Assembly: GCF_002926165.1 (NCBI RefSeq)
Contig: NZ_MAGP01000001.1
Coordinates: 310,001-374,000 of the forward strand
DNA: 64,000 bases
Direction: 5' to 3'
From: Micromonospora chalcea
Lineage (GTDB): Bacteria; Actinomycetota; Actinomycetes; Mycobacteriales; Micromonosporaceae
Shown: piece by piece, positions 1 to 64,000 of the stretch
How positions within the stretch are numbered: position 1 is the stretch's first letter
How the letters are laid out: each line of letters opens with the position of its first letter
Notes under the pieces: model-generated
Told to the model about the DNA's origin: nothing
Databases searched by the model: none
The model's input: only the letters and a program-made list of their open reading frames with translations
Made by a program: the position numbers and the translations under genes

Positions 1-1292
1 GGCGTCTCCGCCAGGACGTCGTACAGTGCGCGATCGGTCGCGTCGGCCTCCGCGGCGGCCCGGGTCAGCACCTCCTTGATCCGGTCCCGGCCGACGACGG
101 GGGTGAGCCGGGCGGCGACCCGTTCGGAGGTGAGCTGGCCCCGGGTCAGCGCCAGGTTGGCCGCCATCCGCTCCGGGCGCACCACGAGCCCCCGCGTCAG
201 CGTCACGGCCGCCTCCGCGGCGGCCCCGGTGAGCCGCAGGCACTCGCGCAGCAGCAGCCACTCGGCGTGCCACACGCCGGCGGACCGCTCGTCCTCGCTG
301 AGCAGCGCCTGGGTGAGCCCGGCCGCCAGCGGCGGCACCTGGAGCGCGGCGCTGCGGATCAGCGTGGCGAAGACCGGGTTCCGCTTGTGCGGCATCGCGG
401 AGGAGGCGCCGCGCCCGCTGGCCGCCGGCTCGGCCACCTCGCTCACCTCGCTGCGCGCCAGCGAGAGCACGTCGACGGCGATCTTGCCGAGCGCGCCCGT
501 CACGAACGCGAGCACCGCGGCGAGGTCGGCCAGCGGCGTACGCAGGGTGTGCCAGGGCAACGCAGGCCGGCTCAGGCCGGTCTCCTCGGCGAACGCCGCC
601 ACGAGGCGGTCCACGTAGCCGGGGTCCGGCTCGGCCGCGCCGTCCAGCGCCGCGTACTCCAGATAGCCGGCCAGCGTGCCGGCCGCGCCGCCGAGCGACA
701 CCGGCAGGCCCTGGTCGCGTACCCGGCACAGCCGCACCCGGGCGTCGCACAGCAACTGGTGCCAGCCGGCCGCCTTCAGCCCGAACGTGGTGGGGGCGGC
801 GTGCAGGGCCAGCGTCCGCCCGGCCATCGGCAGGTCGCGGTGGGTCAGCGCCAGCCCGGCGAGCGCGTCGACGGCGGCGGCGAGGTGGTCGTCGATGACG
901 GTGAGCGCCCGGTGCGCGACTGTCATCGCCGCGGTGTCCAGGATGTCCTGGCTGGTGGAGCCACGGTGGACGTACTCGGCGGAGGCCGGGTCCAGCTCGG
1001 CGACCGCGCGGGTCAGCTGGGCCACAAGCGCCACCACCGGGTTCGCGGTGTCCCGGGACGCCACCGCGACGCCCCGCAGGTCGAACAGCTCGGCCCGGGC
1101 GGTCCGGGTGATCACCGCGGCGGCCTGGACGGGCAGCGTGCCCAGCCGCGCCTGGGCCCGGGCGAGCGCCGCCTCGGCGTCCAGCATGGCCTGCAGCCAG
1201 GCCCGGTCGCCGACCACCGGCTCGATGCTCGTGCCGGCGCGCACCGGTGAGAGCAGGCCGCTGTCCACCGCCACTTCGAGGGTGTCGATCAC
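1..1292 (-). CDS. Nitrosuccinate-lyase-like enzyme (CreD/FzmL type), 3' end beyond window
   Basis: Member of the fumarase/aspartase superfamily, the branch with 3-carboxy-cis,cis-muconate cycloisomerase and adenylosuccinate lyase. About 430 residues are visible. The family signature loop is clear near residue 295 (GASSAMPHKRNP, plus-strand bases about 376-415), and the earlier conserved stretch HRGSTSQDILDTA is present. The GTG start at 1292 overlaps the stop of the upstream FAD gene (GTGA), so the two are translationally coupled. Known pairs of this kind (CreE-CreD, FzmM-FzmL) turn aspartate into nitrosuccinate and then release nitrous acid and fumarate. The pairing is why I prefer this over a catabolic muconate cycloisomerase; no other beta-ketoadipate genes are nearby. 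Superfamily is certain, substrate is inferred. Confidence 0.8.
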   Translation of the reverse strand, partial: MIDTLEVAVDSGLLSPVRAGTSIEPVVGDRAWLQAMLDAEAALARAQARLGTLPVQAAAVITRTARAELFDLRGVAVASRDTANPVVALVAQLTRAVAELDPASAEYVHRGSTSQDILDTAAMTVAHRALTVIDDHLAAAVDALAGLALTHRDLPMAGRTLALHAAPTTFGLKAAGWHQLLCDARVRLCRVRDQGLPVSLGGAAGTLAGYLEYAALDGAAEPDPGYVDRLVAAFAEETGLSRPALPWHTLRTPLADLAAVLAFVTGALGKIAVDVLSLARSEVSEVAEPAASGRGASSAMPHKRNPVFATLIRSAALQVPPLAAGLTQALLSEDERSAGVWHAEWLLLRECLRLTGAAAEAAVTLTRGLVVRPERMAANLALTRGQLTSERVAARLTPVVGRDRIKEVLTRAAAEADATDRALYDVLAET

Positions 1293-3262
1293 ACGATCAC
1301 CCCCGGGAAACGGGCCGCCCCGGTGGCCGCGCGGTCGGCCACCGCATGTCCGGCCGGCGCGAGCGAGCGCACCTCGGCGGCGATCGCGTCGGCGTCGGCC
1401 AGGATCACCGAGTCGCTGCCCGGCCGGATGCCGGCCGCCGTCACCCAGTGCACCGACTCGGTGGGCACACCGAACGCGAACCGGCGCGGGTGCGGCTGAT
1501 CCTGGGCGTCGACGACCCGGTAGGGACGTTCGGTCACGGCGAGTCCTCCTGTCTCGTACGTGCCGCCGTCGTAGGGGATCCGGTACGGCCGGCACTGTTC
1601 GGTGTCGAGCATGTGGCGCAGCAACGGGTCGGCGGTGCCGCGCAGGTCGGGTTCCGGCAGCCGCGCCTCGATGAGGACGCCGGCGCGGACCGGGGGACCG
1701 GGCACCGTCCGGGACGTCGCTTCGAACGCGGGTGTCTCGGTGTCGATGACGATCTGGGTGTCCGGCCCGGTCAGTTCCAGCACACCGGCCTCGATCAGCG
1801 CGATCGTCTCCTCGATGCGCCGGGCCGGCGGGCCGATCGAGAGGAACGCGTTGAACGGGGTGAACCAGCCGGTCAGCTCGTCGCGGTACGAGTCGCCGTC
1901 GATCCCGCTGTGATCGACCGCCAGGCGGACCTCGTTGCGCAGGTCACGCAGGACGTCCAGCGCTGCCTTGAGCGGCCCGTCGACGTTGCCGGCCCGCGCG
2001 TGCGCCACGTCCCGGGCCAGGTGCTCAAGCGCCCAGGCGCGGAAGTCGTCCCGGTCGCGGAACTCGCGCCCGCGGTACGGGTGGGCCAGCCGGTCCCAGT
2101 CCCAGCGCCGCTGCGGCGGTATCGGGTACTCGTCGAGCAGCGCCGGCCGCCGCTCGGCGGGTGTCGCGAGGTAGCGCAGCGTGAAGCTCTCGGCCCGGCC
2201 GGCGTGCCCGGTGCGGCGCAGCAGCGTCGCGTAGTAGACGCTCTCCACCTCGGCGGCGATCAGCGGCCACACGTCGCGACGGAACCGGATCGACTCGCCG
2301 CGGGCGCGGCGGGCGCGCAGCCGCGCCACGGCCTGCGCGGTCAGCAGCCGGGGCAGGTGCCGGCCGGTCACGCCCTTCTGGTTGTCGCCCCGGGCGTGCG
2401 CCGGGATGCCCCGGCGGGAACTGGCGGACAACCTCGGTTCGGCGCCGCTGGGCCGGTACCGCAGCCGTCCGCCCTCCTCGGTGAAGCTGCCGCCCCGGCC
2501 GACGGTCAGCAGGATCAGGTGGTCGAAGAACGTCAGGCCCAGCCCGCGCAGCAGCACCGGGGCGCCCGCCGGGAGGTGGCTGAGGTCGACGTCGGCGGGG
2601 TTGGCCTGGGGGAGATAGGTGAGTCCGTGGACCCGGGACAGGCTCGCCGTGCGTGCCTGCCGGGGATCCAGCCGGGCGGCGGCGTGGCCCAGGGCCAGCA
2701 CCACGGCGTCCAGGTGGTGCAGCCGGGTGCCGTCGGCCAGCCGGACGCCCTGCGGACCGCCCGGCACGCCCGACGTGTCGGCGCTGGCCACCGCGCGGGA
2801 GCGGTGGCACCGGATCGAGACGTGCGGCGGCGCGCGGCGCACGATCCGGCGGAAGCTGGCCCGCAGGTAGTGGCCGTAGAACGCCCGGGTCGGATAGTCG
2901 TCGGGGCCGAGGGCGCGCGCCTCGTCGAGCACGTCGGGGTCGAGCGCGCCCCGCGGTCCTGCCGACGCCACGCTCCGGGCCCACTCGTACAGGCTCGGCC
3001 CGGGCTCGATCGGCCCGGCCAGGCGGCAGCTCGGATCGGTGTAGACGGTGATCTGTGAGGCGACGGTGTTCGTCAGCAGCAGCCGGGACTGGTCGGTGCG
3101 CCACACCGCGCCGGCGCCGGGCGCGGCGGGGTCCACCACGTGCACGGTGAGGCTGGCGCAGGCCCGGTCGTGCCGTTCCTGGGCGCAGAGCCGCTCCAGG
3201 ACGGACAGTCCGCGCGGGCCCGCGCCGACGATGCAGATCCGCAGGTGGCGCGGGCCTGTCAT
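1289..3262 (-). CDS. CreE-like flavin monooxygenase (FAD/NAD(P)-binding protein)
   Basis: 657-residue FAD/NAD(P)-binding protein. The N-terminal dinucleotide fold has GAGPRG at residues 13-18, and the length suits the CreE/FzmM family, which oxidises the amino group of L-aspartate to nitrosuccinate. The ATG at 3262 was chosen because it begins the Rossmann motif and overlaps the TGA of the upstream hydroxylase (ATGA); a longer open frame upstream is only read-through inside that gene. It is followed by the lyase with a GTGA overlap. Related proteins include lysine and ornithine N-hydroxylases, so N-oxidation of an amino acid is likely even if the substrate is not aspartate. Context with a CreD-like lyase makes aspartate the best guess. 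Confidence 0.8.
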   Translation of the reverse strand: MTGPRHLRICIVGAGPRGLSVLERLCAQERHDRACASLTVHVVDPAAPGAGAVWRTDQSRLLLTNTVASQITVYTDPSCRLAGPIEPGPSLYEWARSVASAGPRGALDPDVLDEARALGPDDYPTRAFYGHYLRASFRRIVRRAPPHVSIRCHRSRAVASADTSGVPGGPQGVRLADGTRLHHLDAVVLALGHAAARLDPRQARTASLSRVHGLTYLPQANPADVDLSHLPAGAPVLLRGLGLTFFDHLILLTVGRGGSFTEEGGRLRYRPSGAEPRLSASSRRGIPAHARGDNQKGVTGRHLPRLLTAQAVARLRARRARGESIRFRRDVWPLIAAEVESVYYATLLRRTGHAGRAESFTLRYLATPAERRPALLDEYPIPPQRRWDWDRLAHPYRGREFRDRDDFRAWALEHLARDVAHARAGNVDGPLKAALDVLRDLRNEVRLAVDHSGIDGDSYRDELTGWFTPFNAFLSIGPPARRIEETIALIEAGVLELTGPDTQIVIDTETPAFEATSRTVPGPPVRAGVLIEARLPEPDLRGTADPLLRHMLDTEQCRPYRIPYDGGTYETGGLAVTERPYRVVDAQDQPHPRRFAFGVPTESVHWVTAAGIRPGSDSVILADADAIAAEVRSLAPAGHAVADRAATGAARFPGVIV

Positions 3263-4467
3263 CGCACGGCCTCGCTCGGGCGCTCGCCGCGCACCCGGGC
3301 GGCGTGCATCCAGGCCACCGCCGTGTGCAGCTCCTGTGGCGTCATCGCGGTGAGCGCCCGGTTGCGGGCCGTCGCCGCGTCCCCGGCGGCGTGCCAGAGC
3401 CGGATGCTGTCGCGGGAGACGGCCTGCACCGCGGCGGTCCGCTCCCGCCGTTGCGCGACGTAGCGGCGGAGCACCTCGGGCACCGGCTCGGCGCCGTCGC
3501 CGAGCAGGTCGCCGAGCACCACCGCGTCCTCCAGCGCCTGGCAGGCCCCCTGCGCGGCGTAGTGCAGCATGGGGTGCGCGGCGTCGCCGAGCAGGGCGAC
3601 CCGGCCGTCGGCCCAGTCGTCGACGGGCGGCCGGTCGACGAGCACCCAGGCCCGCCACTCGTCGCTGAGGCGCAGCAGGTCACCGACCGCGCCGAGGCGC
3701 GACATCGCGGCCCGGACCAGTGTGCCGTCGGTGGGCCGGCCGGCGAACAGGGTGGGCGCGCCGTCGGCGTGACTGGCGGCCATGTTCAGGTACGCCCCGC
3801 CGCTGATCGGGTAGTGCACGAAGTGGCAGTCCGGTCCGGCCCACCAGGTGACCGCGTCCCGGCGTACCCGGGCCGGCACCTGGGACATGGGGACTATGGC
3901 GCGGTACGCGGTGATGCCGGAGTTGCGCGGCTCGCCGTCGCCGACGAGCTGGCGGCGGATGCGGGAGTGGATGCCGTCGGCGCCGATCACCATGTCGGCG
4001 GGGATCCGTTCGCCGGAGTCCAGGCGCACGGCGGCCTCGGCCGCGTTCTGGTCGTAGCCGGCCACCGAGGCGGCCGGGCGCAGCGTGATCCGGGGCAGCC
4101 GCCGGGCCGCGTCGAGCAGGCGGCGGTGCAACTCGGCGCGGTGCACCACCACGTACGGGCTGCCGAACCGGCGCTGGTAGCGCTCGGTCAACGGCATGCT
4201 GGTGACGTGGGCGCCGGTCACGCCGTCCATGAACCGCAGTTCCGCCATGGCGACCGCGGTGGCCCGCACCTGCGGTCCCACACCGAGCGCGTCCAGCGCG
4301 TGCAGGCCGTTGGGGGCGAGCTGGATGCCCGCGCCCAGCTCGGTGAACTCGGGCTGGCGTTCCAGGACCGTCACGTGATGTCCGTGCGCCGCGACCGCCA
4401 GCGCCGTGGCGAGCCCGCCGATGCCGCCCCCGGCCACGACCACGCGCACGGGCGTCCGGGTGCTCAT
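3259..4467 (-). CDS. Group A FAD-dependent aromatic hydroxylase (salicylate hydroxylase-like)
   Basis: 402-residue single-component flavoprotein monooxygenase. Visible motifs are the FAD GxGxxG fold (GGGIGGLATA, about residues 12-21), the DG motif (GADGIHSR) and the second FAD motif ([14 protein letters not shown]). Such enzymes use NAD(P)H and oxygen to hydroxylate, sometimes with decarboxylation, an activated aromatic acid such as an aminohydroxybenzoate. Start ATG at 4467 overlaps the ligase stop, and its own stop overlaps the next start, so it sits in a tight four-gene run (ligase, hydroxylase, CreE-like, CreD-like). It may play the part that CreL plays in cremeomycin biosynthesis, hydroxylating 3-amino-4-hydroxybenzoate; this is inference from context. 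Confidence 0.88.
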   Translation of the reverse strand: MSTRTPVRVVVAGGGIGGLATALAVAAHGHHVTVLERQPEFTELGAGIQLAPNGLHALDALGVGPQVRATAVAMAELRFMDGVTGAHVTSMPLTERYQRRFGSPYVVVHRAELHRRLLDAARRLPRITLRPAASVAGYDQNAAEAAVRLDSGERIPADMVIGADGIHSRIRRQLVGDGEPRNSGITAYRAIVPMSQVPARVRRDAVTWWAGPDCHFVHYPISGGAYLNMAASHADGAPTLFAGRPTDGTLVRAAMSRLGAVGDLLRLSDEWRAWVLVDRPPVDDWADGRVALLGDAAHPMLHYAAQGACQALEDAVVLGDLLGDGAEPVPEVLRRYVAQRRERTAAVQAVSRDSIRLWHAAGDAATARNRALTAMTPQELHTAVAWMHAARVRGERPSEAVR

Positions 4468-6035
4468 CCGGCCGCGCTGTCCCGGTCGAGCAGCTGCCGG
4501 GCCAGCTCCAACCGTTTGATCTTGGTGGTGGCGGTCTGCGGGAGATCCGCCAGGCGCCGCTGCACCGGACGGGCCATCGGCGGCAGCGTGGCGACCGCGC
4601 CGGCCCAGCGGTCGATGTCGATCGGCAGGTCCTCGCTGGTGCAGATCACCGGCACGGGCGGCCCGTCCGGCGCCGGCAGGATGATCACCTCGACGAGCTC
4701 GTCCAGCCGGGTGAAGAGCGTGTCCTCGACCGCCAGCGTGCTGCCGAACCCGTCGATCTCGTCGACCTCGCGGTCGAGCAGGTGCAGGCAGCCCAGCCGG
4801 GTGCGGTAGCCCAGGTCGCCCATCCGCCACCACGATCCGTGGCGCTGACCCTCGTACCGCTGCTGCTCGCCGAGGTAGGTGACGATGCGCCCGTCGGTGC
4901 GTACCTCGATGTAGCCGGGGTTGTCGCGGGTGGGCGGGCGTCCGTTGCGGCTGACCACCCGGATGTCGGTCATGCCGGGGAACGGCATGCCGACGCAGCG
5001 CCCGTCGGCGTCCTCGGGCCGGCGGCGGGTGAACGCGCGGGCCGCGACCGGGCCGACCTCGCTCTGCCCGTACAGCTGGCCGAACACCGGCTTGGGATGC
5101 GCGGAGGCCCCGAGCATGCGCCGGACCGTACGCGGGTGGATGGCGTCGAAGGTGCTGCTGAAGTAGCGCACGGTGGCCAGCGGCGCGCGCGGGTCGTCGG
5201 CCAGCCGCTCCCACCGCAGGAACGAGTTGGGGTGGGTCTCCAGCACGCCCGGACGATGGGTCAGGAACAGGTCGGTGGCCTGGTCCGGGTCGTTGTCGGC
5301 GTGCACCAGCAGCGGGAAGCCGCGCAGCATCGTGATCGCCAGCGCGGTGAACAGGCGCGAGTGCACGAACGAGACGTGGATGGCGACCGGGCAGCGGCGC
5401 CGCACCAGCGCGGCGACCGACGCCTGCGGGCGGTAGCGCGCCTGCAGCGTCCGTCCGGTGTGCACGGCCAGCTTCGGCAGCCCGGTGGTGCCGGAGGTGT
5501 GGGTGACCAGGGTGGGATGGTCGGGGGACATGACGATCGGCGGGACGCTCGGCACACCGGTCAGGGCGCGCAGCGACGTGGCCGACGGATGGTCACCGGA
5601 GGCGAGCAGCACCCCGGCGACCGCCGGGAACACGGTGTCCGCCAGTTCCCCGTCGAGGGTGGCGCGGTCGGTCAGCAGGTACGGCCGGCCGGCCCGGCGG
5701 ATCAGATGCAGCACCGTGGTGGCGTCGAGGTGGGGGGAGAGCAACACCGGCACGGCCCCGATCCGGGCCAGCGCGCACGCGCTCAGCGTGATGTCGAAGT
5801 TGTGCGACTTGTGGACCACCACGCGGTCGCCCGGTCGTACGCCGGCGGCGTGCAGGCGGGCGGCCAGGTCGGCGACCAGGCCGGCGACCGCGCCGACGGT
5901 GAGCCGCCGGCCGAGTTCCGGCGCCACGTCGAGGTCGTGGTCGAGGGTGATGCTGTTGTCCGGGTGCCGGGCCGCGGCCCGGTCGAAGAGTGTGCCCAGT
6001 CGGATGCCGCGATTGGCGATCGTCTGCAGCAACAT
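4464..6035 (-). CDS. AMP-forming acyl-CoA synthetase/ligase (possible diazotising ligase)
   Basis: 523-residue ANL-superfamily adenylating enzyme. The phosphate-binding loop reads THTSGTTGLPK near residue 180, YGQSE follows near residue 320, and the C-terminal lysine region is TTKIKRLE. It should activate a carboxylate, or less commonly an inorganic oxyacid, as an adenylate. In cremeomycin the ANL-family protein CreM diazotises an arylamine with nitrite. A ligase directly ahead of CreE/CreD-like genes could do the same, or could activate an aromatic acid for the N-acetyltransferases upstream. Overlaps the hydroxylase by ATGA and lies nine bases after the SRPBCC gene. Confidence 0.88.
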   Translation of the reverse strand: MLLQTIANRGIRLGTLFDRAAARHPDNSITLDHDLDVAPELGRRLTVGAVAGLVADLAARLHAAGVRPGDRVVVHKSHNFDITLSACALARIGAVPVLLSPHLDATTVLHLIRRAGRPYLLTDRATLDGELADTVFPAVAGVLLASGDHPSATSLRALTGVPSVPPIVMSPDHPTLVTHTSGTTGLPKLAVHTGRTLQARYRPQASVAALVRRRCPVAIHVSFVHSRLFTALAITMLRGFPLLVHADNDPDQATDLFLTHRPGVLETHPNSFLRWERLADDPRAPLATVRYFSSTFDAIHPRTVRRMLGASAHPKPVFGQLYGQSEVGPVAARAFTRRRPEDADGRCVGMPFPGMTDIRVVSRNGRPPTRDNPGYIEVRTDGRIVTYLGEQQRYEGQRHGSWWRMGDLGYRTRLGCLHLLDREVDEIDGFGSTLAVEDTLFTRLDELVEVIILPAPDGPPVPVICTSEDLPIDIDRWAGAVATLPPMARPVQRRLADLPQTATTKIKRLELARQLLDRDSAAG

Positions 6036-6044
6036 GTCCGGCTC

Positions 6045-6587
6045 CTACCGTTCGGTCTCGATGATCGACTTGAGTCGGCGCAGCGTCTCGTGCAGATCGG
6101 CGCCGACCTTGGCGCCCCATTCGGTGACGAAACGCCGGCGCTCGTCGTCGTCCATGTCTCGGGTGATCTTGCGGATGCCCTCGGTGGGCTCGTCCATCCG
6201 GAAGTGGTGCGTCAGGCGGCAGCCGGCGCCCTCGGGGCTCATCCGGAAGGCCCACACGCTGCTCTGGGCGCGCCCCCGGCTGTCCCGCATCGCCCAGCTG
6301 AACTCGACGCCGGGGATCGCGGTGTGCACCTGCGACTCCGTGGTCCAGACGCCGCGGACGACCGGCGCCCAGGCGACGACGTCCTCGCCGCGGACGTTGT
6401 GGCCGCGGAACACCGCCCCGGCGGCGCCGGGACGGCCGCTGATCCACTCGCCTCCGGTGCACTCGGTGCTCCACTCCCGGCACCGGGGAAGGTCACTGAC
6501 GAGCGCGTAGACCTCGTCCGGAGTGGCGTCGACGACGATTTCCGCCTGCGATTCGAACAGTGGCGTGGTGGTATCGGTTTCGGCCAT
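6045..6587 (-). CDS. SRPBCC (START/polyketide cyclase-like) protein
   Basis: 180 residues. The pattern beginning EIVVDATPDEVYALVSDL near residue 16 and the later segment GCRLTHHFRM are typical of the helix-grip fold shared by START, Bet v1 and polyketide cyclase/dehydrase proteins. These bind hydrophobic ligands in a cavity, and some act as aromatases or cyclases. There is no transmembrane segment or signal peptide. It is the first gene of the leftward operon leading into the ligase and the CreE/CreD-like pair, so a role in binding or cyclising the pathway intermediate is possible but not shown. Confidence 0.8.
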   Translation of the reverse strand: MAETDTTTPLFESQAEIVVDATPDEVYALVSDLPRCREWSTECTGGEWISGRPGAAGAVFRGHNVRGEDVVAWAPVVRGVWTTESQVHTAIPGVEFSWAMRDSRGRAQSSVWAFRMSPEGAGCRLTHHFRMDEPTEGIRKITRDMDDDERRRFVTEWGAKVGADLHETLRRLKSIIETER

Positions 6588-6630
6588 GCGGAGAATCGTC
6601 GTTATCGGCTTCCCGAAGGGTCAAAGTGTT

Positions 6631-6652
6631 CGACTCTGATTCATCAGGTTCG
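6631..6652. promoter_or_regulatory. Candidate operator between SRPBCC operon and PucR gene
   Basis: Imperfect palindrome with core CTGATTCATCAG (6636-6647) flanked by symmetric CGA and TCG. It sits in the 136-base divergent region and also lies within two direct GTTCGAC copies. It could be bound by the adjacent PucR-type regulator. No functional proof. Confidence 0.35.
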
Positions 6653-6675
6653 ACGTCTTTCGTGGCCGGGACGCC

Positions 6676-6681
6676 TATAAT
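6676..6681 (+). promoter_or_regulatory. -10 box (TATAAT) of PucR-type regulator gene
   Basis: A perfect TATAAT in a region otherwise above 60% GC, about 42 bases ahead of the regulator's start codon. No clear -35 at ideal spacing, so it may depend on an activator. Confidence 0.45.
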
Positions 6682-6723
6682 CCGGCGCAGATCCGCGACG
6701 CGACTAAGGACACGGGAAGAGCC

Positions 6724-8373
6724 ATGGGGGGGAGCACGGAACAAGGCGCCGCCGTGCCCGGCTCCGCCGACGACGCCGGGGTGCCGCACGACGAAGGCGG
6801 TCTGCTGCGGGACATCGCCCGGCAGGGCCGGCGGCTGCTCGACGCGCCGGCCGCCTTCGTCGCCGTCGTGTCCGAGGACGGACCGACGATCACGGTACGG
6901 GCGGCGGACGGCCCCCACGAGGACGGCCGGCTGGACCTGCCCGGTCACCATCCCTCCGGCGCGGCGCTGCTGGACGGATCGCCGCTGTGGTGCGGTGACG
7001 CGGAATCCGCCCCGGCGACGTCCGGGCCGCACGAGGACGGCGCACTGCACGCGGTGGTCGCGGTACGTCTGGGCCACCTGCGCGGATACGCCCCCCGCCG
7101 GTCCGTCGCCGCGCTGTACCTCGCCGACCGGCGCCCCCGGACGGTCACCGAGGGGGAGCGCGTCCAGTTGACCTCGTTCGCCCGGCTCGCGGGCGCGGCG
7201 ATGGAGAAGACGCAACTGCTGGACGTCGCGATCGCCCGGCTCTACGGGCTGGAGCAGCAGTCCGCCCGTACCGCCGCCGACCTGGACCGGATGCGGGCGC
7301 TGCGCTCCGCGCACTACGGCTTCATCGACCTGGCCGTGGCCCGCGGCGACGCGCGCGCCTTCGTGGTGGAGGCCGACCGGCGTCTCGGCGCGTCGGTGCG
7401 GCTGTGCACCGACGACGGTCTGGTGGTCGCCGCGAGCCGGTCCGCCGCCGCCGGACCGGAGCCGGGCGTGCCGGACGGCCGCCGCATGGTCGTCCCGGTG
7501 CTGGCCGGCGACCGGCGGATGGGAGACCTGCTGCTGGAGATGGACAGCCCGCTCGCCGACCCGGACGGGCAGCTCCTGCTCCTGATCGCCCAGGCGGCGG
7601 CGGTGATCCTGCGCCAGCTCGACGACAGCCGGGAGAGCCAGGCCCGTCGTGCCCTGCTCAACGAGCTGATCACCACGCCGCAGCCCACCGGCACGCTTGT
7701 CGAACGGGCCCGGCGGCTGGGCGTGCGCCTGGACCGGCCGTACGTCGTGGTGGTGTTGCGCCCGGACGGCGTCAGCCCGCACTGGGCGTCGATGTGGAGC
7801 GCGGCGTTCGCCGCCCGGGGTGACGGTCTGTCCGCGCTGCACGACGACGACATCGTGCTGCTGCTGCCGGGGGAGGCCGACCCGGCCGAGATCGCCCGGA
7901 CGGCCGCGGAGGAGTCGGGCGCGCTCTTCGGCCGCCCGGTGACGGCCGCGGCGTCCGACAGCGGTTCCGGGCCGGAGCGGGTGGCGGTGCGCTACCGGCA
8001 GGCGCTGCGCTGCCTCGACGTCATGATCTCAATGGAGCTGGCCGGTCGCGGCGTGTCGGTACGGGAGCTGGGTTTCCTGCCGATGCTGCTGGCCGGCCGG
8101 GAGGGCATCGACCAGTTCATCGACGCCACCCTCCAGCCGGTGCTCGACTACGACAGGCACCGCGACGGCGACCTCGCCCGCACGCTCGACGCGTACTTCG
8201 AGGCCGGCCGCAGCCCGACCAACGCGGCCGAGCTGCTGCACATGCACCCGAACACGGTCACCCGGCGGCTGGACCGGGTGAAGCGCCTGCTCGGCCCGAC
8301 CTGGCAACTCCCGGCACGGGCGCTGGAGATCCAGCTCGCGCTACGCCTGCACCGCCTGCTCACCGAGCTGTGA
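6724..8373 (+). CDS. PucR/CdaR-family transcriptional regulator with GAF-like sensor
   Basis: 549 residues. The N-terminal 160 residues look like a GAF domain (sensor for a small molecule). A middle region has a second weak sensor-like segment, and the C-terminus (about 490-545) is the PucR-type helix-turn-helix, with AAELLHMHPNTVTRRLDRVK as recognition helix. Start ATG at 6724 follows a GGAAG ribosome site. It is the only rightward gene within a block of leftward biosynthetic genes, lies divergent from the SRPBCC operon and converges with a 33-base overlap on the oxidoreductase gene, so it probably controls this sub-cluster. Confidence 0.85.
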   Translation: MGGSTEQGAAVPGSADDAGVPHDEGGLLRDIARQGRRLLDAPAAFVAVVSEDGPTITVRAADGPHEDGRLDLPGHHPSGAALLDGSPLWCGDAESAPATSGPHEDGALHAVVAVRLGHLRGYAPRRSVAALYLADRRPRTVTEGERVQLTSFARLAGAAMEKTQLLDVAIARLYGLEQQSARTAADLDRMRALRSAHYGFIDLAVARGDARAFVVEADRRLGASVRLCTDDGLVVAASRSAAAGPEPGVPDGRRMVVPVLAGDRRMGDLLLEMDSPLADPDGQLLLLIAQAAAVILRQLDDSRESQARRALLNELITTPQPTGTLVERARRLGVRLDRPYVVVVLRPDGVSPHWASMWSAAFAARGDGLSALHDDDIVLLLPGEADPAEIARTAAEESGALFGRPVTAAASDSGSGPERVAVRYRQALRCLDVMISMELAGRGVSVRELGFLPMLLAGREGIDQFIDATLQPVLDYDRHRDGDLARTLDAYFEAGRSPTNAAELLHMHPNTVTRRLDRVKRLLGPTWQLPARALEIQLALRLHRLLTEL

Positions 8374-9363
8374 CGCCGCGCCGTCCGGGACGACCAGGGC
8401 CCGCCGCCCGCGCATCTCGCCGTCCTCCACCATCCGGTGCGCCTCCCGCATCGCGGACAGCGGAAGCCGCACCACCTCGCGCGGGCGCAGCCGGCCGGCC
8501 GCGAGCAGCCGGTTGATGAAACCGGCCGCCTCCGCCAGTTCCGCGGTCGTGGCGAGCGAGATGACGAAACCGACTATCGACCTGTCGTTCGTGTACAGCT
8601 CACCGGCGGGCAGCGCCGGACGGGTCCGCGCGCCCGCGAGCAGCACGATCCGCCCCCGTACGGCGAGTTGCCCGACCGCCAGGTCCAGGTCGTTGGTGCC
8701 GGAGGTGTCCAGGTAGACGTGGACGCCCTCCGGGCAGGACGCGGCGAGCCGGTCACCGAGATCCGGTGCGGCGTAGTCGACCACCTCGACCGCGCCGGCG
8801 GCCCGGCAGAACGCCTCGTCCCGGGGCGCCGCGGTGGCGACCACGCGCGCGCCCAGCGCCGTCGCCGTCGTGATCAACGCGGAGCCGACGTTGCCGCCGC
8901 CACCGCCCACCACCACCGTCTCACCGGGGCGCATGCGGCCGTGCACCGCCAGCGCCAGGTAGGCGGTGGCGGCCGGGTGCAGCACGGTGACGGCCTCCAC
9001 CGAGGCCGCCGCCGGTAGCGGGTACAGCCGGTCCGCGGGCACCACCACCTGTTCGGCGGCCGCGCCCTGACGCCCGCCGTGGCCCAGGCTGTTGCACCAG
9101 ACCCGGTCGCCGGGGCGGAAGCCGGCCACGCCGTCACCGGCGTGCGCGACCACGCCCACCACGTCCCGGCCCACCACGAACGGCAGTGGGACCGGCGTAC
9201 GGTACGTGCCGGCCCGCACGAACGTGTCGACGTGGTTGACGGTGGTGGCGAGCGTGTCGACCAGCACGTCGGTGGGGCCCGGCCGGGGCGCGGGCAACTC
9301 GCCGTACCGGATCTCGGTGGCCGGCCCCAGCCGGTCGACGTAGGCGGCCCGCACTGTCGTCAT
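8341..9363 (-). CDS. Zinc-type alcohol dehydrogenase/quinone oxidoreductase
   Basis: 340-residue medium-chain dehydrogenase/reductase. It has an N-terminal GroES-like part and a Rossmann segment GGGGGNVGSALI near residue 150, and the NADPH-quinone oxidoreductase pattern continues through GRIVLLAGA. The structural-zinc cysteine cluster is absent, so it fits the quinone reductase branch. ATG at 9363 overlaps the stop of the N-acetyltransferase gene. It could reduce a quinone or enone intermediate of the left-hand cluster. Its 3' end overlaps the convergent PucR gene by 33 bases. Confidence 0.88.
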   Translation of the reverse strand: MTTVRAAYVDRLGPATEIRYGELPAPRPGPTDVLVDTLATTVNHVDTFVRAGTYRTPVPLPFVVGRDVVGVVAHAGDGVAGFRPGDRVWCNSLGHGGRQGAAAEQVVVPADRLYPLPAAASVEAVTVLHPAATAYLALAVHGRMRPGETVVVGGGGGNVGSALITTATALGARVVATAAPRDEAFCRAAGAVEVVDYAAPDLGDRLAASCPEGVHVYLDTSGTNDLDLAVGQLAVRGRIVLLAGARTRPALPAGELYTNDRSIVGFVISLATTAELAEAAGFINRLLAAGRLRPREVVRLPLSAMREAHRMVEDGEMRGRRALVVPDGAASQLGEQAVQA

Positions 9364-10199
9364 CGGCGGGCCGGCCCGCCGTCGTCGTTCTGGAAGAACG
9401 CCATGCGCGACGACTGGTCCGCGTACGGGCTCGGCGTCGGCGGCTTGTCCAGGACGATCCCGAACCACCGCCGGTACGCCTCCAGCAGCGCGTCGCCGTC
9501 GGTGAGCGTCTCGACGCTCCGGCGGTCGCCGGCGATGACCGTCAGCACGTCGCCCTGCAGGGTGACCCGGCCGTCGGCGGTGGGCAGCGTGCAGAACATG
9601 TTCCGCAGGAACGGCGAGTCCGGGCAGGTGCGGTACCACCACAGGTTCTGCCGGAAGTCGGCCAGGTCGGCCGGCTCGTCGTAGAACCGGTACTGCAGCG
9701 CGTCGTTGCGGTACACGTCGACGACCCCCGGCTCGACCCGCCGGGTGGCGAACCGGCCGTGCGGGTCCACGTACGGTTCGGCCGCGTCGAGCCGGAACGG
9801 AAACCGGCTGTTCTTGCCGAAGCCGACGTCGACCAGCCAGCGGGAGCCGGTCTCGGGCAGGTCCACGGTCAGCATCAGATGATTGTGCGGGCCGTTGAAC
9901 CGCCCGGAGAGCCAAACCCGCCCCTGATGCAGCGTCACCGCGAAACCCAGCGCCCGCAACAGGAAGAACAGCGAGGTGTTGATCTCGAAGCAGCCGCCGC
10001 CGCGGCGCTGGCGGATCACCTTGTCCAGCACCCGCTCGTCCATGTAGATCTCGTGGCCCAGGTGGTAGTCCAGGTTCTCGAACGGCACCGTGAACGTGTG
10101 GCGTTCCTGCAGGTCGCGCAGCGCCGCCAGGTCCGGCCGCTCGGGGCGGGCGGCGCCGATCCGGTCCAGGTAGCCGCGCACCTGCTCGTCGGTCAGCAC
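9360..10199 (-). CDS. Arylamine N-acetyltransferase family protein (copy 1)
   Basis: 279 residues, normal length for the family. The catalytic triad is intact: Cys70 in RGGGCFEIN, His107 in NHLML and Asp124 in LVDVGFG. Such enzymes acetylate aromatic amines from acetyl-CoA; biosynthetic relatives (RifF type) form macrolactams, and a Streptomyces griseus homologue acetylates 2-aminophenols including 3-amino-4-hydroxybenzoate. It lies three bases after a close paralogue and overlaps the dehydrogenase start. Its acceptor could be an aminophenol or aminohydroxybenzoate of this locus. Confidence 0.92.
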   Translation of the reverse strand: MLTDEQVRGYLDRIGAARPERPDLAALRDLQERHTFTVPFENLDYHLGHEIYMDERVLDKVIRQRRGGGCFEINTSLFFLLRALGFAVTLHQGRVWLSGRFNGPHNHLMLTVDLPETGSRWLVDVGFGKNSRFPFRLDAAEPYVDPHGRFATRRVEPGVVDVYRNDALQYRFYDEPADLADFRQNLWWYRTCPDSPFLRNMFCTLPTADGRVTLQGDVLTVIAGDRRSVETLTDGDALLEAYRRWFGIVLDKPPTPSPYADQSSRMAFFQNDDGGPARR

Positions 10200-10202
10200 G
10201 GC

Positions 10203-11012
10203 TCAGTCCCGCTCGTACGACATGCGCATCGACTTCTTGACGTGCGGACTCGGCTTCGGCGGCGCGTCCAGCTTGATGCCGAAGTACTTGTCGTACGCCG
10301 CCAGCAGGTCGTCGTCGTTGGTGATCCGTTCGATGCGCCGCTCGTCGCCGTCGATCACGACGAGTTTGTTCTCCCGCAGGATGATGCGCCCGTTCTCGGT
10401 CGGCAGCGTGCAGGAGAGGTTCTGCAGGAAAGGCGAGTCCGGTGAGGTGCGGTACCACCACAGCACCTGCATGCCGTCGGCGGCCACGACCGGCTCGTCG
10501 TAGAAGCGGTACTGCAGCGCGTCGGCCCGGAAGACGTCGGTGGCGTTGTCGGCGACCCGCTTGGTGGAGAAGGTGCCGTGCGGGTCCTCCTGCGGCTGCG
10601 GCGACTCCAGCAGCAGCGGGTAGCGGCTGCTGCGACCCAGGCCGACGTCGCTCAGCCACCGCTGCTCGCCGATGCGCACCGTGGTCACCGAGTGGTTGTA
10701 CGGCGGCGTGAACTCGTGACCGAGCCAGACCCGGCCCTGGTGCAGCGTGACGTCGAAGCCCAGCGCCTCCAGCAGGTAGTGGAACGCGTTGTTGATCTCA
10801 CCGCAGCCGCCGCCGCGGTTCTGGTACACGATCTTCTCGACCACCCGCTCGTCGATGAAGATCTCCTTGCCGAGGTGGTAGTCGATGGTCTCGAACGGCA
10901 CCGTCAGCTCGTGCTGCGCGTGCAGCAGCCGCAGCGCCTCGGCGTCGAGCCGCTCCGGCCGGGCCACACCGATGCGGTTCAGGTACGCGTCGACAAGCGT
11001 GTCGTCGAGCAT
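10203..11012 (-). CDS. Arylamine N-acetyltransferase family protein (copy 2)
   Basis: 269 residues, paralogous to the gene just downstream: similar layout, the same opening pattern (IGxARPER) and the same ends around LDKPP/LDAPP. Triad Cys70 (NRGGGCGEIN), His107 (YNHSVT), Asp122 (LSDVGLG) is intact. Start ATG at 11012 is preceded by AGGAGAG, which lies across the end of the amidohydrolase gene. Two intact copies suggest two different acyl transfers or a heteromeric amide synthase rather than a simple duplication, since they have diverged around the active site. Confidence 0.92.
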   Translation of the reverse strand: MLDDTLVDAYLNRIGVARPERLDAEALRLLHAQHELTVPFETIDYHLGKEIFIDERVVEKIVYQNRGGGCGEINNAFHYLLEALGFDVTLHQGRVWLGHEFTPPYNHSVTTVRIGEQRWLSDVGLGRSSRYPLLLESPQPQEDPHGTFSTKRVADNATDVFRADALQYRFYDEPVVAADGMQVLWWYRTSPDSPFLQNLSCTLPTENGRIILRENKLVVIDGDERRIERITNDDDLLAAYDKYFGIKLDAPPKPSPHVKKSMRMSYERD

Positions 11013-11016
11013 GTGG

Positions 11017-12012
11017 TCACTCTCCTGTCGAGGGGAAGCGGGCGAACAGCTTCGCCGCGTTGGACCGGTTGACCGCGGCCCACCACCCCGGATCGAGGTC
11101 CGCGTGGCGCGCCACTCCCGCACCGATCGAGGCGCCGAAGGACTCCGGCATGAACGGGTAGTCGGAGCCGACCAGGACCCGTTCCGGATCGGCGAACAGC
11201 CGCAGCGAGGCGAGCGCGTGCCGGCCGCACATCGCCACGTCGAAGTAGAGGCGGCGGAGCAGGGCGAGGGGATCGTCCGGCAGGCGGTCGGCGAGGTCGC
11301 GGTTGATGACCGGGCCGTAGGTGAGCCGGTCGGCGTAGTAGGTGACCCCGCCGCCGCCGTGCGGCAGGATGATCCGCAGCTCGGGGAACCGCTCCAGCGT
11401 GCCGTTGTAGAGCAGCTGCGCCACCAGCCGCACCGTCTCGAACGGGAACTCGTACAGCGACAGCGGCAGCCCGAAGGCGGGCTGGCCGGTGGCCGGCGGC
11501 ACCGCCGGGTGCACGAAGATCGGCGTGCGCCGCCGCTCGGCCTCGGCCAGCAGCGGATCGAGCCGGCGGTCACCGACGTAGAGCCCGTCGTAGTTGGTGA
11601 GCAGCCCGAGCCCGTCCAGGCCGAGCACGTCGACCGCGTGGACGAACTCCGTCACGCAGTCGTCGAGGTGGGGGAAGGGCAGCACCGCGAACGCGCCGAA
11701 GCGGCAGTCGCCGGCCGCCACGAACTCGGCCAGGTACTCGTTCAGCCGCCGCGCGAGAGCGCGGCTGCGGGCGCGGTCCAGCGACGGTACGCCCGGCCAG
11801 AGGCTGACCAGCGCGGCGCGTATGCCCTGCCGGTCCATCATGGCGATGCTGCCCGACCGGCTCCAGGTGGGGCGGTCGACTCCGGAAAGAACAGTGGAAC
11901 CACCCAATTCGCGAAGCTCGGCCGCATAGAAATCGGGAATTATGTGATGGTGCACGTCGATGGCGTCCATCCACGGTGACCCGGCCGGACCGTTTACGGG
12001 TTTGGCGTCCAC
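11017..12012 (-). CDS. Metal-dependent amidohydrolase (ACMSD/hydroxybenzoate decarboxylase family)
   Basis: 331 residues in the amidohydrolase_2 family, which includes non-oxidative aromatic decarboxylases. Metal ligands are visible: the HxH motif in DVHHHIIP (His21/His23), a later histidine in FVHPAVPP, a histidine in LPHGGGG and the aspartate of GSDYPF. The N-terminus could begin at Met1 or at the second methionine (residue 15), just before the HxH motif. It is the first gene of the leftward run ending in the N-acetyltransferases and oxidoreductase. A decarboxylation or ring-hydrolysis step on an aminohydroxybenzoate is plausible. Confidence 0.85.
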   Translation of the reverse strand: MDAKPVNGPAGSPWMDAIDVHHHIIPDFYAAELRELGGSTVLSGVDRPTWSRSGSIAMMDRQGIRAALVSLWPGVPSLDRARSRALARRLNEYLAEFVAAGDCRFGAFAVLPFPHLDDCVTEFVHAVDVLGLDGLGLLTNYDGLYVGDRRLDPLLAEAERRRTPIFVHPAVPPATGQPAFGLPLSLYEFPFETVRLVAQLLYNGTLERFPELRIILPHGGGGVTYYADRLTYGPVINRDLADRLPDDPLALLRRLYFDVAMCGRHALASLRLFADPERVLVGSDYPFMPESFGASIGAGVARHADLDPGWWAAVNRSNAAKLFARFPSTGE

Positions 12013-12084
12013 ATCCGCATCGTGGTGATCGGAGCGCGCCCGGCCAAGGCGGTGCGGGTGAATATGTCACGTCGGTTCCGGCGG

Positions 12085-12114
12085 TTGCCCTGCCCGTTGC
12101 GGGTGCCATACATT
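12085..12114 (+). promoter_or_regulatory. Candidate promoter of KAS III gene
   Basis: TTGCCC (12085-12090), an 18-base spacer and TACATT (12109-12114) in a locally AT-richer stretch, giving a transcript start about 100 bases before the chosen KAS III start codon. Matches a housekeeping-type promoter only loosely. Confidence 0.35.
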
Positions 12115-12223
12115 GACCGCAGGTCTGGTCTGGAGGACCGTCGACACTATTCGCCGCGAAGTCGGTGCCCGTCCCTATCGCAATTTTCGCGATCGACGGC
12201 TGGTGAAGAAATGGACCTGGCGC

Positions 12224-13228
12224 ATGCTCACATATTCGCGTGGCGACCGGCCGATCGGTGTGCTCGGCACCGGCTCCTACCTGCCCGGCCGGGTGGTGAC
12301 TAACGACGAGGCGGCCGAGCACGCCGGCGTGACCGGCGACTGGGTGTTCGAGAAGACGGCGATCCGGCAGCGGCGGTGGGCCAAGCCGGACGAGGCGACC
12401 TCCGACCTGGCGATCGGCGCGGCGCGCATCGCGCTCGCGGACGCCGGCGTCGACCCGGCCGACCTGGCGCTCGTCGTGGTGGCCACATCGACGCCGGATT
12501 CGCCGCAACCACCCACGGCCAGCGTCGTCGCCCACGAGATCGGCGCCGGACGGGGTACCGCCGCGTTCGACGTCAACGCGGTGTGCAGCGGCTTCAGCTA
12601 CGGGCTCGCGGTCGCCGAGCGGCTGGTGACCGCAGCGGGGGACCGGCCGGCGCTGGTGATCGGCGCGGACGTCTACTCGCGCATCCTGTCGCCGCAGGAC
12701 CGCCGGACAGTGGTGCTGTTCGGCGACGGCGCGGGCGCCGCGGTGATCGGGGTCGGTGGCGCGCACCGGGTCGTGGCCACCCGGCTGCTCAGCTTCGCCG
12801 AGGCGCGCGGGCTGATCGGAGTGGCGGCCGGTGGCAGCCGCCTGCCGGCCTCGGAGCAGACGCTCCGGGACGGCTCGCACCACTTCCGGATGGACGGCCG
12901 GGGAGTACGCGAGTTCATCGACACGTACGTGGTCGCCGGCATCGCGGAGTTCCTGGCCGAGCACGGTGTGCCGCCGCACCGGCTCGGGCATCTGGTGCCG
13001 CACCAGGCCAACGGCCGGATCCTCGCCTCGATGGCGGAGCGGCTCGGGCTGCCCTTCGACCGTGTCGCCAGCACGTACACCGCCTACGGCAACACCGGCG
13101 CCGCCGCGGTGCCCATCACCTACGACCAGCTGTGCCGCTCCGGCCGGGTCCGCGTCGGCGACCTCGTGCTGCTCACCGCATTCGGCGGCGGGATGTCCAT
13201 GGGGATGACCCTGCTCCAGGCCGGCTGA
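12224..13228 (+). CDS. 3-oxoacyl-ACP synthase III (KAS III) family protein
   Basis: 334 residues from ATG 12224. The frame stays open upstream to 12113, but the first 37 residues are basic and outside the family, and the chosen start gives the usual length. Catalytic Cys121 (AVCSGFS), His260 (VPHQANG) and Asn290 (YGNTGAA) are all present, so it should be an active thiolase-fold enzyme. No acyl carrier protein or other polyketide gene is near. Stand-alone KAS III proteins in clusters often act as acyltransferases or load unusual starters. It is divergent from the amidohydrolase operon. Confidence 0.85.
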   Translation: MLTYSRGDRPIGVLGTGSYLPGRVVTNDEAAEHAGVTGDWVFEKTAIRQRRWAKPDEATSDLAIGAARIALADAGVDPADLALVVVATSTPDSPQPPTASVVAHEIGAGRGTAAFDVNAVCSGFSYGLAVAERLVTAAGDRPALVIGADVYSRILSPQDRRTVVLFGDGAGAAVIGVGGAHRVVATRLLSFAEARGLIGVAAGGSRLPASEQTLRDGSHHFRMDGRGVREFIDTYVVAGIAEFLAEHGVPPHRLGHLVPHQANGRILASMAERLGLPFDRVASTYTAYGNTGAAAVPITYDQLCRSGRVRVGDLVLLTAFGGGMSMGMTLLQAG

Positions 13229-13239
13229 ACCGTCCGGGC

Positions 13240-13270
13240 GGGCGCCGGTGCCCGGTGGTCATCGGCGCCC
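13240..13270. terminator. Bidirectional terminator hairpin
   Basis: GGGCGCCG (13240-13247) pairs with CGGCGCCC (13263-13270) across a 15-base loop, between the convergent ends of the KAS III and IS701-like genes. Confidence 0.5.
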
Positions 13271-13278
13271 GTCGCGCG

Positions 13279-14373
13279 TCAGGAGGTGCGCCGCAGGGCC
13301 GGCTCCGGCCGGCCGTGCGTCGCGAGCACGGTGTGCGCCGCCGACGCCAGCGTCACGTGGCGGTGCCAGCCCCGGTACGAGCGGCCGGTGAAGTCGCGCA
13401 GTCCCACCTGGTCGCCGGTGGACTCCAGGTCGTCGGTGACCCGCCGGACCAGCGCCGCCCGGCGGACCAGGTCGGCGAGGCCGATGTCGCCGCGACTGGT
13501 CAGCCACAGCTGGCCGGGCTCACCGCGCCCCGGCGCGCTCAGCTCCACCAGAAGCAGGGGATCGTAGCTGCGGGTGCTGGGCAGCCGAACCGCGACGGTG
13601 CCGGCCAGCACCGGCGGGCGCGCCGTGAGCCCGAAGACCGGCCTGCGCTGGTGCCGTACGGTCGCCGCCAGGTCGCCGGCCGGCTCGGCGGTGGCGCCGG
13701 CGGCCGGGACCAGCCGCAGGCCGGCGGGCACCCGGACCAGCACCGGCGCTCCGGCGGCCCGTAACCGGCGGACCACCGCCTCGACGTCCATCTCCCGCGC
13801 GTCCACCACGACCAGCTCGCCGGCCGGCGCCCCCAGTTCCAGGTACGCCTCGACGGTGCAGGCGCCCAGCGACTGGGCGACCAGGTCGTCCGGGATGGCC
13901 GCGCGCCGGCGGCGCTTCTCGTCGGACAACCAGTCCTCGTTGAGGTGCAGCCGCCAGTTGACCGGCGTGACGACGCTCGTCGAGGCCGCCCAGAGACCAA
14001 CCGCGTGCTGCGCGTTGAGGGACTGCCCCAGGCCCGGCGAGTACCGGCGGCCGACGCCCACCGAGTGCGTCCCGGCCTTGCGGATCAGGGTCGGGTGCAG
14101 CACCCAGGTCCGGGCCCCGCAGAGGCGCGTGACGTGCCGGGCGAGCGCCCGCCGGACCGGCATCCAGTCCCAGGTGGAGTCGCTGACGAAATGGTGCAGC
14201 GCCTGCTCCGCGGCGGGTTCCGTGGAGATCGCGGCGATGTTGCGGATCGACTTGCGTCCCCGGGCCAGCAGCAGCCCGCGGACGTACTCCCGGCCGCGCC
14301 GTCGCTGATCGCTGCGCGGCAGCCCGGCCAGGATGTCGTCACACAGATCCGTCAGGTCCTCGTCCAGCAGCAT
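13279..14373 (-). CDS. IS701-type transposase-like DDE protein
   Basis: 364 residues from an ATG at 14373 with a strong GAGGAGG site ahead. The sequence (RKSIRNIAAIS near residue 41, HHFVSDSTWDW near 60, then a beta-rich core) matches the IS701 DDE endonuclease family. In actinomycetes, isolated members of this family often sit beside biosynthetic clusters without insertion-sequence ends. I see no flanking inverted repeats or target duplication here, so it may be domesticated or a remnant. It carries a rare TTA leucine codon at 13764-13762 (codon 204). Confidence 0.75.
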   Translation of the reverse strand: MLLDEDLTDLCDDILAGLPRSDQRRRGREYVRGLLLARGRKSIRNIAAISTEPAAEQALHHFVSDSTWDWMPVRRALARHVTRLCGARTWVLHPTLIRKAGTHSVGVGRRYSPGLGQSLNAQHAVGLWAASTSVVTPVNWRLHLNEDWLSDEKRRRRAAIPDDLVAQSLGACTVEAYLELGAPAGELVVVDAREMDVEAVVRRLRAAGAPVLVRVPAGLRLVPAAGATAEPAGDLAATVRHQRRPVFGLTARPPVLAGTVAVRLPSTRSYDPLLLVELSAPGRGEPGQLWLTSRGDIGLADLVRRAALVRRVTDDLESTGDQVGLRDFTGRSYRGWHRHVTLASAAHTVLATHGRPEPALRRTS

Positions 14374-14513
14374 CCTGCCTCCTCGCGGCGCGGCGGCGAA
14401 TCCACACGAGCTTGGAACCCGCGGCGAGGATGGTCGAGGTGCTGGCGGCACCGCCCTCGGGGCCACAGTGGTTGGCCGAGGCGCAGGTCGCCGGGAGGCC
14501 CGCGGGGCGGGCG

Positions 14514-15209
14514 TCACTTGCCGATGTGCAGCGCCTCCCGGATGAACATCTGCGCGAAGGTCGGCGCGCCGGTGGTGGTCACCACGTCGATGAACTGGCC
14601 GACGTGAAGGTCCTCGGTCGCCTCCCGGACGAGCAGGTCGGCCAGGTCGGTGCGGGAGGTGAACCGGCCGGGGAGCCGGCGCGGCTCGGCCCGGTAGTCG
14701 GTCACGCCGTCACCGTCGAAGAGGCCGGCCGGACGAATGACCGTCCAGTCCAGACCGCTTTCCGACACCACCTTCTCCATCCGCGCCATGTCCTCGTAGA
14801 CGGTGCGTCCCATCCGCAGCAGGATCGGCGCGATGATCTTCTTGAACGTGAACGTCTCGCCCTCGGCGTGCTCGCCGCTGGTGCCGGTCGACGTCACGCA
14901 GACCAGCCGGCGCAGGCCGTGGGCCCGCATCGCGGCGATCATGTTGGCGGCGCCCTCGGAGTAGGTTCGCACCGTCTCCTTCGTGTACGGCACACCCAGC
15001 GTCGAGATCACCGCCTGCTGGCCGGCGACGGCGGCGTCGACAGCCGCGGCGTCCAGCACGTCGGCGCCCACCACCCGCAGGTTCTCGCCCCGCACCGGGA
15101 AGGACTCCGGACGCCGGGTCACTGCTGTGACGACGTGGCCCCGGGCCATCGCCAGCTCGGTGGCCAGCCGGCCGGTGGGCCCGTTCGCGCCGAACACCAC
15201 GAGTCTCAT
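14514..15209 (-). CDS. NAD(P)H-binding (atypical SDR) oxidoreductase
   Basis: 231 residues. It begins with the Rossmann motif MRLVVFGANGPTGRLA, with glycine-rich GANGPTG at residues 7-13, and has the later stretch LDWTVIRPAGL typical of the atypical short-chain group that includes flavin and biliverdin reductase-like proteins. Start ATG 15209 was chosen because it opens the fold; the upstream extension is unlike the family. It is divergently arranged with a TetR gene 128 bases away, the usual layout for a repressor controlling its neighbour. Confidence 0.85.
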   Translation of the reverse strand: MRLVVFGANGPTGRLATELAMARGHVVTAVTRRPESFPVRGENLRVVGADVLDAAAVDAAVAGQQAVISTLGVPYTKETVRTYSEGAANMIAAMRAHGLRRLVCVTSTGTSGEHAEGETFTFKKIIAPILLRMGRTVYEDMARMEKVVSESGLDWTVIRPAGLFDGDGVTDYRAEPRRLPGRFTSRTDLADLLVREATEDLHVGQFIDVVTTTGAPTFAQMFIREALHIGK

Positions 15210-15337
15210 CTGGCCCCACCTCTTCGTCGGCGCGAGGGTCGAACGACGGTCCAGCAGTCGAACAACGTTCCGGTGCCCGACCAATGTACTACGCTCACGG
15301 GCGGAACAGGCAGATTTCGGGCGAGGCGGGTGACGGG

Positions 15338-16012
15338 ATGGCGGAGCGGAGCCGGAGCCTGTGGCTACGGACGACGTCGGCGCGGCCCGACCCGCCGCTG
15401 ACCGTCGAACGCATCACCGCCGCCGCGGTCGAGCTGCTGGACGAGGACGACGTCGGGCAGCTCACCATGCGCCGCCTCGCCGACCGCCTCGGCGTCGGCA
15501 CGACCACGCTCTACTGGCACGTGGACACCAAGGAGGACGTGATCGACCTCGCGGTCGACGCGGTGTTCGCCGCCACGCCGCCACCGCCACCCGGCGACGA
15601 CTGGCGGGCGGACGTCACGACGCTGCTGACCGAGCGCCGTGCCGCGTTGCTGCGGCACCCGTGGTCGGCGGTGATGCGACGTCGTCCCGCGGTCGGCCCC
15701 GGCTTCCTGTCCTGGATGGAGTTCCTCCAGGCCACCCTGACCCGCGCCGGGTTCACCTCCCGGGACGTCACCGCGGCGAGCTGGGTGCTCTACAGCCACG
15801 TCCAGGGCTCCGCGGCCAGCCAGGCCACGCTGCGGTGGTCGGTGGCCGAACGCCGGGAGGGCCAGCTGATGCTGGAGCGGCACAGCGCCAGCTATCCCAC
15901 ACTGGCCGCGCAGCGACACCTGCTCGACGACGACTGGGACACGAACTTCGCGCTCGGGCTGGCGTACGTGCTCGACGGTCTGACCGCCCGCGCCGCAGCC
16001 GGCGCCACCTGA
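15338..16012 (+). CDS. TetR-family repressor with tetracycline-repressor-type C-terminus
   Basis: 224 residues from ATG 15338. The helix-turn-helix lies around residues 30-65 (TMRRLADRLGVGTTTLYWHV), followed by a ligand-binding domain of the TetR_C type. An upstream in-frame ATG at 15284 is possible but has a poorer ribosome site. The shared upstream region with the divergent NAD(P)H-binding gene should hold its operator. Ligand unknown. Confidence 0.88.
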   Translation: MAERSRSLWLRTTSARPDPPLTVERITAAAVELLDEDDVGQLTMRRLADRLGVGTTTLYWHVDTKEDVIDLAVDAVFAATPPPPPGDDWRADVTTLLTERRAALLRHPWSAVMRRRPAVGPGFLSWMEFLQATLTRAGFTSRDVTAASWVLYSHVQGSAASQATLRWSVAERREGQLMLERHSASYPTLAAQRHLLDDDWDTNFALGLAYVLDGLTARAAAGAT

Positions 16013-16025
16013 GGCCGGACACGCC

Positions 16026-16054
16026 GAACCGGCCCGCGCCGGGCGGGCCGGTTC
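16026..16054. terminator. Bidirectional terminator hairpin
   Basis: Perfect 12-base arms (GAACCGGCCCGC and its complement) with a five-base loop, between the convergent TetR and WrbA-like genes. No T-run, as usual for actinomycetes. Confidence 0.7.
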
Positions 16055-16063
16055 ACGTCGGAG

Positions 16064-16732
16064 TCAGAGGCCGAACTTCTCCGCCAGCAGCCGGCGGTCC
16101 ACGTACTTGATCGCCGACGTGGTCTGCTCGCGGCCGATCTTGTACGCGGTGGCCACCTCGACCAGCCGCAGCGCCTGGTACTCGAGGGCGGCGAGGTTGT
16201 CCTCGTGGACGTTGTTCGCCTCGTGCCGGGAGACGCTGCACGTGCCGTACGGCGCGCCGTTGTTCGGCAGGCCGAGCACCTCGACGCTGGAGCCGTTCGG
16301 GACGATCAGCGAACCCCAGTGGCAGATGCAGTTGTGCAGCGCCAGGATGGCCGCCTGCTGCCCGGCGTGCGGCATCGAGCCGGACGCGAACACGGACACC
16401 ACCTTGTTCGCCAGGTCACCCGGAATGGCGACCGGTCCGGAGTGGTCGATGAAGTCGAGGATCTGCGGAGCCGGCAGCCCGTAGTGCACCGGTGTGCCGA
16501 TCATGATGGCGTCCGCCGCGACCAGGTCCGCGAGCGTGGCCACCGGGACGTCCGCGGTCTCGGCGTTGAGCTCGGCGTACGCCTTGTGGTCGAGCACCAT
16601 CGGGCTGGGCAGGTCGGGCACCTTGTAGAGCTGCGCCTCCGCGCCCGCCTTCACCGCCGCAGCCGCCGCGGCCACGGCCATCTGGTAGGTATTCCCGCTG
16701 CGGGAGTGGAAGATGATTGCCACCTTGATCAC
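16064..16732 (-). CDS. Flavodoxin-fold NAD(P)H:quinone oxidoreductase (WrbA-like)
   Basis: 222 residues. The FMN phosphate loop is HSRSGNTYQMA near residues 8-18 and the family segment GTPVHYGLPAPQ follows at about 95. These proteins reduce quinones by two electrons and protect against redox stress. Start is GTG at 16732, chosen for its GAGGAG ribosome site nine bases upstream; an earlier in-frame start adds a sequence unlike the family. Could detoxify quinone intermediates, but it may simply be a neighbour. Confidence 0.85.
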   Translation of the reverse strand: MIKVAIIFHSRSGNTYQMAVAAAAAAVKAGAEAQLYKVPDLPSPMVLDHKAYAELNAETADVPVATLADLVAADAIMIGTPVHYGLPAPQILDFIDHSGPVAIPGDLANKVVSVFASGSMPHAGQQAAILALHNCICHWGSLIVPNGSSVEVLGLPNNGAPYGTCSVSRHEANNVHEDNLAALEYQALRLVEVATAYKIGREQTTSAIKYVDRRLLAEKFGL

Positions 16733-16922
16733 AGGAACGCTCCTCACGAGTCGATGCGCCTGGGCACCGCATGGGCCATCTACGGGCATCCTGTCGGCCG
16801 CGCCCCGCCCGGCAAACGGCGCGGATCTTAGTTAGTCACCTCGATGTCCGCCGGGGCCGCGACCTGACAGAACCGGCCCGTCACCGTTGACCGGTCCGTC
16901 CCGGTGCGGGTGTGCTGCGCCC

Positions 16923-17339
16923 ATGTCGAACGCTTCCGCGGAACCGCCCGCCGCACCCACCGACCCCGCCGCGCTCCTGCCCCTGTTCGAGCGCGCGTTC
17001 AACAACCGCGATCTCGACCAGCTGGAGCAGCTCTACGAGCCGGACGCCCTGCTGATCCTCGCCCCCGGCACGGTTCTGACCGGCGACCAGAGGCGCGCGC
17101 GCAGCCGGGAGGAGCAGCACTTCCTGCCGATCAAGGTGGCCGTCCGCCACCAGTACGTCACCGGCGACATCGCCCTGGTGATCAACGACTACGTCCACGA
17201 GGGAACCGGACCCGACGGCACCCCGCTCCGGATCGAGGGCACCGCCGTCGACGTGCTCCGGCGCGGCGCGGACGGCGCCTGGCGCTGCGTCATCAGCAAC
17301 CCCGCCGGCCTGGGCGCCGCCGATCCCACCGCACCCTGA
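16923..17339 (+). CDS. SnoaL/DUF4440-like nuclear transport factor 2 fold protein
   Basis: 138 residues. The pattern LLPLFERAFNNRDLDQLEQLYEP near the N-terminus, split here by context, is the standard NTF2-like opening, followed by beta strands ending in WRCVISNPAG. Such proteins are small-molecule isomerases, cyclases or of unknown function. Start ATG 16923 was preferred to one 36 bases upstream because the family begins just after it; the ribosome site is weak in both cases. Confidence 0.75.
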   Translation: MSNASAEPPAAPTDPAALLPLFERAFNNRDLDQLEQLYEPDALLILAPGTVLTGDQRRARSREEQHFLPIKVAVRHQYVTGDIALVINDYVHEGTGPDGTPLRIEGTAVDVLRRGADGAWRCVISNPAGLGAADPTAP

Positions 17340-17349
17340 CCACTGTCGA

Positions 17350-17373
17350 CACCGGGCCGCAGCGGCGCCGGTG
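17350..17373. terminator. Candidate hairpin terminator
   Basis: CACCGG and CCGGTG enclose an internal GCCGC/GCGGC repeat between two convergent genes. Stem is GC-rich but the loop is tight. Confidence 0.35.
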
Positions 17374-17390
17374 ACCGGCCGGCCGGACGG

Positions 17391-18395
17391 TCAGCCCGTC
17401 AAGCGGGCGACGATGTCGGCGGCCGGGCCCGGCGCGGCGGACGCGAAACCGGTCCCGGCCCACAGGTTCAGCGCCTCGGCGTCACCGAGACGTGCCGCCG
17501 CGGCCCGGATCGGCGCGGTCAGGTGGTGCACCGCCGGATAGGCGACCGGCGCCGCCGCGGAGTAGGCGTCGGTGAAGCGGTTGGCCAGGGCCCGCGCCGG
17601 ATGACCGGTGAACGCCCGGGTGACCACGGTCCGGCGGAAGTCGCCGGAGAGCATCGCGGCGCGCTGCGCCGGCCGTGTACCGGCCTCGTCGGCGAGCAGG
17701 AACGCGGTGCCGCTCTGCACCGCCGCCGCGCCGGCCGCGCGCAGCCCCGCGACATCCTCGGCGGCCGAGGTTCCGCCGGCCACGACGACCGGCAGGTCCG
17801 TGACCGACCGTACGGCGGCGAGCAGGTCCCGCGCCTTGCCGCGCGGCCGGTAGCCGGACGGATCGGTGGTCGAGGCGTGCCCGCCCGCCGTGCCCGCCTG
17901 CGCGACGAGCGCGTCCGGTCCGGCGGCGACCGCCCGGCGGGCCTCGTCGGCCGAGGTGACGGTGATCAGCACGTGGCATCCGGCGCCGCGCAGCGCCCGC
18001 ACCACGCCCGCCGGCGGTACGCCGAACGCGAAGCTCACGAGCGGGACCGCGTACGCCACCGCCAGGTCCACCTTCGCGGCGAAGTGGTCGTCGTCGTGCC
18101 GGCGCGGCGCCGGCAGGTCCACCCCGTACCGCTGTGCCTCCGGCAGCAACAACCGGCGGTACGCCTCCACCCGCGCCGGGTCCGGCTCCGCCGGGGTCGG
18201 CACGAAGATGTTGAGCCCGTACGGCACGCCGGCCGCGCGCGTCGCGCGTACCTGGTCCTCGACGGCCTCGGGGGTCTGGTAGCCGGCGGCGAGGAAGCCG
18301 ACCGAGCCGGCCCGGGCGGCGGCGGTGACCAGCGCCGGGTTCGACGGACCTCCGGCCATCGGGGCGACCACGAGGGGAGGGAGCAGCTCGGTCAT
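17391..18395 (-). CDS. Nitronate monooxygenase (2-nitropropane dioxygenase family)
   Basis: 334-residue FMN-dependent TIM-barrel enzyme. Recognisable parts are the N-terminal VVAPMAGG, the flavin-binding AQAGTAGGH (about 165-175), PVVVAGGTSAAEDV and the C-terminal stretch RFTDAY. The family oxidises alkyl nitronates to carbonyls plus nitrite, and protects cells against toxic nitro compounds such as propionate-3-nitronate. A detoxifying role beside a putative nitrosuccinate pathway is attractive, though these enzymes are common in actinomycetes and it lies several genes away. Confidence 0.88.
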   Translation of the reverse strand: MTELLPPLVVAPMAGGPSNPALVTAAARAGSVGFLAAGYQTPEAVEDQVRATRAAGVPYGLNIFVPTPAEPDPARVEAYRRLLLPEAQRYGVDLPAPRRHDDDHFAAKVDLAVAYAVPLVSFAFGVPPAGVVRALRGAGCHVLITVTSADEARRAVAAGPDALVAQAGTAGGHASTTDPSGYRPRGKARDLLAAVRSVTDLPVVVAGGTSAAEDVAGLRAAGAAAVQSGTAFLLADEAGTRPAQRAAMLSGDFRRTVVTRAFTGHPARALANRFTDAYSAAAPVAYPAVHHLTAPIRAAAARLGDAEALNLWAGTGFASAAPGPAADIVARLTG

Positions 18396-18428
18396 GGCGT
18401 GACCCTACGTCGGTTCCGGACGACAGCG

Positions 18429-18461
18429 AGTGCGGGGAACCCCGTCCAGGGGTTCCCCGCA
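18429..18461 (-). terminator. Strong terminator hairpin after MMPL gene
   Basis: Perfect 14-base arms (18429-18442 and 18448-18461) with a five-base loop, placed directly downstream of the MMPL stop and upstream of the nitronate monooxygenase start. It separates the two leftward genes. Confidence 0.8.
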
Positions 18462-18478
18462 CCCTGTGGGGGAAGGGC

Positions 18479-20653
18479 TCAGATCCGGGCCGCTTCCTCG
18501 ACCCCGGCCGGGGGAACCGGGGCCGTCTTCGCCCGCCGTCCGGGCATCCACCAGTTGGCCTTGCCGCACAGCTCCATCACGGCCGGGACGAGGATCATCC
18601 GGACGATGGTGGCGTCGACGAACACCGCCACCGCCATGCCCAGGCCGACCTGCTTGACCGAGACGTCGGGGCCGAGCATGCCGGTGGTGAACACGGCGAT
18701 CATGATGGCGGCTGCCGCCGTGATCACCTTGGCGGTACGGGCCAGACCGCGGGTCACGGCACGGCGGGTGTCGCCGGTGCGCTCGTACTCCTCACGGATC
18801 CGCGAGATCAGGAAGACCTCGTAGTCCATGGAGAGGCCGAACAGCAGCGGGAACATCATCATCGGCACCCATGTCGTGATCGGCATGGAGGTGGGGAAGC
18901 CGAGGGCGGACCCGAGCCAACCCCACTGCACGATCGCCACCAGCACACCGAACGAGGCGCCGATGGACAGCAGGTTCATCACCGCCGCCTGCAGCGCGAT
19001 CGTGACCGACCGCACCAGCACGACGAGCAGCAGCAGGGACAGCAGGATGACCACGGTGATCATCACGGGCAGCCGGGAGCTGGTCTCCTCGGCGAGGTCG
19101 ATCGCGCCGGCGTTCGGGCCGCCGAGATAGACCTCGCGGCCGCCGGACGCCGCGGGGAGCACGTCGTCGCGCAGCTTGTGCACCAGGTCCGCGGTGGCCT
19201 CGTCCTGGGCGCCGGTGCGGGGGAAGGCCATGAAGACGGCGGCCTGCCCGTCCTGGCTGATCCGGGGCGGCGTCGCGTACGCCACGCCCTCGGTGCCGCT
19301 CACCGCGGCGACGACCGGACCGAGGTCGCTGTTTCCGTCGCCGACCTCGGCGGCGAAGATCAGGGGAGCGCCGTAGCCGGGGCCGAAGCCCTCGGACAGG
19401 ATCTCGTACGAGGTGTAGCTGCTGCGGTCGCGGGGCTGGACGCTGGCGTCGGGCAGGCTCAGCCGCATCGACAGCAGCGGCGCGGTCAGCACCAGCAGGA
19501 TGGCGGTTGCCCCGAGCGCGGCGATGACCGGGCGGCGCTGCACCACGCCGGCCCAGCGTTCCGCGAGCGTGCGGCGCTCCTGCTTCGGCGCGTCGGAGCC
19601 GGCCTGCCGAAGGGGGCCCCGGCGCGGTACGCGCAGACCCTGGATCTTGTAGCCGGCGAAGCCCAGGAAGGCCGGCATCAGCGTGACCGCGGCGATCATC
19701 GTCACCAGCACCGTCGCCGAGGCCCCGAGCGCGACGCCGTTCATCATCTTCTGGCCCATGGCGATCAGGCCCAGCAGCGCGATCATCACGGTGGTGCCCG
19801 CGAAGAGGACCGCGTGACCGGCGGTGGTGATGGCCTTGACCGTGGCGCTCTCGGGATCGTCCCCCTCCACCAGGCTGTCCTTGAAGCGGGTGAGGATGAA
19901 CAACGCGTAGTCGATGCCGACGCCGAGGCCGATCAGCACGGCGATGAGCACCGTGAAGTCCGGTGAGGGGACGAGGTGTCCGACGAGCTTCATCAGCGCG
20001 ACGCCGCCGAGCACCGCCAGCAGCGCGGTGACGATCGGCAGGCCCATCGCCACCAGCGAGCCGAACGCGAGGAACAGGATCACCGCGGCGGTCACCACGC
20101 CGACCGCCTCGGCCGGACCCTGCGGGGGCGTCTCCGCCTTCTCCGCCCGCTCGCCGCCCAGCCCCAGTGTCACGCCGTCGCCGGAGGCGTCCTTGACCGT
20201 GTCGACGAGTGGCTTGGCCTCGGCCTTCTCCACGTCCATCGAGGTCAGCGGGATCGTCGTCCGGGCGATGCGGCGGTCGGCGGTGACCAGGTTGCGGTCG
20301 TCGTAGGGCGAGACGATCGGCCCGGTCACCGGTGAGGCGTCCAGGTCGGAGATGACCTTCTCGATCTTCTGCCGCGCCGCCGGGTCGTCGATGCCCCGCT
20401 CGGCCTTGATGGCCAGAGTGAGCGTGTCGCCCCGCTGCTCGGGGAAGTGCTTCTCGATCAGGGCCTGCGCCCGTGCGGAATGGGAGTCCCCGCCGGAGTA
20501 GACGTTGTCCGGGGCGGCGCCGTAGCGGAAGCCCAGGAACGCCAGGGCGATGACGCCGACGATCCAGGTCAGGAGCACCAGTCGACGACGCCGGTAACAG
20601 AACCGCGCCAATCCCGCCAGAGCTCCGTCTGTGCGGGGAGTCTCGGTAGGCAT
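18479..20653 (-). CDS. MMPL-family RND transporter
   Basis: About 724 residues with the MmpL/RND layout: one N-terminal membrane helix (LVLLTWIVGVIALAFLGF), a large outer loop, a five-to-six helix bundle near residues 180-340, a second outer loop and a final helix bundle from about 530. It probably exports a lipophilic metabolite or lipid using the proton gradient, and could export farnesylated product. Two adjacent ATGs follow a GAGGAG site; the second (20653) has better spacing than the first (20656). Confidence 0.9.
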   Translation of the reverse strand: MPTETPRTDGALAGLARFCYRRRRLVLLTWIVGVIALAFLGFRYGAAPDNVYSGGDSHSARAQALIEKHFPEQRGDTLTLAIKAERGIDDPAARQKIEKVISDLDASPVTGPIVSPYDDRNLVTADRRIARTTIPLTSMDVEKAEAKPLVDTVKDASGDGVTLGLGGERAEKAETPPQGPAEAVGVVTAAVILFLAFGSLVAMGLPIVTALLAVLGGVALMKLVGHLVPSPDFTVLIAVLIGLGVGIDYALFILTRFKDSLVEGDDPESATVKAITTAGHAVLFAGTTVMIALLGLIAMGQKMMNGVALGASATVLVTMIAAVTLMPAFLGFAGYKIQGLRVPRRGPLRQAGSDAPKQERRTLAERWAGVVQRRPVIAALGATAILLVLTAPLLSMRLSLPDASVQPRDRSSYTSYEILSEGFGPGYGAPLIFAAEVGDGNSDLGPVVAAVSGTEGVAYATPPRISQDGQAAVFMAFPRTGAQDEATADLVHKLRDDVLPAASGGREVYLGGPNAGAIDLAEETSSRLPVMITVVILLSLLLLVVLVRSVTIALQAAVMNLLSIGASFGVLVAIVQWGWLGSALGFPTSMPITTWVPMMMFPLLFGLSMDYEVFLISRIREEYERTGDTRRAVTRGLARTAKVITAAAAIMIAVFTTGMLGPDVSVKQVGLGMAVAVFVDATIVRMILVPAVMELCGKANWWMPGRRAKTAPVPPAGVEEAARI

Positions 20654-20656
20654 CAT

Positions 20657-21203
20657 CTTCTCCTCAAGTCAATAAGCGCTCTACCTAATGGTCGTGAACA
20701 GGCACTTCTGTGTCGCCGTACGGATGCAGGCACTTCCTGGACGTCGCTACCACGGTTGCGGTACTCCATTTGCAGTACACCTGTCGGTATCCGGTCAGCG
20801 CCGTATCCTGCGCTTTCTCTGTCGGCAGAGCGGTGCGGTGACCCGCCGCCGTCGACCGCCCGCGGGAGCGGTCGCGTCCGGGCCGGGCAGGAGTGACGCC
20901 GTGTTCCGGGCGGAGCTTGTTTCACCTGGTCACGATGGTGCTGGACGTTCGGCCGGCCGGTCCGGGACGGTCCGCGGCGAGGGCTGTTTCGGTCATGCGT
21001 GCGAGTTCTGCCAATCGTGGCATTGTTTAGGTAAGTCCGATATCAGCGGGATGCTGCCTGATATATGACGGCTGCGCCGGGGCCTGCCGGATAGTTATGA
21101 TGAGCGACGACGGTGATCGATGGCAAATGTGGTTGCTGTGGGGTAGCGTCATCGACCGAGTCCAGGCTTTTCTTGAGCTGTGTGCGCATATTCCGGGGGG
21201 ATT
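20657..21203. other. 547-base intergenic region upstream of divergent MMPL and LuxR genes
   Basis: No convincing gene: the small open frames here lack family features and ribosome sites. The part near 21,000-21,200 is less GC-rich than the genes. It holds one inverted repeat (listed separately) and must carry promoters for both flanking genes. Confidence 0.6.
21040..21064. promoter_or_regulatory. Candidate operator upstream of LuxR-type gene
   Basis: Inverted repeat ATATCAG-N11-CTGATAT about 140 bases before the LuxR start, in an AT-richer stretch. Could bind one of the two LuxR-type regulators. Not seen elsewhere in the window. Confidence 0.3.
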
Positions 21204-23273
21204 ATGACAACGGGACGGCCGCGGGAGTACGAGGCGACAGCCGCAGCACGAAATCCGGTGTGCGCCGCCGGGGGGCCGGTGTCCCAGCCGGGGGGCGGAG
21301 GGAGCGACGAGCAGGTCCTGCGCGAGATCCTCGGGGTCGACGTGCACCGCGAGCTGATTGACTTCGCGGGCGGTGCCGGCGGAAATCCGCACCTGGTCGC
21401 CGAACTGGCGCGCGGGCTCGCCGAAGAGGGATTGATCCGGGAGAGAAATGGTCGGGCGGAATTGGTTTCCCGTCGAATTCCCCGGCGTGTGCTGAGTTTT
21501 GTCATGCGGCGATTGAATGACGTGAGCGCCGGCTGCCAGCAGTTTCTGAAGGTTGCCGCCGCATTGGGCAGATCCTTCATGCTGGAGGACGTCTCGAGAA
21601 TGCTGGGCAGATCGTCGGCGGCCCTGCTCCCGCCGGTGGACGAGGCGATCGCCTCGGGCTTCGTCGTGGCCGCCGAGCATCAGCTCGCCTTTCAGAGCGA
21701 TTTCCTGCTGCGCGGCATCATCGAGGCCATTCCCGGGCCCGCCCGCGACGCCTTACGACGTGAGGCGATGAGCCTTTCCGGGCGACGCAGCCCGGTGGCC
21801 GACCGGAATCGCCGGATGGACGCCGCGACTGCCGCGCCGGTGAGCGCGGCCGGAGAGGACGCCACCGGATCCTGTTCCCGCGCGCACCGCCTGATCATGA
21901 GCGGGAACGCCGAGGCCGGCGTCCGTGTCGCCGAGGCGGTTCTCGCCGGCCCGGCCGCGTCGCCCGCCGCCCGGCGTGACGCGCAGGCGTGTCTGGTGCT
22001 GGCCGATCTCCTGCTCGGCGGCGAGGGCACCGATCCGCTGACCGAGGCGATCCTGCGGGAACGCGACGCCGAGTCCGGTGACGCCGCGCTGGCGATGGCG
22101 CTGACCGCCCGGTCCACCGGGCTGTGGTCGGCGGGAAAGCTGGCCGACGGCCTGGAGCTGGGACGGGCGGCGGTGCGGGCCGGCGCGGAGGCCGAACCGG
22201 TGTGGCGTCTGCACGCCCAGCTCGCGCTCGCCGGCAAACTCGCGAACCTGCGTGAGTTCGACGAGGCCGAGGCGCTGATCAACGAGGCGGAGGCCGGCCT
22301 GCGCGGACTACCCGCGCCGATCTGGACGGCCGCGCCGGCGGTGATGCGGTCCCGGCTGCTGCTGCAGGCCGGGCGGATCGGGGACGCGCGCCGGGAGGCG
22401 GGGCTGGCCACCGCCGCCGTGGCCGGGGACGCGGTGCCCATGCTGCGGCCCCTCGCCTACGCGGTGCTCAGCACCGCCTCCTTCTACATGGGCGACGTGC
22501 CCGCCGCGATCGAGTACCTCAGGCGGGGGCAGGAGGACGCGGACCGCCACGTGGTCCTCGACTCGGTGCAGTACTCGTGGGCGGAAGTGCTGATCACGGT
22601 CAAGCAGGAGGGCCCGCGGGCCGCCGCCCGGCTGCTGGCGGGCAAGCACCGCCGCCTGCCGACGCGACGCCGCCTGTACGTCGAGGTGCCGAGCGCCGCC
22701 GCCTTCCTGGTCCTGCTCGCCCGCGACGTGGACGACCGTGACCTCGAACGCCGCGTCCTCGCCACGGTGGACGGGCTGGCCGCCGACAATCCCGGGATCC
22801 AGGTCGTCAGCCTCACCGCCATGCACGCCCACGCGCTGGCGAACAGCGCCCCGGCGGCTCTGGCGCTCATCATCGTGCAGTCACGGGACCCGATCTCGGT
22901 GGCGCTGGCCACTGAGGAGCTCGCCAAGCTCTACGCCGCGCAGGCCCAGGCGGGGGGACGGCCGGTGACGCCGGCCCGCGCCGAGGAAACCGGCGTCCCA
23001 CCGGCGAGCTGCTGGTCGACCCTGTCCGACATGGAGCAGCGGATCGCCTACCTGGTGAGCGTGGGCCTGACGAACCGGCAGATCGCCAAGCAGGTCCACC
23101 TGTCCGCGCACACCGTCAACTACCACCTGCGGAAGGTCTACCGGAAGCTGGGCTTCAACACCCGGGCCGAGCTGGCGCACGCCGCGGCCACCTACTCCAG
23201 CCGTGCGGCGATCTATTCGATGACCGGCGAGCCGGACTGGGACACGGGCTCCGTGACCGGCAAGGCCAGCTGA
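21204..23273 (+). CDS. LuxR-family regulator lacking the N-terminal ATPase (LAL-like)
   Basis: 689 residues. It starts directly in the segment that in LAL regulators follows the ATPase (GGAGGNPHLVAELARG near residue 47), continues through helical repeats and ends in a LuxR helix-turn-helix at about 600-660 (LTNRQIAKQVHLSAHTVNYH). No Walker A or B motif is present, whereas intact LALs are about 900 residues. Start ATG 21204 has a GGGGG ribosome-like stretch. A TTA codon at 21753-21755 (codon 184) makes translation dependent on the rare leucine tRNA. Likely a pathway regulator beside the mevalonate operon. Confidence 0.85.
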   Translation: MTTGRPREYEATAAARNPVCAAGGPVSQPGGGGSDEQVLREILGVDVHRELIDFAGGAGGNPHLVAELARGLAEEGLIRERNGRAELVSRRIPRRVLSFVMRRLNDVSAGCQQFLKVAAALGRSFMLEDVSRMLGRSSAALLPPVDEAIASGFVVAAEHQLAFQSDFLLRGIIEAIPGPARDALRREAMSLSGRRSPVADRNRRMDAATAAPVSAAGEDATGSCSRAHRLIMSGNAEAGVRVAEAVLAGPAASPAARRDAQACLVLADLLLGGEGTDPLTEAILRERDAESGDAALAMALTARSTGLWSAGKLADGLELGRAAVRAGAEAEPVWRLHAQLALAGKLANLREFDEAEALINEAEAGLRGLPAPIWTAAPAVMRSRLLLQAGRIGDARREAGLATAAVAGDAVPMLRPLAYAVLSTASFYMGDVPAAIEYLRRGQEDADRHVVLDSVQYSWAEVLITVKQEGPRAAARLLAGKHRRLPTRRRLYVEVPSAAAFLVLLARDVDDRDLERRVLATVDGLAADNPGIQVVSLTAMHAHALANSAPAALALIIVQSRDPISVALATEELAKLYAAQAQAGGRPVTPARAEETGVPPASCWSTLSDMEQRIAYLVSVGLTNRQIAKQVHLSAHTVNYHLRKVYRKLGFNTRAELAHAAATYSSRAAIYSMTGEPDWDTGSVTGKAS

Positions 23274-23282
23274 ACCGCGTCT

Positions 23283-23345
23283 CCGGCGTCCGCCGGCTGA
23301 ACCGCGCCCGTCCGCCGGACGGCCCGCTCAGCCGGCGGACGCCGG
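23283..23345. terminator. Large nested bidirectional terminator
   Basis: Perfect 18-base arms (23283-23300 and 23328-23345) enclose a second small hairpin (CCGTCC/GGACGG). It lies between two convergent LuxR-type genes and its right arm covers the last codons and stop of the leftward one. Confidence 0.75.
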
Positions 23346-26015
23346 CTGGCGTGGGGTGGCCAGCGCCGGCCGGACCGCCTCGTGCGCGATGAAGCAGCGG
23401 GTCAGTTCGACCCGGCTGTTGATGTCGAGCTTGGAGAAGACGCGCCGCAGGTGGCTGTCGACGGTGTGCGGGGACAGGAACAGCGAGCTCGCCGCCTCAC
23501 GGTTGGTCATCCCGTCCACGATGGCCCGCACGACCCGCAGCTCCGCGCTGGTCAGGCTCTCCCACCCGGACCGGGGCCGGTCCGGGACCAGCGGGCGGAC
23601 GTTGTGCGCGGGCACACCACGCAGCTCGGCCTCCACGCGGTCCAGGTCGCGTCGCGCGCCGCACTCGCGGTAGGCGTCCGCCGCGGCTTCGAGGAGCCGG
23701 ATGGCCTCGGCCCGGTCCCGGGTGCCCCCGGCCGCGTCCTCCACCGCGCCGGCCGCGGCCAGCGTACGGCCGGCGAGCCGGTGCAGATCCGCGGCCCGCA
23801 GCAGTGCCGCCGGATCGTCGCGCAGCAGACCCGCGGCGTGCTCGGCCGCCGCCGCCAGCGACTGGACGAACGGATTGCCGCGGGCGACGCGCCGGGCGAC
23901 CTCCACGGCCCGCTCGGCCTCCGCGTCGAGCCCGGCCCGGCGGGCGTGGCGGACGAGCGCCGCCGCCGCGGCCGGCGCCTCGGTGAACAGCAGCGGATCG
24001 GGTACGACCTGCCCGGCGACGTTGATCAACGTCTGCACCATCATCGCCGGACGGCCGCTGGCCGCGTGGAACCGGGCCAGCGCCCAGTCCATCCGCGCCG
24101 TGTCGTCGGCGCCGGCCAGCCGCTCGGCCGCCCGCAACTGGTCGCTGGCCGTGGCGAGGTCACCGCGGTGCACGCTCAGGTGGGCCAGGACCAGGCGCGC
24201 CGGTACGCAGTCGGCCGGCCGGGCGCGATCGGCGGCTCGCAGCGCCGCCTCCGCCTCGGCGCGCGCCTCCTCCAGCCGTCCCGCCGCGGCCAGCAGCTCG
24301 GCCCGGTGGCCGCGCCGGAGCGTCTCCGAGCCGGTGTGGCAGGACTCCCGCGTCGTCGGCCGTACGGTGTCCAGCACCGCCTGCGCCTCGTCGCGCTGAT
24401 CGGCCGCGGCCAGTGCCCGGACCAGCCAGGTCCACAGCGGCCGCCCGCCGGGCGCGCAGCCCGGCGACGGGGTCCCGGGCTCCGGCCCGGCGGGCGACGC
24501 GCCGCCCAGGCGCTTCGTGACGTCCGCGAGCGCCCGGTCCAGCTTGGCCCGGTCCAGCTCGCACACGTCGTGGCGGGCGCGCGTGCGCCGCAGGAAGCCG
24601 GCCGCCAGGCGGTGGCTGCCGGCGGCCCGCATGCCGTGGCCCAGTTCGAGCACGAGTTGCGTCTCGACGTCCGCCGGGAGGTCGCGGCGCAGGATCACCT
24701 CCGCGAGGCGGCCGGCCTCGGTGGGCCGTCCCGCCCCGGCCAGCAGGCGCAGCGCACGGGCCAGCGCCCGCGGCGCCTCGGCGGACCTGTTCTCCAGGTG
24801 GGACACGGCCTCCGCCACCACCTCGTCGCATCCGCACCGGCCGGAGCGCGGCGCCGGCCCGGCCGCCGCGACGGGCATCGCCGCCTCCGGCGCGGAGCGG
24901 GCGACACGTACGCCGGCGGGGGAGTGGGGCGGACCGAGCCGCCCGCGCGGGGCCGGGCCGTCCGCCACGTCGCCCGCCGCCGGCGCGGCGGCGGGCTCGG
25001 CGCGCTCCGGTCGCGGGTACGCGGCGTGCCGAAGCGCCTCGCCGACGACCTGGTGGGCGAAGGTCAGCTGCGCGCCGTCGCGCCGCAGCAGCCCGACCCG
25101 TACCGCCTCGTCGATCGCGGCGGACACGTCGGCGGCCGGCCCGTCGAGCAGGCCCGTGACCCGGTCGGCGGGGAACGTGTGGCCGAGCCGGCCGGCGGCC
25201 GCGAGCAGGCGCCGCAGCGGGGGCGGCATCTCCTCCAGCAGCCCGTGGACGGCGGTGAGGACACCGTCGGGCAGCCCGTCGGACACCACCGACGCGGCAC
25301 CGTCCACGATGATCATCTGGCCGGCCTTGATGAACGCGCTGAACACGTTCTCCATCACCTTCGGGTTGCCGCCGCAGCGGGCCGCCCAGCGCAGGACGGA
25401 GGCGTCCGGCCGGGCGCCGAGCACGCCGGCGCACAGGTCGGCCACCGCCTCCTCGCCCGGCTCGCGCAGCCGTACCCGTACCGCGACGTGCTCGGCCAGC
25501 CAGTCGACGGCGTGCTGGGCGATCGACCCGGCGGCGACCGGCCGTCGGGCCAGCAGCCAGAGCACCGGCGAGGACGCCAGCCGCGGCACGAGTCCGCGCA
25601 GGGCGAGGGCGCTGACGTCGTCGATGCGCTGGGCGTCGTCCAGGGCGACCACGAGCGGACGCCGGCGCGCCGCGACCTCGACCAGATCGCCGACCCGGTC
25701 GATCAGCCAGAACGGGTTGGCGCCCGGGACGGCGAGCTGCTCGACCGCCGCTTCGCCGGGCATCGCGTGGCGCAGGAAATTGACCAGCAGGTGAACGGGC
25801 ACCGGCTGGTCCGTGACGCTTGCCCGCCCGGCCACCACTGTCAGCCCGCGGGCTGCCGCCTCCAGGCCGGTGACCTTCAGCAGGTGGGTCTTGCCGATGC
25901 CGAACGGCCCGTCGACCACGACGCAGCCGCCGGAACCCCGCACGGTGGCGTCGAGCAGTTCCCCCAATGAGGACAATTCCCGCTCGCGCCCCGCCATGCG
26001 ATTCATGATGACCAT
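23328..26015 (-). CDS. LAL-type LuxR regulator with intact ATPase
   Basis: 895 residues. Walker A is GPFGIGKT near residue 36, Walker B LVVALDDAQ near 125, then a long helical region and a C-terminal LuxR helix-turn-helix at about 830-880 (MTNREAASSLFLSPHTVDSH). Members of this family are large ATP-binding activators, often pathway-specific. The first ATG (26015) follows AGAGGAAA at good spacing; two further in-frame ATGs follow at once. It converges on the truncated LuxR gene and is divergent from the mevalonate operon, so it may respond to or control that promoter region. Confidence 0.9.
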   Translation of the reverse strand: MVIMNRMAGRERELSSLGELLDATVRGSGGCVVVDGPFGIGKTHLLKVTGLEAAARGLTVVAGRASVTDQPVPVHLLVNFLRHAMPGEAAVEQLAVPGANPFWLIDRVGDLVEVAARRRPLVVALDDAQRIDDVSALALRGLVPRLASSPVLWLLARRPVAAGSIAQHAVDWLAEHVAVRVRLREPGEEAVADLCAGVLGARPDASVLRWAARCGGNPKVMENVFSAFIKAGQMIIVDGAASVVSDGLPDGVLTAVHGLLEEMPPPLRRLLAAAGRLGHTFPADRVTGLLDGPAADVSAAIDEAVRVGLLRRDGAQLTFAHQVVGEALRHAAYPRPERAEPAAAPAAGDVADGPAPRGRLGPPHSPAGVRVARSAPEAAMPVAAAGPAPRSGRCGCDEVVAEAVSHLENRSAEAPRALARALRLLAGAGRPTEAGRLAEVILRRDLPADVETQLVLELGHGMRAAGSHRLAAGFLRRTRARHDVCELDRAKLDRALADVTKRLGGASPAGPEPGTPSPGCAPGGRPLWTWLVRALAAADQRDEAQAVLDTVRPTTRESCHTGSETLRRGHRAELLAAAGRLEEARAEAEAALRAADRARPADCVPARLVLAHLSVHRGDLATASDQLRAAERLAGADDTARMDWALARFHAASGRPAMMVQTLINVAGQVVPDPLLFTEAPAAAAALVRHARRAGLDAEAERAVEVARRVARGNPFVQSLAAAAEHAAGLLRDDPAALLRAADLHRLAGRTLAAAGAVEDAAGGTRDRAEAIRLLEAAADAYRECGARRDLDRVEAELRGVPAHNVRPLVPDRPRSGWESLTSAELRVVRAIVDGMTNREAASSLFLSPHTVDSHLRRVFSKLDINSRVELTRCFIAHEAVRPALATPRQPASAG

Positions 26016-26087
26016 CCCGTTTTTCCTCTGCTGAATCGTCCGACGCGCGCCGCGAGTCGAGGTCCTCGGGCGTTCGACCGTCTGTTC

Positions 26088-26105
26088 TGGACAGTTGAAC
26101 GCCGG
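26088..26105. repeat. 18-base exact repeat, copy 1
   Basis: Same orientation and sequence as 41069-41086. Purpose unknown; both copies are intergenic. Confidence 0.7.
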
Positions 26106-26170
26106 ATCGGTGCGGGCTACTCAGTTATACGGGATCTGCGGCCGTTCGTCGGCGACGTCGCTGGCAGCGC

Positions 26171-26192
26171 CCACTACTCGCGTGAGTAGTGG
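26171..26192. promoter_or_regulatory. Pathway palindrome, site A (mevalonate operon)
   Basis: CACTACT-N6-AGTAGTG with further outer C/G pairing (nine-base arms around GCGT). The box TTACTGT at 26212-26218 starts 30.5 bases from its centre, so the palindrome lies where an activator would touch the -35 region. The 13 bases around the box are identical to those at site B. Read as the operator of the cluster's activator. Confidence 0.75.
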
Positions 26193-26417
26193 GCACGGTG
26201 ACGGAGCGCGATTACTGTCAGGCCATGCCGGAATCGGCATGCCGGCGCGGACGAAATGGCGGCGCCGATGGGGAGATCGGCGTCGTTTCCGCGCCGGCGC
26301 GACCGTCCGGAACGGAATCGACTGATCGCGGCTCGACGTGACTGGTCCAGCGAATCCAGGGGAGTCCGAGATGCGTGAGTGTAATGGTGAATGCCGCCTC
26401 GATCGGGAGACCCGGGC

Positions 26418-27506
26418 ATGACCGTCGGACATCTCGGGACGGTCACCGACTCGGCGCCCGTCGACGCCGCGCTGCGGGACTTCTTCGCCGAGCGCCGCGC
26501 CGAGGCCCGCGAGCTGGGCGACGACTTCGCGGCCCTGGTCGCCGAGCTGGAGAGCTACGTGCTGCGGGGCGGCAAGCGCATCCGGCCCGCCTTCGCCTGG
26601 CTGGGCTGGATCGGCGCCGGCGGCGACCCGGAGGACCCGGTGGCCGGCGCGGTGCTGAACGCCTGCGCCGGGTTCGAGCTGCTGCACGCGTCCGGCCTGA
26701 TCCACGACGACATCATCGACGCGTCCCAGACCCGCCGCGGCCATCCCGCCGCGCATGTCGCGTACGCCGAACGGCACCGGGCGCGGCGCTTCTCCGGTGA
26801 CCCGGGCACGTTCGGCACCGGCACCGCCATCCTGATCGGCGACCTGGTCCTGATCTGGGCCGACGTCCTGGTTCGCGCCTCCGGCCTGCCGGCCGACGCG
26901 CACGTGCGGGTCTCGCCGGTGTGGTCGGCGGTGCGCTCCGAGGTCATGTACGGCCAGCTGCTCGACCTGATCAGCCAGGTCAGCCGGAGCGAGGACGTCG
27001 ACGCGGCGCTGCGCATCAACCAGTACAAGACCGCGTCGTACACGGTGGAGCGGCCACTGCAGTTCGGCGCGGCGATCGCCGGCGCGGACGACGACCTCTT
27101 CGCCGCCTACCGCGCCTTCGGCGCGGACGTCGGTATCGCGTTCCAGCTCCGCGACGACCTGCTCGGCGTGTTCGGCGACCCGGTGGTGACGGGCAAGCCG
27201 TCCGGCGACGACCTGCGGGAGGGCAAGCGGACGGTCCTGCTCGCCACGGCGCTCAAGCGCGCCGACGAACGGGACCCGGACGCGGCGGCCTACCTGCGGG
27301 CCAAGGTCGGCACCGACCTCGCCGACGAGGAGGTCGCCCGCATCCGTGGCATCTTCCGCGACGTCGGCGCGGTCGAGGAGATCGAGCGGCAGATCTCGCT
27401 GCGCACCGACCGCGCGCTGGCCGCGCCGGCGGCGAGCAGCGCCACCGCCCCCGCGAAACATCAGCTCGCCGACATGGCGATCAAGGCCACCCAGCGGGCG
27501 CAGTGA
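26418..27506 (+). CDS. Farnesyl (polyprenyl) diphosphate synthase
   Basis: 362 residues, all-helical trans-prenyltransferase. The first aspartate-rich motif is DDIID at 97-101 (in LIHDDIIDASQTRRG). The second is the DDLLGVFGD variant common in actinobacteria. It condenses isopentenyl and dimethylallyl diphosphates; farnesyl diphosphate is the expected product because the cluster's prenyltransferase needs C15, but residues ahead of DDIID do not settle chain length by eye. ATG 26418 was chosen over one 27 bases upstream. First gene of the mevalonate operon; its stop overlaps the next start (TGATG). Confidence 0.9.
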   Translation: MTVGHLGTVTDSAPVDAALRDFFAERRAEARELGDDFAALVAELESYVLRGGKRIRPAFAWLGWIGAGGDPEDPVAGAVLNACAGFELLHASGLIHDDIIDASQTRRGHPAAHVAYAERHRARRFSGDPGTFGTGTAILIGDLVLIWADVLVRASGLPADAHVRVSPVWSAVRSEVMYGQLLDLISQVSRSEDVDAALRINQYKTASYTVERPLQFGAAIAGADDDLFAAYRAFGADVGIAFQLRDDLLGVFGDPVVTGKPSGDDLREGKRTVLLATALKRADERDPDAAAYLRAKVGTDLADEEVARIRGIFRDVGAVEEIERQISLRTDRALAAPAASSATAPAKHQLADMAIKATQRAQ

Positions 27507-28550
27507 TGTCCACGGAACCGGTGACCGTCGTCGCCCGCCGCGTCCTCGACGACAGGGGTGACGGACCGGTCCGCCTCGGCGCCGGCCGCGCCCACGGCAA
27601 GGCCATCCTGCTGGGCGAGCACGCCGTCGTGTACGGCGCGCCGGCGCTCGCCGTACCGGTGCCGCAGCTGACCGCCGTGGCGAAGGCGCGGCGGGTCGGC
27701 GGCGACGGCCCGGACGAGATCTCGTTCGCCATCGCCGGGCTGGAGAGCCCGGAGGTGACGTCGCTGCCGACCGACGGTCTGCAGCACCTGGTGACGGAGT
27801 TCCGGCAGCGGGCCGCCGTCACCGAGCCGATGCGCGTCGACGTGCTCGTGGACTGCGCCATCCCGCAGGGCCGGGGGCTCGGCTCGAGCGCCGCCTGCGC
27901 CCGCGCCGCGGCTCTGGCCCTCGCGGACGCGTTCGACCGCCGCCTCGACGCCGGCACGGTGTTCGATCTGGTGCAGGCCTCGGAGAAGCTGGCGCACGGC
28001 CGGGCCAGCGGCATCGACGCGCTGGCCACCGGCGCGACCGCGCCGCTGATCTTCCGCAACGGCGTCGGCCGGGAACTGCCGGTCGCCCTGGCGGGCTCCG
28101 CGCGGCTGTCCGACCCGGCCGGGTTCGACGCGGTGCTCGTCATCGCCGACAGCGGCGTCAGCGGCAGCACCAGGGACGCGGTGGAGTTGCTGCGTGGCGC
28201 CTTCGAACGCTCCCCGCGCACGCGCGACGAGTTCGTCAGCCGGGTCACCAGCCTGACCGAGGCGGCGGCGCACGACCTGCTCCAGGGCCGGGTCGCCGAC
28301 TTCGGCGCGCGGCTGACCGAGAACCACCGGCTGCTGCGCGACGTGGGGATCAGCACCGACCGGATCGACCGGATGGTCGACGCCGCGCTCGCCGCGGGCA
28401 GCCCGGGCGCCAAGATCAGCGGCGGCGGGCTGGGCGGCTGCATGATCGCGCTGGCCGGGGACCGCCGGGAGTCCGCGGCGGTGGTGCGCGGCGTCCGGCA
28501 GGCGGGCGCCGTCCGCACCTGGGTCGTCCCGATGGGGAGGTTCGCCGGCC

Positions 28551-28561
<11 letters not shown>
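27506..28561 (+). CDS. mvaK1: Mevalonate kinase
   Basis: 351-residue GHMP kinase that phosphorylates mevalonate. Motifs: HGKAILLGEHAVVYG near residue 29, the ATP loop PQGRGLGSSAACA near 118 and the C-terminal glycine motif KISGGGLGG. The start overlaps the prenyl synthase stop by one base. Gene order MVK, MVD, PMK, type 2 isomerase, HMGR, HMGS matches mevalonate clusters of other actinomycetes that make terpenoid hybrids, which use it in addition to the housekeeping MEP route. Confidence 0.95.
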
Positions 28562-29587
<1,026 letters not shown>

Positions 29588-29591
<4 letters not shown>

Positions 29592-30697
29592 CCGGGCCGG
29601 GCGCCGTGCGCCACCACGCGCCGGGCAAGCTGTTCATCGCCGGTGAGTACGCGGTGCTGGAGCCGGGTCACCCGGCGCTGCTGGTGGCGGTCGACAGGGG
29701 AGTGGACGTCACCGTCTACGGCGCCGACGCCCACCTCGTGGTCGACTCCGACCTCCGCCCGGACCGGGCGCGCCTGCGGTGGCAGGACGGCCGGCTCGTC
29801 GCCGCGGACGACGGGCAGCCGGCGCCCGCCGACCTCGGCGCCGTGACCTCCGCGATCGAGGTGGTCGGCGAACTCCTGGCCGGGCGCGGACTGCGCCCGC
29901 TGCCGATGCGGGTGGCGATCACCAGCCGGCTGCACCGGGCCGGGACGAAGTTCGGGCTCGGGTCGAGCGGGGCGGTGAGCGTCGCCACGGTGACCGCCGT
30001 GGCCGCGTACCACGGGGTGGAGCTGTCGCTCGAATCGCGGTTCCGGCTGGCGATGCTGGCGACGGTGCGCGACGGCGCCGACGCCTCCGGCGGTGACCTG
30101 GCCGCGAGCGTCTGGGGCGGCTGGATCGCCTACCAGGCGCCCGACCGCGCCGCCGTACGCGACATGGCGCGGCGGCGCGGCGTGGAGGAGACGATGCGCG
30201 CGCCCTGGCCGGGCCTGCGGGTCCGGCGGCTGCCACCACCGCGTGGCCTCGCGCTGGAGGTGGGCTGGACCGGTGAGCCGGCCAGCAGCAGCGCGCTGAC
30301 CGGGCGGCTGGCCGCCTCCCGGTGGCGGGGCAGCGCCGCGCGGTGGAGCTTCACCAGCCGCAGCCAGGAGTGCGTACGCACCGCGATCGACGCGCTGGAG
30401 CGGGGCGACGACCAGGAACTTCTGCACCAGGTCCGGCGGGCCCGGCACGTGCTCGCCGAGCTGGACGACGAGGTCCGGCTCGGCATCTTCACCCCCCGCC
30501 TGACGGCGCTGTGCGACGCCGCCGAGACCGTCGGCGGCGCGGCCAAGCCGTCCGGCGCCGGCGGCGGCGACTGCGGCATCGCGTTGCTGGACGCCGCCGC
30601 CGCGACGCAGACCGCGCGGCTGCGCGAGCAGTGGGCCGCCGCCGGGGTGCTCCCCATGCCGGTCCAGGTCCACCAGACGAACGGGAGCGCGCGATGA
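29588..30697 (+). CDS. mvaK2: Phosphomevalonate kinase
   Basis: 369-residue GHMP kinase of the bacterial phosphomevalonate type, with APGKLFIAGEYAVLEPG near residue 9, FGLGSSGAVSVAT near 121 and a C-terminal GAGGGDCG. It makes mevalonate 5-diphosphate. Starts with GTG at 29588 overlapping the decarboxylase stop (GTGA), and its own stop overlaps the isomerase start (ATGA). Confidence 0.94.
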
Positions 30698-31776
30698 TCG
30701 CCAACCGCAAGGACGACCACGTCCGGCTCGCCGCCGAGCAGCAGGACCGGCTCGGCGGTCACCACGAGTTCGACGACGTGTCGTTCGTGCACCACGCACT
30801 GGCCGGCATCGACCGGTCCGACGTCTCGCTGGCCACCTCGTTCGGCGGCATCGACTGGCCGGTGCCACTGTGCATCAACGCGATGACCGGCGGCAGCACC
30901 AAGACCGGCCTGATCAACCGGGACCTGGCGATCGCGGCCCGGGAGACCGGCGTACCCGTCGCGACCGGGTCGATGAGCGCCTACTTCGCCGACGAGTCGG
31001 TGGCCGAGACGTTCAGCGTGATGCGCCGGGAGAACCCGGACGGGTTCATCATGGCCAACGTCAACGCCACCGCCTCCGTCGAGCGGGCCCGGCGGGCCGT
31101 CGACCTGATGCGGGCCGACGCGCTGCAGATCCACCTGAACACCATCCAGGAGACGGTGATGCCGGAGGGGGACCGGTCGTTCGCCGCCTGGGGACCGCGG
31201 ATCGAACAGATCGTCGCCGGCGTCGGTGTCCCGGTGATCGTCAAGGAGGTCGGCTTCGGGCTCAGCCGCGAGACGCTGCTGCGGCTGCGGGACATGGGTG
31301 TCCGGGTGGCCGACGTCGCCGGCCGGGGCGGCACGAACTTCGCCCGGATCGAGAACGACCGGCGCGACGCCGCCGACTACTCCTTCCTCGACGGGTGGGG
31401 GCAGTCGACACCCGCCTGCCTGCTCGACGCCCAGGGCGTCGACCTGCCCGTGCTGGCCTCCGGCGGGGTCCGTCACCCGCTCGACGTGGTCCGTGGGCTG
31501 GCGCTCGGCGCCGGCGCCGCCGGGGTGTCCGGGCTGTTCCTGCGGACGCTCCTGGACGGCGGCGTGCCGGCGCTGCTGTCGCTGATCTCCACCTGGCTCG
31601 ACCAGATCGAAGCCCTGATGACCGCCCTGGGCGCGCGCACACCGGCCGACCTGACCCGGTGCGACCTGCTGATCCAGGGACGGCTGAGCGCGTTCTGCGC
31701 GGCCCGGGGCATCGACACCCACCGCCTCGCCACCCGCTCCGGCGCCACCCACGAGATGATCGGAGGCATTCGATGA
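30694..31776 (+). CDS. fni: Type 2 isopentenyl diphosphate isomerase
   Basis: 360-residue FMN enzyme that interconverts isopentenyl and dimethylallyl diphosphates. Recognised by the N-terminal RKDDHVRLA, the flavin-binding INAMTGGS near residue 64, QIHLNTIQE near 145 and VAGRGGTNFARIE near 206. Coupled by ATGA overlaps at both ends. This isomerase type commonly travels with mevalonate clusters. Confidence 0.96.
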   Translation: MIANRKDDHVRLAAEQQDRLGGHHEFDDVSFVHHALAGIDRSDVSLATSFGGIDWPVPLCINAMTGGSTKTGLINRDLAIAARETGVPVATGSMSAYFADESVAETFSVMRRENPDGFIMANVNATASVERARRAVDLMRADALQIHLNTIQETVMPEGDRSFAAWGPRIEQIVAGVGVPVIVKEVGFGLSRETLLRLRDMGVRVADVAGRGGTNFARIENDRRDAADYSFLDGWGQSTPACLLDAQGVDLPVLASGGVRHPLDVVRGLALGAGAAGVSGLFLRTLLDGGVPALLSLISTWLDQIEALMTALGARTPADLTRCDLLIQGRLSAFCAARGIDTHRLATRSGATHEMIGGIR

Positions 31777-32828
31777 ACGACGCCATCGCCGGTGTGCCCA
31801 TGAAATGGGTGGGTCCCGTGCGGATCTCGGGCAACGTGGCACAGGTCGAGACGGAGGTCCCGCTCGCCACGTACGAGTCGCCGCTCTGGCCGTCCGTGGG
31901 CCGGGGCGCGAAGATCTCCCGGCTGGTCGAGGCGGGCATCGTCGCCACGCTCGTCGACGAGCGCATGACCCGCTCGGTGTTCGTGCGCGCCAAGGACGCG
32001 CAGACCGCCTACCTGGCCTCGCTGGAGGTCGACGCGCGGTTCGACGAGCTGCGCGACATCGTGCGCACCTGCGGCAGGTTCGTCGAGCTGATCGGGTTCC
32101 ACCACGAGATCACCGCGAATCTGCTGTTCCTGCGGTTCAGTTTCACCACCGGTGACGCGTCCGGGCACAACATGGCGACGCTGGCCGCCGACGCGTTGCT
32201 GAAGCACATCCTGGACACCATTCCGGGAATCTCGTACGGCTCGATCTCGGGCAACTACTGCACCGACAAGAAGGCCACCGCGATAAACGGCATTCTCGGC
32301 CGGGGCAAGAACGTGGTCACCGAACTGGTGGTGCCACGGGAGATCGTCCACGACAGACTGCACACGACGGCGGCCGCGATCGCCCAGTTGAACGTGCACA
32401 AGAACATGATCGGCACATTGCTCGCCGGCGGTATCCGCTCGGCCAACGCGCACTACGCGAACATGCTGCTCGGGTTCTACCTGGCGACCGGGCAGGACGC
32501 CGCGAACATCGTCGAGGGCTCCCAGGGCGTGACGGTCGCCGAGGACCGCGACGGCGACCTCTACTTCTCCTGCACGCTGCCCAACCTGATCGTGGGCACC
32601 GTCGGCAACGGCAAGGGTCTCGGCTTCGTGGAGGAGAACCTGGAGCGGCTCGGCTGCCGCGCCGCCCGCGATCCGGGCGAGAACGCCCGGCGGCTCGCGG
32701 TCATCGCGGCCGCGACGGTGCTCTGCGGCGAACTGTCCCTGCTCGCCGCGCAGACCAACCCGGGCGAGCTGATGCGGGCGCACGTCCGGCTCGAACGCCC
32801 CACCGAGACCACGAAGATCGGAGCCTGA
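31773..32828 (+). CDS. mvaA: Hydroxymethylglutaryl-CoA reductase
   Basis: 351 residues without membrane domain. The catalytic lysine region is YCTDKKATAIN, the aspartate segment is TTGDASGHNM, and GTVGNGKGLGF and the C-terminal MRAHVRLER (likely catalytic histidine) are visible. It reduces HMG-CoA to mevalonate, the committed step. Usual class I sequences have GDAMGMN; here it is GDASGHN, as in other actinomycete cluster enzymes. ATGA overlap with the isomerase; two bases separate it from the synthase. Confidence 0.94.
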   Translation: MNDAIAGVPMKWVGPVRISGNVAQVETEVPLATYESPLWPSVGRGAKISRLVEAGIVATLVDERMTRSVFVRAKDAQTAYLASLEVDARFDELRDIVRTCGRFVELIGFHHEITANLLFLRFSFTTGDASGHNMATLAADALLKHILDTIPGISYGSISGNYCTDKKATAINGILGRGKNVVTELVVPREIVHDRLHTTAAAIAQLNVHKNMIGTLLAGGIRSANAHYANMLLGFYLATGQDAANIVEGSQGVTVAEDRDGDLYFSCTLPNLIVGTVGNGKGLGFVEENLERLGCRAARDPGENARRLAVIAAATVLCGELSLLAAQTNPGELMRAHVRLERPTETTKIGA

Positions 32829-32830
32829 CG

Positions 32831-34006
32831 ATGGCCGCGAGACCCGCCGTCGGCATCCACGACCTGTCCGCCGCGACGACGCACCACGTGCTGACGCACG
32901 CCACGCTGGCCGCCACCAACGGCACCGACGTGGCCAAGTACCACCGGGGCATCGGCCTGCGGGCGATGAGCGTGCCCGCCCCGGACGAGGACATCGTGAC
33001 CATGGCCGCTGCCGCCGCCGCGCCGGTCGTCGCCCGCCACGGCACCGACCGGATCCGGACCATCGTGTTCGCCACCGAGTCGTCGGTCGACCAGGCGAAG
33101 GCGGCCGGGATACACGTCCACTCCCTGCTCGGCTTCCCCTCGGCCACCCGGGTGGTCGAGCTGAAGCAGGCCTGCTACGGCGGTACGGCGGGACTGCAGT
33201 TCGCCGTCGGCCTGGTGCACCGCGACCCGTCGCAGCAGGTCCTGGTGATCGCAAGCGACGTGTCGAAGTACGCGCTGGGCGAGCCCGGCGAGGCGACCCA
33301 GGGCGCCGCGGCGGTCGCCATGCTCGTCGGCGCGGACCCGGCTCTGGTACGCGTCGAGGACCCGTCGGGCATGTTCACCGCCGACGTCATGGACTTCTGG
33401 CGGCCGAACTACCGCACCACCGCCCTGGTCGACGGGCACGAGTCCATCTCCGCCTACCTGCAGGCGGTGGAGGGCTCGTGGAAGGACTACACCGAGCGCG
33501 GCGGCCGCGCGCTGGACGAGTTCGGCGCGTTCTGCTACCACCAGCCGTTCCCCAGGATGGCCGACAAGGCGCACCGGCACCTGCTCAACTACTGCGGGCG
33601 CGACGTCGACGACGCGCTGGTCGCCGGCGCCATCGGGCACACCACCGGGTACAACGCCGAGATCGGCAACAGCTACACCGCGTCGATGTACCTCGGGCTC
33701 GCGGCGCTGCTCGACACCGCCGACGACCTGAGCGGCCGGACCGTCGGCTTCCTCAGCTACGGCTCCGGCAGCGTCGCCGAGTTCTTCGCCGGCACCGTCG
33801 TGCCCGGGTACCGCGAGCACACGCGACCCGACCAGCACCGCGCGGCGATCGACAGGCGGCAGGAGGTCGACTACGACACGTACCGGGAGCTGCACGAGCA
33901 CGCCTTCCCGGTCGACGGCGGTGACTATCCCGTGCCGGCGGTGACCACCGGCCCGTACCGGCTGGCCGGGCTCTCCGGCCACAAGCGCGTCTACGAGCCG
34001 CGATAG
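32831..34006 (+). CDS. mvaS: Hydroxymethylglutaryl-CoA synthase
   Basis: 391-residue thiolase-fold enzyme that condenses acetyl-CoA and acetoacetyl-CoA. Catalytic glutamate (ATESSVDQAK), cysteine (ELKQACYGGTAG, near 117) and histidine (YHQPFPRMADKAH, near 237) are in place. No acetoacetyl-CoA synthase gene (NphT7 type) follows it as in some mevalonate clusters, so that substrate must come from elsewhere. Confidence 0.95.
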   Translation: MAARPAVGIHDLSAATTHHVLTHATLAATNGTDVAKYHRGIGLRAMSVPAPDEDIVTMAAAAAAPVVARHGTDRIRTIVFATESSVDQAKAAGIHVHSLLGFPSATRVVELKQACYGGTAGLQFAVGLVHRDPSQQVLVIASDVSKYALGEPGEATQGAAAVAMLVGADPALVRVEDPSGMFTADVMDFWRPNYRTTALVDGHESISAYLQAVEGSWKDYTERGGRALDEFGAFCYHQPFPRMADKAHRHLLNYCGRDVDDALVAGAIGHTTGYNAEIGNSYTASMYLGLAALLDTADDLSGRTVGFLSYGSGSVAEFFAGTVVPGYREHTRPDQHRAAIDRRQEVDYDTYRELHEHAFPVDGGDYPVPAVTTGPYRLAGLSGHKRVYEPR

Positions 34007-34057
34007 CGACCGGCCACGCCGGGCGCCCCGACCGAACGACACATGCTTGGAGGATCG

Positions 34058-34948
34058 ATGTCCGGAACTCCCGAGGTGGCCGAGCTCTACTCGACCATCG
34101 AGGAATCGGCCCGGCAGCTGGACGTGCCCTGTTCGCGCGACCGGGTCTGGCCCGTCCTGTCCGCGTACGGCGACGCGTTCGCGCATCCCGAGGCGGTGGT
34201 CGCCTTCCGGGTGGCGACCGCGCTGCGTCACGCGGGCGAGCTGGACTGCCGGTTCCGGACGCATCCGGACGACCGGGACCCGTACGCCTCGGCGATCGCC
34301 CGGGGCCTCACCCCGCGGACCGACCACCCCATCGGCGGCCTGCTCGCCGAGGTGCACCGGCGCTGCCCGGTGGAGAGCCACGGCATCGACTTCGGGGTGG
34401 TGGGCGGCTTCAAGAAGATCTACGCGGCCTTCGCCCCGGACGAGTTGCAGGTGGCCTCGGCGCTCGCCGGCATCCCGGCGATGCCCCGCAGCCTCGCCGC
34501 GAACGCCGGGTTCTTCACCCGGCACGGTCTCGACGACCGGGTCGGCGTGCTGGGCTTCGACTACCCGGCCCGGACCGTGAACGTCTACTTCAACGACGTG
34601 CCGCGCGAGTGCTTCGAGCCGGAGACGATCCGGTCGACGCTGCGGCGGACCGGGATGGCCGAGCCGAGCGAGCAGATGCTGCGGCTCGGCGCCGGGGCGT
34701 TCGGGCTCTACGTGACGCTGGGCTGGGACTCCCCGGAGATCGAACGGATTTGCTACGCCGCGGCGACAACGGATCTGACCACGCTTCCCGTACCCGTGGA
34801 ACCGGAGATCGAGAAGTTCGTGAAAAGCGTTCCGTACGGCGGCGGGGACCGCAAGTTCGTCTACGGCGTGGCGCTGACCCCGAAGGGCGAGTACTACAAA
34901 CTCGAGTCGCACTACAAATGGAAGCCGGGCGCGGTGAACTTCATTTGA
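34058..34948 (+). CDS. dzmP: ABBA aromatic prenyltransferase (diazepinomicin farnesyltransferase)
   Basis: 296 residues of the CloQ/NphB family (beta-barrel, soluble, without aspartate-rich motifs). Family-like stretches are VVGGFKKIYAAF near 121 and the end segment FVYGVALTPKGEYYKLESHY. The diazepinomicin enzyme DzmP is reported to farnesylate the amide nitrogen of the dibenzodiazepinone; I assign the symbol from family, context and memory of that work. ATG 34058 follows a clear GGAGG; an in-frame ATG 15 bases earlier overlaps it. Last gene of the mevalonate operon, with a terminator behind it. Confidence 0.85.
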   Translation: MSGTPEVAELYSTIEESARQLDVPCSRDRVWPVLSAYGDAFAHPEAVVAFRVATALRHAGELDCRFRTHPDDRDPYASAIARGLTPRTDHPIGGLLAEVHRRCPVESHGIDFGVVGGFKKIYAAFAPDELQVASALAGIPAMPRSLAANAGFFTRHGLDDRVGVLGFDYPARTVNVYFNDVPRECFEPETIRSTLRRTGMAEPSEQMLRLGAGAFGLYVTLGWDSPEIERICYAAATTDLTTLPVPVEPEIEKFVKSVPYGGGDRKFVYGVALTPKGEYYKLESHYKWKPGAVNFI

Positions 34949-34955
34949 ACACCCG

Positions 34956-34982
34956 CCGGTGCCGCCCGGCCGGCGGCACCGG
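34956..34982 (+). terminator. Terminator of the mevalonate-prenyltransferase operon
   Basis: Perfect 11-base arms (CCGGTGCCGCC and complement) with a five-base loop, eight bases after the prenyltransferase stop codon. Confidence 0.75.
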
Positions 34983-35038
34983 GATCAATGCCTGTTCGCT
35001 CGGGGCTCAACCCTGGCACCCTCCGCTAAAGTGCGATT

Positions 35039-36172
35039 ATGAGGACTGGACTGTCCAGTGTGTGGGCCCGGGTGAAGAACTGGGTCATCGCGGTCGGTGT
35101 GGCGGCGGTGCTGCTGATCAGCGCGCTGGCCGGTGACCATCCCGCCCCCGACGGCCTCGGGCTGCTCGGCTACGCGCTGGTGGTGGCGAGCGGCCTGGCG
35201 CTGGCCGCCAGTCGCCGGGCTCCGGTCGCCGTGCTGGTCGCCACCGGGCTGTGCGTGGTGGGCTACAACGCGGTCGGCTTCGGGGTGCCGGCCATCGCGT
35301 ACCTGTTCGCGGTGTACGCGGCGGTCCGGGCCGGGCACCGGCTCGTCACGCTCGGGGTGAGCGCGGCCCTGCTCGTCGTGCTGCCGCTGGCGATCATGGC
35401 CTCGCCGGCGGACGGCGCCCTCAAGGAGGCGCTCGCGCAGTCGCGGGGCGTGCTCGAACTGGCCTGGCTGGTCGCCGCGGCGGCGGCCGGTGAGGCGTTG
35501 CGGCAGGCCGAGCGGCGGGCGGACGAGGCGGAGCGCACCCGCGAGGAGACCGCCCGGCTGCGCGCGACCCAGGAGCGGCTGCACATCGCACGGGAGCTGC
35601 ACGACTCGCTCACCCACCAGATCTCGATCATCAAAGTGCAGGCGGAGGTCGCGGTCCACCTGGCCCGTAAGCGCGGCGAGCAGGTGCCGGAGTCGCTGCT
35701 GGCGATCCAGGAGGCCGGCCGGGCGGCGACCCGGGAGCTGCGCGCGACCCTGGAGACGCTGCGCGACCTGACCAAGTCCCCGTCGCACGGGCTCGACCAC
35801 CTCCCGGAACTGCTGGCCGGGGCCGAGAAGATCGGCCTGGCCACCACGCTGACGATCGAGGGTGACCAGCGGGACGTGCCGGAGGCGGTGGGCCGCACCG
35901 CGTACCGGATCGTCCAGGAGTCGCTCACCAACACGGCCCGGCACGCCTCCGCCGCGGCCGCCGCGGTCCGCATCGACTACCGCCCGGACGCGCTGAGCAT
36001 CCGGATCGACGACGACGGCACGGCCCGGCCGGGCGTCGCCCCGGTGCCCGGCGTCGGGCTGCTCGGGATGCACGAGCGGGTCCTCGCGCTGGGCGGCCGG
36101 CTCCGGGCGGAACCCCGCAGCGGCGGCGGGTTCACCGTCCAGGCCGAACTCCCGGTGGTGCGCGTCCCATGA
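35039..36172 (+). CDS. NarL-type sensor histidine kinase
   Basis: 377 residues: four or five N-terminal membrane helices (about 15-145), a short coiled-coil linker rich in Arg/Glu, the HisKA_3 phospho-acceptor region with histidine in ARELHDSLTHQIS (about 187) and an HATPase domain (YRIVQESLTNTARHA). The signal must be sensed in or at the membrane because there is no large outer domain. The stop overlaps the response regulator start (ATGA). Confidence 0.92.
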   Translation: MRTGLSSVWARVKNWVIAVGVAAVLLISALAGDHPAPDGLGLLGYALVVASGLALAASRRAPVAVLVATGLCVVGYNAVGFGVPAIAYLFAVYAAVRAGHRLVTLGVSAALLVVLPLAIMASPADGALKEALAQSRGVLELAWLVAAAAAGEALRQAERRADEAERTREETARLRATQERLHIARELHDSLTHQISIIKVQAEVAVHLARKRGEQVPESLLAIQEAGRAATRELRATLETLRDLTKSPSHGLDHLPELLAGAEKIGLATTLTIEGDQRDVPEAVGRTAYRIVQESLTNTARHASAAAAAVRIDYRPDALSIRIDDDGTARPGVAPVPGVGLLGMHERVLALGGRLRAEPRSGGGFTVQAELPVVRVP

Positions 36173-36831
36173 TCAGGATCATGTTGCTCGACGACCAGCC
36201 GCTGCTGCGCAGCGGGTTCCGCGCGCTGCTGGACGCCGAGGACGACATCGAGGTGGTGGCCGAGGGCGGGAACGGCCGGGAGGGCCTGGCCCTGGCCCGG
36301 CACCACCTGCCCGACCTCGCCCTGATCGACATCCAGATGCCGGTCATGGACGGCGTCGAGACGACCCGGCAGATCGTCGCGGACCCGGCGCTGGCCGGGG
36401 TGCGCGTGGTCATCCTGACCAACTACGGCCTCGACGAGTACGTCTTCCACGCGCTGCGCGCCGGCGCCACCGGCTTCCTGGTCAAGGACATCGAGCCGGA
36501 CGACCTGCTGCACGCCGTGCGGGTAGCCGCGCGCGGGGACGCGCTGCTCGCGCCGTCGATCACCCGGATGCTGATCAACAGGTACGTGTCGGAGCCGCTC
36601 TGCGCGGACGTCACGCCCGGCATGGAGGAGCTGACCAACCGGGAACGCGAGGCGGTCGCGCTGGCCGCCCGGGGCCTGTCCAACGACGAGATCGCCGATC
36701 GCATGGTGATCAGCCCGCTGACCGCGAAGACCCACGTCAACCGCGCCATGACCAAGCTCCAGGCCCGTGACCGCGCACAGCTGGTGGTGTTCGCCTACGA
36801 GTCCGGCCTGGTGTCACCCGGCAATCGCTGA
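36169..36831 (+). CDS. NarL/FixJ-family response regulator
   Basis: 220 residues. The receiver domain has acidic residues in MLLDDQPLLR, the phospho-acceptor aspartate in LPDLALIDIQMP (near 52) and lysine in FLVKDIEP. The C-terminal LuxR helix-turn-helix spans 150-205 (LSNDEIADRMVISPLTAKTHV). Partner of the upstream kinase. Whether it controls the cluster is unknown. Confidence 0.93.
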   Translation: MIRIMLLDDQPLLRSGFRALLDAEDDIEVVAEGGNGREGLALARHHLPDLALIDIQMPVMDGVETTRQIVADPALAGVRVVILTNYGLDEYVFHALRAGATGFLVKDIEPDDLLHAVRVAARGDALLAPSITRMLINRYVSEPLCADVTPGMEELTNREREAVALAARGLSNDEIADRMVISPLTAKTHVNRAMTKLQARDRAQLVVFAYESGLVSPGNR

Positions 36832-36851
36832 CCGGGCGGCACGGCCCGGTC
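36830..36851 (+). terminator. Terminator after two-component operon
   Basis: GACCGGGC and GCCCGGTC flank a six-base loop and overlap the regulator stop codon. Confidence 0.55.
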
Positions 36852-37022
36852 TGTCGCTCGCAGTGCTGCGACTGCGGTATACGGCTGCTCCGCGCGCAGA
36901 CGCCGCACCGCGGGAATACCGTCACCGCAGTAGATCGATTGTCTCCATCGGCATGACGACCCGTAGCGGAGTCGTTACCTACGCTGGCGCAGATGCCTGT
37001 TCCCGCAGCCGAAGGGGCTCCC

Positions 37023-37418
37023 ATGTTCATCCGTCGTCTGCTCACCGCCGCCGCAACCGGCGTCCTCGGTGGGCTCGCACTCGTCGCGCCGGCGGCCGCG
37101 CAGGTGACGGCCGCCGACGGTGACGGTGGTTCCGGCCGGGCCGGGTCCGTGCTGGCGCTCGCGCTCGCGTTGCTCGGCCTCGTCCTGGGCGTGTGGGCGT
37201 TGCGCTCCGCGGGGCGCGGCGGCGGTCGTGGCAACGCGGTCGCCGCGCTGGTGCTCGCGGCGGCCGGCCTGATCGCCGGTGTGGTCGCCCTGGCCGGCTC
37301 CGACGGCGGTGTCGGCAGCGGCAACGGCCGTGGCGGTGCCATCGTGTCCGTCGTGCTGGCGCTGATCGGGATCGCCGTCGGCGGTCTGGCATTCACCCGC
37401 TCCCGGCGCGCCGCCTGA
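37023..37418 (+). CDS. Small secreted/membrane protein with glycine-rich repeats of helices
   Basis: 131 residues from ATG 37023. A signal-type N-terminus (RRLLTAAATG then a hydrophobic stretch ending in APAAAQ) is followed by three hydrophobic helices separated by glycine-rich turns. It resembles small actinobacterial membrane proteins of unknown function (DUF6223-like). No catalytic motif. It precedes another small membrane protein and a multicopper oxidase in the same direction. Confidence 0.7.
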   Translation: MFIRRLLTAAATGVLGGLALVAPAAAQVTAADGDGGSGRAGSVLALALALLGLVLGVWALRSAGRGGGRGNAVAALVLAAAGLIAGVVALAGSDGGVGSGNGRGGAIVSVVLALIGIAVGGLAFTRSRRAA

Positions 37419-37472
37419 CCGGCGCCGCCGACCGAACACCCCGGTGACCCAACCGACCCGAAGGGGAGTCCC

Positions 37473-37937
37473 ATGCGCAAAGTGTTCGCCGGACTGGCAG
37501 CGTTCCTGCTGCTCGTGCTCGTGGTGCAGTTCTTCCTGGCCGCCAGCGGCGCGTTCAGCAACGAGGCCAACGAGGAGGCGTTCCGCCCCCACCGGATCCT
37601 CGGTCTGGGGAGCATCCTCGTCGCCGTGGTGCTGACGGTGGCCGCCGCGGTGATGCGGATGCCCGGCCGGATCATCGGCCTGTCCGGCCTGGTCGCCGGG
37701 CTGGGGATCCTGCAGGCCCTGATCGCGGTCATCGCCAAGGCGTTCGGCGACTCGGCCGGCGACTCGGCCGTCGGCCGGTACGTGTTCGGCCTGCACGCGG
37801 TCAACGGGCTGGTGATGGTGGCGGTCGCCCGCGTCATCCTGCGCAGCGTCCGGCCGGGGCCGGACACGACGACCACGCCCGGCGTGGACACCACTGTGAC
37901 CGGCCCGGCGGCCGACTCGGCGCGAACGGCCTCATGA
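37473..37937 (+). CDS. Four-helix membrane protein (DUF6220-like)
   Basis: 154 residues with four predicted membrane helices and a histidine near the second (RPHRILGLGS) and fourth (GLHAVNGLVM). This spacing is seen in DUF6220-like proteins and would suit haem or metal contact, though that is speculation. The threonine-rich C-terminal tail is probably cytoplasmic or outer. The stop overlaps the start of the multicopper oxidase (ATGA), suggesting a shared redox function at the membrane. Confidence 0.75.
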   Translation: MRKVFAGLAAFLLLVLVVQFFLAASGAFSNEANEEAFRPHRILGLGSILVAVVLTVAAAVMRMPGRIIGLSGLVAGLGILQALIAVIAKAFGDSAGDSAVGRYVFGLHAVNGLVMVAVARVILRSVRPGPDTTTTPGVDTTVTGPAADSARTAS

Positions 37938-39985
37938 GCACGCTCCAATGGATCCTCGTGGACCACGTCGTGGCACTGCTCGGTGTCGCGACGTGGTTCG
38001 CGGCCGGCGTCACCGCCGCGCTCGGCCGCAACCGCCTCGCGCTGGGCCTGCTCGCCGCCGCGGTGCTCGTGACGATCACCCGGCTGGGCACCGTGGCGCT
38101 GCTGGCCGGGCGCGGCTGGTGGTTCGTCCAGGAGAAGGTTCTGCTGGGGCTGCCGCTGCTCTTCGCCGCCGGGGTCGTCGCGGTGCTCCTCGCCGGCCCG
38201 CGGCTGCTCGCGGCCCGGCAGTCGCCGGCCACGGGCCTGCCGGCCGGCGGGCTCGTCGCGCTGCTGACCGCCGGTTACGCCGCGCTGGCCGGCCTGGTGG
38301 TGACGTTCACCGCCGGCTACCCGTTGACGTTGAGCACCTCGCTGATCGCCGTCGCCGTCGTCTGCGCCGGCGCGCTGCTCACCGCCCGGGTGGTCGGACG
38401 ACCCGCCGGGCAGGGCGCGGACGCGGGCGCCCCGGAACGCTCGGCGGCGGCGGACGCCGGCTCCGCCGAACGCTCGGCGGCGGCGGACGCGGGCTCTCCC
38501 GAACAAGCGCCGGTGGCGGCCGGGGCCTCGGCGCTGTCCCGTCGCCGATTCCTCGGCGTGGCCGGGGGCGTCGTCGCGGCGGGCGCCGGCGCCACCGGCG
38601 TCGGCCTGCTCTTCCGGGAGCCCGAGGCGATGGTCACCGGAGGCGGCCCCGGACACGCCGGTGGCGCCGGCCCGAAGGTTTCAGTGGCGGACCTGCGCGG
38701 CCCCGGCGCTCCGGCGGCGGGCGGCACCGCGCGACGCCACGTGCTCACCGCCCGGACGGGCACCGTCACGCTGCCAGAAGGGCGTCCGATCGACGCCTGG
38801 AGCTACGAGGGCCGGCTGCCCGGGCCGGCCATCACCGCGACCGAGGGCGACCTGATCGAGGTGACGCTCCGCAACGCCGACATCGAGAACGGTGTCACCC
38901 TGCACTGGCACGGGTACGACGTGCCGTGCGGCGAGGACGGCGCGCCGGGCGCCACGCAGCACGCGGTGCGGCCCGGCGGCGAGTTCGTCTACCGGTTCCA
39001 GGCGGACCAGGTGGGGACGTACTGGTACCACACCCACCAGGCGTCGCACCCCGCCGTGCGCAAGGGGCTGTACGGGACGCTCGTCGTGACGCCGCGCGAG
39101 GACCGGCCGGACGCGGAGCGCGGACTGGACCTGACGCTGCCGGTGCACACGTTCGACGACGTCGTGATTCTCGGCGACCAGGAGGGACGCGCCGTCCACG
39201 ACGTCCGTCCGGGCCAGCCGGTGCGGCTGCGTCTGATCAACACCGACTCGAACCCGCACTGGTTCGCCGTCGCCGGCTCGGCGTTCCGGCTGGTGGCCGT
39301 GGACGGCCGCGACCTCAACCAGCCGGGCGAGGTACGCGAGGTCGGCCTCCGCCTGCCCGCCGGTGGCCGGTACGACGTGGTCCTGACCATGCCGGACGCC
39401 ACTGTCACGCTGCTGCTCGACCACGACCCCGACCAGGGCGTCCTGCTGCGCCCGGCCGGCGCCGGCGGCGGCGACCGCACCCTGCCGGACACCGGCGACT
39501 GGCCCGAGCTGGACCTGCTGGAATACGGCGAGCCGGCACCCGTGCCGTTCGACCGCGACGACGCCGACCGGCACTTCACCATCGTCCTCGACCGCGCCCT
39601 GGCCATGGTCGACGGCAAGCCCGCCTACGCCCAGGCCGTCGACGGCCGCGCGCACCCCTCCGTCCCGGACCAGCTCGTCCGCGAGGGTGACGTCGTGCGC
39701 TTCACGGTGGTCAACCGGAGCCTCGAGACCCACCCGTGGCACCTGCACGGTCATCCGGTGCTGATCCTGTCCCGCGACGGGCGGCGCTCCTCGGGCAGCC
39801 CGCTGTGGATGGACACCTTCGACGTGCGGCCGGGAGAGGTGTGGGACGTGGCGTTCCGGGCGGACAATCCGGGTGTCTGGATGAACCACTGCCACAACCT
39901 GCCGCACCAGGAGCAGGGCATGATGCTGCGGCTCGTCTACGACGGTGTCACCACGCCCTTCGACAGCACGAGCCACGCACACTGA
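37934..39985 (+). CDS. Membrane-anchored multicopper oxidase
   Basis: 683 residues. The first 160 hold about five membrane helices. Then comes a low-complexity linker with two copies of ERSAAADAGS, and then a twin-arginine-like segment (SRRRFLGVAGG, about 200) leading to a cupredoxin region. Copper sites are intact: HWHGYD, WYHTHQ, HPWHLHGHP and HCHNLPHQEQGMM, giving types 1, 2 and 3 copper. Laccase-like enzymes of this sort oxidise phenols, copper or nitrite reductase-like substrates. An internal Tat-like motif after helices is unusual. It could oxidise an aminophenol outside the cell. Confidence 0.9.
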   Translation: MSTLQWILVDHVVALLGVATWFAAGVTAALGRNRLALGLLAAAVLVTITRLGTVALLAGRGWWFVQEKVLLGLPLLFAAGVVAVLLAGPRLLAARQSPATGLPAGGLVALLTAGYAALAGLVVTFTAGYPLTLSTSLIAVAVVCAGALLTARVVGRPAGQGADAGAPERSAAADAGSAERSAAADAGSPEQAPVAAGASALSRRRFLGVAGGVVAAGAGATGVGLLFREPEAMVTGGGPGHAGGAGPKVSVADLRGPGAPAAGGTARRHVLTARTGTVTLPEGRPIDAWSYEGRLPGPAITATEGDLIEVTLRNADIENGVTLHWHGYDVPCGEDGAPGATQHAVRPGGEFVYRFQADQVGTYWYHTHQASHPAVRKGLYGTLVVTPREDRPDAERGLDLTLPVHTFDDVVILGDQEGRAVHDVRPGQPVRLRLINTDSNPHWFAVAGSAFRLVAVDGRDLNQPGEVREVGLRLPAGGRYDVVLTMPDATVTLLLDHDPDQGVLLRPAGAGGGDRTLPDTGDWPELDLLEYGEPAPVPFDRDDADRHFTIVLDRALAMVDGKPAYAQAVDGRAHPSVPDQLVREGDVVRFTVVNRSLETHPWHLHGHPVLILSRDGRRSSGSPLWMDTFDVRPGEVWDVAFRADNPGVWMNHCHNLPHQEQGMMLRLVYDGVTTPFDSTSHAH

Positions 39986-39996
39986 GGGGGACTGCC

Positions 39997-40386
39997 ATGA
40001 CCGCAGACGTGCACGCCCTGGCCGGCGTCCGCTACGTCGTCGACGACGTGCCGGCGGCGATCGAGTTCTACACCGCCCACCTGGGTTTCACGGTGTCGAC
40101 CGCGTTCCCGCCGGCCTTCGCGGACGTGGTGCGCGGGCCGCTGCGGCTGCTGCTGTCCGGTCCGGCCAGCTCGGGCGCCCGGGTCACGCCGGCGGACGCG
40201 GCCGGGTGCGGGCGCAACCGTATCCACCTGATCGTCGACGACGTCGACGCGGAACGGGAGCGGCTGCAGCGGGCCGGGGTGACGTTGCGCAGTGACATCG
40301 TGTCCGGGCCGGGTGGTCGTCAGTTCCTGGTCGCCGACCCGGCCGGCAACCTGGTCGAGATCTTCGAGCCGACCGCCCGCGGCTGA
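39997..40386 (+). CDS. Glyoxalase/bleomycin-resistance (VOC) protein
   Basis: 129 residues. Two beta-alpha-beta-beta-beta modules of the vicinal oxygen chelate fold are visible, beginning VRYVVDDVPAAIEFY and ending FLVADPAGNLVEIFE. Metal residues cannot be placed with confidence. It may be a resistance, dioxygenase or isomerase protein. ATG 39997 follows GAGGGGG. Confidence 0.85.
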   Translation: MTADVHALAGVRYVVDDVPAAIEFYTAHLGFTVSTAFPPAFADVVRGPLRLLLSGPASSGARVTPADAAGCGRNRIHLIVDDVDAERERLQRAGVTLRSDIVSGPGGRQFLVADPAGNLVEIFEPTARG

Positions 40387-40431
40387 GCCACCGGACCCGA
40401 CCGCCTCCCGTCTACCCCGGACCGTCCGCGC

Positions 40432-40500
40432 CGATCTTGCACTTACCGCCCTTCCAGTGCCGGGGATATCCCTTTTGCGGGGGCCGAAAGTGCAAGATCG
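40432..40500. terminator. Inverted repeat / bidirectional terminator
   Basis: 13-base arms (CGATCTTGCACTT and its complement) separated by 43 bases, between two convergent genes. The motif resembles intergenic repeats that I recall in Micromonospora genomes, so it may be a dispersed repeat rather than only a terminator. Confidence 0.55.
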
Positions 40501-40527
40501 CGGAGGCCGGGAGGGACGGTGGCGGGA

Positions 40528-40995
40528 TCAGTACCGGTTCGTGGTGGGTGCGGAGAGCCGGGCGGCCAGGATGGGGATGATCACCGCGCCGGCGATCACG
40601 TGGGTGCCGGCGAGGACGAGCTGCGTGGACACGGCGGTGTCCTGGGCGAAGGCGGGCGCGGCGAGGGACAGCACTGTGAACGCGACAGTGCCGGCCACGA
40701 AGACGCGTACGGGCCGCCGGGCCCGCCGGGCCGCGACCACCGCCAGGACGATCCCGCCGATCGACCAGAGCACGACGCTGCGGGCGATGGCGCCCACCGG
40801 GATCGCCTGCGCCTGCTCCTCCCAGACCCCGGCCGCCTCCATCGGCACGCCGAGGGCCCGGGCGGCGAGCGTGAACGCTTCCGCGGCCACCGCCCCGGCG
40901 AGGGTGGCCAGCACGCCGACCAGCCACACCGGGGTGGTGGCCGGCGACCGGGTCGGCCGCGCCGCGACGGGGGATCGGGGAGTGGCCTCATCCAC
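40528..40995 (-). CDS. Four-helix membrane protein (DUF6069-like)
   Basis: 155 residues with four hydrophobic helices and an acidic, proline-rich N-terminus. The pattern matches DUF6069-type actinobacterial membrane proteins of unknown function. It is read in the same direction as the ADIC synthase, 95 bases downstream, and may be cotranscribed. Confidence 0.7.
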   Translation of the reverse strand: MDEATPRSPVAARPTRSPATTPVWLVGVLATLAGAVAAEAFTLAARALGVPMEAAGVWEEQAQAIPVGAIARSVVLWSIGGIVLAVVAARRARRPVRVFVAGTVAFTVLSLAAPAFAQDTAVSTQLVLAGTHVIAGAVIIPILAARLSAPTTNRY

Positions 40996-41068
40996 GGCGT
41001 CGCCTCCGGTCCGGTGTCTCGATGTGTTCTCCGGGAGAATGCGGGGACGCCACGACGGCAGTCAATCG

Positions 41069-41086
41069 TGGACAGTTGAACGCCGG
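41069..41086. repeat. 18-base exact repeat, copy 2
   Basis: Identical to 26088-26105; lies just after the ADIC synthase stop codon. Confidence 0.7.
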
Positions 41087-41090
41087 GGCG

Positions 41091-43076
41091 TCACGGCCGG
41101 GTCCCGCGCCGGCCCGCCGCCCCGGCTGCGGCGGCGGCCGTGCCCTCGGCGAGCAGGGAGACCAGCAGATCTCCCAGGATCCGCGGGCCGTGCTGGGTGA
41201 GGACCGACTCCAGGTGGAACTGGACGGACCGGAATCCCGCGCCGCGCAGCGCGTGCACGTCACCGCTGTCCGGGCTGCGGCTGATCTCGATCGGGCCCCG
41301 CCGGCCACCGGCCACCACGTCGTGCGCGGAGCGGGCCGTGTAGGTGTTGTAGAAGCCCACCAGCTCCGGCCGGCCGAACAGGTCGATCCGCTTCTGCACG
41401 CCCTGGTTGGGCACGGCGCGCCGGGCGAGGGGAAACCCCAGCTCGGCGGCGAGCACCTGGTGGCCCAGGCAGATGGACAGGAACGGCACCGTCCCGGCGA
41501 GCAGGTCGCGGGTGAGCCCGCGCAGAGTCCGCATCCGCCTGTCGCTCAGGTCGCCCGGGTCGCCGGGGCCGGGGCCGACGACGACGAGGTCGTATCCGTC
41601 CGGCCGCAGCGGGCTGTCGAACCGGGCGATGCTCGACCGCAGCCCGAGGGCCCGCAACTGGTGGTCGAGCATGGCCATGAAGGTGTCCTCGTTGTCGACG
41701 ACGAGCACGCGGCGCCCGGCCAGCGCCCGGTTCGGCGTTCTCCGCTCCGCGCCGTCGAGCCAGAACCTCGACAGCGTGGCGTTGCGCTCGCGCAACGCCC
41801 GCCGTACCCGGGGGTCGGTGGCCAGGGACGAGCGTGCCCGCACGGGCGTCGCCGGCCCGCCGGCCGGGCCGGCCGGGTCGACGCCGAGGCCGAGCGCCGC
41901 GCGCATCCCGCCCGCCTTGGCCCGCGTCTCGGCCACCTCCGACTCCGGCTTGGAGTCGCGCACCAGGGTGGCGCCGACGCCCAGGCGGAGCGTGCCGTCG
42001 TGGTCGATCTCGGCGGTGCGGATCATGATGGCCGAGTCGAGCGTACGGCTGCCGGCCGGGTCACTGCCGATCAACGCGAGCACGCCGCCGTAGTAGCCGC
42101 GGCCGGTCGTCTCGTGGCGGGTGATGACCCGGAACGCGTTCTCGATCGGGCTGCCGGTGACGGTCGGCGCGAGCAGCGTCTCCCGCAGCACGTCGCGCAC
42201 GTCCAGGTCGCTGCGGCCGGTCAGGATGTACTCGGAGTGCGTCACCCGCGCCATTTCCTTGAGGAACGGGCCGTGCACCTGGCCGCCGGAGGCGCACATC
42301 CGCGCCATCATTTTCAGTTCCTCGTCGACCACCATGTAGAGTTCGTTCGCCTCTTTCGGGTCGTTCAGGAATTCCAGCAGACCGGAAACCGCCGGGCCGT
42401 TCGGAGGATGCCGGTACGTCCCGCTGATGGGATTCATCGAGACGGTTCCGTCGATCATGCTGACGTGCCGTTCCGGTGACGCGCCGATGAACGTGCCGGC
42501 ACCGGAGTGGAACAGAAACGTCCAGTAGGAACCCAGCTCACCGGTCAGCAACCGGCGGAAGATCGCCAGTTCCGTGGCGGTCGAGCAGTCGGCCAGCCGC
42601 GCGGTGAAGGTGCGCCGGATGACGAAGTTGGATCCGGCGCCCTGCCCGATCTCGTCGCCCACCACCCGCTTGACGATCGCCGCGTAGTCCTCGTCGCTGA
42701 GGTCGAAGTCGGCGTCGGTCACCGGTACGGCGCGCTCGGGCAGGCCCGCCAGCGCCTGCTCGCGGTCGAGCCCGAACTGCTCGTGGACGCGCATCGCGAG
42801 CAGTGGCGCGCCGTCGTCGTGGCAGTCGTACCCCCGTTCGGTGACCTGCCGGTACGGCACCGCGACGAGCAGGTCGTGCCGCCCACCGGTCGCCGGCCCG
42901 GCGGGCAGGGGCAGCTCGGCGAGCGTGTCCACCTGCCACACCTCGCCGGTCAGAACCTCCACGTACGCGCGCCCGGCCGTGCCGGGCCGGTGCAGCAGGG
43001 CGAAGGCACGCCCGTCGTCGCCGAGACCGGACAGCAGATCCGGGAATCCGGCCACGTTCGATTCCGTCCCGTCCAT
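41091..43076 (-). CDS. 2-amino-2-deoxyisochorismate synthase (PhzE-like)
   Basis: 661-residue fusion. The N-terminal 430 residues are a chorismate-binding domain of the anthranilate synthase type (HSEYILTGRSDLDV, TVTGSPIENAF), and the rest is a class I glutamine amidotransferase with Cys536 (SICLGHQ), His621 and Glu623 (VQFHLES). The PhzE arrangement, synthase first and amidotransferase second, makes ADIC from chorismate and glutamine. With the isochorismatase and dehydrogenase encoded from 49,851 it gives 3-hydroxyanthranilate, one half of diazepinomicin. Divergent from aspartokinase across site B. Confidence 0.9.
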   Translation of the reverse strand: MDGTESNVAGFPDLLSGLGDDGRAFALLHRPGTAGRAYVEVLTGEVWQVDTLAELPLPAGPATGGRHDLLVAVPYRQVTERGYDCHDDGAPLLAMRVHEQFGLDREQALAGLPERAVPVTDADFDLSDEDYAAIVKRVVGDEIGQGAGSNFVIRRTFTARLADCSTATELAIFRRLLTGELGSYWTFLFHSGAGTFIGASPERHVSMIDGTVSMNPISGTYRHPPNGPAVSGLLEFLNDPKEANELYMVVDEELKMMARMCASGGQVHGPFLKEMARVTHSEYILTGRSDLDVRDVLRETLLAPTVTGSPIENAFRVITRHETTGRGYYGGVLALIGSDPAGSRTLDSAIMIRTAEIDHDGTLRLGVGATLVRDSKPESEVAETRAKAGGMRAALGLGVDPAGPAGGPATPVRARSSLATDPRVRRALRERNATLSRFWLDGAERRTPNRALAGRRVLVVDNEDTFMAMLDHQLRALGLRSSIARFDSPLRPDGYDLVVVGPGPGDPGDLSDRRMRTLRGLTRDLLAGTVPFLSICLGHQVLAAELGFPLARRAVPNQGVQKRIDLFGRPELVGFYNTYTARSAHDVVAGGRRGPIEISRSPDSGDVHALRGAGFRSVQFHLESVLTQHGPRILGDLLVSLLAEGTAAAAAGAAGRRGTRP

Positions 43077-43290
43077 GTCGCTCCCTTTGCCCTAGAGATC
43101 GCCTGTCGATAGTGCGTCCGGCAAAAGGCGTCGCGCATGACGTGTTGTCGCCGACGGCATCACGTGTTTCCGGTAACGCGCCGACGTTATGGCGTGAACG
43201 ACTGAATCGGCGGGCTACTACTCGGGCGAGTAGTGCCCACGCAGATCGACCGCGATTACTGTCGACCGCAATGCCGATACGACGAGGGCG
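43077..43290. promoter_or_regulatory. Divergent promoter region of ADIC synthase and aspartokinase operons
   Basis: 214 bases. Besides site B it contains two near-direct copies of CATSACGTGTT (about 43136 and 43159). Both halves of aromatic precursor supply start here, so one control point could balance them. Confidence 0.6.
43215..43236. promoter_or_regulatory. Pathway palindrome, site B (precursor operons)
   Basis: ACTACTC-GGGC-GAGTAGT with one weaker outer position. TTACTGT at 43256-43262 begins exactly 30.5 bases from the centre, as at site A, within a shared CGCGATTACTGTC. Points rightward to the aspartokinase operon and may also serve the leftward ADIC synthase gene. Confidence 0.75.
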
Positions 43291-44574
43291 GTGAAGACGA
43301 CTGTGGACGTGCTGGTCCAGAAATACGGGGGCACCTCGTTGCAGACCCTCGACCGCGTACGGCACGCCGCGCTGCGGATCGCCGCGGCGCGGCGGGACGG
43401 GTCCGCCGTGACAGTTGTCGTGTCGGCCCGCGGCAGCCGCACCGACGACCTGCTGCGGCTCGCGGCCGACGTCGGCGCCGCCGGCCCGTCCCGGGAACTC
43501 GACCAGTTGCTCGCAGTCGGCGAGTCCGAGTCGGCGGCGCTGATGGCGCTGGCGTTGACCGGGCTCGGCGTGCCGGCCGTCTCACTGACCGGGCACCAGG
43601 CGGAGATCCACACCACCGACCGGCACGGCGACGCGCTGATCTCGCGGATCGGGGCGGCGCGGGTCGAGGCGGGGCTGGACCGCGGCGAGGTCGCCGTGGT
43701 CACCGGGTTCCAGGGGATCGACCGGGCCGGGGACGTCGCCACGCTCGGACGCGGCGGCTCCGACACGACAGCCGTGGCGCTCGCGGCCCGGCTGCGCGCG
43801 TCGGCGTGCGAGATCTACACCGACGTGGACGGCGTGTTCAGCGCCGACCCCCGCATCCTTCCGGCGGCGCGTTGCCTGCCGTGGGTCGAGCCCGGCGTCA
43901 TGGCGGAGATGGCGTTCGCCGGCGCGCGGGTCCTGCACACCCGATGCATCGAGCTGGCCGCCATGGAAGGGGTCGAAGTGCGCGTGCGCAACGCGTCGTC
44001 GCAGGCGCCCGGAACGACAGTCGTGGACCGGCCGGACGACCGGCCGCTGGAGACCCGGCGGGCCGTGGTGGCGGTGACCCACGACACCGACGTGGTGCGC
44101 GTGCTGGTGCACTGCCGCGACGGCCGGCGGGACATGGCGCCCGACGTGTTCGAGGTGCTGGCCGCCCACGGCGCGGTGGCGGACCTGGTGGCCCGGTCCG
44201 GGCCGTACGAGAGCGAGTTCCGGATGGGGTTCACCATCCGCCGCAGCCAGGCCGACGCGGTGCGGACCGCGCTGCACGACCTCACCGCGTCCTTCGACGG
44301 CGGCGTCCACTTCGACGAGAACGTCGGCAAGGTGTCGGTGGTCGGCATGGGCCTGCTCAGCCGCCCCGAGCACACGGCCCGGCTGATGGCGGCGCTGGCC
44401 GAGGCCGGGATCTCGACGAGCTGGATCTCCACCTCCCAGATGCGGCTGTCGGTGATCGTGTCGCGGGACCGCACCGTGGACGCCGTCGAAGCCCTGCACC
44501 GCGCGTTCCGCCTCGACCGGTCCGAGCCGGCGGACGCCACGTCCCTGACCTCCCGTCGTTCCGCCACCGCCTGA
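43291..44574 (+). CDS. Aspartokinase
   Basis: 427 residues. The kinase part begins with VQKYGGTSLQ and has TLGRGGSDTTAVALAA near 157 and YTDVDGVFSADPR near 180. Two C-terminal ACT-type segments follow. It supplies aspartyl phosphate, hence aspartate semialdehyde, for the 3-amino-4-hydroxybenzoate route; a cluster copy may escape feedback inhibition. No semialdehyde dehydrogenase is adjacent, so the housekeeping one must serve. GTG 43291 after GAGGGCG is the chosen start. Confidence 0.93.
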   Translation: MKTTVDVLVQKYGGTSLQTLDRVRHAALRIAAARRDGSAVTVVVSARGSRTDDLLRLAADVGAAGPSRELDQLLAVGESESAALMALALTGLGVPAVSLTGHQAEIHTTDRHGDALISRIGAARVEAGLDRGEVAVVTGFQGIDRAGDVATLGRGGSDTTAVALAARLRASACEIYTDVDGVFSADPRILPAARCLPWVEPGVMAEMAFAGARVLHTRCIELAAMEGVEVRVRNASSQAPGTTVVDRPDDRPLETRRAVVAVTHDTDVVRVLVHCRDGRRDMAPDVFEVLAAHGAVADLVARSGPYESEFRMGFTIRRSQADAVRTALHDLTASFDGGVHFDENVGKVSVVGMGLLSRPEHTARLMAALAEAGISTSWISTSQMRLSVIVSRDRTVDAVEALHRAFRLDRSEPADATSLTSRRSATA

Positions 44575-44589
44575 GAGAGGTAGGAAACC

Positions 44590-45414
44590 GTGGCCGTACT
44601 CAACGCTTCGTTCGCTCGTGGCCTGCGTCTGCGCCGACTGTTCCGGCGCGGCGACGGACGCCTGCTCGTCGTCCCGCTGGACCACTCTGTCACCGACGGG
44701 CCGCTGCGCCGCGGCGACCTGAACTCGCTGCTCGGTGAGCTCGCCGGCACCGGCGTGGACGCCGTGGTGCTGCACAAGGGCAGCCTGCGGCACGTCGACC
44801 ACGGCTGGTTCGGCGACATGTCGCTGATCGTGCACCTGAGCGTGAGCACCCGGCACGCGCCGGACCCGGACGCGAAGTACCTGGTCGCGCACGTGGAGGA
44901 GGCGCTGCGGCTGGGCGCCGACGCGGTCAGTGTGCACGTCAACCTGGGCTCGCCGCAGGAGGCGCGGCAGATCGCCGACCTGGCGGCGGTGGCGGGGGAG
45001 TGCGAACGCTGGAACGTGCCGCTGCTGGCCATGGTGTACGCCCGCGGGCCGCAGATCACCGACTCCCGGGCGCCGGAACTGGTGGCGCACGCCGCGACGC
45101 TCGCCGCCGACCTCGGCGCCGACATCGTCAAGACCGACTACGCGGGTACGCCCGAGCAGATGGCCGAGGTGGTGCGCGGCTGCCCGATCCCGCTGATCGT
45201 GGCCGGCGGCCCGCGCTCGGCCGACACACCGACAGTGCTCGCCTACGTGTCGGACGCGCTGCGCGCCGGTGTGGCCGGCATGGCCATGGGCCGCAACGTG
45301 TTCCAGGCCGAGCAGCCCGGCCTGATGGCCGCCGCCGTGGCGCGGCTGGTGCACGAACCACGGCACGTCCCGGACCGGTACGACGTCGACGACCGGCTCG
45401 CCCTTACGTCCTGA
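44590..45414 (+). CDS. GriI-like aldolase (DhnA-type class I)
   Basis: 274 residues of the archaeal-type class I fructose-bisphosphate aldolase/ADH synthase family. VPLDHSVTDGP near 28, and the Schiff-base lysine in DIVKTDYAG near 183. GriI joins aspartate semialdehyde with dihydroxyacetone phosphate to form the C7 precursor of 3-amino-4-hydroxybenzoate. GTG 44590 follows GAGAGGTAGGA. Immediately followed by its partner cyclase. Confidence 0.92.
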   Translation: MAVLNASFARGLRLRRLFRRGDGRLLVVPLDHSVTDGPLRRGDLNSLLGELAGTGVDAVVLHKGSLRHVDHGWFGDMSLIVHLSVSTRHAPDPDAKYLVAHVEEALRLGADAVSVHVNLGSPQEARQIADLAAVAGECERWNVPLLAMVYARGPQITDSRAPELVAHAATLAADLGADIVKTDYAGTPEQMAEVVRGCPIPLIVAGGPRSADTPTVLAYVSDALRAGVAGMAMGRNVFQAEQPGLMAAAVARLVHEPRHVPDRYDVDDRLALTS

Positions 45415-45445
45415 GACTCCCTGACCGTCCACCGAGGAGAAACCC

Positions 45446-46549
45446 GTGAAGCTGTGCTGGCTGGACATCCGTAACGTCAACGGCGCCAAGGAGGCAATCG
45501 TCGAGGAGGCGGTCCACCAGCGGGTGGACGCCGTCGTGGCGGCCGATCCGGCCGACCTGGAGACGCTCCCCCCGACGGTGAGGAAGGTGCTGTTCCCACA
45601 GGGCGGGCCGCTGCCGGAGAAGCTGGAACCGGCCGACCTGGTGATCGTCGAACCGGCCCGGCACGGCGAGCCCGCCGAACTGGCGGCCCGGTACCCGGAT
45701 GTGGAGTTCGGCCGGTACGTCGAGATCGTCGACGCGGACAGCCTGGAGGACGCCTGCCGGTCCGCGCGCCACGACCGGTGGAGCCTGCTGTACTTCCGCG
45801 ACCCCACCAAGATTCCGCTGGAGATCGTGCTGGCCGCCGCGGCGGGCGCGGCGGGCAGCATCATCACGCAGGTCGCCGACGTCGAGGAGGCGGAGATCGT
45901 CTTCGGCGTGCTGGAGCACGGCTCCGTCGGCGTGATGCTGGCGCCGCGCGCCGTGGGGGAGGCCACCGAGCTGCGGACCGCGGCGGTGAGCACGGCGGCG
46001 GACCTGTCGCTCGTGGAGCTGGAGGTCACCGGCATCCGGCGGGTGGGCATGGGCGAGCGCGCCTGCGTCGACACCTGCACGAACTTCCGCCTGGACGAGG
46101 GCATCCTGGTCGGCTCGCACTCCACCGGCATGATCCTGTGCTGCAGCGAGACGCATCCGCTGCCGTACATGCCGACCCGGCCGTTCCGGGTCAACGCCGG
46201 CGCGCTGCACTCGTACACGCTGTCCGCCGGCGGGCGGACCAACTACCTCAGCGAGCTGGTCTCCGGCGGCCGGGTGCTGGCCGTCGACTCGCAGGGGAAG
46301 TCCCGGGTCGTCACCGTGGGACGGGTCAAGATCGAGACGCGCCCGCTGCTGGCGATCGACGCGGTCTCCCCCTCCGGGACACCTGTCAACCTCATCGTCC
46401 AGGACGACTGGCACGTGCGCGTGCTCGGGCCCGGCGGCACGGTCCTCAACGTCACCGAGCTGACCGCCGGCACGAAGGTGCTCGGCTACCTGCCGGTGGA
46501 GAAGCGGCACGTCGGCTACCCGATCGACGAGTTCTGCATCGAGAAGTGA
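45446..46549 (+). CDS. GriH-like 3-amino-4-hydroxybenzoate synthase (3-dehydroquinate synthase II family)
   Basis: 367 residues of the archaeal dehydroquinate synthase family. Recognised by the KLCWLDIRNVN start, IPLEIVLAAAAG near 130, VDTCTNFRLDEGILVGSHS near 209 (split of a longer stretch) and SETHPLPYMPTRPFRVNAG. GriH cyclises the GriI product to 3-amino-4-hydroxybenzoate, the second half of diazepinomicin after oxidation. GTGA overlap with a possible upstream start of the next gene. Confidence 0.92.
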   Translation: MKLCWLDIRNVNGAKEAIVEEAVHQRVDAVVAADPADLETLPPTVRKVLFPQGGPLPEKLEPADLVIVEPARHGEPAELAARYPDVEFGRYVEIVDADSLEDACRSARHDRWSLLYFRDPTKIPLEIVLAAAAGAAGSIITQVADVEEAEIVFGVLEHGSVGVMLAPRAVGEATELRTAAVSTAADLSLVELEVTGIRRVGMGERACVDTCTNFRLDEGILVGSHSTGMILCCSETHPLPYMPTRPFRVNAGALHSYTLSAGGRTNYLSELVSGGRVLAVDSQGKSRVVTVGRVKIETRPLLAIDAVSPSGTPVNLIVQDDWHVRVLGPGGTVLNVTELTAGTKVLGYLPVEKRHVGYPIDEFCIEK

Positions 46550-46575
46550 GCGGCGGCGGGAAGGGGAGCGGGGCG

Positions 46576-47337
46576 ATGACCGCGCAGCCGGTGCTGGACT
46601 TCCACGTACGCCTGGCGCCCCGGCCCGGCGCGCGGGAGCGGCTGCTCGACGCGCTGCGCGAGTGCGGGCTGACACGGGCGGTGGTGTGCGCGGGCGGCAC
46701 CATCGACCTGGACCGGCTGTCCCGCCAGCTCGTCACCGGCGGCCACGTCGAGACCGACGCCGACAACGACGCGGTGGCGGCGGCCTGCGCCGGCACCGAC
46801 GGCCGGCTGGTGCCGTTCTTCTTCGCCAACCCGCACCGGCCCGCCGAGGCGTACCGGTCCCGGGCCGCCGAGTTCCGCGGCCTGGAGATCTCACCCGCCG
46901 TGCACGGCGTCGCCCTCACCGACCCGCGGGTCGCCGACCTGGTGGCCGTGGCGGCGGAGTTCGACCATCCGGTGTACGTGGTCTGCCTGGACCGTCCCGG
47001 CGCGGGCGTGGCCGACCTGGTCGGCCTGAGCCGCCGGTTCCCGCAGGTGAGCTTCGTGCTCGGGCACAGCGGCATCGGCAACATCGACCTCTACGCCCTG
47101 ACCCTGATCCAGGACGAGCCGAACATCTCGCTGGAGACCTCCGGCGGCTACACCTGCGTGGCCGAGGCGGCGCTGCGCCGCCTCGGCGACGGCCGGGTGG
47201 TGTTCGGCTCCGAGTACCCGCTGCAGCACCCGGCCGTGGAGCTGGCCAAGTTCCAGGCGTTGCGACTGCCGCCGGACCAGTGGCGGCGGGTCGCCTGGGA
47301 CAACGCGCATCGATTGCTAGGAGAGGAGAAGCGGTGA
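46576..47337 (+). CDS. Amidohydrolase-fold protein with degenerate metal site
   Basis: 253 residues of the amidohydrolase_2 fold. It differs from active members: the usual HxH is HVR here (residues 10-12), the late aspartate of GSDYP is glutamate (FGSEYP), while the histidine in LGHSGIG remains. It may have lost metal-dependent hydrolysis and act as a binding or lactonase-like protein. ATG 46576 has a strong AAGGGGAGCGGGG ahead; a GTG 30 bases earlier overlaps the previous stop. It is coupled to the ligase downstream by a GTGA overlap. Confidence 0.75.
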   Translation: MTAQPVLDFHVRLAPRPGARERLLDALRECGLTRAVVCAGGTIDLDRLSRQLVTGGHVETDADNDAVAAACAGTDGRLVPFFFANPHRPAEAYRSRAAEFRGLEISPAVHGVALTDPRVADLVAVAAEFDHPVYVVCLDRPGAGVADLVGLSRRFPQVSFVLGHSGIGNIDLYALTLIQDEPNISLETSGGYTCVAEAALRRLGDGRVVFGSEYPLQHPAVELAKFQALRLPPDQWRRVAWDNAHRLLGEEKR

Positions 47338-48650
47338 GCGAGCCGAGTTCGACCCTGCCCCGGCTCGGCCAGTGGCACGGCCCCGAGGACCTGCGGCGCC
47401 TTCAGGAGAAGCAACTGGCGGAGACGTTCACCTGGGCGGCCCGGTCGCCGTTCTACCGGGCGCGGCTGGCGTCCGGGGCGCCGCCGGTGACCCCGGCCGA
47501 CCTGGCCGACCTGCCGCTGACCACCAAGCAGGACCTGCGGGACAACTACCCATTCGGCATGCTCGCCGTGCCCCGCGAACGGCTGGCGACCTACCACGAG
47601 TCGAGCGGCACCGCGGGCAAGCCCACCCCCTCCTACTACACCGCGGAGGACTGGACCGACCTGGCGGAGCGCTTCGCCCGCAAGTGGATCGGCATGTCCG
47701 CCGACGACGTCTTCCTGGTCCGCACGCCGTACGCGCTGCTGCTGACCGGGCACCTCGCCCACGCCGCCGCCCGGCTGCGCGGGGCCACCGTCGTGCCCGG
47801 CGACAACCGGTCGCTGGCCATGCCGTACGCCCGGGTGGTCCGGGTGATGCACGACCTGGACGTCACACTCACCTGGTCGGTGCCGACGGAGTGCCTGATC
47901 TGGGCCGCCGCGGCGATCGCGGCCGGGCACCGGCCCGACATCGACTTCCCGGCGCTGCGCGCGCTGTTCGTCGGCGGCGAGCCGATGACCGACGCCCGCC
48001 GGCGGCGGATCAGCCGCCTGTGGGGGGTGCCGGTCATCGAGGAGTACGGCTCGACGGAGACCGGCAGCCTGGCCGGGGAGTGCCCCGAGGGCCGCCTGCA
48101 CCTGTGGGCCGACCGGGCGCTGTTCGAGGTGTACGACCCGGCCACCGGGACCGTCCGCGCGGACGGCGACGGCCAGCTCGTGGTCACGCCGCTGTTCCGG
48201 GAGGCGATGCCGCTGCTGCGGTACAACCTCGAGGACAACGTGTCGGTCTCCTACGACGACTGCGCGTGCGGCTGGAAGCTGCCCACCGTGCGGGTGCTCG
48301 GCCGGTCGGCGTTCGGCTACCGGGTCGGCGGCGCCACCATCACCCAGCACCGGCTGGAGGAGCTGGTCTTCTCCCTCCCCGAGGCGTACCGGGTGATGTT
48401 CTGGCGGGCCAAGGCGGAACCGGCGCTGCTGCGGGTCCAGATCGAGGTGGCCGCCGCGCACCGGGTCGCCGCCGAGGCGGAGCTGACCCACGCGATCCGG
48501 GCCGCGTTCGGCGTGGACAGCGAGGTCACCGGCCTGGCGCCGGGGAGCCTGATCCCGCTGGACGCGCTGACCAGCATGCCGGACGTGGTGAAGCCACGCA
48601 GCCTGTTCGGCCCGGACGAGGACTGGAGCAAAGCGCTCCTCTACTACTGA
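47334..48650 (+). CDS. PaaK-type aryl-CoA/adenylate ligase
   Basis: 438 residues, phenylacetate-CoA ligase type. The ATP loop is ESSGTAGKPT near 86, the second core motif is EEYGSTETGSLAGE near 238 and a metal-binding-like DDCACGWKLP near 307. Its position with the 3-hydroxyanthranilate genes makes it the best candidate for 3-hydroxyanthranilate activation before amide formation with the other ring. Product may be the adenylate or a thioester. GTG 47334 overlaps the previous stop. Confidence 0.88.
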   Translation: MSEPSSTLPRLGQWHGPEDLRRLQEKQLAETFTWAARSPFYRARLASGAPPVTPADLADLPLTTKQDLRDNYPFGMLAVPRERLATYHESSGTAGKPTPSYYTAEDWTDLAERFARKWIGMSADDVFLVRTPYALLLTGHLAHAAARLRGATVVPGDNRSLAMPYARVVRVMHDLDVTLTWSVPTECLIWAAAAIAAGHRPDIDFPALRALFVGGEPMTDARRRRISRLWGVPVIEEYGSTETGSLAGECPEGRLHLWADRALFEVYDPATGTVRADGDGQLVVTPLFREAMPLLRYNLEDNVSVSYDDCACGWKLPTVRVLGRSAFGYRVGGATITQHRLEELVFSLPEAYRVMFWRAKAEPALLRVQIEVAAAHRVAAEAELTHAIRAAFGVDSEVTGLAPGSLIPLDALTSMPDVVKPRSLFGPDEDWSKALLYY

Positions 48651-48660
48651 GGGAACCGAC

Positions 48661-49851
48661 ATGCCGCAGATGAGGGTCGCCGTGGCCGGCGCCGGCATCG
48701 CCGGGCTCGCCTTCGCCGCCGCCCTGCGCCGGGCCGGGATCGACTGCCACGTGTACGAGCAGGCCGAACAGCTGACGGAGGTGGGCGCGGGCGTGCAGGT
48801 GGCGCCGAACGCCACCCGGCTGCTGCACCGGCTGGGCCTGCGTGACCGCCTGCGTACGGTGGCGGTGGCGCCGCAGGCGATCGAGATGCGCCGCTGGGAC
48901 GACGGCACGCTGCTGCAACGCACCCCGCTGGGCAGCGCGTGCGGACGCCGCTTCGGCGCGCCGTACTACGTTGTGCACCGCGCGGATCTGCACAGCAGCC
49001 TGCTGTCGCTGGTGCCGCCCGACCGGGTGCACCTGGGCGCCCGCCTCACCGCCGTGACGCAGACCGCCGACGAGGCGTACCTGCACCTGTCCAACGGCAC
49101 CACCGTCGCGGCGGATCTCGTGGTGGGCGCCGACGGCATCCACTCGGTCGCGCGCGAGCAGATCGTGGCGGACCGGCCGCGCTTCTCCGGGCAGTCCATC
49201 TACCGCGGGCTGGTGCCGGCCGAGCGGGTGCCGTTCCTGCTCACCGAACCCCGGGTGCAGTTGTGGCTCGGGCCGGACCAGCACTGCGTCTGCTACCCGG
49301 TGTCCGCCGGCCGGCAGGTGAGCTTCGGCGCGACGGTGCCCGCCACCGACTGGCGGCAGGAGTCGTGGTCGGGCCGGGGCGACGTGTCGCGGCTCGCGGC
49401 CGCGTACGCCGGCTGGCACCCGGACGTCACCCGGCTGATCGCCGCGGCCGACCGGGTCGGCAGGTGGGCGCTGCACGACCGGGACAGCATCGACCGGCTC
49501 AGCGCGGGACGGGTGACGCTGATCGGCGACGCCGCGCACCCGATGCTGCCGTTCCAGGCGCAGGGCGCGAACCAGGCCGTCGAGGACGCGGTGGTGCTCG
49601 CGGTCTGCCTGGCCGGCGTGGAGCCGGCGGGCCTCGGCGCCGCGCTGCGCCGCTACGAACGGATCCGCCTGCCCCGGACCACGCGGATCCAGCGCCAGTC
49701 CCGGGCCAACGCCGAGACGTTCCACCTGGCCGACGGCGCCGACCAGCGCCGCCGGGACGTCGCCGCGCAGTCCTCGTCCGGCCTGGACCGCCACGAATGG
49801 CTCTTCGGGTACGACGCCGAGAAGGCCACCACGACCAGCGGAGGCACCTGA
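48661..49851 (+). CDS. FAD-dependent aromatic hydroxylase (salicylate hydroxylase-like)
   Basis: 396 residues. Contains [28 protein letters not shown] and [18 protein letters not shown], the three FAD motifs. In a diazepinomicin-like scheme it would oxidatively decarboxylate or hydroxylate 3-amino-4-hydroxybenzoate toward an aminohydroxybenzoquinone. It lies among all other ring-building genes, so it is the best candidate for that step among the three hydroxylases of the window. Its stop overlaps the dehydrogenase start. Confidence 0.92.
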
Positions 49852-50636
49852 TGGAACTGACCGGAATCGAGTCGAGGGTCGCCCTGGTCACCGGCGCGGC
49901 GCAGGGCATCGGCGCCGCCGTGGCCGGTGTGCTGGCCCGGGCGGGCGCGCAGGTGGCGGCGGTGGACCGTAACGCCGAGGCGCTGACCACAGTCGTGACG
50001 AAGCTCGCCGCCGAGGGCGACTCGGCGCGCGCCTACTGCGTCGACGTGTGTGACAGCGACGCGGTGGACGCGCTGGTGCGGCGGGTCGAGGACGAGATGG
50101 GCCCGGTCGCCATCCTGGTGAACGCCGCCGGCGTGCTGCACACCGGACCGGTCGTCGAGCTGTCCGACCGGCAGTGGCGCCGGACCTTCTCGGTGAACGC
50201 CGACGGCGTGTTCCACGTGTCCCGGGCGGTGGCGCGGCGGATGGTCGGCCGCCGCCGGGGCGCGATCGTCACCGTGGCGTCCAACGCCGCCGGGGTGCCG
50301 CGTACCGAGATGGCCGCGTACGCCGCCTCCAAGGCCGCGTCCGCCCAGTTCACCCGCTGCCTGGGGCTGGAGCTGTCCGGCTACGGCATCCGGTGCAACG
50401 TGGTCTCGCCCGGCTCCACCGACACCCCCATGCTGCGGGCGATGCTCGGCGAGGGCGCCGACCCGAGTGCGGTGATCGAGGGCACGCCGGGCGCGTACCG
50501 CGTCGGCATTCCGCTGCGCAAGCTGGCCCAGCCGCGCGACGTGGCCGAGGCGGTCGCCTATCTGGTGTCCGACCAGGCGGGCCACGTGACCATGCACGAC
50601 CTGTACGTCGACGGCGGCGCGGCCCTGCACGTGTGA
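49851..50636 (+). CDS. EntA-like short-chain dehydrogenase (probable DHHA dehydrogenase)
   Basis: 261 residues, classical [13 protein letters not shown] near 15, NAAGVL near 90, catalytic Ser in VASNAAG and YAASK (Tyr154/Lys158 approximately). Best matched by 2,3-dihydro-2,3-dihydroxybenzoate dehydrogenases. With the neighbouring isochorismatase it should oxidise trans-2,3-dihydro-3-hydroxyanthranilate to 3-hydroxyanthranilate. Confidence 0.9.
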
Positions 50637-50668
50637 CGCCGTGGCACGGAAACCGGAGGCGAGAACCG

Positions 50669-51349
50669 ATGGCCATGACCCCGATCGCGCCGTACCGCAT
50701 GCCCGGCGACGGCGACCTGCCCGGCACCACGCTGCCGTGGCGTCCGGACCCGGACCGGGCCGCCGTGCTGGTGCACGACCTGCAGCGCTACTTCCTGCGC
50801 CCGTTCGCGGCCGGGGAGTCCCCGATGGCCGAGCTGCTGCCCAACGTCGCGAAGCTGCTCGCCGCGGCGCGGGCGGCCGGCGTGCCGGTGCTGTACACCG
50901 CGCAGCCCGGCGGGATGAGCCGGCAGGACCGGGGGTTGCTGCACGACCTGTGGGGCCCCGGCATGAGCTGCGACGAGGACGACCGGGGCATCGTCGACGA
51001 CGTCGCCCCGCAGCCGGGCGACACGGTGCTGACCAAGTGGCGCTACAGCGCGTTCTTCCGCAGCGACCTGGAGGAGCGACTGCGCGGCGCCCGGCGGGAC
51101 CAGCTCGTGGTCTGCGGCGTGTACGCGCACATGGGGTGCCTGATCACCGCCTGCGACGCGTTCAGCCGCGACATCGAGGCGTTCCTGGTGGCGGACGCGC
51201 TGGCCGACCTGTCGCGTGCGGACCACCTGATGGCGCTGCGCTACGCCGCGGACCGCTGCGCGGTGCCGTTGTGGACGGCGGACGTGCTGGACGGCCTGGC
51301 GGGCGACGCCGGCGCGGCGCGTCCGGATCGGAGCAGCATCAAACGATGA
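50669..51349 (+). CDS. PhzD-like isochorismatase
   Basis: 226 residues. Catalytic aspartate in LVHDLQRYF near 37, lysine in LTKWRYSAFF near 121 and the VYAHMGCLITACDAF segment are family features. It hydrolyses the enolpyruvyl group of ADIC to give dihydrohydroxyanthranilate. ATG 50669 follows GGAGGCGAG. Its place between two short-chain dehydrogenases fixes the pathway order ADIC synthase, hydrolase, dehydrogenase. Confidence 0.93.
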   Translation: MAMTPIAPYRMPGDGDLPGTTLPWRPDPDRAAVLVHDLQRYFLRPFAAGESPMAELLPNVAKLLAAARAAGVPVLYTAQPGGMSRQDRGLLHDLWGPGMSCDEDDRGIVDDVAPQPGDTVLTKWRYSAFFRSDLEERLRGARRDQLVVCGVYAHMGCLITACDAFSRDIEAFLVADALADLSRADHLMALRYAADRCAVPLWTADVLDGLAGDAGAARPDRSSIKR

Positions 51350-51360
51350 GGAGAGCATCG

Positions 51361-52062
51361 ATGTCGGAACGGACTCGGGTCGTGGTCGTCGGCGGCACCT
51401 CGGGGATCGGGCGGCACTTCGCCCGGTCCTGCGCCGAACGCGGAGACGACGTGGTGATCACCGGCCGTTCGGCGGCCCGGACCAAGACCGTCGCGGACGA
51501 GATCGGCGGGTCGACCCGGGGACTCGCCCTCGACCTGGCCGAGCCGGAGCGGATCGCGGCCGGGCTGGCCGACGTGCCGCACGTCGACCGGCTCGTGGTC
51601 GCGGCGCTCGACCGTGACCACAACACCGTCCGCGCGTACCGGCCGGGCGACGCGGCGCGGCTGCTGACCGTGAAGCTGGTCGGCTACACGGCGGTCCTGC
51701 ACGCCCTCGCCCCGCGGATGACCGACGAGAGCGCTGTCGTGCTGCTCGGCGGCCTGGCCAGCCACCGGCCGTACCCCGGCTCCACCACAGTCACCACCGC
51801 CAACGGCGGGATCAGCGCGCTGGTCCGGACCCTGGCGGTGGAACTCTCGCCGATCCGGGTCAACGCCCTGCACCCGAGCATCGTCTCCGACACGCCGTTC
51901 TGGAGCGACAAGCCCGCCGCGCGGGAGGCCGCCGCGACGCGCGCGCTCACCCGGCGGCCGGTCACCATGCGGGACTGCACCGAGGCGATCGACTTCCTGC
52001 TGACGAACCGCGCGATAAACGGGATCAACCTGAACATCGACGGCGGAGACGTGCTCATCTGA
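51361..52062 (+). CDS. SDR-fold protein without canonical Tyr-Lys
   Basis: 233 residues. The nucleotide-binding GGTSGIGRHFA is normal, but the usual YxxxK is replaced (region STTVTTANGG), as in a known subgroup of cluster-borne SDR proteins. It may use another general acid or have a non-redox role. ATG 51361 is 11 bases after the isochorismatase stop. Last gene of the precursor operon; overlaps the convergent gene by eight bases. Confidence 0.82.
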   Translation: MSERTRVVVVGGTSGIGRHFARSCAERGDDVVITGRSAARTKTVADEIGGSTRGLALDLAEPERIAAGLADVPHVDRLVVAALDRDHNTVRAYRPGDAARLLTVKLVGYTAVLHALAPRMTDESAVVLLGGLASHRPYPGSTTVTTANGGISALVRTLAVELSPIRVNALHPSIVSDTPFWSDKPAAREAAATRALTRRPVTMRDCTEAIDFLLTNRAINGINLNIDGGDVLI

Positions 52063-52795
52063 CGCCTGCGGCGATCCGCCACGGCCCCCACCACCCGGTC
52101 GCGCCCTGCCCGTGCTCCCGCTGCTCGCGGGAGTACCGGGCCAGGTCGCGGGCGGAGAACAGCGCCATGCCGGCGTGGAATCCGGTCACCGGCACCGGAA
52201 CCCGCGCCCAGTAGGCGAGCCGGCCGTCGACGTGGAACTCCACCTCCGACGTCGGCGCCCGGTAGGTGATGGCGTAGCCGTGCGCCCGGCCCGGCTCCGT
52301 CGGCACATCCAGGACCACCCGGTGGACGTAGTGCTCGTGCGGCTGGGTCACGCCGGGCAGCGCGAGGCGCTCGACAGTCGCGTACACGGTGTCGTTCGTC
52401 GCGGCGGCGTTGAACACGACGCCGGTCTCCAGGTCGAACAGGGCCACCGTGCCGAACGCGTCCAGCAGGTCGTGCGGGATCTGCCGGTACGTCCGTACGC
52501 CCATCTCCACCTCGACGGTCAGCGTGCCCTCCGCCGGCACGGCGAAGCGCCGCACCGACCGGTACATCTGCTTGGCGTTGTTCTGCCGGGGATCGGTGTC
52601 GTGGAAGCGGGTGAACGGGTCGACGGTCAGCTCCAGCCGCCCGTCGCCGGTGCGGACGCGGGCGTTGCGGTCCTGGTACCTGTGGGTCTGCCCGTCCGCG
52701 CCGGTGATCGACATGATCGCCCAGCGGGCGGGGTCCAGCTCGCGGCCGGTGAAGTCGTCGTACGTCCACGCGCTGGTTCTCAGTGCCGACGTCAT
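52055..52795 (-). CDS. DUF6081-like beta-rich protein
   Basis: 246 residues, no signal peptide, composed mostly of predicted beta strands with WTYDDFTG at the start. It resembles DUF6081 proteins that I recall near actinomycete clusters; function unknown. A jelly-roll carbohydrate-binding-like fold is likely. It runs opposite to all neighbours and converges on the precursor operon. Confidence 0.7.
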   Translation of the reverse strand: MTSALRTSAWTYDDFTGRELDPARWAIMSITGADGQTHRYQDRNARVRTGDGRLELTVDPFTRFHDTDPRQNNAKQMYRSVRRFAVPAEGTLTVEVEMGVRTYRQIPHDLLDAFGTVALFDLETGVVFNAAATNDTVYATVERLALPGVTQPHEHYVHRVVLDVPTEPGRAHGYAITYRAPTSEVEFHVDGRLAYWARVPVPVTGFHAGMALFSARDLARYSREQREHGQGATGWWGPWRIAAGVR

Positions 52796-52990
52796 GCAGT
52801 CACCATCGGACGCCGGCCGGGCGCGGGCATCACCCGTTCACGCGGTTCGGCCGGGCCGGGCACGCCAATGCGCCGGCAGCCTCCCGGAAATCCCGTGATT
52901 AAGCCATGCCGCAGCGTGAGCGGTCGCCGAGACTGACGCCGCACGCCATCTCCGCATCGTCTGCGACGTTCTCACCAGGGGGAGAGAGCA

Positions 52991-53326
52991 ATGGACACGG
53001 CAGCTCCGGCACCGGACGGCGGTCGTTACCTCGCCGTCCATCACAGCGCAGAGTTCAGGGAACTACGGCGACGATCGAGCACGGTCACGCTCTGGGCCAG
53101 CGTCGCCTTCTTCGGGTGGTGGTTCCTCGGCAGCCTGCTCGCCACCTACGCTCCGGACTTCTTCCGGGAGAAGGTGGCCGGCCCGGTCAACGTGGGCCTG
53201 CTCTTCGTCTTCCTGTCGTTCACCTTCGTGGTGACGCTCGCCGCCTTCTACCTGCGCTACGCCCGCACGCGGCTCGACCCGCTCAGCGAGAAGATCCGCG
53301 CCGACCTGGAAGGAGCGTCCCGATGA
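52991..53326 (+). CDS. DUF485 membrane protein
   Basis: 111 residues with two membrane helices (WASVAFFGWWFLGSLLA and LLFVFLSFTFVVTLAAF). DUF485 proteins (YjcH) accompany ActP-type solute/sodium symporters. The stop overlaps the symporter start by ATGA, confirming the pair. Clear GGGGGAGAG ribosome site. Confidence 0.92.
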   Translation: MDTAAPAPDGGRYLAVHHSAEFRELRRRSSTVTLWASVAFFGWWFLGSLLATYAPDFFREKVAGPVNVGLLFVFLSFTFVVTLAAFYLRYARTRLDPLSEKIRADLEGASR

Positions 53327-55002
53327 GCGTCGTCCTCGCCGACCCGCCACCCCCGGTCGACAACACGTGGGCGACGCCCGCGATCGCCGTCCCGGTCACC
53401 GTCGTCCTCGCGCTCGCGGTGCTCTACCTGGTCCGCTCGGCGCGCGCCAGCACCACCACCGCGGACGGCTTCCTGCTGGCCGACCGGCGGATCGGGCCGG
53501 TGCAGAACGCGCTGGCGGTGGCCTCCGCGCCGCTGATGTACTCGACGATGTACATCATCACCGGCCACATCGCGCTCAGCGGCTACGACGCCATCCTGCT
53601 GATGACCGCCTTCACCATGGGCACCATGCTCGCGCTGTTCCTCTTCGCCGGGCCGGTGCGCAACGTCGGCGGCTACACGCTCGGCGACCTGCTCGCGGTG
53701 CGCGTCCGGGAACGGCCGGCGCGGATGGCCTCGGCGGTGCTCACGCTGCTGACGTACGTCATGCTGACCGTGATCATGATGGCCGCCATCGCGTTCATCT
53801 TCAACCGCTGGTTCGGCGTCGACGCCCTCGTCGGCCTGGTCCTCCCGGTCTTCGTGGTCGGCCTGGTCACCGTCGGGTACGTGTACCTCGGCGGGATGCT
53901 CGGCGTCACCCGCATCCTGGTGTTCAAGCTGGTGCTGTCGGTGGTCGTGGTGGGCGTGCTGACCGCCTGGGTGCTGGCCCGCTTCGACCTGAACCTGTTC
54001 AGCCTGCTGGAGCGGGCCGAGGCCAACGCGGCGCCGGTGCCCAGCGGCAGCGACCTGCTCGGCCCGGGCCGGCTGTTCGGCGAGGGCGCGACCACGCTCG
54101 TGCACCTGTCGAAGCTGTTCGCCATCGCGGTCGGGGTGGCGGCGATCCCGTTCCTGTTCATGCGCAACTTCGCGGTGACCAGCGGGCGGGACGCGCGCCG
54201 GTCGACCGGGTGGGCGTCGATGATCATCGTCGGGTTCTACCTGTGCCTGTCCGTCGTCGGGCTGGGCGCGGTCGCGATCCTCGGCCGGGACAACATCGGC
54301 GTCATCAAGGCCCACCGCGACATCAGCTTCCCCAAGCTCGCCGACGAGCTGGGCGGGCCGGTGATGGTCGGCTCCCTCGCCGGCGTCGCGGTCCTGACGA
54401 TCGTCGGGGTCTTCGCGCCGCTGCTGCACAGCGCGGTGACGACGGTGACCAAGGACGTGAACGTGCTGCGGGGCCGTCGGCTGGACCCGGCCGCCGAGCT
54501 GAAGGACATCAAGCGCAACACCCTGATCATCGGCGTCGGCTCCGTCCTGCTGGCGGTCGCCATGCTGCCGGTACGGACCCACATCTTCATCCCGACCTCG
54601 ATCGACGTGGCCGGCGCGGTGGTCCTGCCGATCGTCGTCTACGCGCTGTTCTGGCGCCGATTCAACACCCGCGGCCTGCAGTGGACGGTCTACGGCGGCC
54701 TCGCGCTCACCGCGTTCCTGGTGCTGTTCTCCAACGGCGTCTCGGGCGAGCCGGACGCCATCTTCCCGGACCGCAACTTCAAGTTCGTGGACGTCGAGCC
54801 CGCGCTGATCACGGTGCCGGTCGGCTTCCTGCTCGGCTACCTCGGCTCGATCACCAGCCGCGAGCGCGACGATGCCGCCTTCGCCGAGATGCAGGTCCGG
54901 TCCCTCACCGGCGCTGTCGCCACGGGACCGGCGCGGCCGGCCGCCGTCGACGACGAGGACCGCGACGGCCGCCAGGACCGGGCGCCCAGCCCGGTGAGCT
55001 GA
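53323..55002 (+). CDS. Sodium/solute symporter (ActP-like)
   Basis: 559 residues with about 13 membrane helices, SSS family. Partner of the DUF485 gene as in acetate permease operons. It would import a small carboxylate such as acetate, which could feed acetyl-CoA into the mevalonate route, or another precursor. Charged, disordered C-terminal tail from about residue 515. Followed by a terminator. Confidence 0.9.
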   Translation: MSVVLADPPPPVDNTWATPAIAVPVTVVLALAVLYLVRSARASTTTADGFLLADRRIGPVQNALAVASAPLMYSTMYIITGHIALSGYDAILLMTAFTMGTMLALFLFAGPVRNVGGYTLGDLLAVRVRERPARMASAVLTLLTYVMLTVIMMAAIAFIFNRWFGVDALVGLVLPVFVVGLVTVGYVYLGGMLGVTRILVFKLVLSVVVVGVLTAWVLARFDLNLFSLLERAEANAAPVPSGSDLLGPGRLFGEGATTLVHLSKLFAIAVGVAAIPFLFMRNFAVTSGRDARRSTGWASMIIVGFYLCLSVVGLGAVAILGRDNIGVIKAHRDISFPKLADELGGPVMVGSLAGVAVLTIVGVFAPLLHSAVTTVTKDVNVLRGRRLDPAAELKDIKRNTLIIGVGSVLLAVAMLPVRTHIFIPTSIDVAGAVVLPIVVYALFWRRFNTRGLQWTVYGGLALTAFLVLFSNGVSGEPDAIFPDRNFKFVDVEPALITVPVGFLLGYLGSITSRERDDAAFAEMQVRSLTGAVATGPARPAAVDDEDRDGRQDRAPSPVS

Positions 55003-55013
55003 CCATCCGCCAC

Positions 55014-55045
55014 GGTGTGGGGCGGCCCCTCCGCCGCCCCACACC
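55014..55045 (+). terminator. Terminator/attenuator between symporter and hydroxylase
   Basis: Perfect 13-base arms (GGTGTGGGGCGGC and complement) with a six-base loop, 11 bases after the symporter stop and just ahead of the next gene's ribosome site. Confidence 0.75.
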
Positions 55046-55061
55046 CCCTCGGGAGGCAACT

Positions 55062-56660
55062 GTGGATCCGGTACCGGTTCTGGTCGTGGGCGCGGGCCCG
55101 GTCGGCATGGTCACCGCGCTGGCGCTCGCCCGTCACGGCGTCGCCTGCGTCCTCGTCGACCAGGGCTTCGAGACGTCCGTCCATCCCAAGCTGGACTACG
55201 TCAACGCCCGCAGCATGGAGTTCTTCCGGCAGTTCGGCCTCGCCGACGACGTGCGTGCCGCCGGGGTCGCGCCCGAGCACCGGTCCGACGTGATCTGGTC
55301 GACCGGCCTCGCCGGTGAGCCGATCACCAGGTGGGGCCTGCCCTCGGTGACGCAGGAGTGGCGCCGCATCGCCGAGCACAACGACGGCACCCAGCCGGCC
55401 GAGCCGGGCCAGCGGATCTCCCAGATCGACCTGGAGCCGGTCCTGCGGGCGCGCTGCCGGCGGGAACCGCTCGTCGACCTGCGCCTCGGCGTACGGTTCG
55501 ACTCGCTGACCCAGGACGACGCGGGGGTCACCAGCGTGCTGGCCGACGACACCGGCGGCGAGGTCCGGCTGCGGTCGCGGTACGTCGTCGGGTGCGACGG
55601 CGCGTCGAGCCGGGTCCGCCGGGCCGTGGGCATCGGCGAGGAGGGCTTCGACGTGCCCGGCCTGCCGGGCGCGTTCATGGTGCACTTCACCAGCCGGGAC
55701 CTGGACAGCCTGCACCGGCACGGCCGGTTCTGGCACTACTTCGCGTTCCGGTACGTGCTCATCGCGCAGGACGAGGTGGACACCTGGACCGCGCACGTCA
55801 ACGGGATCGACCCGAACGAGTTCGACGAGCCGCCGGCCGACCCGGAGGCGTTCCTGCTCGACACGATCCGCACCGAGCTGCGGATCGACAAGGTGCTGCT
55901 CACCTCGCGCTGGCGTCCCGGCTTCATGCTCGCCGACCGGTACCGCGCCGGCCGGGTGCTCCTCACCGGGGACTCGGCGCACCGGATGTTCCCCACCGGC
56001 GCGTACGGCATGAACACCGGCATCGGTGACGCCGTCGACGTGGCCTGGAAGCTCGCCGCGGTGCTCCGGGGCTTCGGCGGCCCCGCGCTGCTCGACAGCT
56101 ACGACGCCGAACGCCGCCCGGTGGGGCGGCGCAACATGCACACCTCGCACCGGCACCTGGGCGTGCACCTGCGGGCGGGGGAACTGCTGCGCGACGGCGC
56201 CCCGCTGCCGTCCGTCGCGGCCTTCCTCGACGCCAAGCGGGGCGAGAACGAGTACCGGGGCATCGAGCTGGGCTACCGCTATGCCGGCTCGCCGGTGCTC
56301 CGGCCGGAGGGCCCGGCCGAACCCCCGGACGACCCGCGGGTGTACACCCCGACGACCTGGCCCGGCGCCCGCCCGCCCAGTCTTTTGCTCAGTGGCGGGC
56401 AGCAGATCTTCGACCGGTTCGACCCGGCCTCGTTCACCCTCGTGGACTTCACCGGCGACGGCGCCGCCGATCCGCTGCTGGCGGCGGCGGCCGCGCGGGG
56501 CCTGCCGGTCACCCACACGGTGGTGACCGACGCCCGGGCCCGCGAGCTGTGGGAACGCGACCTCGTCCTGCTGCGGCCGGACCACCACGTCGCCTGGCGG
56601 GGCAACACCGCGCCGCCGGACCCCGACGCCGTGGTCCAGCGCGTACGGGGTGGCGGATAG
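55062..56660 (+). CDS. FAD-dependent aromatic hydroxylase (PheA/TfdB type)
   Basis: 532 residues. FAD motifs GAGPVGMVTALALARHG, GCDGASSRVRR and TGDSAHRMFPTGAYGMNTG are intact, and a C-terminal thioredoxin-like domain without cysteines follows. This class hydroxylates phenols and quinones, and also performs epoxidation in polyketide tailoring. GTG 55062 has GGGAGG upstream. It sits alone between a symporter and the DAHP synthase; a late oxidation of the dibenzodiazepinone is possible. Confidence 0.92.
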   Translation: MDPVPVLVVGAGPVGMVTALALARHGVACVLVDQGFETSVHPKLDYVNARSMEFFRQFGLADDVRAAGVAPEHRSDVIWSTGLAGEPITRWGLPSVTQEWRRIAEHNDGTQPAEPGQRISQIDLEPVLRARCRREPLVDLRLGVRFDSLTQDDAGVTSVLADDTGGEVRLRSRYVVGCDGASSRVRRAVGIGEEGFDVPGLPGAFMVHFTSRDLDSLHRHGRFWHYFAFRYVLIAQDEVDTWTAHVNGIDPNEFDEPPADPEAFLLDTIRTELRIDKVLLTSRWRPGFMLADRYRAGRVLLTGDSAHRMFPTGAYGMNTGIGDAVDVAWKLAAVLRGFGGPALLDSYDAERRPVGRRNMHTSHRHLGVHLRAGELLRDGAPLPSVAAFLDAKRGENEYRGIELGYRYAGSPVLRPEGPAEPPDDPRVYTPTTWPGARPPSLLLSGGQQIFDRFDPASFTLVDFTGDGAADPLLAAAAARGLPVTHTVVTDARARELWERDLVLLRPDHHVAWRGNTAPPDPDAVVQRVRGGG

Positions 56661-56738
56661 GCGCGACGTGCCGTCACCGGCGGCCGGGTCACGCGCACAC
56701 GCGACCGGCGGTCCGGCTGACTCTCGACTGGAGGACAG

Positions 56739-57980
56739 ATGCAGCAATCCGGTTCAACGGCGGAACGCAGCCCACTCGGGCCGTGGGAGGGCAAGCCGGC
56801 GGTCCAGCAACCGGACTGGCAGGACCACCCGGCGTACGCCCAGACCTGTGCGGCGTTGGCGGCGGCCCCGCCGCTGGTCCCGCCCGGGGAGGTACGGCGG
56901 CTCCGGCAGGCGTTGTCCGAGCTGGCGTCGGCCGGCGGGCTCCTGCTGCAGCTGGGCGACTGCGCCGAGAGCCTCTACGAGTGCACCCCCCGGCACACCT
57001 CGGACAAGATCGAGGTCATCGACCGGCTGGGGGACCGGCTCAGTGAGCTCACCGGGCGCAACGTGCTGCGGGTGGGCCGGATGGCCGGGCAGTTCGCCAA
57101 GCCCCGGTCGCAGGCGACGGAGTGGCACGACGCGCTGAGCATCCCCTCCTTCCGCGGCCACATGATCAATTCCGAGCTGGCCGCGCCCGGTACGCGCAAG
57201 GCCGACCCGCGCCGCATGTGGTGGGCGTACGAGGCGAGCGACCGGGTGCAGCGGGTGCTGCGCGCCCACCGGGAGGGGGCCGGGCGGGCAGCGCGGACCG
57301 AGGGGCCCTGGTCGAGCCACGAGGCCCTCGTTGTCGACTACGAGTCCCGGCTGATCCGCCGGGACCCGGACACGGGTGAGCGCTACCTGGCGTCGACCCA
57401 CCTGCCGTGGGTGGGGGAGCGGACCCGCCGCTCCGCCGAGGCGCACGTGGCCATGCTGTCCACTGTGGCGAACCCGGTCGGCTGCAAGATCGGGCCGGAC
57501 GCCGACCCGGACGAGGTCCTGCGGGTGTGCGAGGCGCTCGACCCGCGGCGCGAGCCCGGCCGTCTCGTCCTGATCCCGCGGATGGGCCGGGACCGGATCC
57601 GGGAGGCCCTGCCGCCGATCGTCCGCGCGGTGGTGAACGCGGGCCACCCGGTGCTCTGGTTGAGCGACCCCATGCACGGCAACACCGTCAAGGCCTCGGT
57701 CGGCCTGAAGACGCGCCACCTCTCCGACGTGGTCACCGAGGCGCTGCGGTTCCGCGACATCCTCGACCGGCAGCGGCAGCACGCCGCCGGGCTGCACGTC
57801 GAGGTCGCCGCCACCGACGTGACCGAGTGCGTCGGCGGTTCGGTGGCCGGCGAGGAGGACCTGGCGCGTCACTACACCTCGCTGTGCGACCCCCGGCTCA
57901 ACCCGGGGCAGGCCACCGAGTTGATCGAAGCGTGGGCCAAGGACACCGCGACGGTCGGCCCGGCGCCGAGGCGGCCCTGA
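56739..57980 (+). CDS. Class II DAHP synthase (PhzC/shikimate type)
   Basis: 413 residues. Family features: LQLGDCAES near 70, GRMAGQFAKPRS near 112, DPMHGNTVKA near 315 and VTECVGG near 370. It condenses erythrose 4-phosphate with phosphoenolpyruvate and boosts flow into chorismate for ADIC. Metal-site Cys, His and Asp regions appear intact. Extra copies of this enzyme are usual in clusters that draw on chorismate. Confidence 0.94.
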   Translation: MQQSGSTAERSPLGPWEGKPAVQQPDWQDHPAYAQTCAALAAAPPLVPPGEVRRLRQALSELASAGGLLLQLGDCAESLYECTPRHTSDKIEVIDRLGDRLSELTGRNVLRVGRMAGQFAKPRSQATEWHDALSIPSFRGHMINSELAAPGTRKADPRRMWWAYEASDRVQRVLRAHREGAGRAARTEGPWSSHEALVVDYESRLIRRDPDTGERYLASTHLPWVGERTRRSAEAHVAMLSTVANPVGCKIGPDADPDEVLRVCEALDPRREPGRLVLIPRMGRDRIREALPPIVRAVVNAGHPVLWLSDPMHGNTVKASVGLKTRHLSDVVTEALRFRDILDRQRQHAAGLHVEVAATDVTECVGGSVAGEEDLARHYTSLCDPRLNPGQATELIEAWAKDTATVGPAPRRP

Positions 57981-58071
57981 GGTGCCGACCTTTTTCGAAC
58001 TGCGGGAAAATTGACAGAAGGAGACCTGCCGGAGCAAATTCGGCCAGGCTAGCCGCGCCGCAGTTCGTCGT

Positions 58072-58102
58072 CCACTACCTGCGTGGGTAGTGTCTACTAC
58101 CC
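58072..58102. promoter_or_regulatory. Pathway palindrome, site C (StrR-like gene), with overlapping second repeat
   Basis: CACTACC-N6-GGTAGTG (58073-58092) overlaps GGGTAG-N6-CTACCC (58085-58102), giving three half-sites. The box downstream is weaker (TCAGTGG around 58115). Suggests self-control of the regulator gene. Confidence 0.65.
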
Positions 58103-58241
58103 GTGCCGGGACCGTCAGTGGTGTTGCCCAGCAGGAATCCCATCGCAATGATGTGTGGGAAGGTGTAATCCTTCGATCGGTGACGCGCGCACCTCATCTT
58201 ATCCGCACGGAATCCTGTCTCGGCTGAAGCGAGTGTTTCCA

Positions 58242-59264
58242 ATGTGGGGCAACTCAAACACGCTGGAAGTGAAGGGCAACGACGAGAGATTTCCCCTGCC
58301 GGACGCAGCTACGGAGGATCGGTCTGTGCTTGGCGAGACGGTTCCGGTTTCCGCGCTGCTGCCCGGCGACTCCCCGCGACTGGCGGGAGAGAACGTCGAG
58401 CACATCCGGCTGCTGGCCGCGATGCACGACCTCCCCCCGATCCTCGTGCAGCGCGGCACGATGCGGGTGATCGACGGCATGCACCGGCTGCGGGCCGCCA
58501 AGCTGCGCGGCGACGAGACCGTACGGGTGACGTTCTTCGACGGCGACGACGCCGCGGCGTTCCTGCTCTCGGTCGACGCCAACATCAAACACGGGCTGCC
58601 GCTGTCCCGCGCCGACCGGGAGGCCGCCGCCACCCGCATCCTGCGGTTGTATCCGCAGTGGTCGGACCGCGCCGTTGCCGCCGCCGCCGGGCTGTCCCCG
58701 ACCACGGTCAGCGGCATCCGGCGCCGCCTGCTGCAACCGGCGGCGCGGGAGGGCAGCCGGGTGGGACGGGACGGCCGGGTCCGCCCGCTGGACGGCTCGG
58801 CGGGCCGGCGGCGGGCCAGCGCGGTCATCGCGCTCCGGCCGGACGCGCCCCTGCGTGCCATCGCGAAGGAGGCCGGGGTGTCGGTGGGCACGGCGCGGGA
58901 CGTGCGCGCCCGGCTGCAGGCGGGCCGGGACCCGGTCCTGACCCCGCAGCGGCCGGCGGCCGAGCCCGAGCCGGCCGCCGACGACGGGTCGGAGGCGCGC
59001 AGGCGCCGGCCGGGCCAGGCCCCGGCGCCGCCCGTCGACTGGCCGGCGGTACGCGGGAACCTGATCCGCGACCCCGCGGTGAAGTACGCCGAGGTGGGCC
59101 GGGCCTTCGTCCGGTGGGCCGACGGGCACGTGGTCGACCCGGCCGCCTGGCGCGAGTTCGTCGACGCCGTGCCGCCGTACTGGCGCACATCGGTGGCCGA
59201 GCTGGCCCGCTCGTGCGCCGCCGCCTGGCTGGCGTTCGCCCAGGAACTGGAGGACCGGGCGTGA
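58242..59264 (+). CDS. StrR-like ParB-domain pathway activator
   Basis: 340 residues from ATG 58242. The ParB/Srx N-terminal domain is clear (DLPPILVQRGTMRVIDGMHRLR, split by context, near 65), followed by the StrR-like middle (PQWSDRAVAAAAGLSPTTVSG, helix-turn-helix near 145) and a second helix-turn-helix (AIAKEAGVSVGTARDVR). StrR, NovG and relatives bind palindromes to activate their clusters. In-frame GTG at 58155 could add 29 residues; the start is uncertain as no strong ribosome site precedes either. It is the best candidate to bind CACTACY-N6-RGTAGTG, which also lies upstream of itself. Confidence 0.88.
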   Translation: MWGNSNTLEVKGNDERFPLPDAATEDRSVLGETVPVSALLPGDSPRLAGENVEHIRLLAAMHDLPPILVQRGTMRVIDGMHRLRAAKLRGDETVRVTFFDGDDAAAFLLSVDANIKHGLPLSRADREAAATRILRLYPQWSDRAVAAAAGLSPTTVSGIRRRLLQPAAREGSRVGRDGRVRPLDGSAGRRRASAVIALRPDAPLRAIAKEAGVSVGTARDVRARLQAGRDPVLTPQRPAAEPEPAADDGSEARRRRPGQAPAPPVDWPAVRGNLIRDPAVKYAEVGRAFVRWADGHVVDPAAWREFVDAVPPYWRTSVAELARSCAAAWLAFAQELEDRA

Positions 59265-59324
59265 AAACGCCGGCCCGCATATTTGCGGCGGTGCCGACGC
59301 CCACCACGAATTGCGCTGCCGCCG

Positions 59325-59346
59325 CCACTACCCGATTGAGTAGTGG
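59325..59346. promoter_or_regulatory. Pathway palindrome, site D (haloperoxidase-like gene)
   Basis: CACTACC-N6-AGTAGTG with outer C/G pair. TTAATGT at 59367-59373 starts 31.5 bases from the centre, one base more than at sites A and B. Confidence 0.7.
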
Positions 59347-59444
59347 ACCGGCGTGAATAACGCGCGTTAATGTTCCTTCGATCCGCTGCCCTCATTTTCG
59401 GTGAGCACATTTGTGCGGCGGTCCAATGGAGAGGAGAATTCCCG

Positions 59445-60926
59445 GTGAAGATTCTGAGGCGGCCGCGGAAACGGCATCTCGGGGGTGCCGCGGCCGTCGC
59501 CGCGGCGATCGCCCTGGTGGCGACGCTGACGAACGGTGTGTCGGCGGCCCCGCAGGCAGCGACCTTCGACCTCGACCACGGGAACGCCCTGACCGACGTC
59601 ATCTACCCGGCTCTCAACACCGAACCGCGGGTCGAGTACAGCGGCCGGCCCGGGTCCTGGGCCGCGGACCGGGCCATGCTCATCGAACTGCCGTGGTTCG
59701 ACGCCCTGGCGGCGTACCACCCCACCGCGGTCGGCATCTTCTCCACCATCGGCCGCCGTCCGGCCGAGGAGCACACCACGCGCAACAAGAACATCGCCGT
59801 CATCTACTCGGCCTACACCTCGCTCAGCAAGCTCTACCCGCAGCACGAGGCGACCTGGCAGCGGATGATGGCCACCGCGGGCCTGGACCCGGCGGTCACC
59901 GCGGAGGACCGGACCACCGCCAGCGGCATCGGCATCCTCGCCGCGAAGAACGCGATGGCGGCGCGCCACAACGACGGTACGAACCGGGACGGCGACGCGG
60001 GCGGCCGCCGCTACAACCGTGAGCCGTACGCCGACCACACCGGCTACCGGCCGGTCAACAGCCCGTACGAGCTGCGCTTCCCGTCGCGCTGGCAGCCGAA
60101 CACCATCTCCAAGCGCGAGGTCGTCAACACGCAGGAGTTCGCGACGCCCCAGTTCGGCCGGGTCAAGCCGATCACCTTCGACCGGCCCGAGCAGTTCCGG
60201 CTCACCCCGCCGGCGAACCACCACCTGCTGAACCCGAAGGGCTACCGCAAGCAGGCCGACGAGGTGCTGCGCGCCTCGGCCGGCCTGGACGACCGCAAGA
60301 AGATGAGCGCGGAGATCTTCAGCGACAACATCACGCCGTACGGCGCCATCGCGCACACGCTGCTGCGGGGCCGGTACAACACCGAGGACTCCGTCCGGTT
60401 CATCGTGATGACGGACGTCGCCGGGTTCGACGTGGCGATCGCCTCCTGGTACTACATGCGCAAGTACGACTCGGTGCAGCCGTTCAGCGCGATCCGCCAC
60501 CTGTACCCGAACAAGAAGCTGACCGCGTGGGGCGGCCCGGGCCGGGGCACCGTCAACGACATCACCGGCACCCAATGGCGCAGCTACCTCAGCTCGGTCG
60601 CCATCGCAGCTCCGGAGTACCCGTCGGTAAACGCGGCGGTCTGCGTCGCCTACGCCCAGGTCGCGCGCCGGTTCACCGGCACCGACAAGCTGACCGTGGT
60701 GATCCCGGTGCGCAAGGGCTCCTCGATCGTGGAGCCGGGCGTGACTCCGGCCGCCGACATGATGCTGACCTGGAACAGCTACTCGGAGTGGGCCGCCGAG
60801 TGCGGGCAGAGCCGGGTCTGGGCCGGCGAGAACTTCCCCGCCTCGGTCGCGGCCGTCGACCAGTACGCGCCGCAGCTCGGTGACCGTGCCTTCGACTTCG
60901 TCCAGCGCAAGCTGAACGGGCGCTGA
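59445..60926 (+). CDS. Secreted vanadium-haloperoxidase-like protein lacking catalytic histidines
   Basis: 493 residues from GTG 59445, with a clear GAGAGGAG upstream. The N-terminus is a basic signal peptide (RRPRKRHLGG, then hydrophobic to SAAPQ). The fold matches bacterial vanadium-dependent haloperoxidase/PAP2-like proteins, but the active-site PSGH is PSVN (near 390) and the GxHF that ligates vanadate is GENF (near 460). The upstream arginine region (SVQPFSAIRHLYP) is kept. I expect no haloperoxidase activity; it could bind substrate or phosphate. Preceded by pathway site D. Confidence 0.8.
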   Translation: MKILRRPRKRHLGGAAAVAAAIALVATLTNGVSAAPQAATFDLDHGNALTDVIYPALNTEPRVEYSGRPGSWAADRAMLIELPWFDALAAYHPTAVGIFSTIGRRPAEEHTTRNKNIAVIYSAYTSLSKLYPQHEATWQRMMATAGLDPAVTAEDRTTASGIGILAAKNAMAARHNDGTNRDGDAGGRRYNREPYADHTGYRPVNSPYELRFPSRWQPNTISKREVVNTQEFATPQFGRVKPITFDRPEQFRLTPPANHHLLNPKGYRKQADEVLRASAGLDDRKKMSAEIFSDNITPYGAIAHTLLRGRYNTEDSVRFIVMTDVAGFDVAIASWYYMRKYDSVQPFSAIRHLYPNKKLTAWGGPGRGTVNDITGTQWRSYLSSVAIAAPEYPSVNAAVCVAYAQVARRFTGTDKLTVVIPVRKGSSIVEPGVTPAADMMLTWNSYSEWAAECGQSRVWAGENFPASVAAVDQYAPQLGDRAFDFVQRKLNGR

Positions 60927-60943
60927 TCCCCGCTGTACCGGTC

Positions 60944-60983
60944 CGCGCTGCCGGCCATGCCCTCGGGCGTGGCCGGCAGCGCG
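60944..60983 (+). terminator. Terminator after haloperoxidase-like gene
   Basis: Perfect 14-base arms (60944-60957 and 60970-60983) with a short inner GCCC/GGGC extension. Confidence 0.75.
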
Positions 60984-61007
60984 CGTTCCGACCCCCTCAC
61001 CACATGT

Positions 61008-61020
61008 CTTGCATAGCAAG
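61008..61020 (+). promoter_or_regulatory. PadR operator candidate
   Basis: CTTGC-ATA-GCAAG, followed by TATCTTGCGAGG directly before the PadR start codon. Placed to overlap the promoter, as expected for self-repression. Confidence 0.55.
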
Positions 61021-61034
61021 GTATCTTGCGAGGC

Positions 61035-61373
61035 ATGGACGGGGCACGTGAGCGGATCACCACGAACATCCGCAAGGGCGTGCTGGAGTACTGCGTGCTC
61101 GCGCTGCTCTCACGGCGCGACATGTACGGCCTGGAACTGGCCGACTGGCTCGCCGTGCGCGGCCTGACCGCCAGCGAGGGCAGCCTGTATCCGCTGCTCG
61201 CCCGCATGCGGCAGGCCGGCACCGTGCAGACCCGGTGGGTGGCCCCCGAGCAGGGGCACGCCCGGCGGTACTACGCGATCACCGACCAGGGGCGGGCGCA
61301 CCTGCGGGTGTTCGCGACGGTGTGGCGGGAGATCCAGCCGCACGTGGACGAGTTGATGGGGGAGGAAGGATGA
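61035..61373 (+). CDS. PadR-family transcriptional regulator
   Basis: 112 residues. Winged helix with KGVLEYCVLALLSRRDMYGLEL, split by context, near the start and SEGSLYPLLARMRQAG near 45, ending in YYAITDQGRAHL. It couples by ATGA to a membrane protein with a HAAS domain, a common pairing in which PadR represses the operon. The upstream repeat at 61008 is the likely operator. Confidence 0.92.
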   Translation: MDGARERITTNIRKGVLEYCVLALLSRRDMYGLELADWLAVRGLTASEGSLYPLLARMRQAGTVQTRWVAPEQGHARRYYAITDQGRAHLRVFATVWREIQPHVDELMGEEG

Positions 61374-62431
61374 GCGACGACGGCCTCCCGGAGGCGGCGT
61401 GGGCCTACCTGCGGGCGCTGGACGCGGAGTTGTCGGACGTCCCGTCCGGCACGGCGGAGGAGATCGTCGCGGATGTCCGCGCGCACATCGCCGACGCCCT
61501 CGACAGCGGGCGGAGCGCCGACGAGGTCCTCGCCGGCCTGGGTGCCGCGCCGGACGTGGCCCGGCAGGCGCGGGAGGAGCTGGGGCTACCGGACCAGGAC
61601 CGCCCGGAGCGGGTCGGCCGGACGCTGTCCCTGGTCGCGTCGGCGGTCGGCGTGCTGATCGCCGTGTGCGTGAGCTTCCTGCTGCCGTCCACAGTGCCGG
61701 TCGAGCCGATCCAGGCCGACGCCGGCGAGCAGGGCGTCCTCGGCCGGCTCGGTCCGGGAATCGCGCTGCTCACGCTGCTGCCGGCGCTCGTCGCGGCCGC
61801 GCCGCTCGTGGCGCCCGCCCGGGTACGCGCCGGGTCGCGGCTCGCCGGCGCGATCGCGCTGACCATGTTCGCCTGCGCGGCCGGCGAGACGGGCCTGTAC
61901 TACTTCCCGCTCGCGCTGGTGGCCTGGGCGGCGGCGTTCGTGCCGTGGGCCGTGCGGCGAGGCGCCGGGGGACGGTGGTGGCACGTCCTGGCCGGTGGGA
62001 TCGTGGCGATGCCCGGCGTGCTCGTGGCGGTCGCGTCGGCCGGCGGCTCGGTCGGTGTCGGCTGGGTGGGCGCGGCGCTGTGGATCGCCGGGCCGGTCGC
62101 GGCCGGTGCGCTGTGCGCCTACGGATTCCGGGCCGGGTACGCGGTGACCGCGCTGGCCGGCGCGCTGGTCATGATCCTCGCGATGGCCGAGCGCGGCTTC
62201 CTGTTCGCCGCCTTCTGGCTGTTCGGCGGGCTGTACCTGGCGCTCGGCGCCGCCGGGTACGCGGCGGCGCGGCCAGCCGACGGTGACCCCGCCACCGCGC
62301 GGGCGGCCGACGGTGACCCCACCTCACCGCCCGTCGACGGCGACCCCGCCGGGGCGCCCGGCGCACCGGCCCGGCCGCGACCCGCCCCGGCCACGGAGGC
62401 GGACCCGGAGGCCGCGGCGCCGGCCGGCTAG
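61370..62431 (+). CDS. HAAS-domain membrane protein
   Basis: 353 residues. N-terminal HAAS-type helical domain (AWAYLRALDAELSDV, AEEIVADVRAHIADAL), then about eight membrane helices from 85 to 300, and a proline/alanine tail with three ADGDPx-type repeats. Function unknown; partner of PadR. Overlaps the end of the convergent acyl-CoA oxidase by four bases. Confidence 0.85.
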   Translation: MSDDGLPEAAWAYLRALDAELSDVPSGTAEEIVADVRAHIADALDSGRSADEVLAGLGAAPDVARQAREELGLPDQDRPERVGRTLSLVASAVGVLIAVCVSFLLPSTVPVEPIQADAGEQGVLGRLGPGIALLTLLPALVAAAPLVAPARVRAGSRLAGAIALTMFACAAGETGLYYFPLALVAWAAAFVPWAVRRGAGGRWWHVLAGGIVAMPGVLVAVASAGGSVGVGWVGAALWIAGPVAAGALCAYGFRAGYAVTALAGALVMILAMAERGFLFAAFWLFGGLYLALGAAGYAAARPADGDPATARAADGDPTSPPVDGDPAGAPGAPARPRPAPATEADPEAAAPAG

Positions 62432-64000
62432 GCCGGCACGGCCTGCTGATCCGCGGCGGCGTCGTGCGCGGCCATCGCCTCCTGGCGTCCGGGCTCCTCG
62501 CGCAGGATCGCGGCGTGCAGCCAGGCGTCCGGGATGGCGAACCCGTCCACGAGCGTGCGCATGTACGGGCGCAGCTCCTTGAGCAGCCCGTTCACCACGC
62601 TGGTGATCGTCTTCGAGCGGGCCGGGGTGAGCCGGCCGTGCTCCAGCAGCCAGCCCTTGTTCGCCTCGATCACGATGAGCGCGTACAGGTCGCAGACCCG
62701 GGACAGCAGCTCCTTGACCGCCGGGTCGGCGGTGGCGTCGATCCCGGCGACGAACGCCTCCAGCGTCACCCGGTCGATGTGCGCGGCGGCGACGGCGAGG
62801 ACGTGGTCCTGGACGTCGTTGAAGATGTCGAAGGGCCGGTCCTTCTTGGTCGACGCGCCACCGCGCAGGCGGCGCACCGCGCTGTCGAGCAGGTGCTCCT
62901 CGCGGTCCTCGAAGAGCTTGAGCTGCCAGCCCCGGTCGGTGACCGCGACCTCGTCGTCGCGGCCCGGCACCGCGCTGACCAAACGTGCGATCAGCGCCCG
63001 GGCGGCGGTGCGTTCCAGCACCATCTCGCGTACCTGCTCGGCGACGAAGGAGGCGCGTCCCCAGCCGTCGAGCGAGCCGAACTCGTCCCGGTAACCGGTC
63101 AGCAACCCCTTGGCGACCAGTTGCAGCAGCACCGTGTTGTCGCCCTCGAACGTGGTGAAGACATCGGTGTCGGCCTTGAGGCTGGGCAGGCGGTTCTCCG
63201 ACAGGTAGCCGGCGCCGCCACACGCCTCCCGGCACATCTGGATGGTGCGGGTGGCGTGCCAGGTCTGCGCCGCCTTGAGACCGGCGGCCCGGGACTCCAG
63301 CTCCCGCTGCCGGTGTTCGTCGACCGGCCCGTCGCCGCCCTGGATGTCGTCCAGCGCCGCGACCAGCTCCGCCTGGGCGAAGGTCAGCGCGTACGTGGTG
63401 GCCAGCGCGGGCAGCAGCTTGCGCTGGTGCGCCAGGTAGTCGTTGAGCAGCACCTCGCGGTCGCCGTCGGCGTCGCTGAACTGCCGGCGGATGTCGCCGT
63501 AGCGCACCGCGATGGCCAGCGCCGACTTGGTGGCCGCCGACGCCGCCCGGTCCACGCTCACCCGGCCCCGGACCAGGGTGCCCAGCATGGTGAAGAAGCG
63601 CCGGGAGTCGTTCTCGATCGGGCTGGAGTACGTGCCGTCCTCGGCGACCTGCGCGTACCGGTCCAGCAGCATGTCCCGCGGCACCCGCACGTGGTCGAAG
63701 CTGAGCCGCCCGTTGTCCACGCCGAGCAGGCCGGCCTTGGGTCCGGCGTCGCCGATGGTCACGCCGGGCATCGGCCGGCCGTGCTCGTCGCGGATCGGCA
63801 CCAGCCAGGCGTGCACGCCGTGCCGGCGCCCGCCGGTGACGAGCTGGGCGAAGACCACAGCCATCCGCCCGTCCCGGGCCGCGTTGCCGATGTAGTCCTT
63901 GCGCGCCGCCTCGTGCGGCGTGTGCAGGTCGAAGGTCTGGGTCTGCGGGTCGTACACGCAGGTGGTGCGCAGTTGCTGCACGTCCGAGCCGTGGCCGGTC
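62428..64000 (-). CDS. Acyl-CoA oxidase/dehydrogenase, 5' end beyond window
   Basis: At least 523 residues visible, missing the N-terminus. Stretches GHGSDVQQLRTTC, ADTDVFTTFEGDNTVLLQLVAKG (split) and the C-terminal acyl-CoA oxidase helical domain mark it as the ACOX type, which oxidises acyl-CoA with FAD and passes electrons to oxygen. The cluster-like features end before it, so it is probably ordinary fatty-acid metabolism. Confidence 0.9.
   Translation of the reverse strand, partial: TGHGSDVQQLRTTCVYDPQTQTFDLHTPHEAARKDYIGNAARDGRMAVVFAQLVTGGRRHGVHAWLVPIRDEHGRPMPGVTIGDAGPKAGLLGVDNGRLSFDHVRVPRDMLLDRYAQVAEDGTYSSPIENDSRRFFTMLGTLVRGRVSVDRAASAATKSALAIAVRYGDIRRQFSDADGDREVLLNDYLAHQRKLLPALATTYALTFAQAELVAALDDIQGGDGPVDEHRQRELESRAAGLKAAQTWHATRTIQMCREACGGAGYLSENRLPSLKADTDVFTTFEGDNTVLLQLVAKGLLTGYRDEFGSLDGWGRASFVAEQVREMVLERTAARALIARLVSAVPGRDDEVAVTDRGWQLKLFEDREEHLLDSAVRRLRGGASTKKDRPFDIFNDVQDHVLAVAAAHIDRVTLEAFVAGIDATADPAVKELLSRVCDLYALIVIEANKGWLLEHGRLTPARSKTITSVVNGLLKELRPYMRTLVDGFAIPDAWLHAAILREEPGRQEAMAAHDAAADQQAVPA

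Follow-up and report, generated by a model that had tools for sequence, protein, structure and literature searches.

The penzonemycin (pzm) gene set, in which Pzm11, Pzm12, Pzm13, Pzm18 and Pzm19 correspond to CreD, CreE, a quinone-reductase-like protein, a CreM-like ligase and an SRPBCC protein, has homologues of all five at the locus described here. According to PMC9323291, Pzm18 is a CreM homologue (48% Pzm18–CreM identity) and the core of the product is proposed to originate from 3-hydroxyanthranilate (3-HAA); the pzm enzymes still await experimental proof, as reviewed in PMC11705231. The cremeomycin genes creD, creE and creM likewise join aspartate-derived nitrite to an ANL diazotase, but the route begins with 3,4-AHBA (PMC11429834, available part). 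Fosfazinomycin FzmL/FzmM are also a CreD/CreE-type pair (PMC11705231), likened here by description rather than by sequence, and serve hydrazine formation instead. Nitrite-dependent aromatic diazotisation is further represented by AvaA6 and CmaA6 of the avenalumic and p-coumaric acid systems, and the CreM homologue NapB4 has been proposed as the diazotase in napyradiomycin (PMC11705231).

In the window, by which we mean the whole 64,000-nucleotide stretch analysed, positions 1-6587 form a single minus-strand operon encoding an SRPBCC protein, an ANL ligase, an FAD hydroxylase, a CreE-like and a CreD-like protein. Judging from the encoded proteins, we consider it very likely that this operon makes nitrite from aspartate and uses it on the spot to diazotise an aromatic amine, most likely 3-HAA or a derivative of it.

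Results

The operon and the genes that follow it are:

-126..1292 (window part 1..1292), minus strand: CreD-like nitrosuccinate lyase, 472 aa (NF052556, CreD 5xny)
1289..3262, minus strand: CreE-like L-aspartate N-hydroxylase, 657 aa (8cp2/8cp5, ATGA overlap)
3259..4467, minus strand: FAD aromatic hydroxylase, closest to 3-hydroxybenzoate 6-hydroxylase, 402 aa (NF006021, 395.4 bits)
4464..6035, minus strand: ANL ligase, predicted ATP-dependent diazotase of Pzm18 type, 523 aa (Pzm18-equivalent, Tri17, E326)
6045..6587, minus strand: SRPBCC protein, Pzm19-like, helix-grip fold, 180 aa (relatives, predicted structure)
6754..8373, plus strand: PucR-type regulator with GAF domain (Pfam HTH_30, GGDEF_2, GAF_2)
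8341..9363, minus strand: quinone-oxidoreductase-like MDR protein, Pzm13-like (PIG3 family 133.5 bits, below the cut-off of 296.8)
9360..10199, minus strand: arylamine N-acetyltransferase (NAT)-like protein 1 (Pfam PF00797, 174.8 bits)
10203..11012, minus strand: NAT-like protein 2 (Pfam PF00797, 169.6 bits)
11017..11841, minus strand: amidohydrolase-2 family protein (Pfam PF04909)
12260..13228, plus strand: beta-ketoacyl synthase (KAS) III (NF006829, 305 bits, above the cut-off of 249)

The last four genes of the operon (ligase, hydroxylase, CreE-like and CreD-like) are linked by overlaps in which the start of one gene falls on the final 4 bases of the preceding one, GTGA at creD and ATGA at creE and at the hydroxylase gene. 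The C-terminus of the CreD-like protein lies outside the window, the complete gene being L002:17874-19292. The same five-gene order occurs in genomes G176, G103 and G282, and a species-genome scan found the order SRPBCC–ligase–hydroxylase–creE–creD in 17 of the 80 nearest relatives, G103 included.

The full-length lyase scored 715.7 bits (676.9 in its window-cut form) against the nitrosuccinate lyase model NF052556, whose cut-off is 650, and in the PDB sequence comparison it matched the CreD structure 5xny with 559.6 bits versus 269.2 for the best muconate cycloisomerase. Its assignment as a muconate cycloisomerase was rejected, the TIGR02426 score (350.8 bits) lying below the cut-off of 355.75 and below the scores for CreD and the nitrosuccinate lyase model. 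The FAD protein matched 8cp2/8cp5, a solved aspartate N-hydroxylase, with 642.8 bits, and had no other PDB match at E ≤ 0.001. In an alignment to the solved enzyme, read by eye with the letters then verified, all nine core CreE residues named in the available part of PMC10404684 are kept (R13, N62, R266, R276, R409, R412, N413, R416 and R577, corresponding to R17, N65, R291, R301, R439, R442, N443, R446 and R613), and neither of the two outer aspartate-binding arginines is (R593 to A629, R597 to S633). At the level of sequence, the features of the aspartate–nitrosuccinate (ANS) pathway are thus present together: a CreD lyase, a CreE with its arginine cluster, and adjacent, coupled genes.

The ligase is 66.7% identical over 519 aa to the Pzm18-equivalent in S. 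halstedii L157, where the called gene lengths (527, 622, 406, 161, 334 and 659) are those of pzm18, 16, 15, 14, 13 and 12 in Table 3 of PMC9323291. The rounded identities to the L157 equivalents are 67% for the ligase, 65% for CreE, 61% for the MDR protein, 54% over 121 aa for the SRPBCC protein and, over the 255 aa aligned (part of the gene), 69% for CreD. In a quick tree with an outgroup of 4 rows, the ligase fell into one branch (support 100) with 84 relatives, L157 among them. Identity and branching thus place it in close kinship with the predicted Pzm18-type diazotase, and its connection to CreM runs through the published Pzm18–CreM identity rather than through a direct comparison. Glu326 in the motif YGQSE is invariant in ten of ten ligases and is a candidate counterpart of the Mg/ATP glutamate E352 of CreM, paired with it by motif, not by alignment of CreM itself. 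Tri17 structures lead the PDB list narrowly (124.3 bits versus 122.7 for an entry named FadD), and the AlphaFold model of the ligase is poor (mean pLDDT 66.4). Membership of the AvaA6-type 3-aminoavenalumate diazotases was rejected, the score on NF058622 (85.1 bits, a level reached by many other ligases) being far below the cut-off of 975. Among 20 loci with 41–51% matches (genus of G464), searched for a CreM orthologue, L216 alone had GriI/GriH and hydroxylase-like matches, with no creDE in its 20 kb; in the stretches compared around each locus, a GriI/GriH-like match occurred in 0 of the 80 relatives.

The ANL family membership of the window ligase and its low AvaA6 score would also suit an ordinary aryl-CoA or acyl-ACP ligase, with nitrite being released or passed to another, unseen enzyme, and the NAT-like pair and KAS III of the same cluster could use acyl thioesters. 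We regard this as quite improbable, however, given the closeness to the Pzm18-equivalent and because ligases of this clade occur alongside genes for nitrite formation: creE or creD in 46 of the 80 nearest relatives, a narK-nasC-nasB operon in 32. In addition, 10 of 21 loci with 35–54% similar ligases have type III PKS, aminotransferase or dzmP-like genes, which by gene types alone are of the napyradiomycin kind. The sequence-only reading had proposed a possible nitrous-acid pathway for this operon, in which a lyase gene translationally coupled to that of a 657-residue FAD protein, as in CreD/CreE, follows an ANL ligase and an aromatic hydroxylase suited to diazotisation. This proposal is supported at the level of sequence: the GTGA overlap joins creD to creE, both further genes are called upstream on the minus strand, the ligase groups with the Pzm18-equivalent, a homologue of CreM, and the lyase and the FAD protein go with CreD and aspartate N-hydroxylase rather than with catabolic cycloisomerases or unrelated reductases, a placement made by model and structure–sequence scores, not by a tree.

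The hydroxylase, which lies immediately after the ligase in 29 of the 80 relatives, scored below the cut-off of 459 on the 3-hydroxybenzoate 6-monooxygenase model named above. The SRPBCC protein was found in 72 relatives, adjoining the ligase in 71; its predicted model (pLDDT 92.7) has TcmN ARO/CYC among the nearest solved folds, a fold search that indicates only the broad helix-grip fold. Together with the MDR protein, which is present in 63 of the 80 relatives, the kinship of the hydroxylase would fit a scheme in which diazotisation serves amine removal only: the quinone-oxidoreductase-like protein would reduce diazotised 3-HAA to 3-hydroxybenzoate, which would then be hydroxylated to gentisate. 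Diazotisation-dependent deamination is indeed known for avenalumic and p-coumaric acid, but the reductase AvaA7 is likened to sugar epimerases, not to MDR proteins (both in the available part of PMC10777205), and pzm has the same MDR and SRPBCC proteins, yet its proposed product retains the N–N bond (PMC9323291, available part); deamination as the sole purpose is accordingly doubtful.

Among the remaining genes, a homologue of the PucR-type regulator (37–46% identity) occurs in 13 of the 80 relatives, some NAT in 8 (the two copies here are 57% identical to each other) and KAS III, together with NAT, in 7, whereas the amidohydrolase, 96% identical in G176, occurs in none. On its right, the core cluster probably ends with KAS III. 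Unlike pzm, the window set has the hydroxylase, two arylamine acyltransferases, the amidohydrolase and KAS III, and no adjacent 3-HAA genes; the pzm cluster includes 3-HAA genes of its own along with two ligases and an acetolactate synthase, and no aromatic hydroxylase of this kind appears in Table 3 of PMC9323291.

The neighbouring diazepinomicin-type cluster, diazepinomicin being an antitumour compound, does have 3-HAA genes:

41091..43076, minus strand: PhzE-like enzyme, the nearest candidate source of 3-HAA
49851..51349, plus strand: DhbA-like and isochorismatase (PhzD-like) genes

In G000 some 15 kb separate the operon from the conserved block to its right, and in the close relative G176 the two are likewise near each other; both the operon and diazepinomicin use or probably use 3-HAA, as might be expected if the operon were a tailoring module of diazepinomicin itself. 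The block common to the window, G192 and G214 extends from about 21.6 to 60.9 kb. In G192 and G214, of the same genus, it is present with CreE unmatched, and beside it there was no gene from the operon to 20.6 kb, save for a 39–40% match of the operon hydroxylase to the block's own hydroxylase; conversely, G282, also of this genus, has the operon with no dzmP match. Because the two thus occur apart, the operon is separate from the adjacent cluster, as the sequence-only reading had supposed in setting the gene set outside the diazepinomicin scheme. Since, moreover, no nitrite step appears in the route proposed for diazepinomicin in the available part of PMC3871700, a tailoring role is highly improbable.

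Related cassettes are often near 3-HAA genes, with PhzE 1.6–25.6 kb from the ligase in eight of eight other clade A Micromonosporaceae genomes, and DhbA in 21 of the 80 relatives at >38% identity (25 when weaker matches are included). As the nearest PhzE in the window belongs to the diazepinomicin-type cluster, sharing of 3-HAA between that cluster and the operon is plausible; 3-HAA need not stem from these genes, however, because another PhzE-like gene lies on contig C130 of G000.

Discussion

For the diazotising operon in this strain, we infer the reactions, substrates and order of steps as follows. The CreE-like enzyme would convert L-aspartate to nitrosuccinate, from which the CreD-like lyase would release nitrite and fumarate; the ANL ligase would then activate nitrite with ATP and diazotise an aromatic amine, most likely 3-HAA or a derivative of it, which may be supplied by the neighbouring diazepinomicin-type genes. 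The hydroxylase probably introduces its hydroxyl group para to the one already on the ring, the aromatic or diazo intermediate is probably bound by the SRPBCC protein, and the end product may be a diazo compound, a hydrazone or a deaminated phenol. If this is right, the genes for a reactive diazo or N–N metabolite share a genome with a diazepinomicin-type cluster. More broadly, the loci compared outline a cassette that is common in actinobacteria and probably serves diazo chemistry based on 3-HAA.

Sister gene sets elsewhere appear to obtain nitrite from nitrate instead. In line with a ligase that uses nitrite, matches to creE (E ≤ 1e-100) were found in 7 of 10 Micromonosporaceae genomes with clade A ligases versus 23 of 354 Micromonosporaceae overall (Fisher p = 2e-7, relatedness uncorrected); among the three genomes with no match, G252 and G341 carry nas genes at the locus in place of creE, and G072 has neither creE nor nas genes within 20 kb. 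Nitrate is the only source in 14 of the 80 relatives, and neither source was present in 20 (stretch compared around each locus). The S. albogriseolus locus L117 has the nitrate-only form, and its genome gave no creE match. In some relatives the nitrate-reductase operon occupies the position of creE-creD, a replacement that fits a nitrite-using ligase; the cassette NasC forms a separate branch, and no sirohaem nitrite reductase was recognised among the genes of the module. On balance, we lean towards a diazotisation cassette whose nitrite source can be exchanged: in related operons, CreE/CreD immediately after the diazotase would be replaced or accompanied by a dedicated nitrate-to-nitrite module (NarK, a separate NasC paralogue and one or two NasB-like flavoproteins), and the form in the window would share 3-HAA with the diazepinomicin cluster. 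Both aspartate and nitrate from the environment would then feed N–N chemistry. The literature searched listed no case of a nitrate reductase supplying a diazotase, and whether a diazotase draws nitrite from nitrate has become a testable question. Cluster mining would also change, because the nitrate-only form escapes searches that demand both creD and creE.

Two candidates flanking the core cluster were rejected. A nitronate monooxygenase-like gene at 17391, considered as a safety valve for nitrosuccinate, is found in 0 of the 80 relatives and, among relatives, is common to G282 only. By analogy with tasikamides, a coupling partner was also sought in the NRPS genes at -37961 to -8865, left of the window; because about 4 kb beyond the M23 peptidase in G176 gave no match to the left flank of the window, they are probably just neighbours. 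On the other side, a transposase-like gene comes after KAS III.

The operon and its predicted enzymes

The operon comprises five minus-strand genes, listed here in transcription order, the last four of which are joined by 4-base start/stop overlaps; genes were called by a codon-usage script rather than a standard gene finder.

Window 1–6587, minus strand: SRPBCC protein; ANL ligase; FAD hydroxylase; CreE-like protein (657 residues); CreD-like lyase (gene extending past the window edge to -126; complete in the genome, 472 aa)

The coupling of the lyase to the 657-residue FAD protein, with a ligase and a hydroxylase before them, was thus found as the sequence-only reading had described it. The complete lyase scored 715.7 bits on the NCBI nitrosuccinate-lyase model (cut-off 650), the sole cut-off that it passed among the seven families listed at E ≤ 1e-20, and 559.6 bits against solved CreD (nitrosuccinate lyase) versus 269.2 bits against the best muconate cycloisomerase, so that its reading as CreD-type held against the muconate-cycloisomerase alternative. 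The FAD protein gave no NCBIfam match at E ≤ 0.001, and its only PDB match at that threshold was 8cp2/8cp5, described as the L-aspartate N-hydroxylase of Streptomyces sp. V2 in the available text of PMC10404684; nine residues that the paper places at the aspartate, sulphate or flavin site are conserved, the two outer arginines of the solved enzyme are not, and the earlier proposal of a CreE-type (aspartate N-hydroxylase) protein stands. On sequence comparison, the predicted assignment of this pair to nitrite formation is nearly certain.

The ligase is likely a diazotase, judging from its relatives. In the profile search it fell short of the AvaA6 model, and its best PDB matches were 9bq0/8tf7 (124.3 bits; Tri17 in the available text of PMC11705231), with 9xb8 close behind (122.7 bits). 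Stronger evidence for the putative diazotase is its kinship (66.7% identity over 519 residues) to the Pzm18-equivalent of the Streptomyces halstedii locus L157, which was equated with Pzm18 of penzonemycin by length and place; 48% identity between Pzm18 and CreM is given in Table 3 of PMC9323291. The Pzm19 and Pzm13 equivalents are likewise matched by the window SRPBCC protein and the quinone-oxidoreductase-like MDR protein (8341–9363), respectively. The pzm enzymes still require experimental confirmation, according to section 4.2 of the review PMC11705231. Two AvaA6-like ligases also occur in this genome (contig C151:7483–9078, 509.5 bits; C46:67112–68713, 447.1 bits), both below the cut-off of 975. 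ANL ligases from several branches, the C151 ligase among them, have a DUF3050-type protein close by, assigned from one scanned member (loci L044–L047, L052, L053, L207, L221, L223, L225–L228 and L230).

Separation from the diazepinomicin-type cluster

The neighbouring cluster carries, side by side, a polyprenyl synthetase, mevalonate-pathway genes, an HMG-CoA synthase, an ABBA prenyltransferase and a sensor kinase, a flanking order described for the diazepinomicin prenyltransferase gene in the available text of PMC3871700; by this content and order, rather than by comparison with DzmP, it is of diazepinomicin type. Of 160 genomes from the genus, 7 carry a relative of this prenyltransferase (E ≤ 1e-40). 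One compared genome, G176, has both cluster and operon, most genes being at least 90% alike. In G192 and G214 a block shared with window 21600–60926 is present but the operon is missing, and the search of 354 genomes gave no CreE match in either at E ≤ 1e-100. Conversely, the operon is present in G282 (same genus) and G103 (same family), and G282 gave no prenyltransferase match (E ≤ 1e-40) in the 160-genome genus search, a set to which G103 does not belong. The operon is therefore not part of diazepinomicin biosynthesis, in line with the sequence-only reading, which placed it outside the diazepinomicin scheme.

At window 43303–49851 the diazepinomicin-type cluster carries genes, kept in G192 and G214, for an aspartate kinase and a DhnA-type aldolase, together with one that resembles 3,4-AHBA synthase (610.8 bits on the BagC/FevH model, below the cut-off of 750). 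Because the cluster holds these genes, we suggest that ring B derives from 3,4-AHBA rather than from 3-amino-5-hydroxybenzoate, the latter being a speculation in work cited by PMC3871700.

Distribution, substrate and cluster extent

At E ≤ 1e-60, 36 of 354 Micromonosporaceae genomes have the ligase, ten of them in clade A (at least 64% identical); at E ≤ 1e-95 it is present in 111 of a sample of 392 genomes from the G464 genus. A clade A alignment searched against the species-genome collection gave 383 relatives, of which the best 80 were all examined; ranked by match, these 80 represent the nearest relatives rather than a random draw, and five of them are Micromonosporaceae loci that the family search had already given. 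Counts among these 80 are 72 for the SRPBCC gene (71 adjoining the ligase), 63 for the MDR gene, 29 for the hydroxylase, 22 for PhzE and 21 for DhbA (>38% identity), with no GriI/GriH-like match within the stretch examined around the ligase.

The ligase has a PhzE-like gene 1.6–25.6 kb away in each of the eight other Micromonosporaceae genomes of clade A; if such genes were placed uniformly, all eight would fall within 30 kb with a probability of ~1e-14, only a rough figure because the genomes are related. 3-Hydroxyanthranilate (3-HAA) is therefore the probable substrate stem. In the window genome and G176 the nearest PhzE belongs to the diazepinomicin-type cluster, ~35 kb off, with another elsewhere in each genome, and sharing of 3-HAA with that cluster is plausible. 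An arylamine N-acetyltransferase-like gene (NAT) recurs in 8 and KAS III in 7 of the best 80 relatives, in several beside 3-HAA genes (L109, L132, L159, L172), which supports assigning the window NATs and the KAS III gene to the cluster. The cluster may extend to ~17.3 kb, because L120 (Nocardia pseudobrasiliensis), with SRPBCC, ligase, hydroxylase and creE but no creD match found, also has relatives of the window TetR, NAD-binding, FMN-reductase and SnoaL-like genes (14.5–17.3 kb). Also near the operon is a nitronate monooxygenase-like protein (17391–18395; Pfam NMO, 253 bits), with a 61% relative near the G282 operon and none among the best 80 of 383 relatives. The left flank (window -37961 to -1668) holds large genes, those scanned including an NRPS, a cyclic-peptide exporter, an MMPL exporter and a 2-oxoglutarate oxygenase-like protein.

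Two probable nitrite sources

The single operon is itself of known kind; what is novel here is a hydroxylase-bearing diazotisation cassette with probably exchangeable nitrite sources. Among the best 80 of 383 relatives, creE or creD without nas nitrate-reductase genes was found in 28, both kinds in 18, nas only in 14 and neither in 20, 11 of these 20 being loci shorter than 19 kb. The narK-nasC-nasB(-nasB) operon thus accompanies the diazotase in 32 of the 80, usually directly behind it or creD, as in these examples (others among L095–L174):

L116:11698–17846, narK-nasC-nasB(-nasB) operon
L135:11563–17591, narK-nasC-nasB(-nasB) operon
L159:15098–21539, narK-nasC-nasB(-nasB) operon

In most nas loci these genes lie downstream of the ligase, hydroxylase or creD and share its strand (upstream in L171). 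In L135 NarK starts 2 bases after the ligase, and in L116 it overlaps NasC. NasC best matches the assimilatory nitrate reductase model NF047855 (733.6 bits, below the cut-off of 1100), and NarK scores 277.1 bits on TIGR00886 (nitrate/nitrite transporter family), below 311.7. All three NasB-like proteins scanned have a pyridine-nucleotide oxidoreductase domain, two a BFD domain and none a sirohaem domain.

Of 13 nas-only genomes searched (L125 left out), 11 have a second NasC-like gene elsewhere, one of these only 44% identical, and a branch with support of 99 splits 32 cassette NasC from 8 second copies (8 of 14 listed non-cassette copies); cassette NasC is, as judged from this tree, a separate paralogue. 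Against a nitrate role, creE (E ≤ 1e-80), absent from 6 of the 13 nas-only genomes, lies elsewhere in the other 7 (one case being fragments) and could there supply the ligase with nitrite, and adjacency of nas and diazotase is no proof of function. For loci with neither source, creE (E ≤ 1e-80) lies elsewhere in 5 of 8 genomes searched. On the clade A ligase tree (85 rows; quick, with weak deep branches), creDE requires a minimum of 13 changes (73 rows), nas 11 (65 rows) and the hydroxylase 5 (85 rows), counts that leave short loci without creDE or nas aside and cannot separate gain from loss.

Among the papers listed by searches of an open-access library (at most 20 per search), the aspartate-nitrosuccinate pathway and enzymes of the CreM type came up, whereas a diazotase fed by a nitrate reductase did not; we infer that cluster mining keyed to creD/creE misses nas-only cassettes. 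Among more distant ligases (35–54%; L043–L063), creDE occurs in two of 21 loci and nas genes in none of the 21. The ligases of L043–L052, ~51–54% identical to that of the window, lie near type III PKS, DegT aminotransferase, O-methyltransferase or dzmP-like prenyltransferase genes resembling those of napyradiomycin-type pathways, and L048 and L050 also carry creDE.
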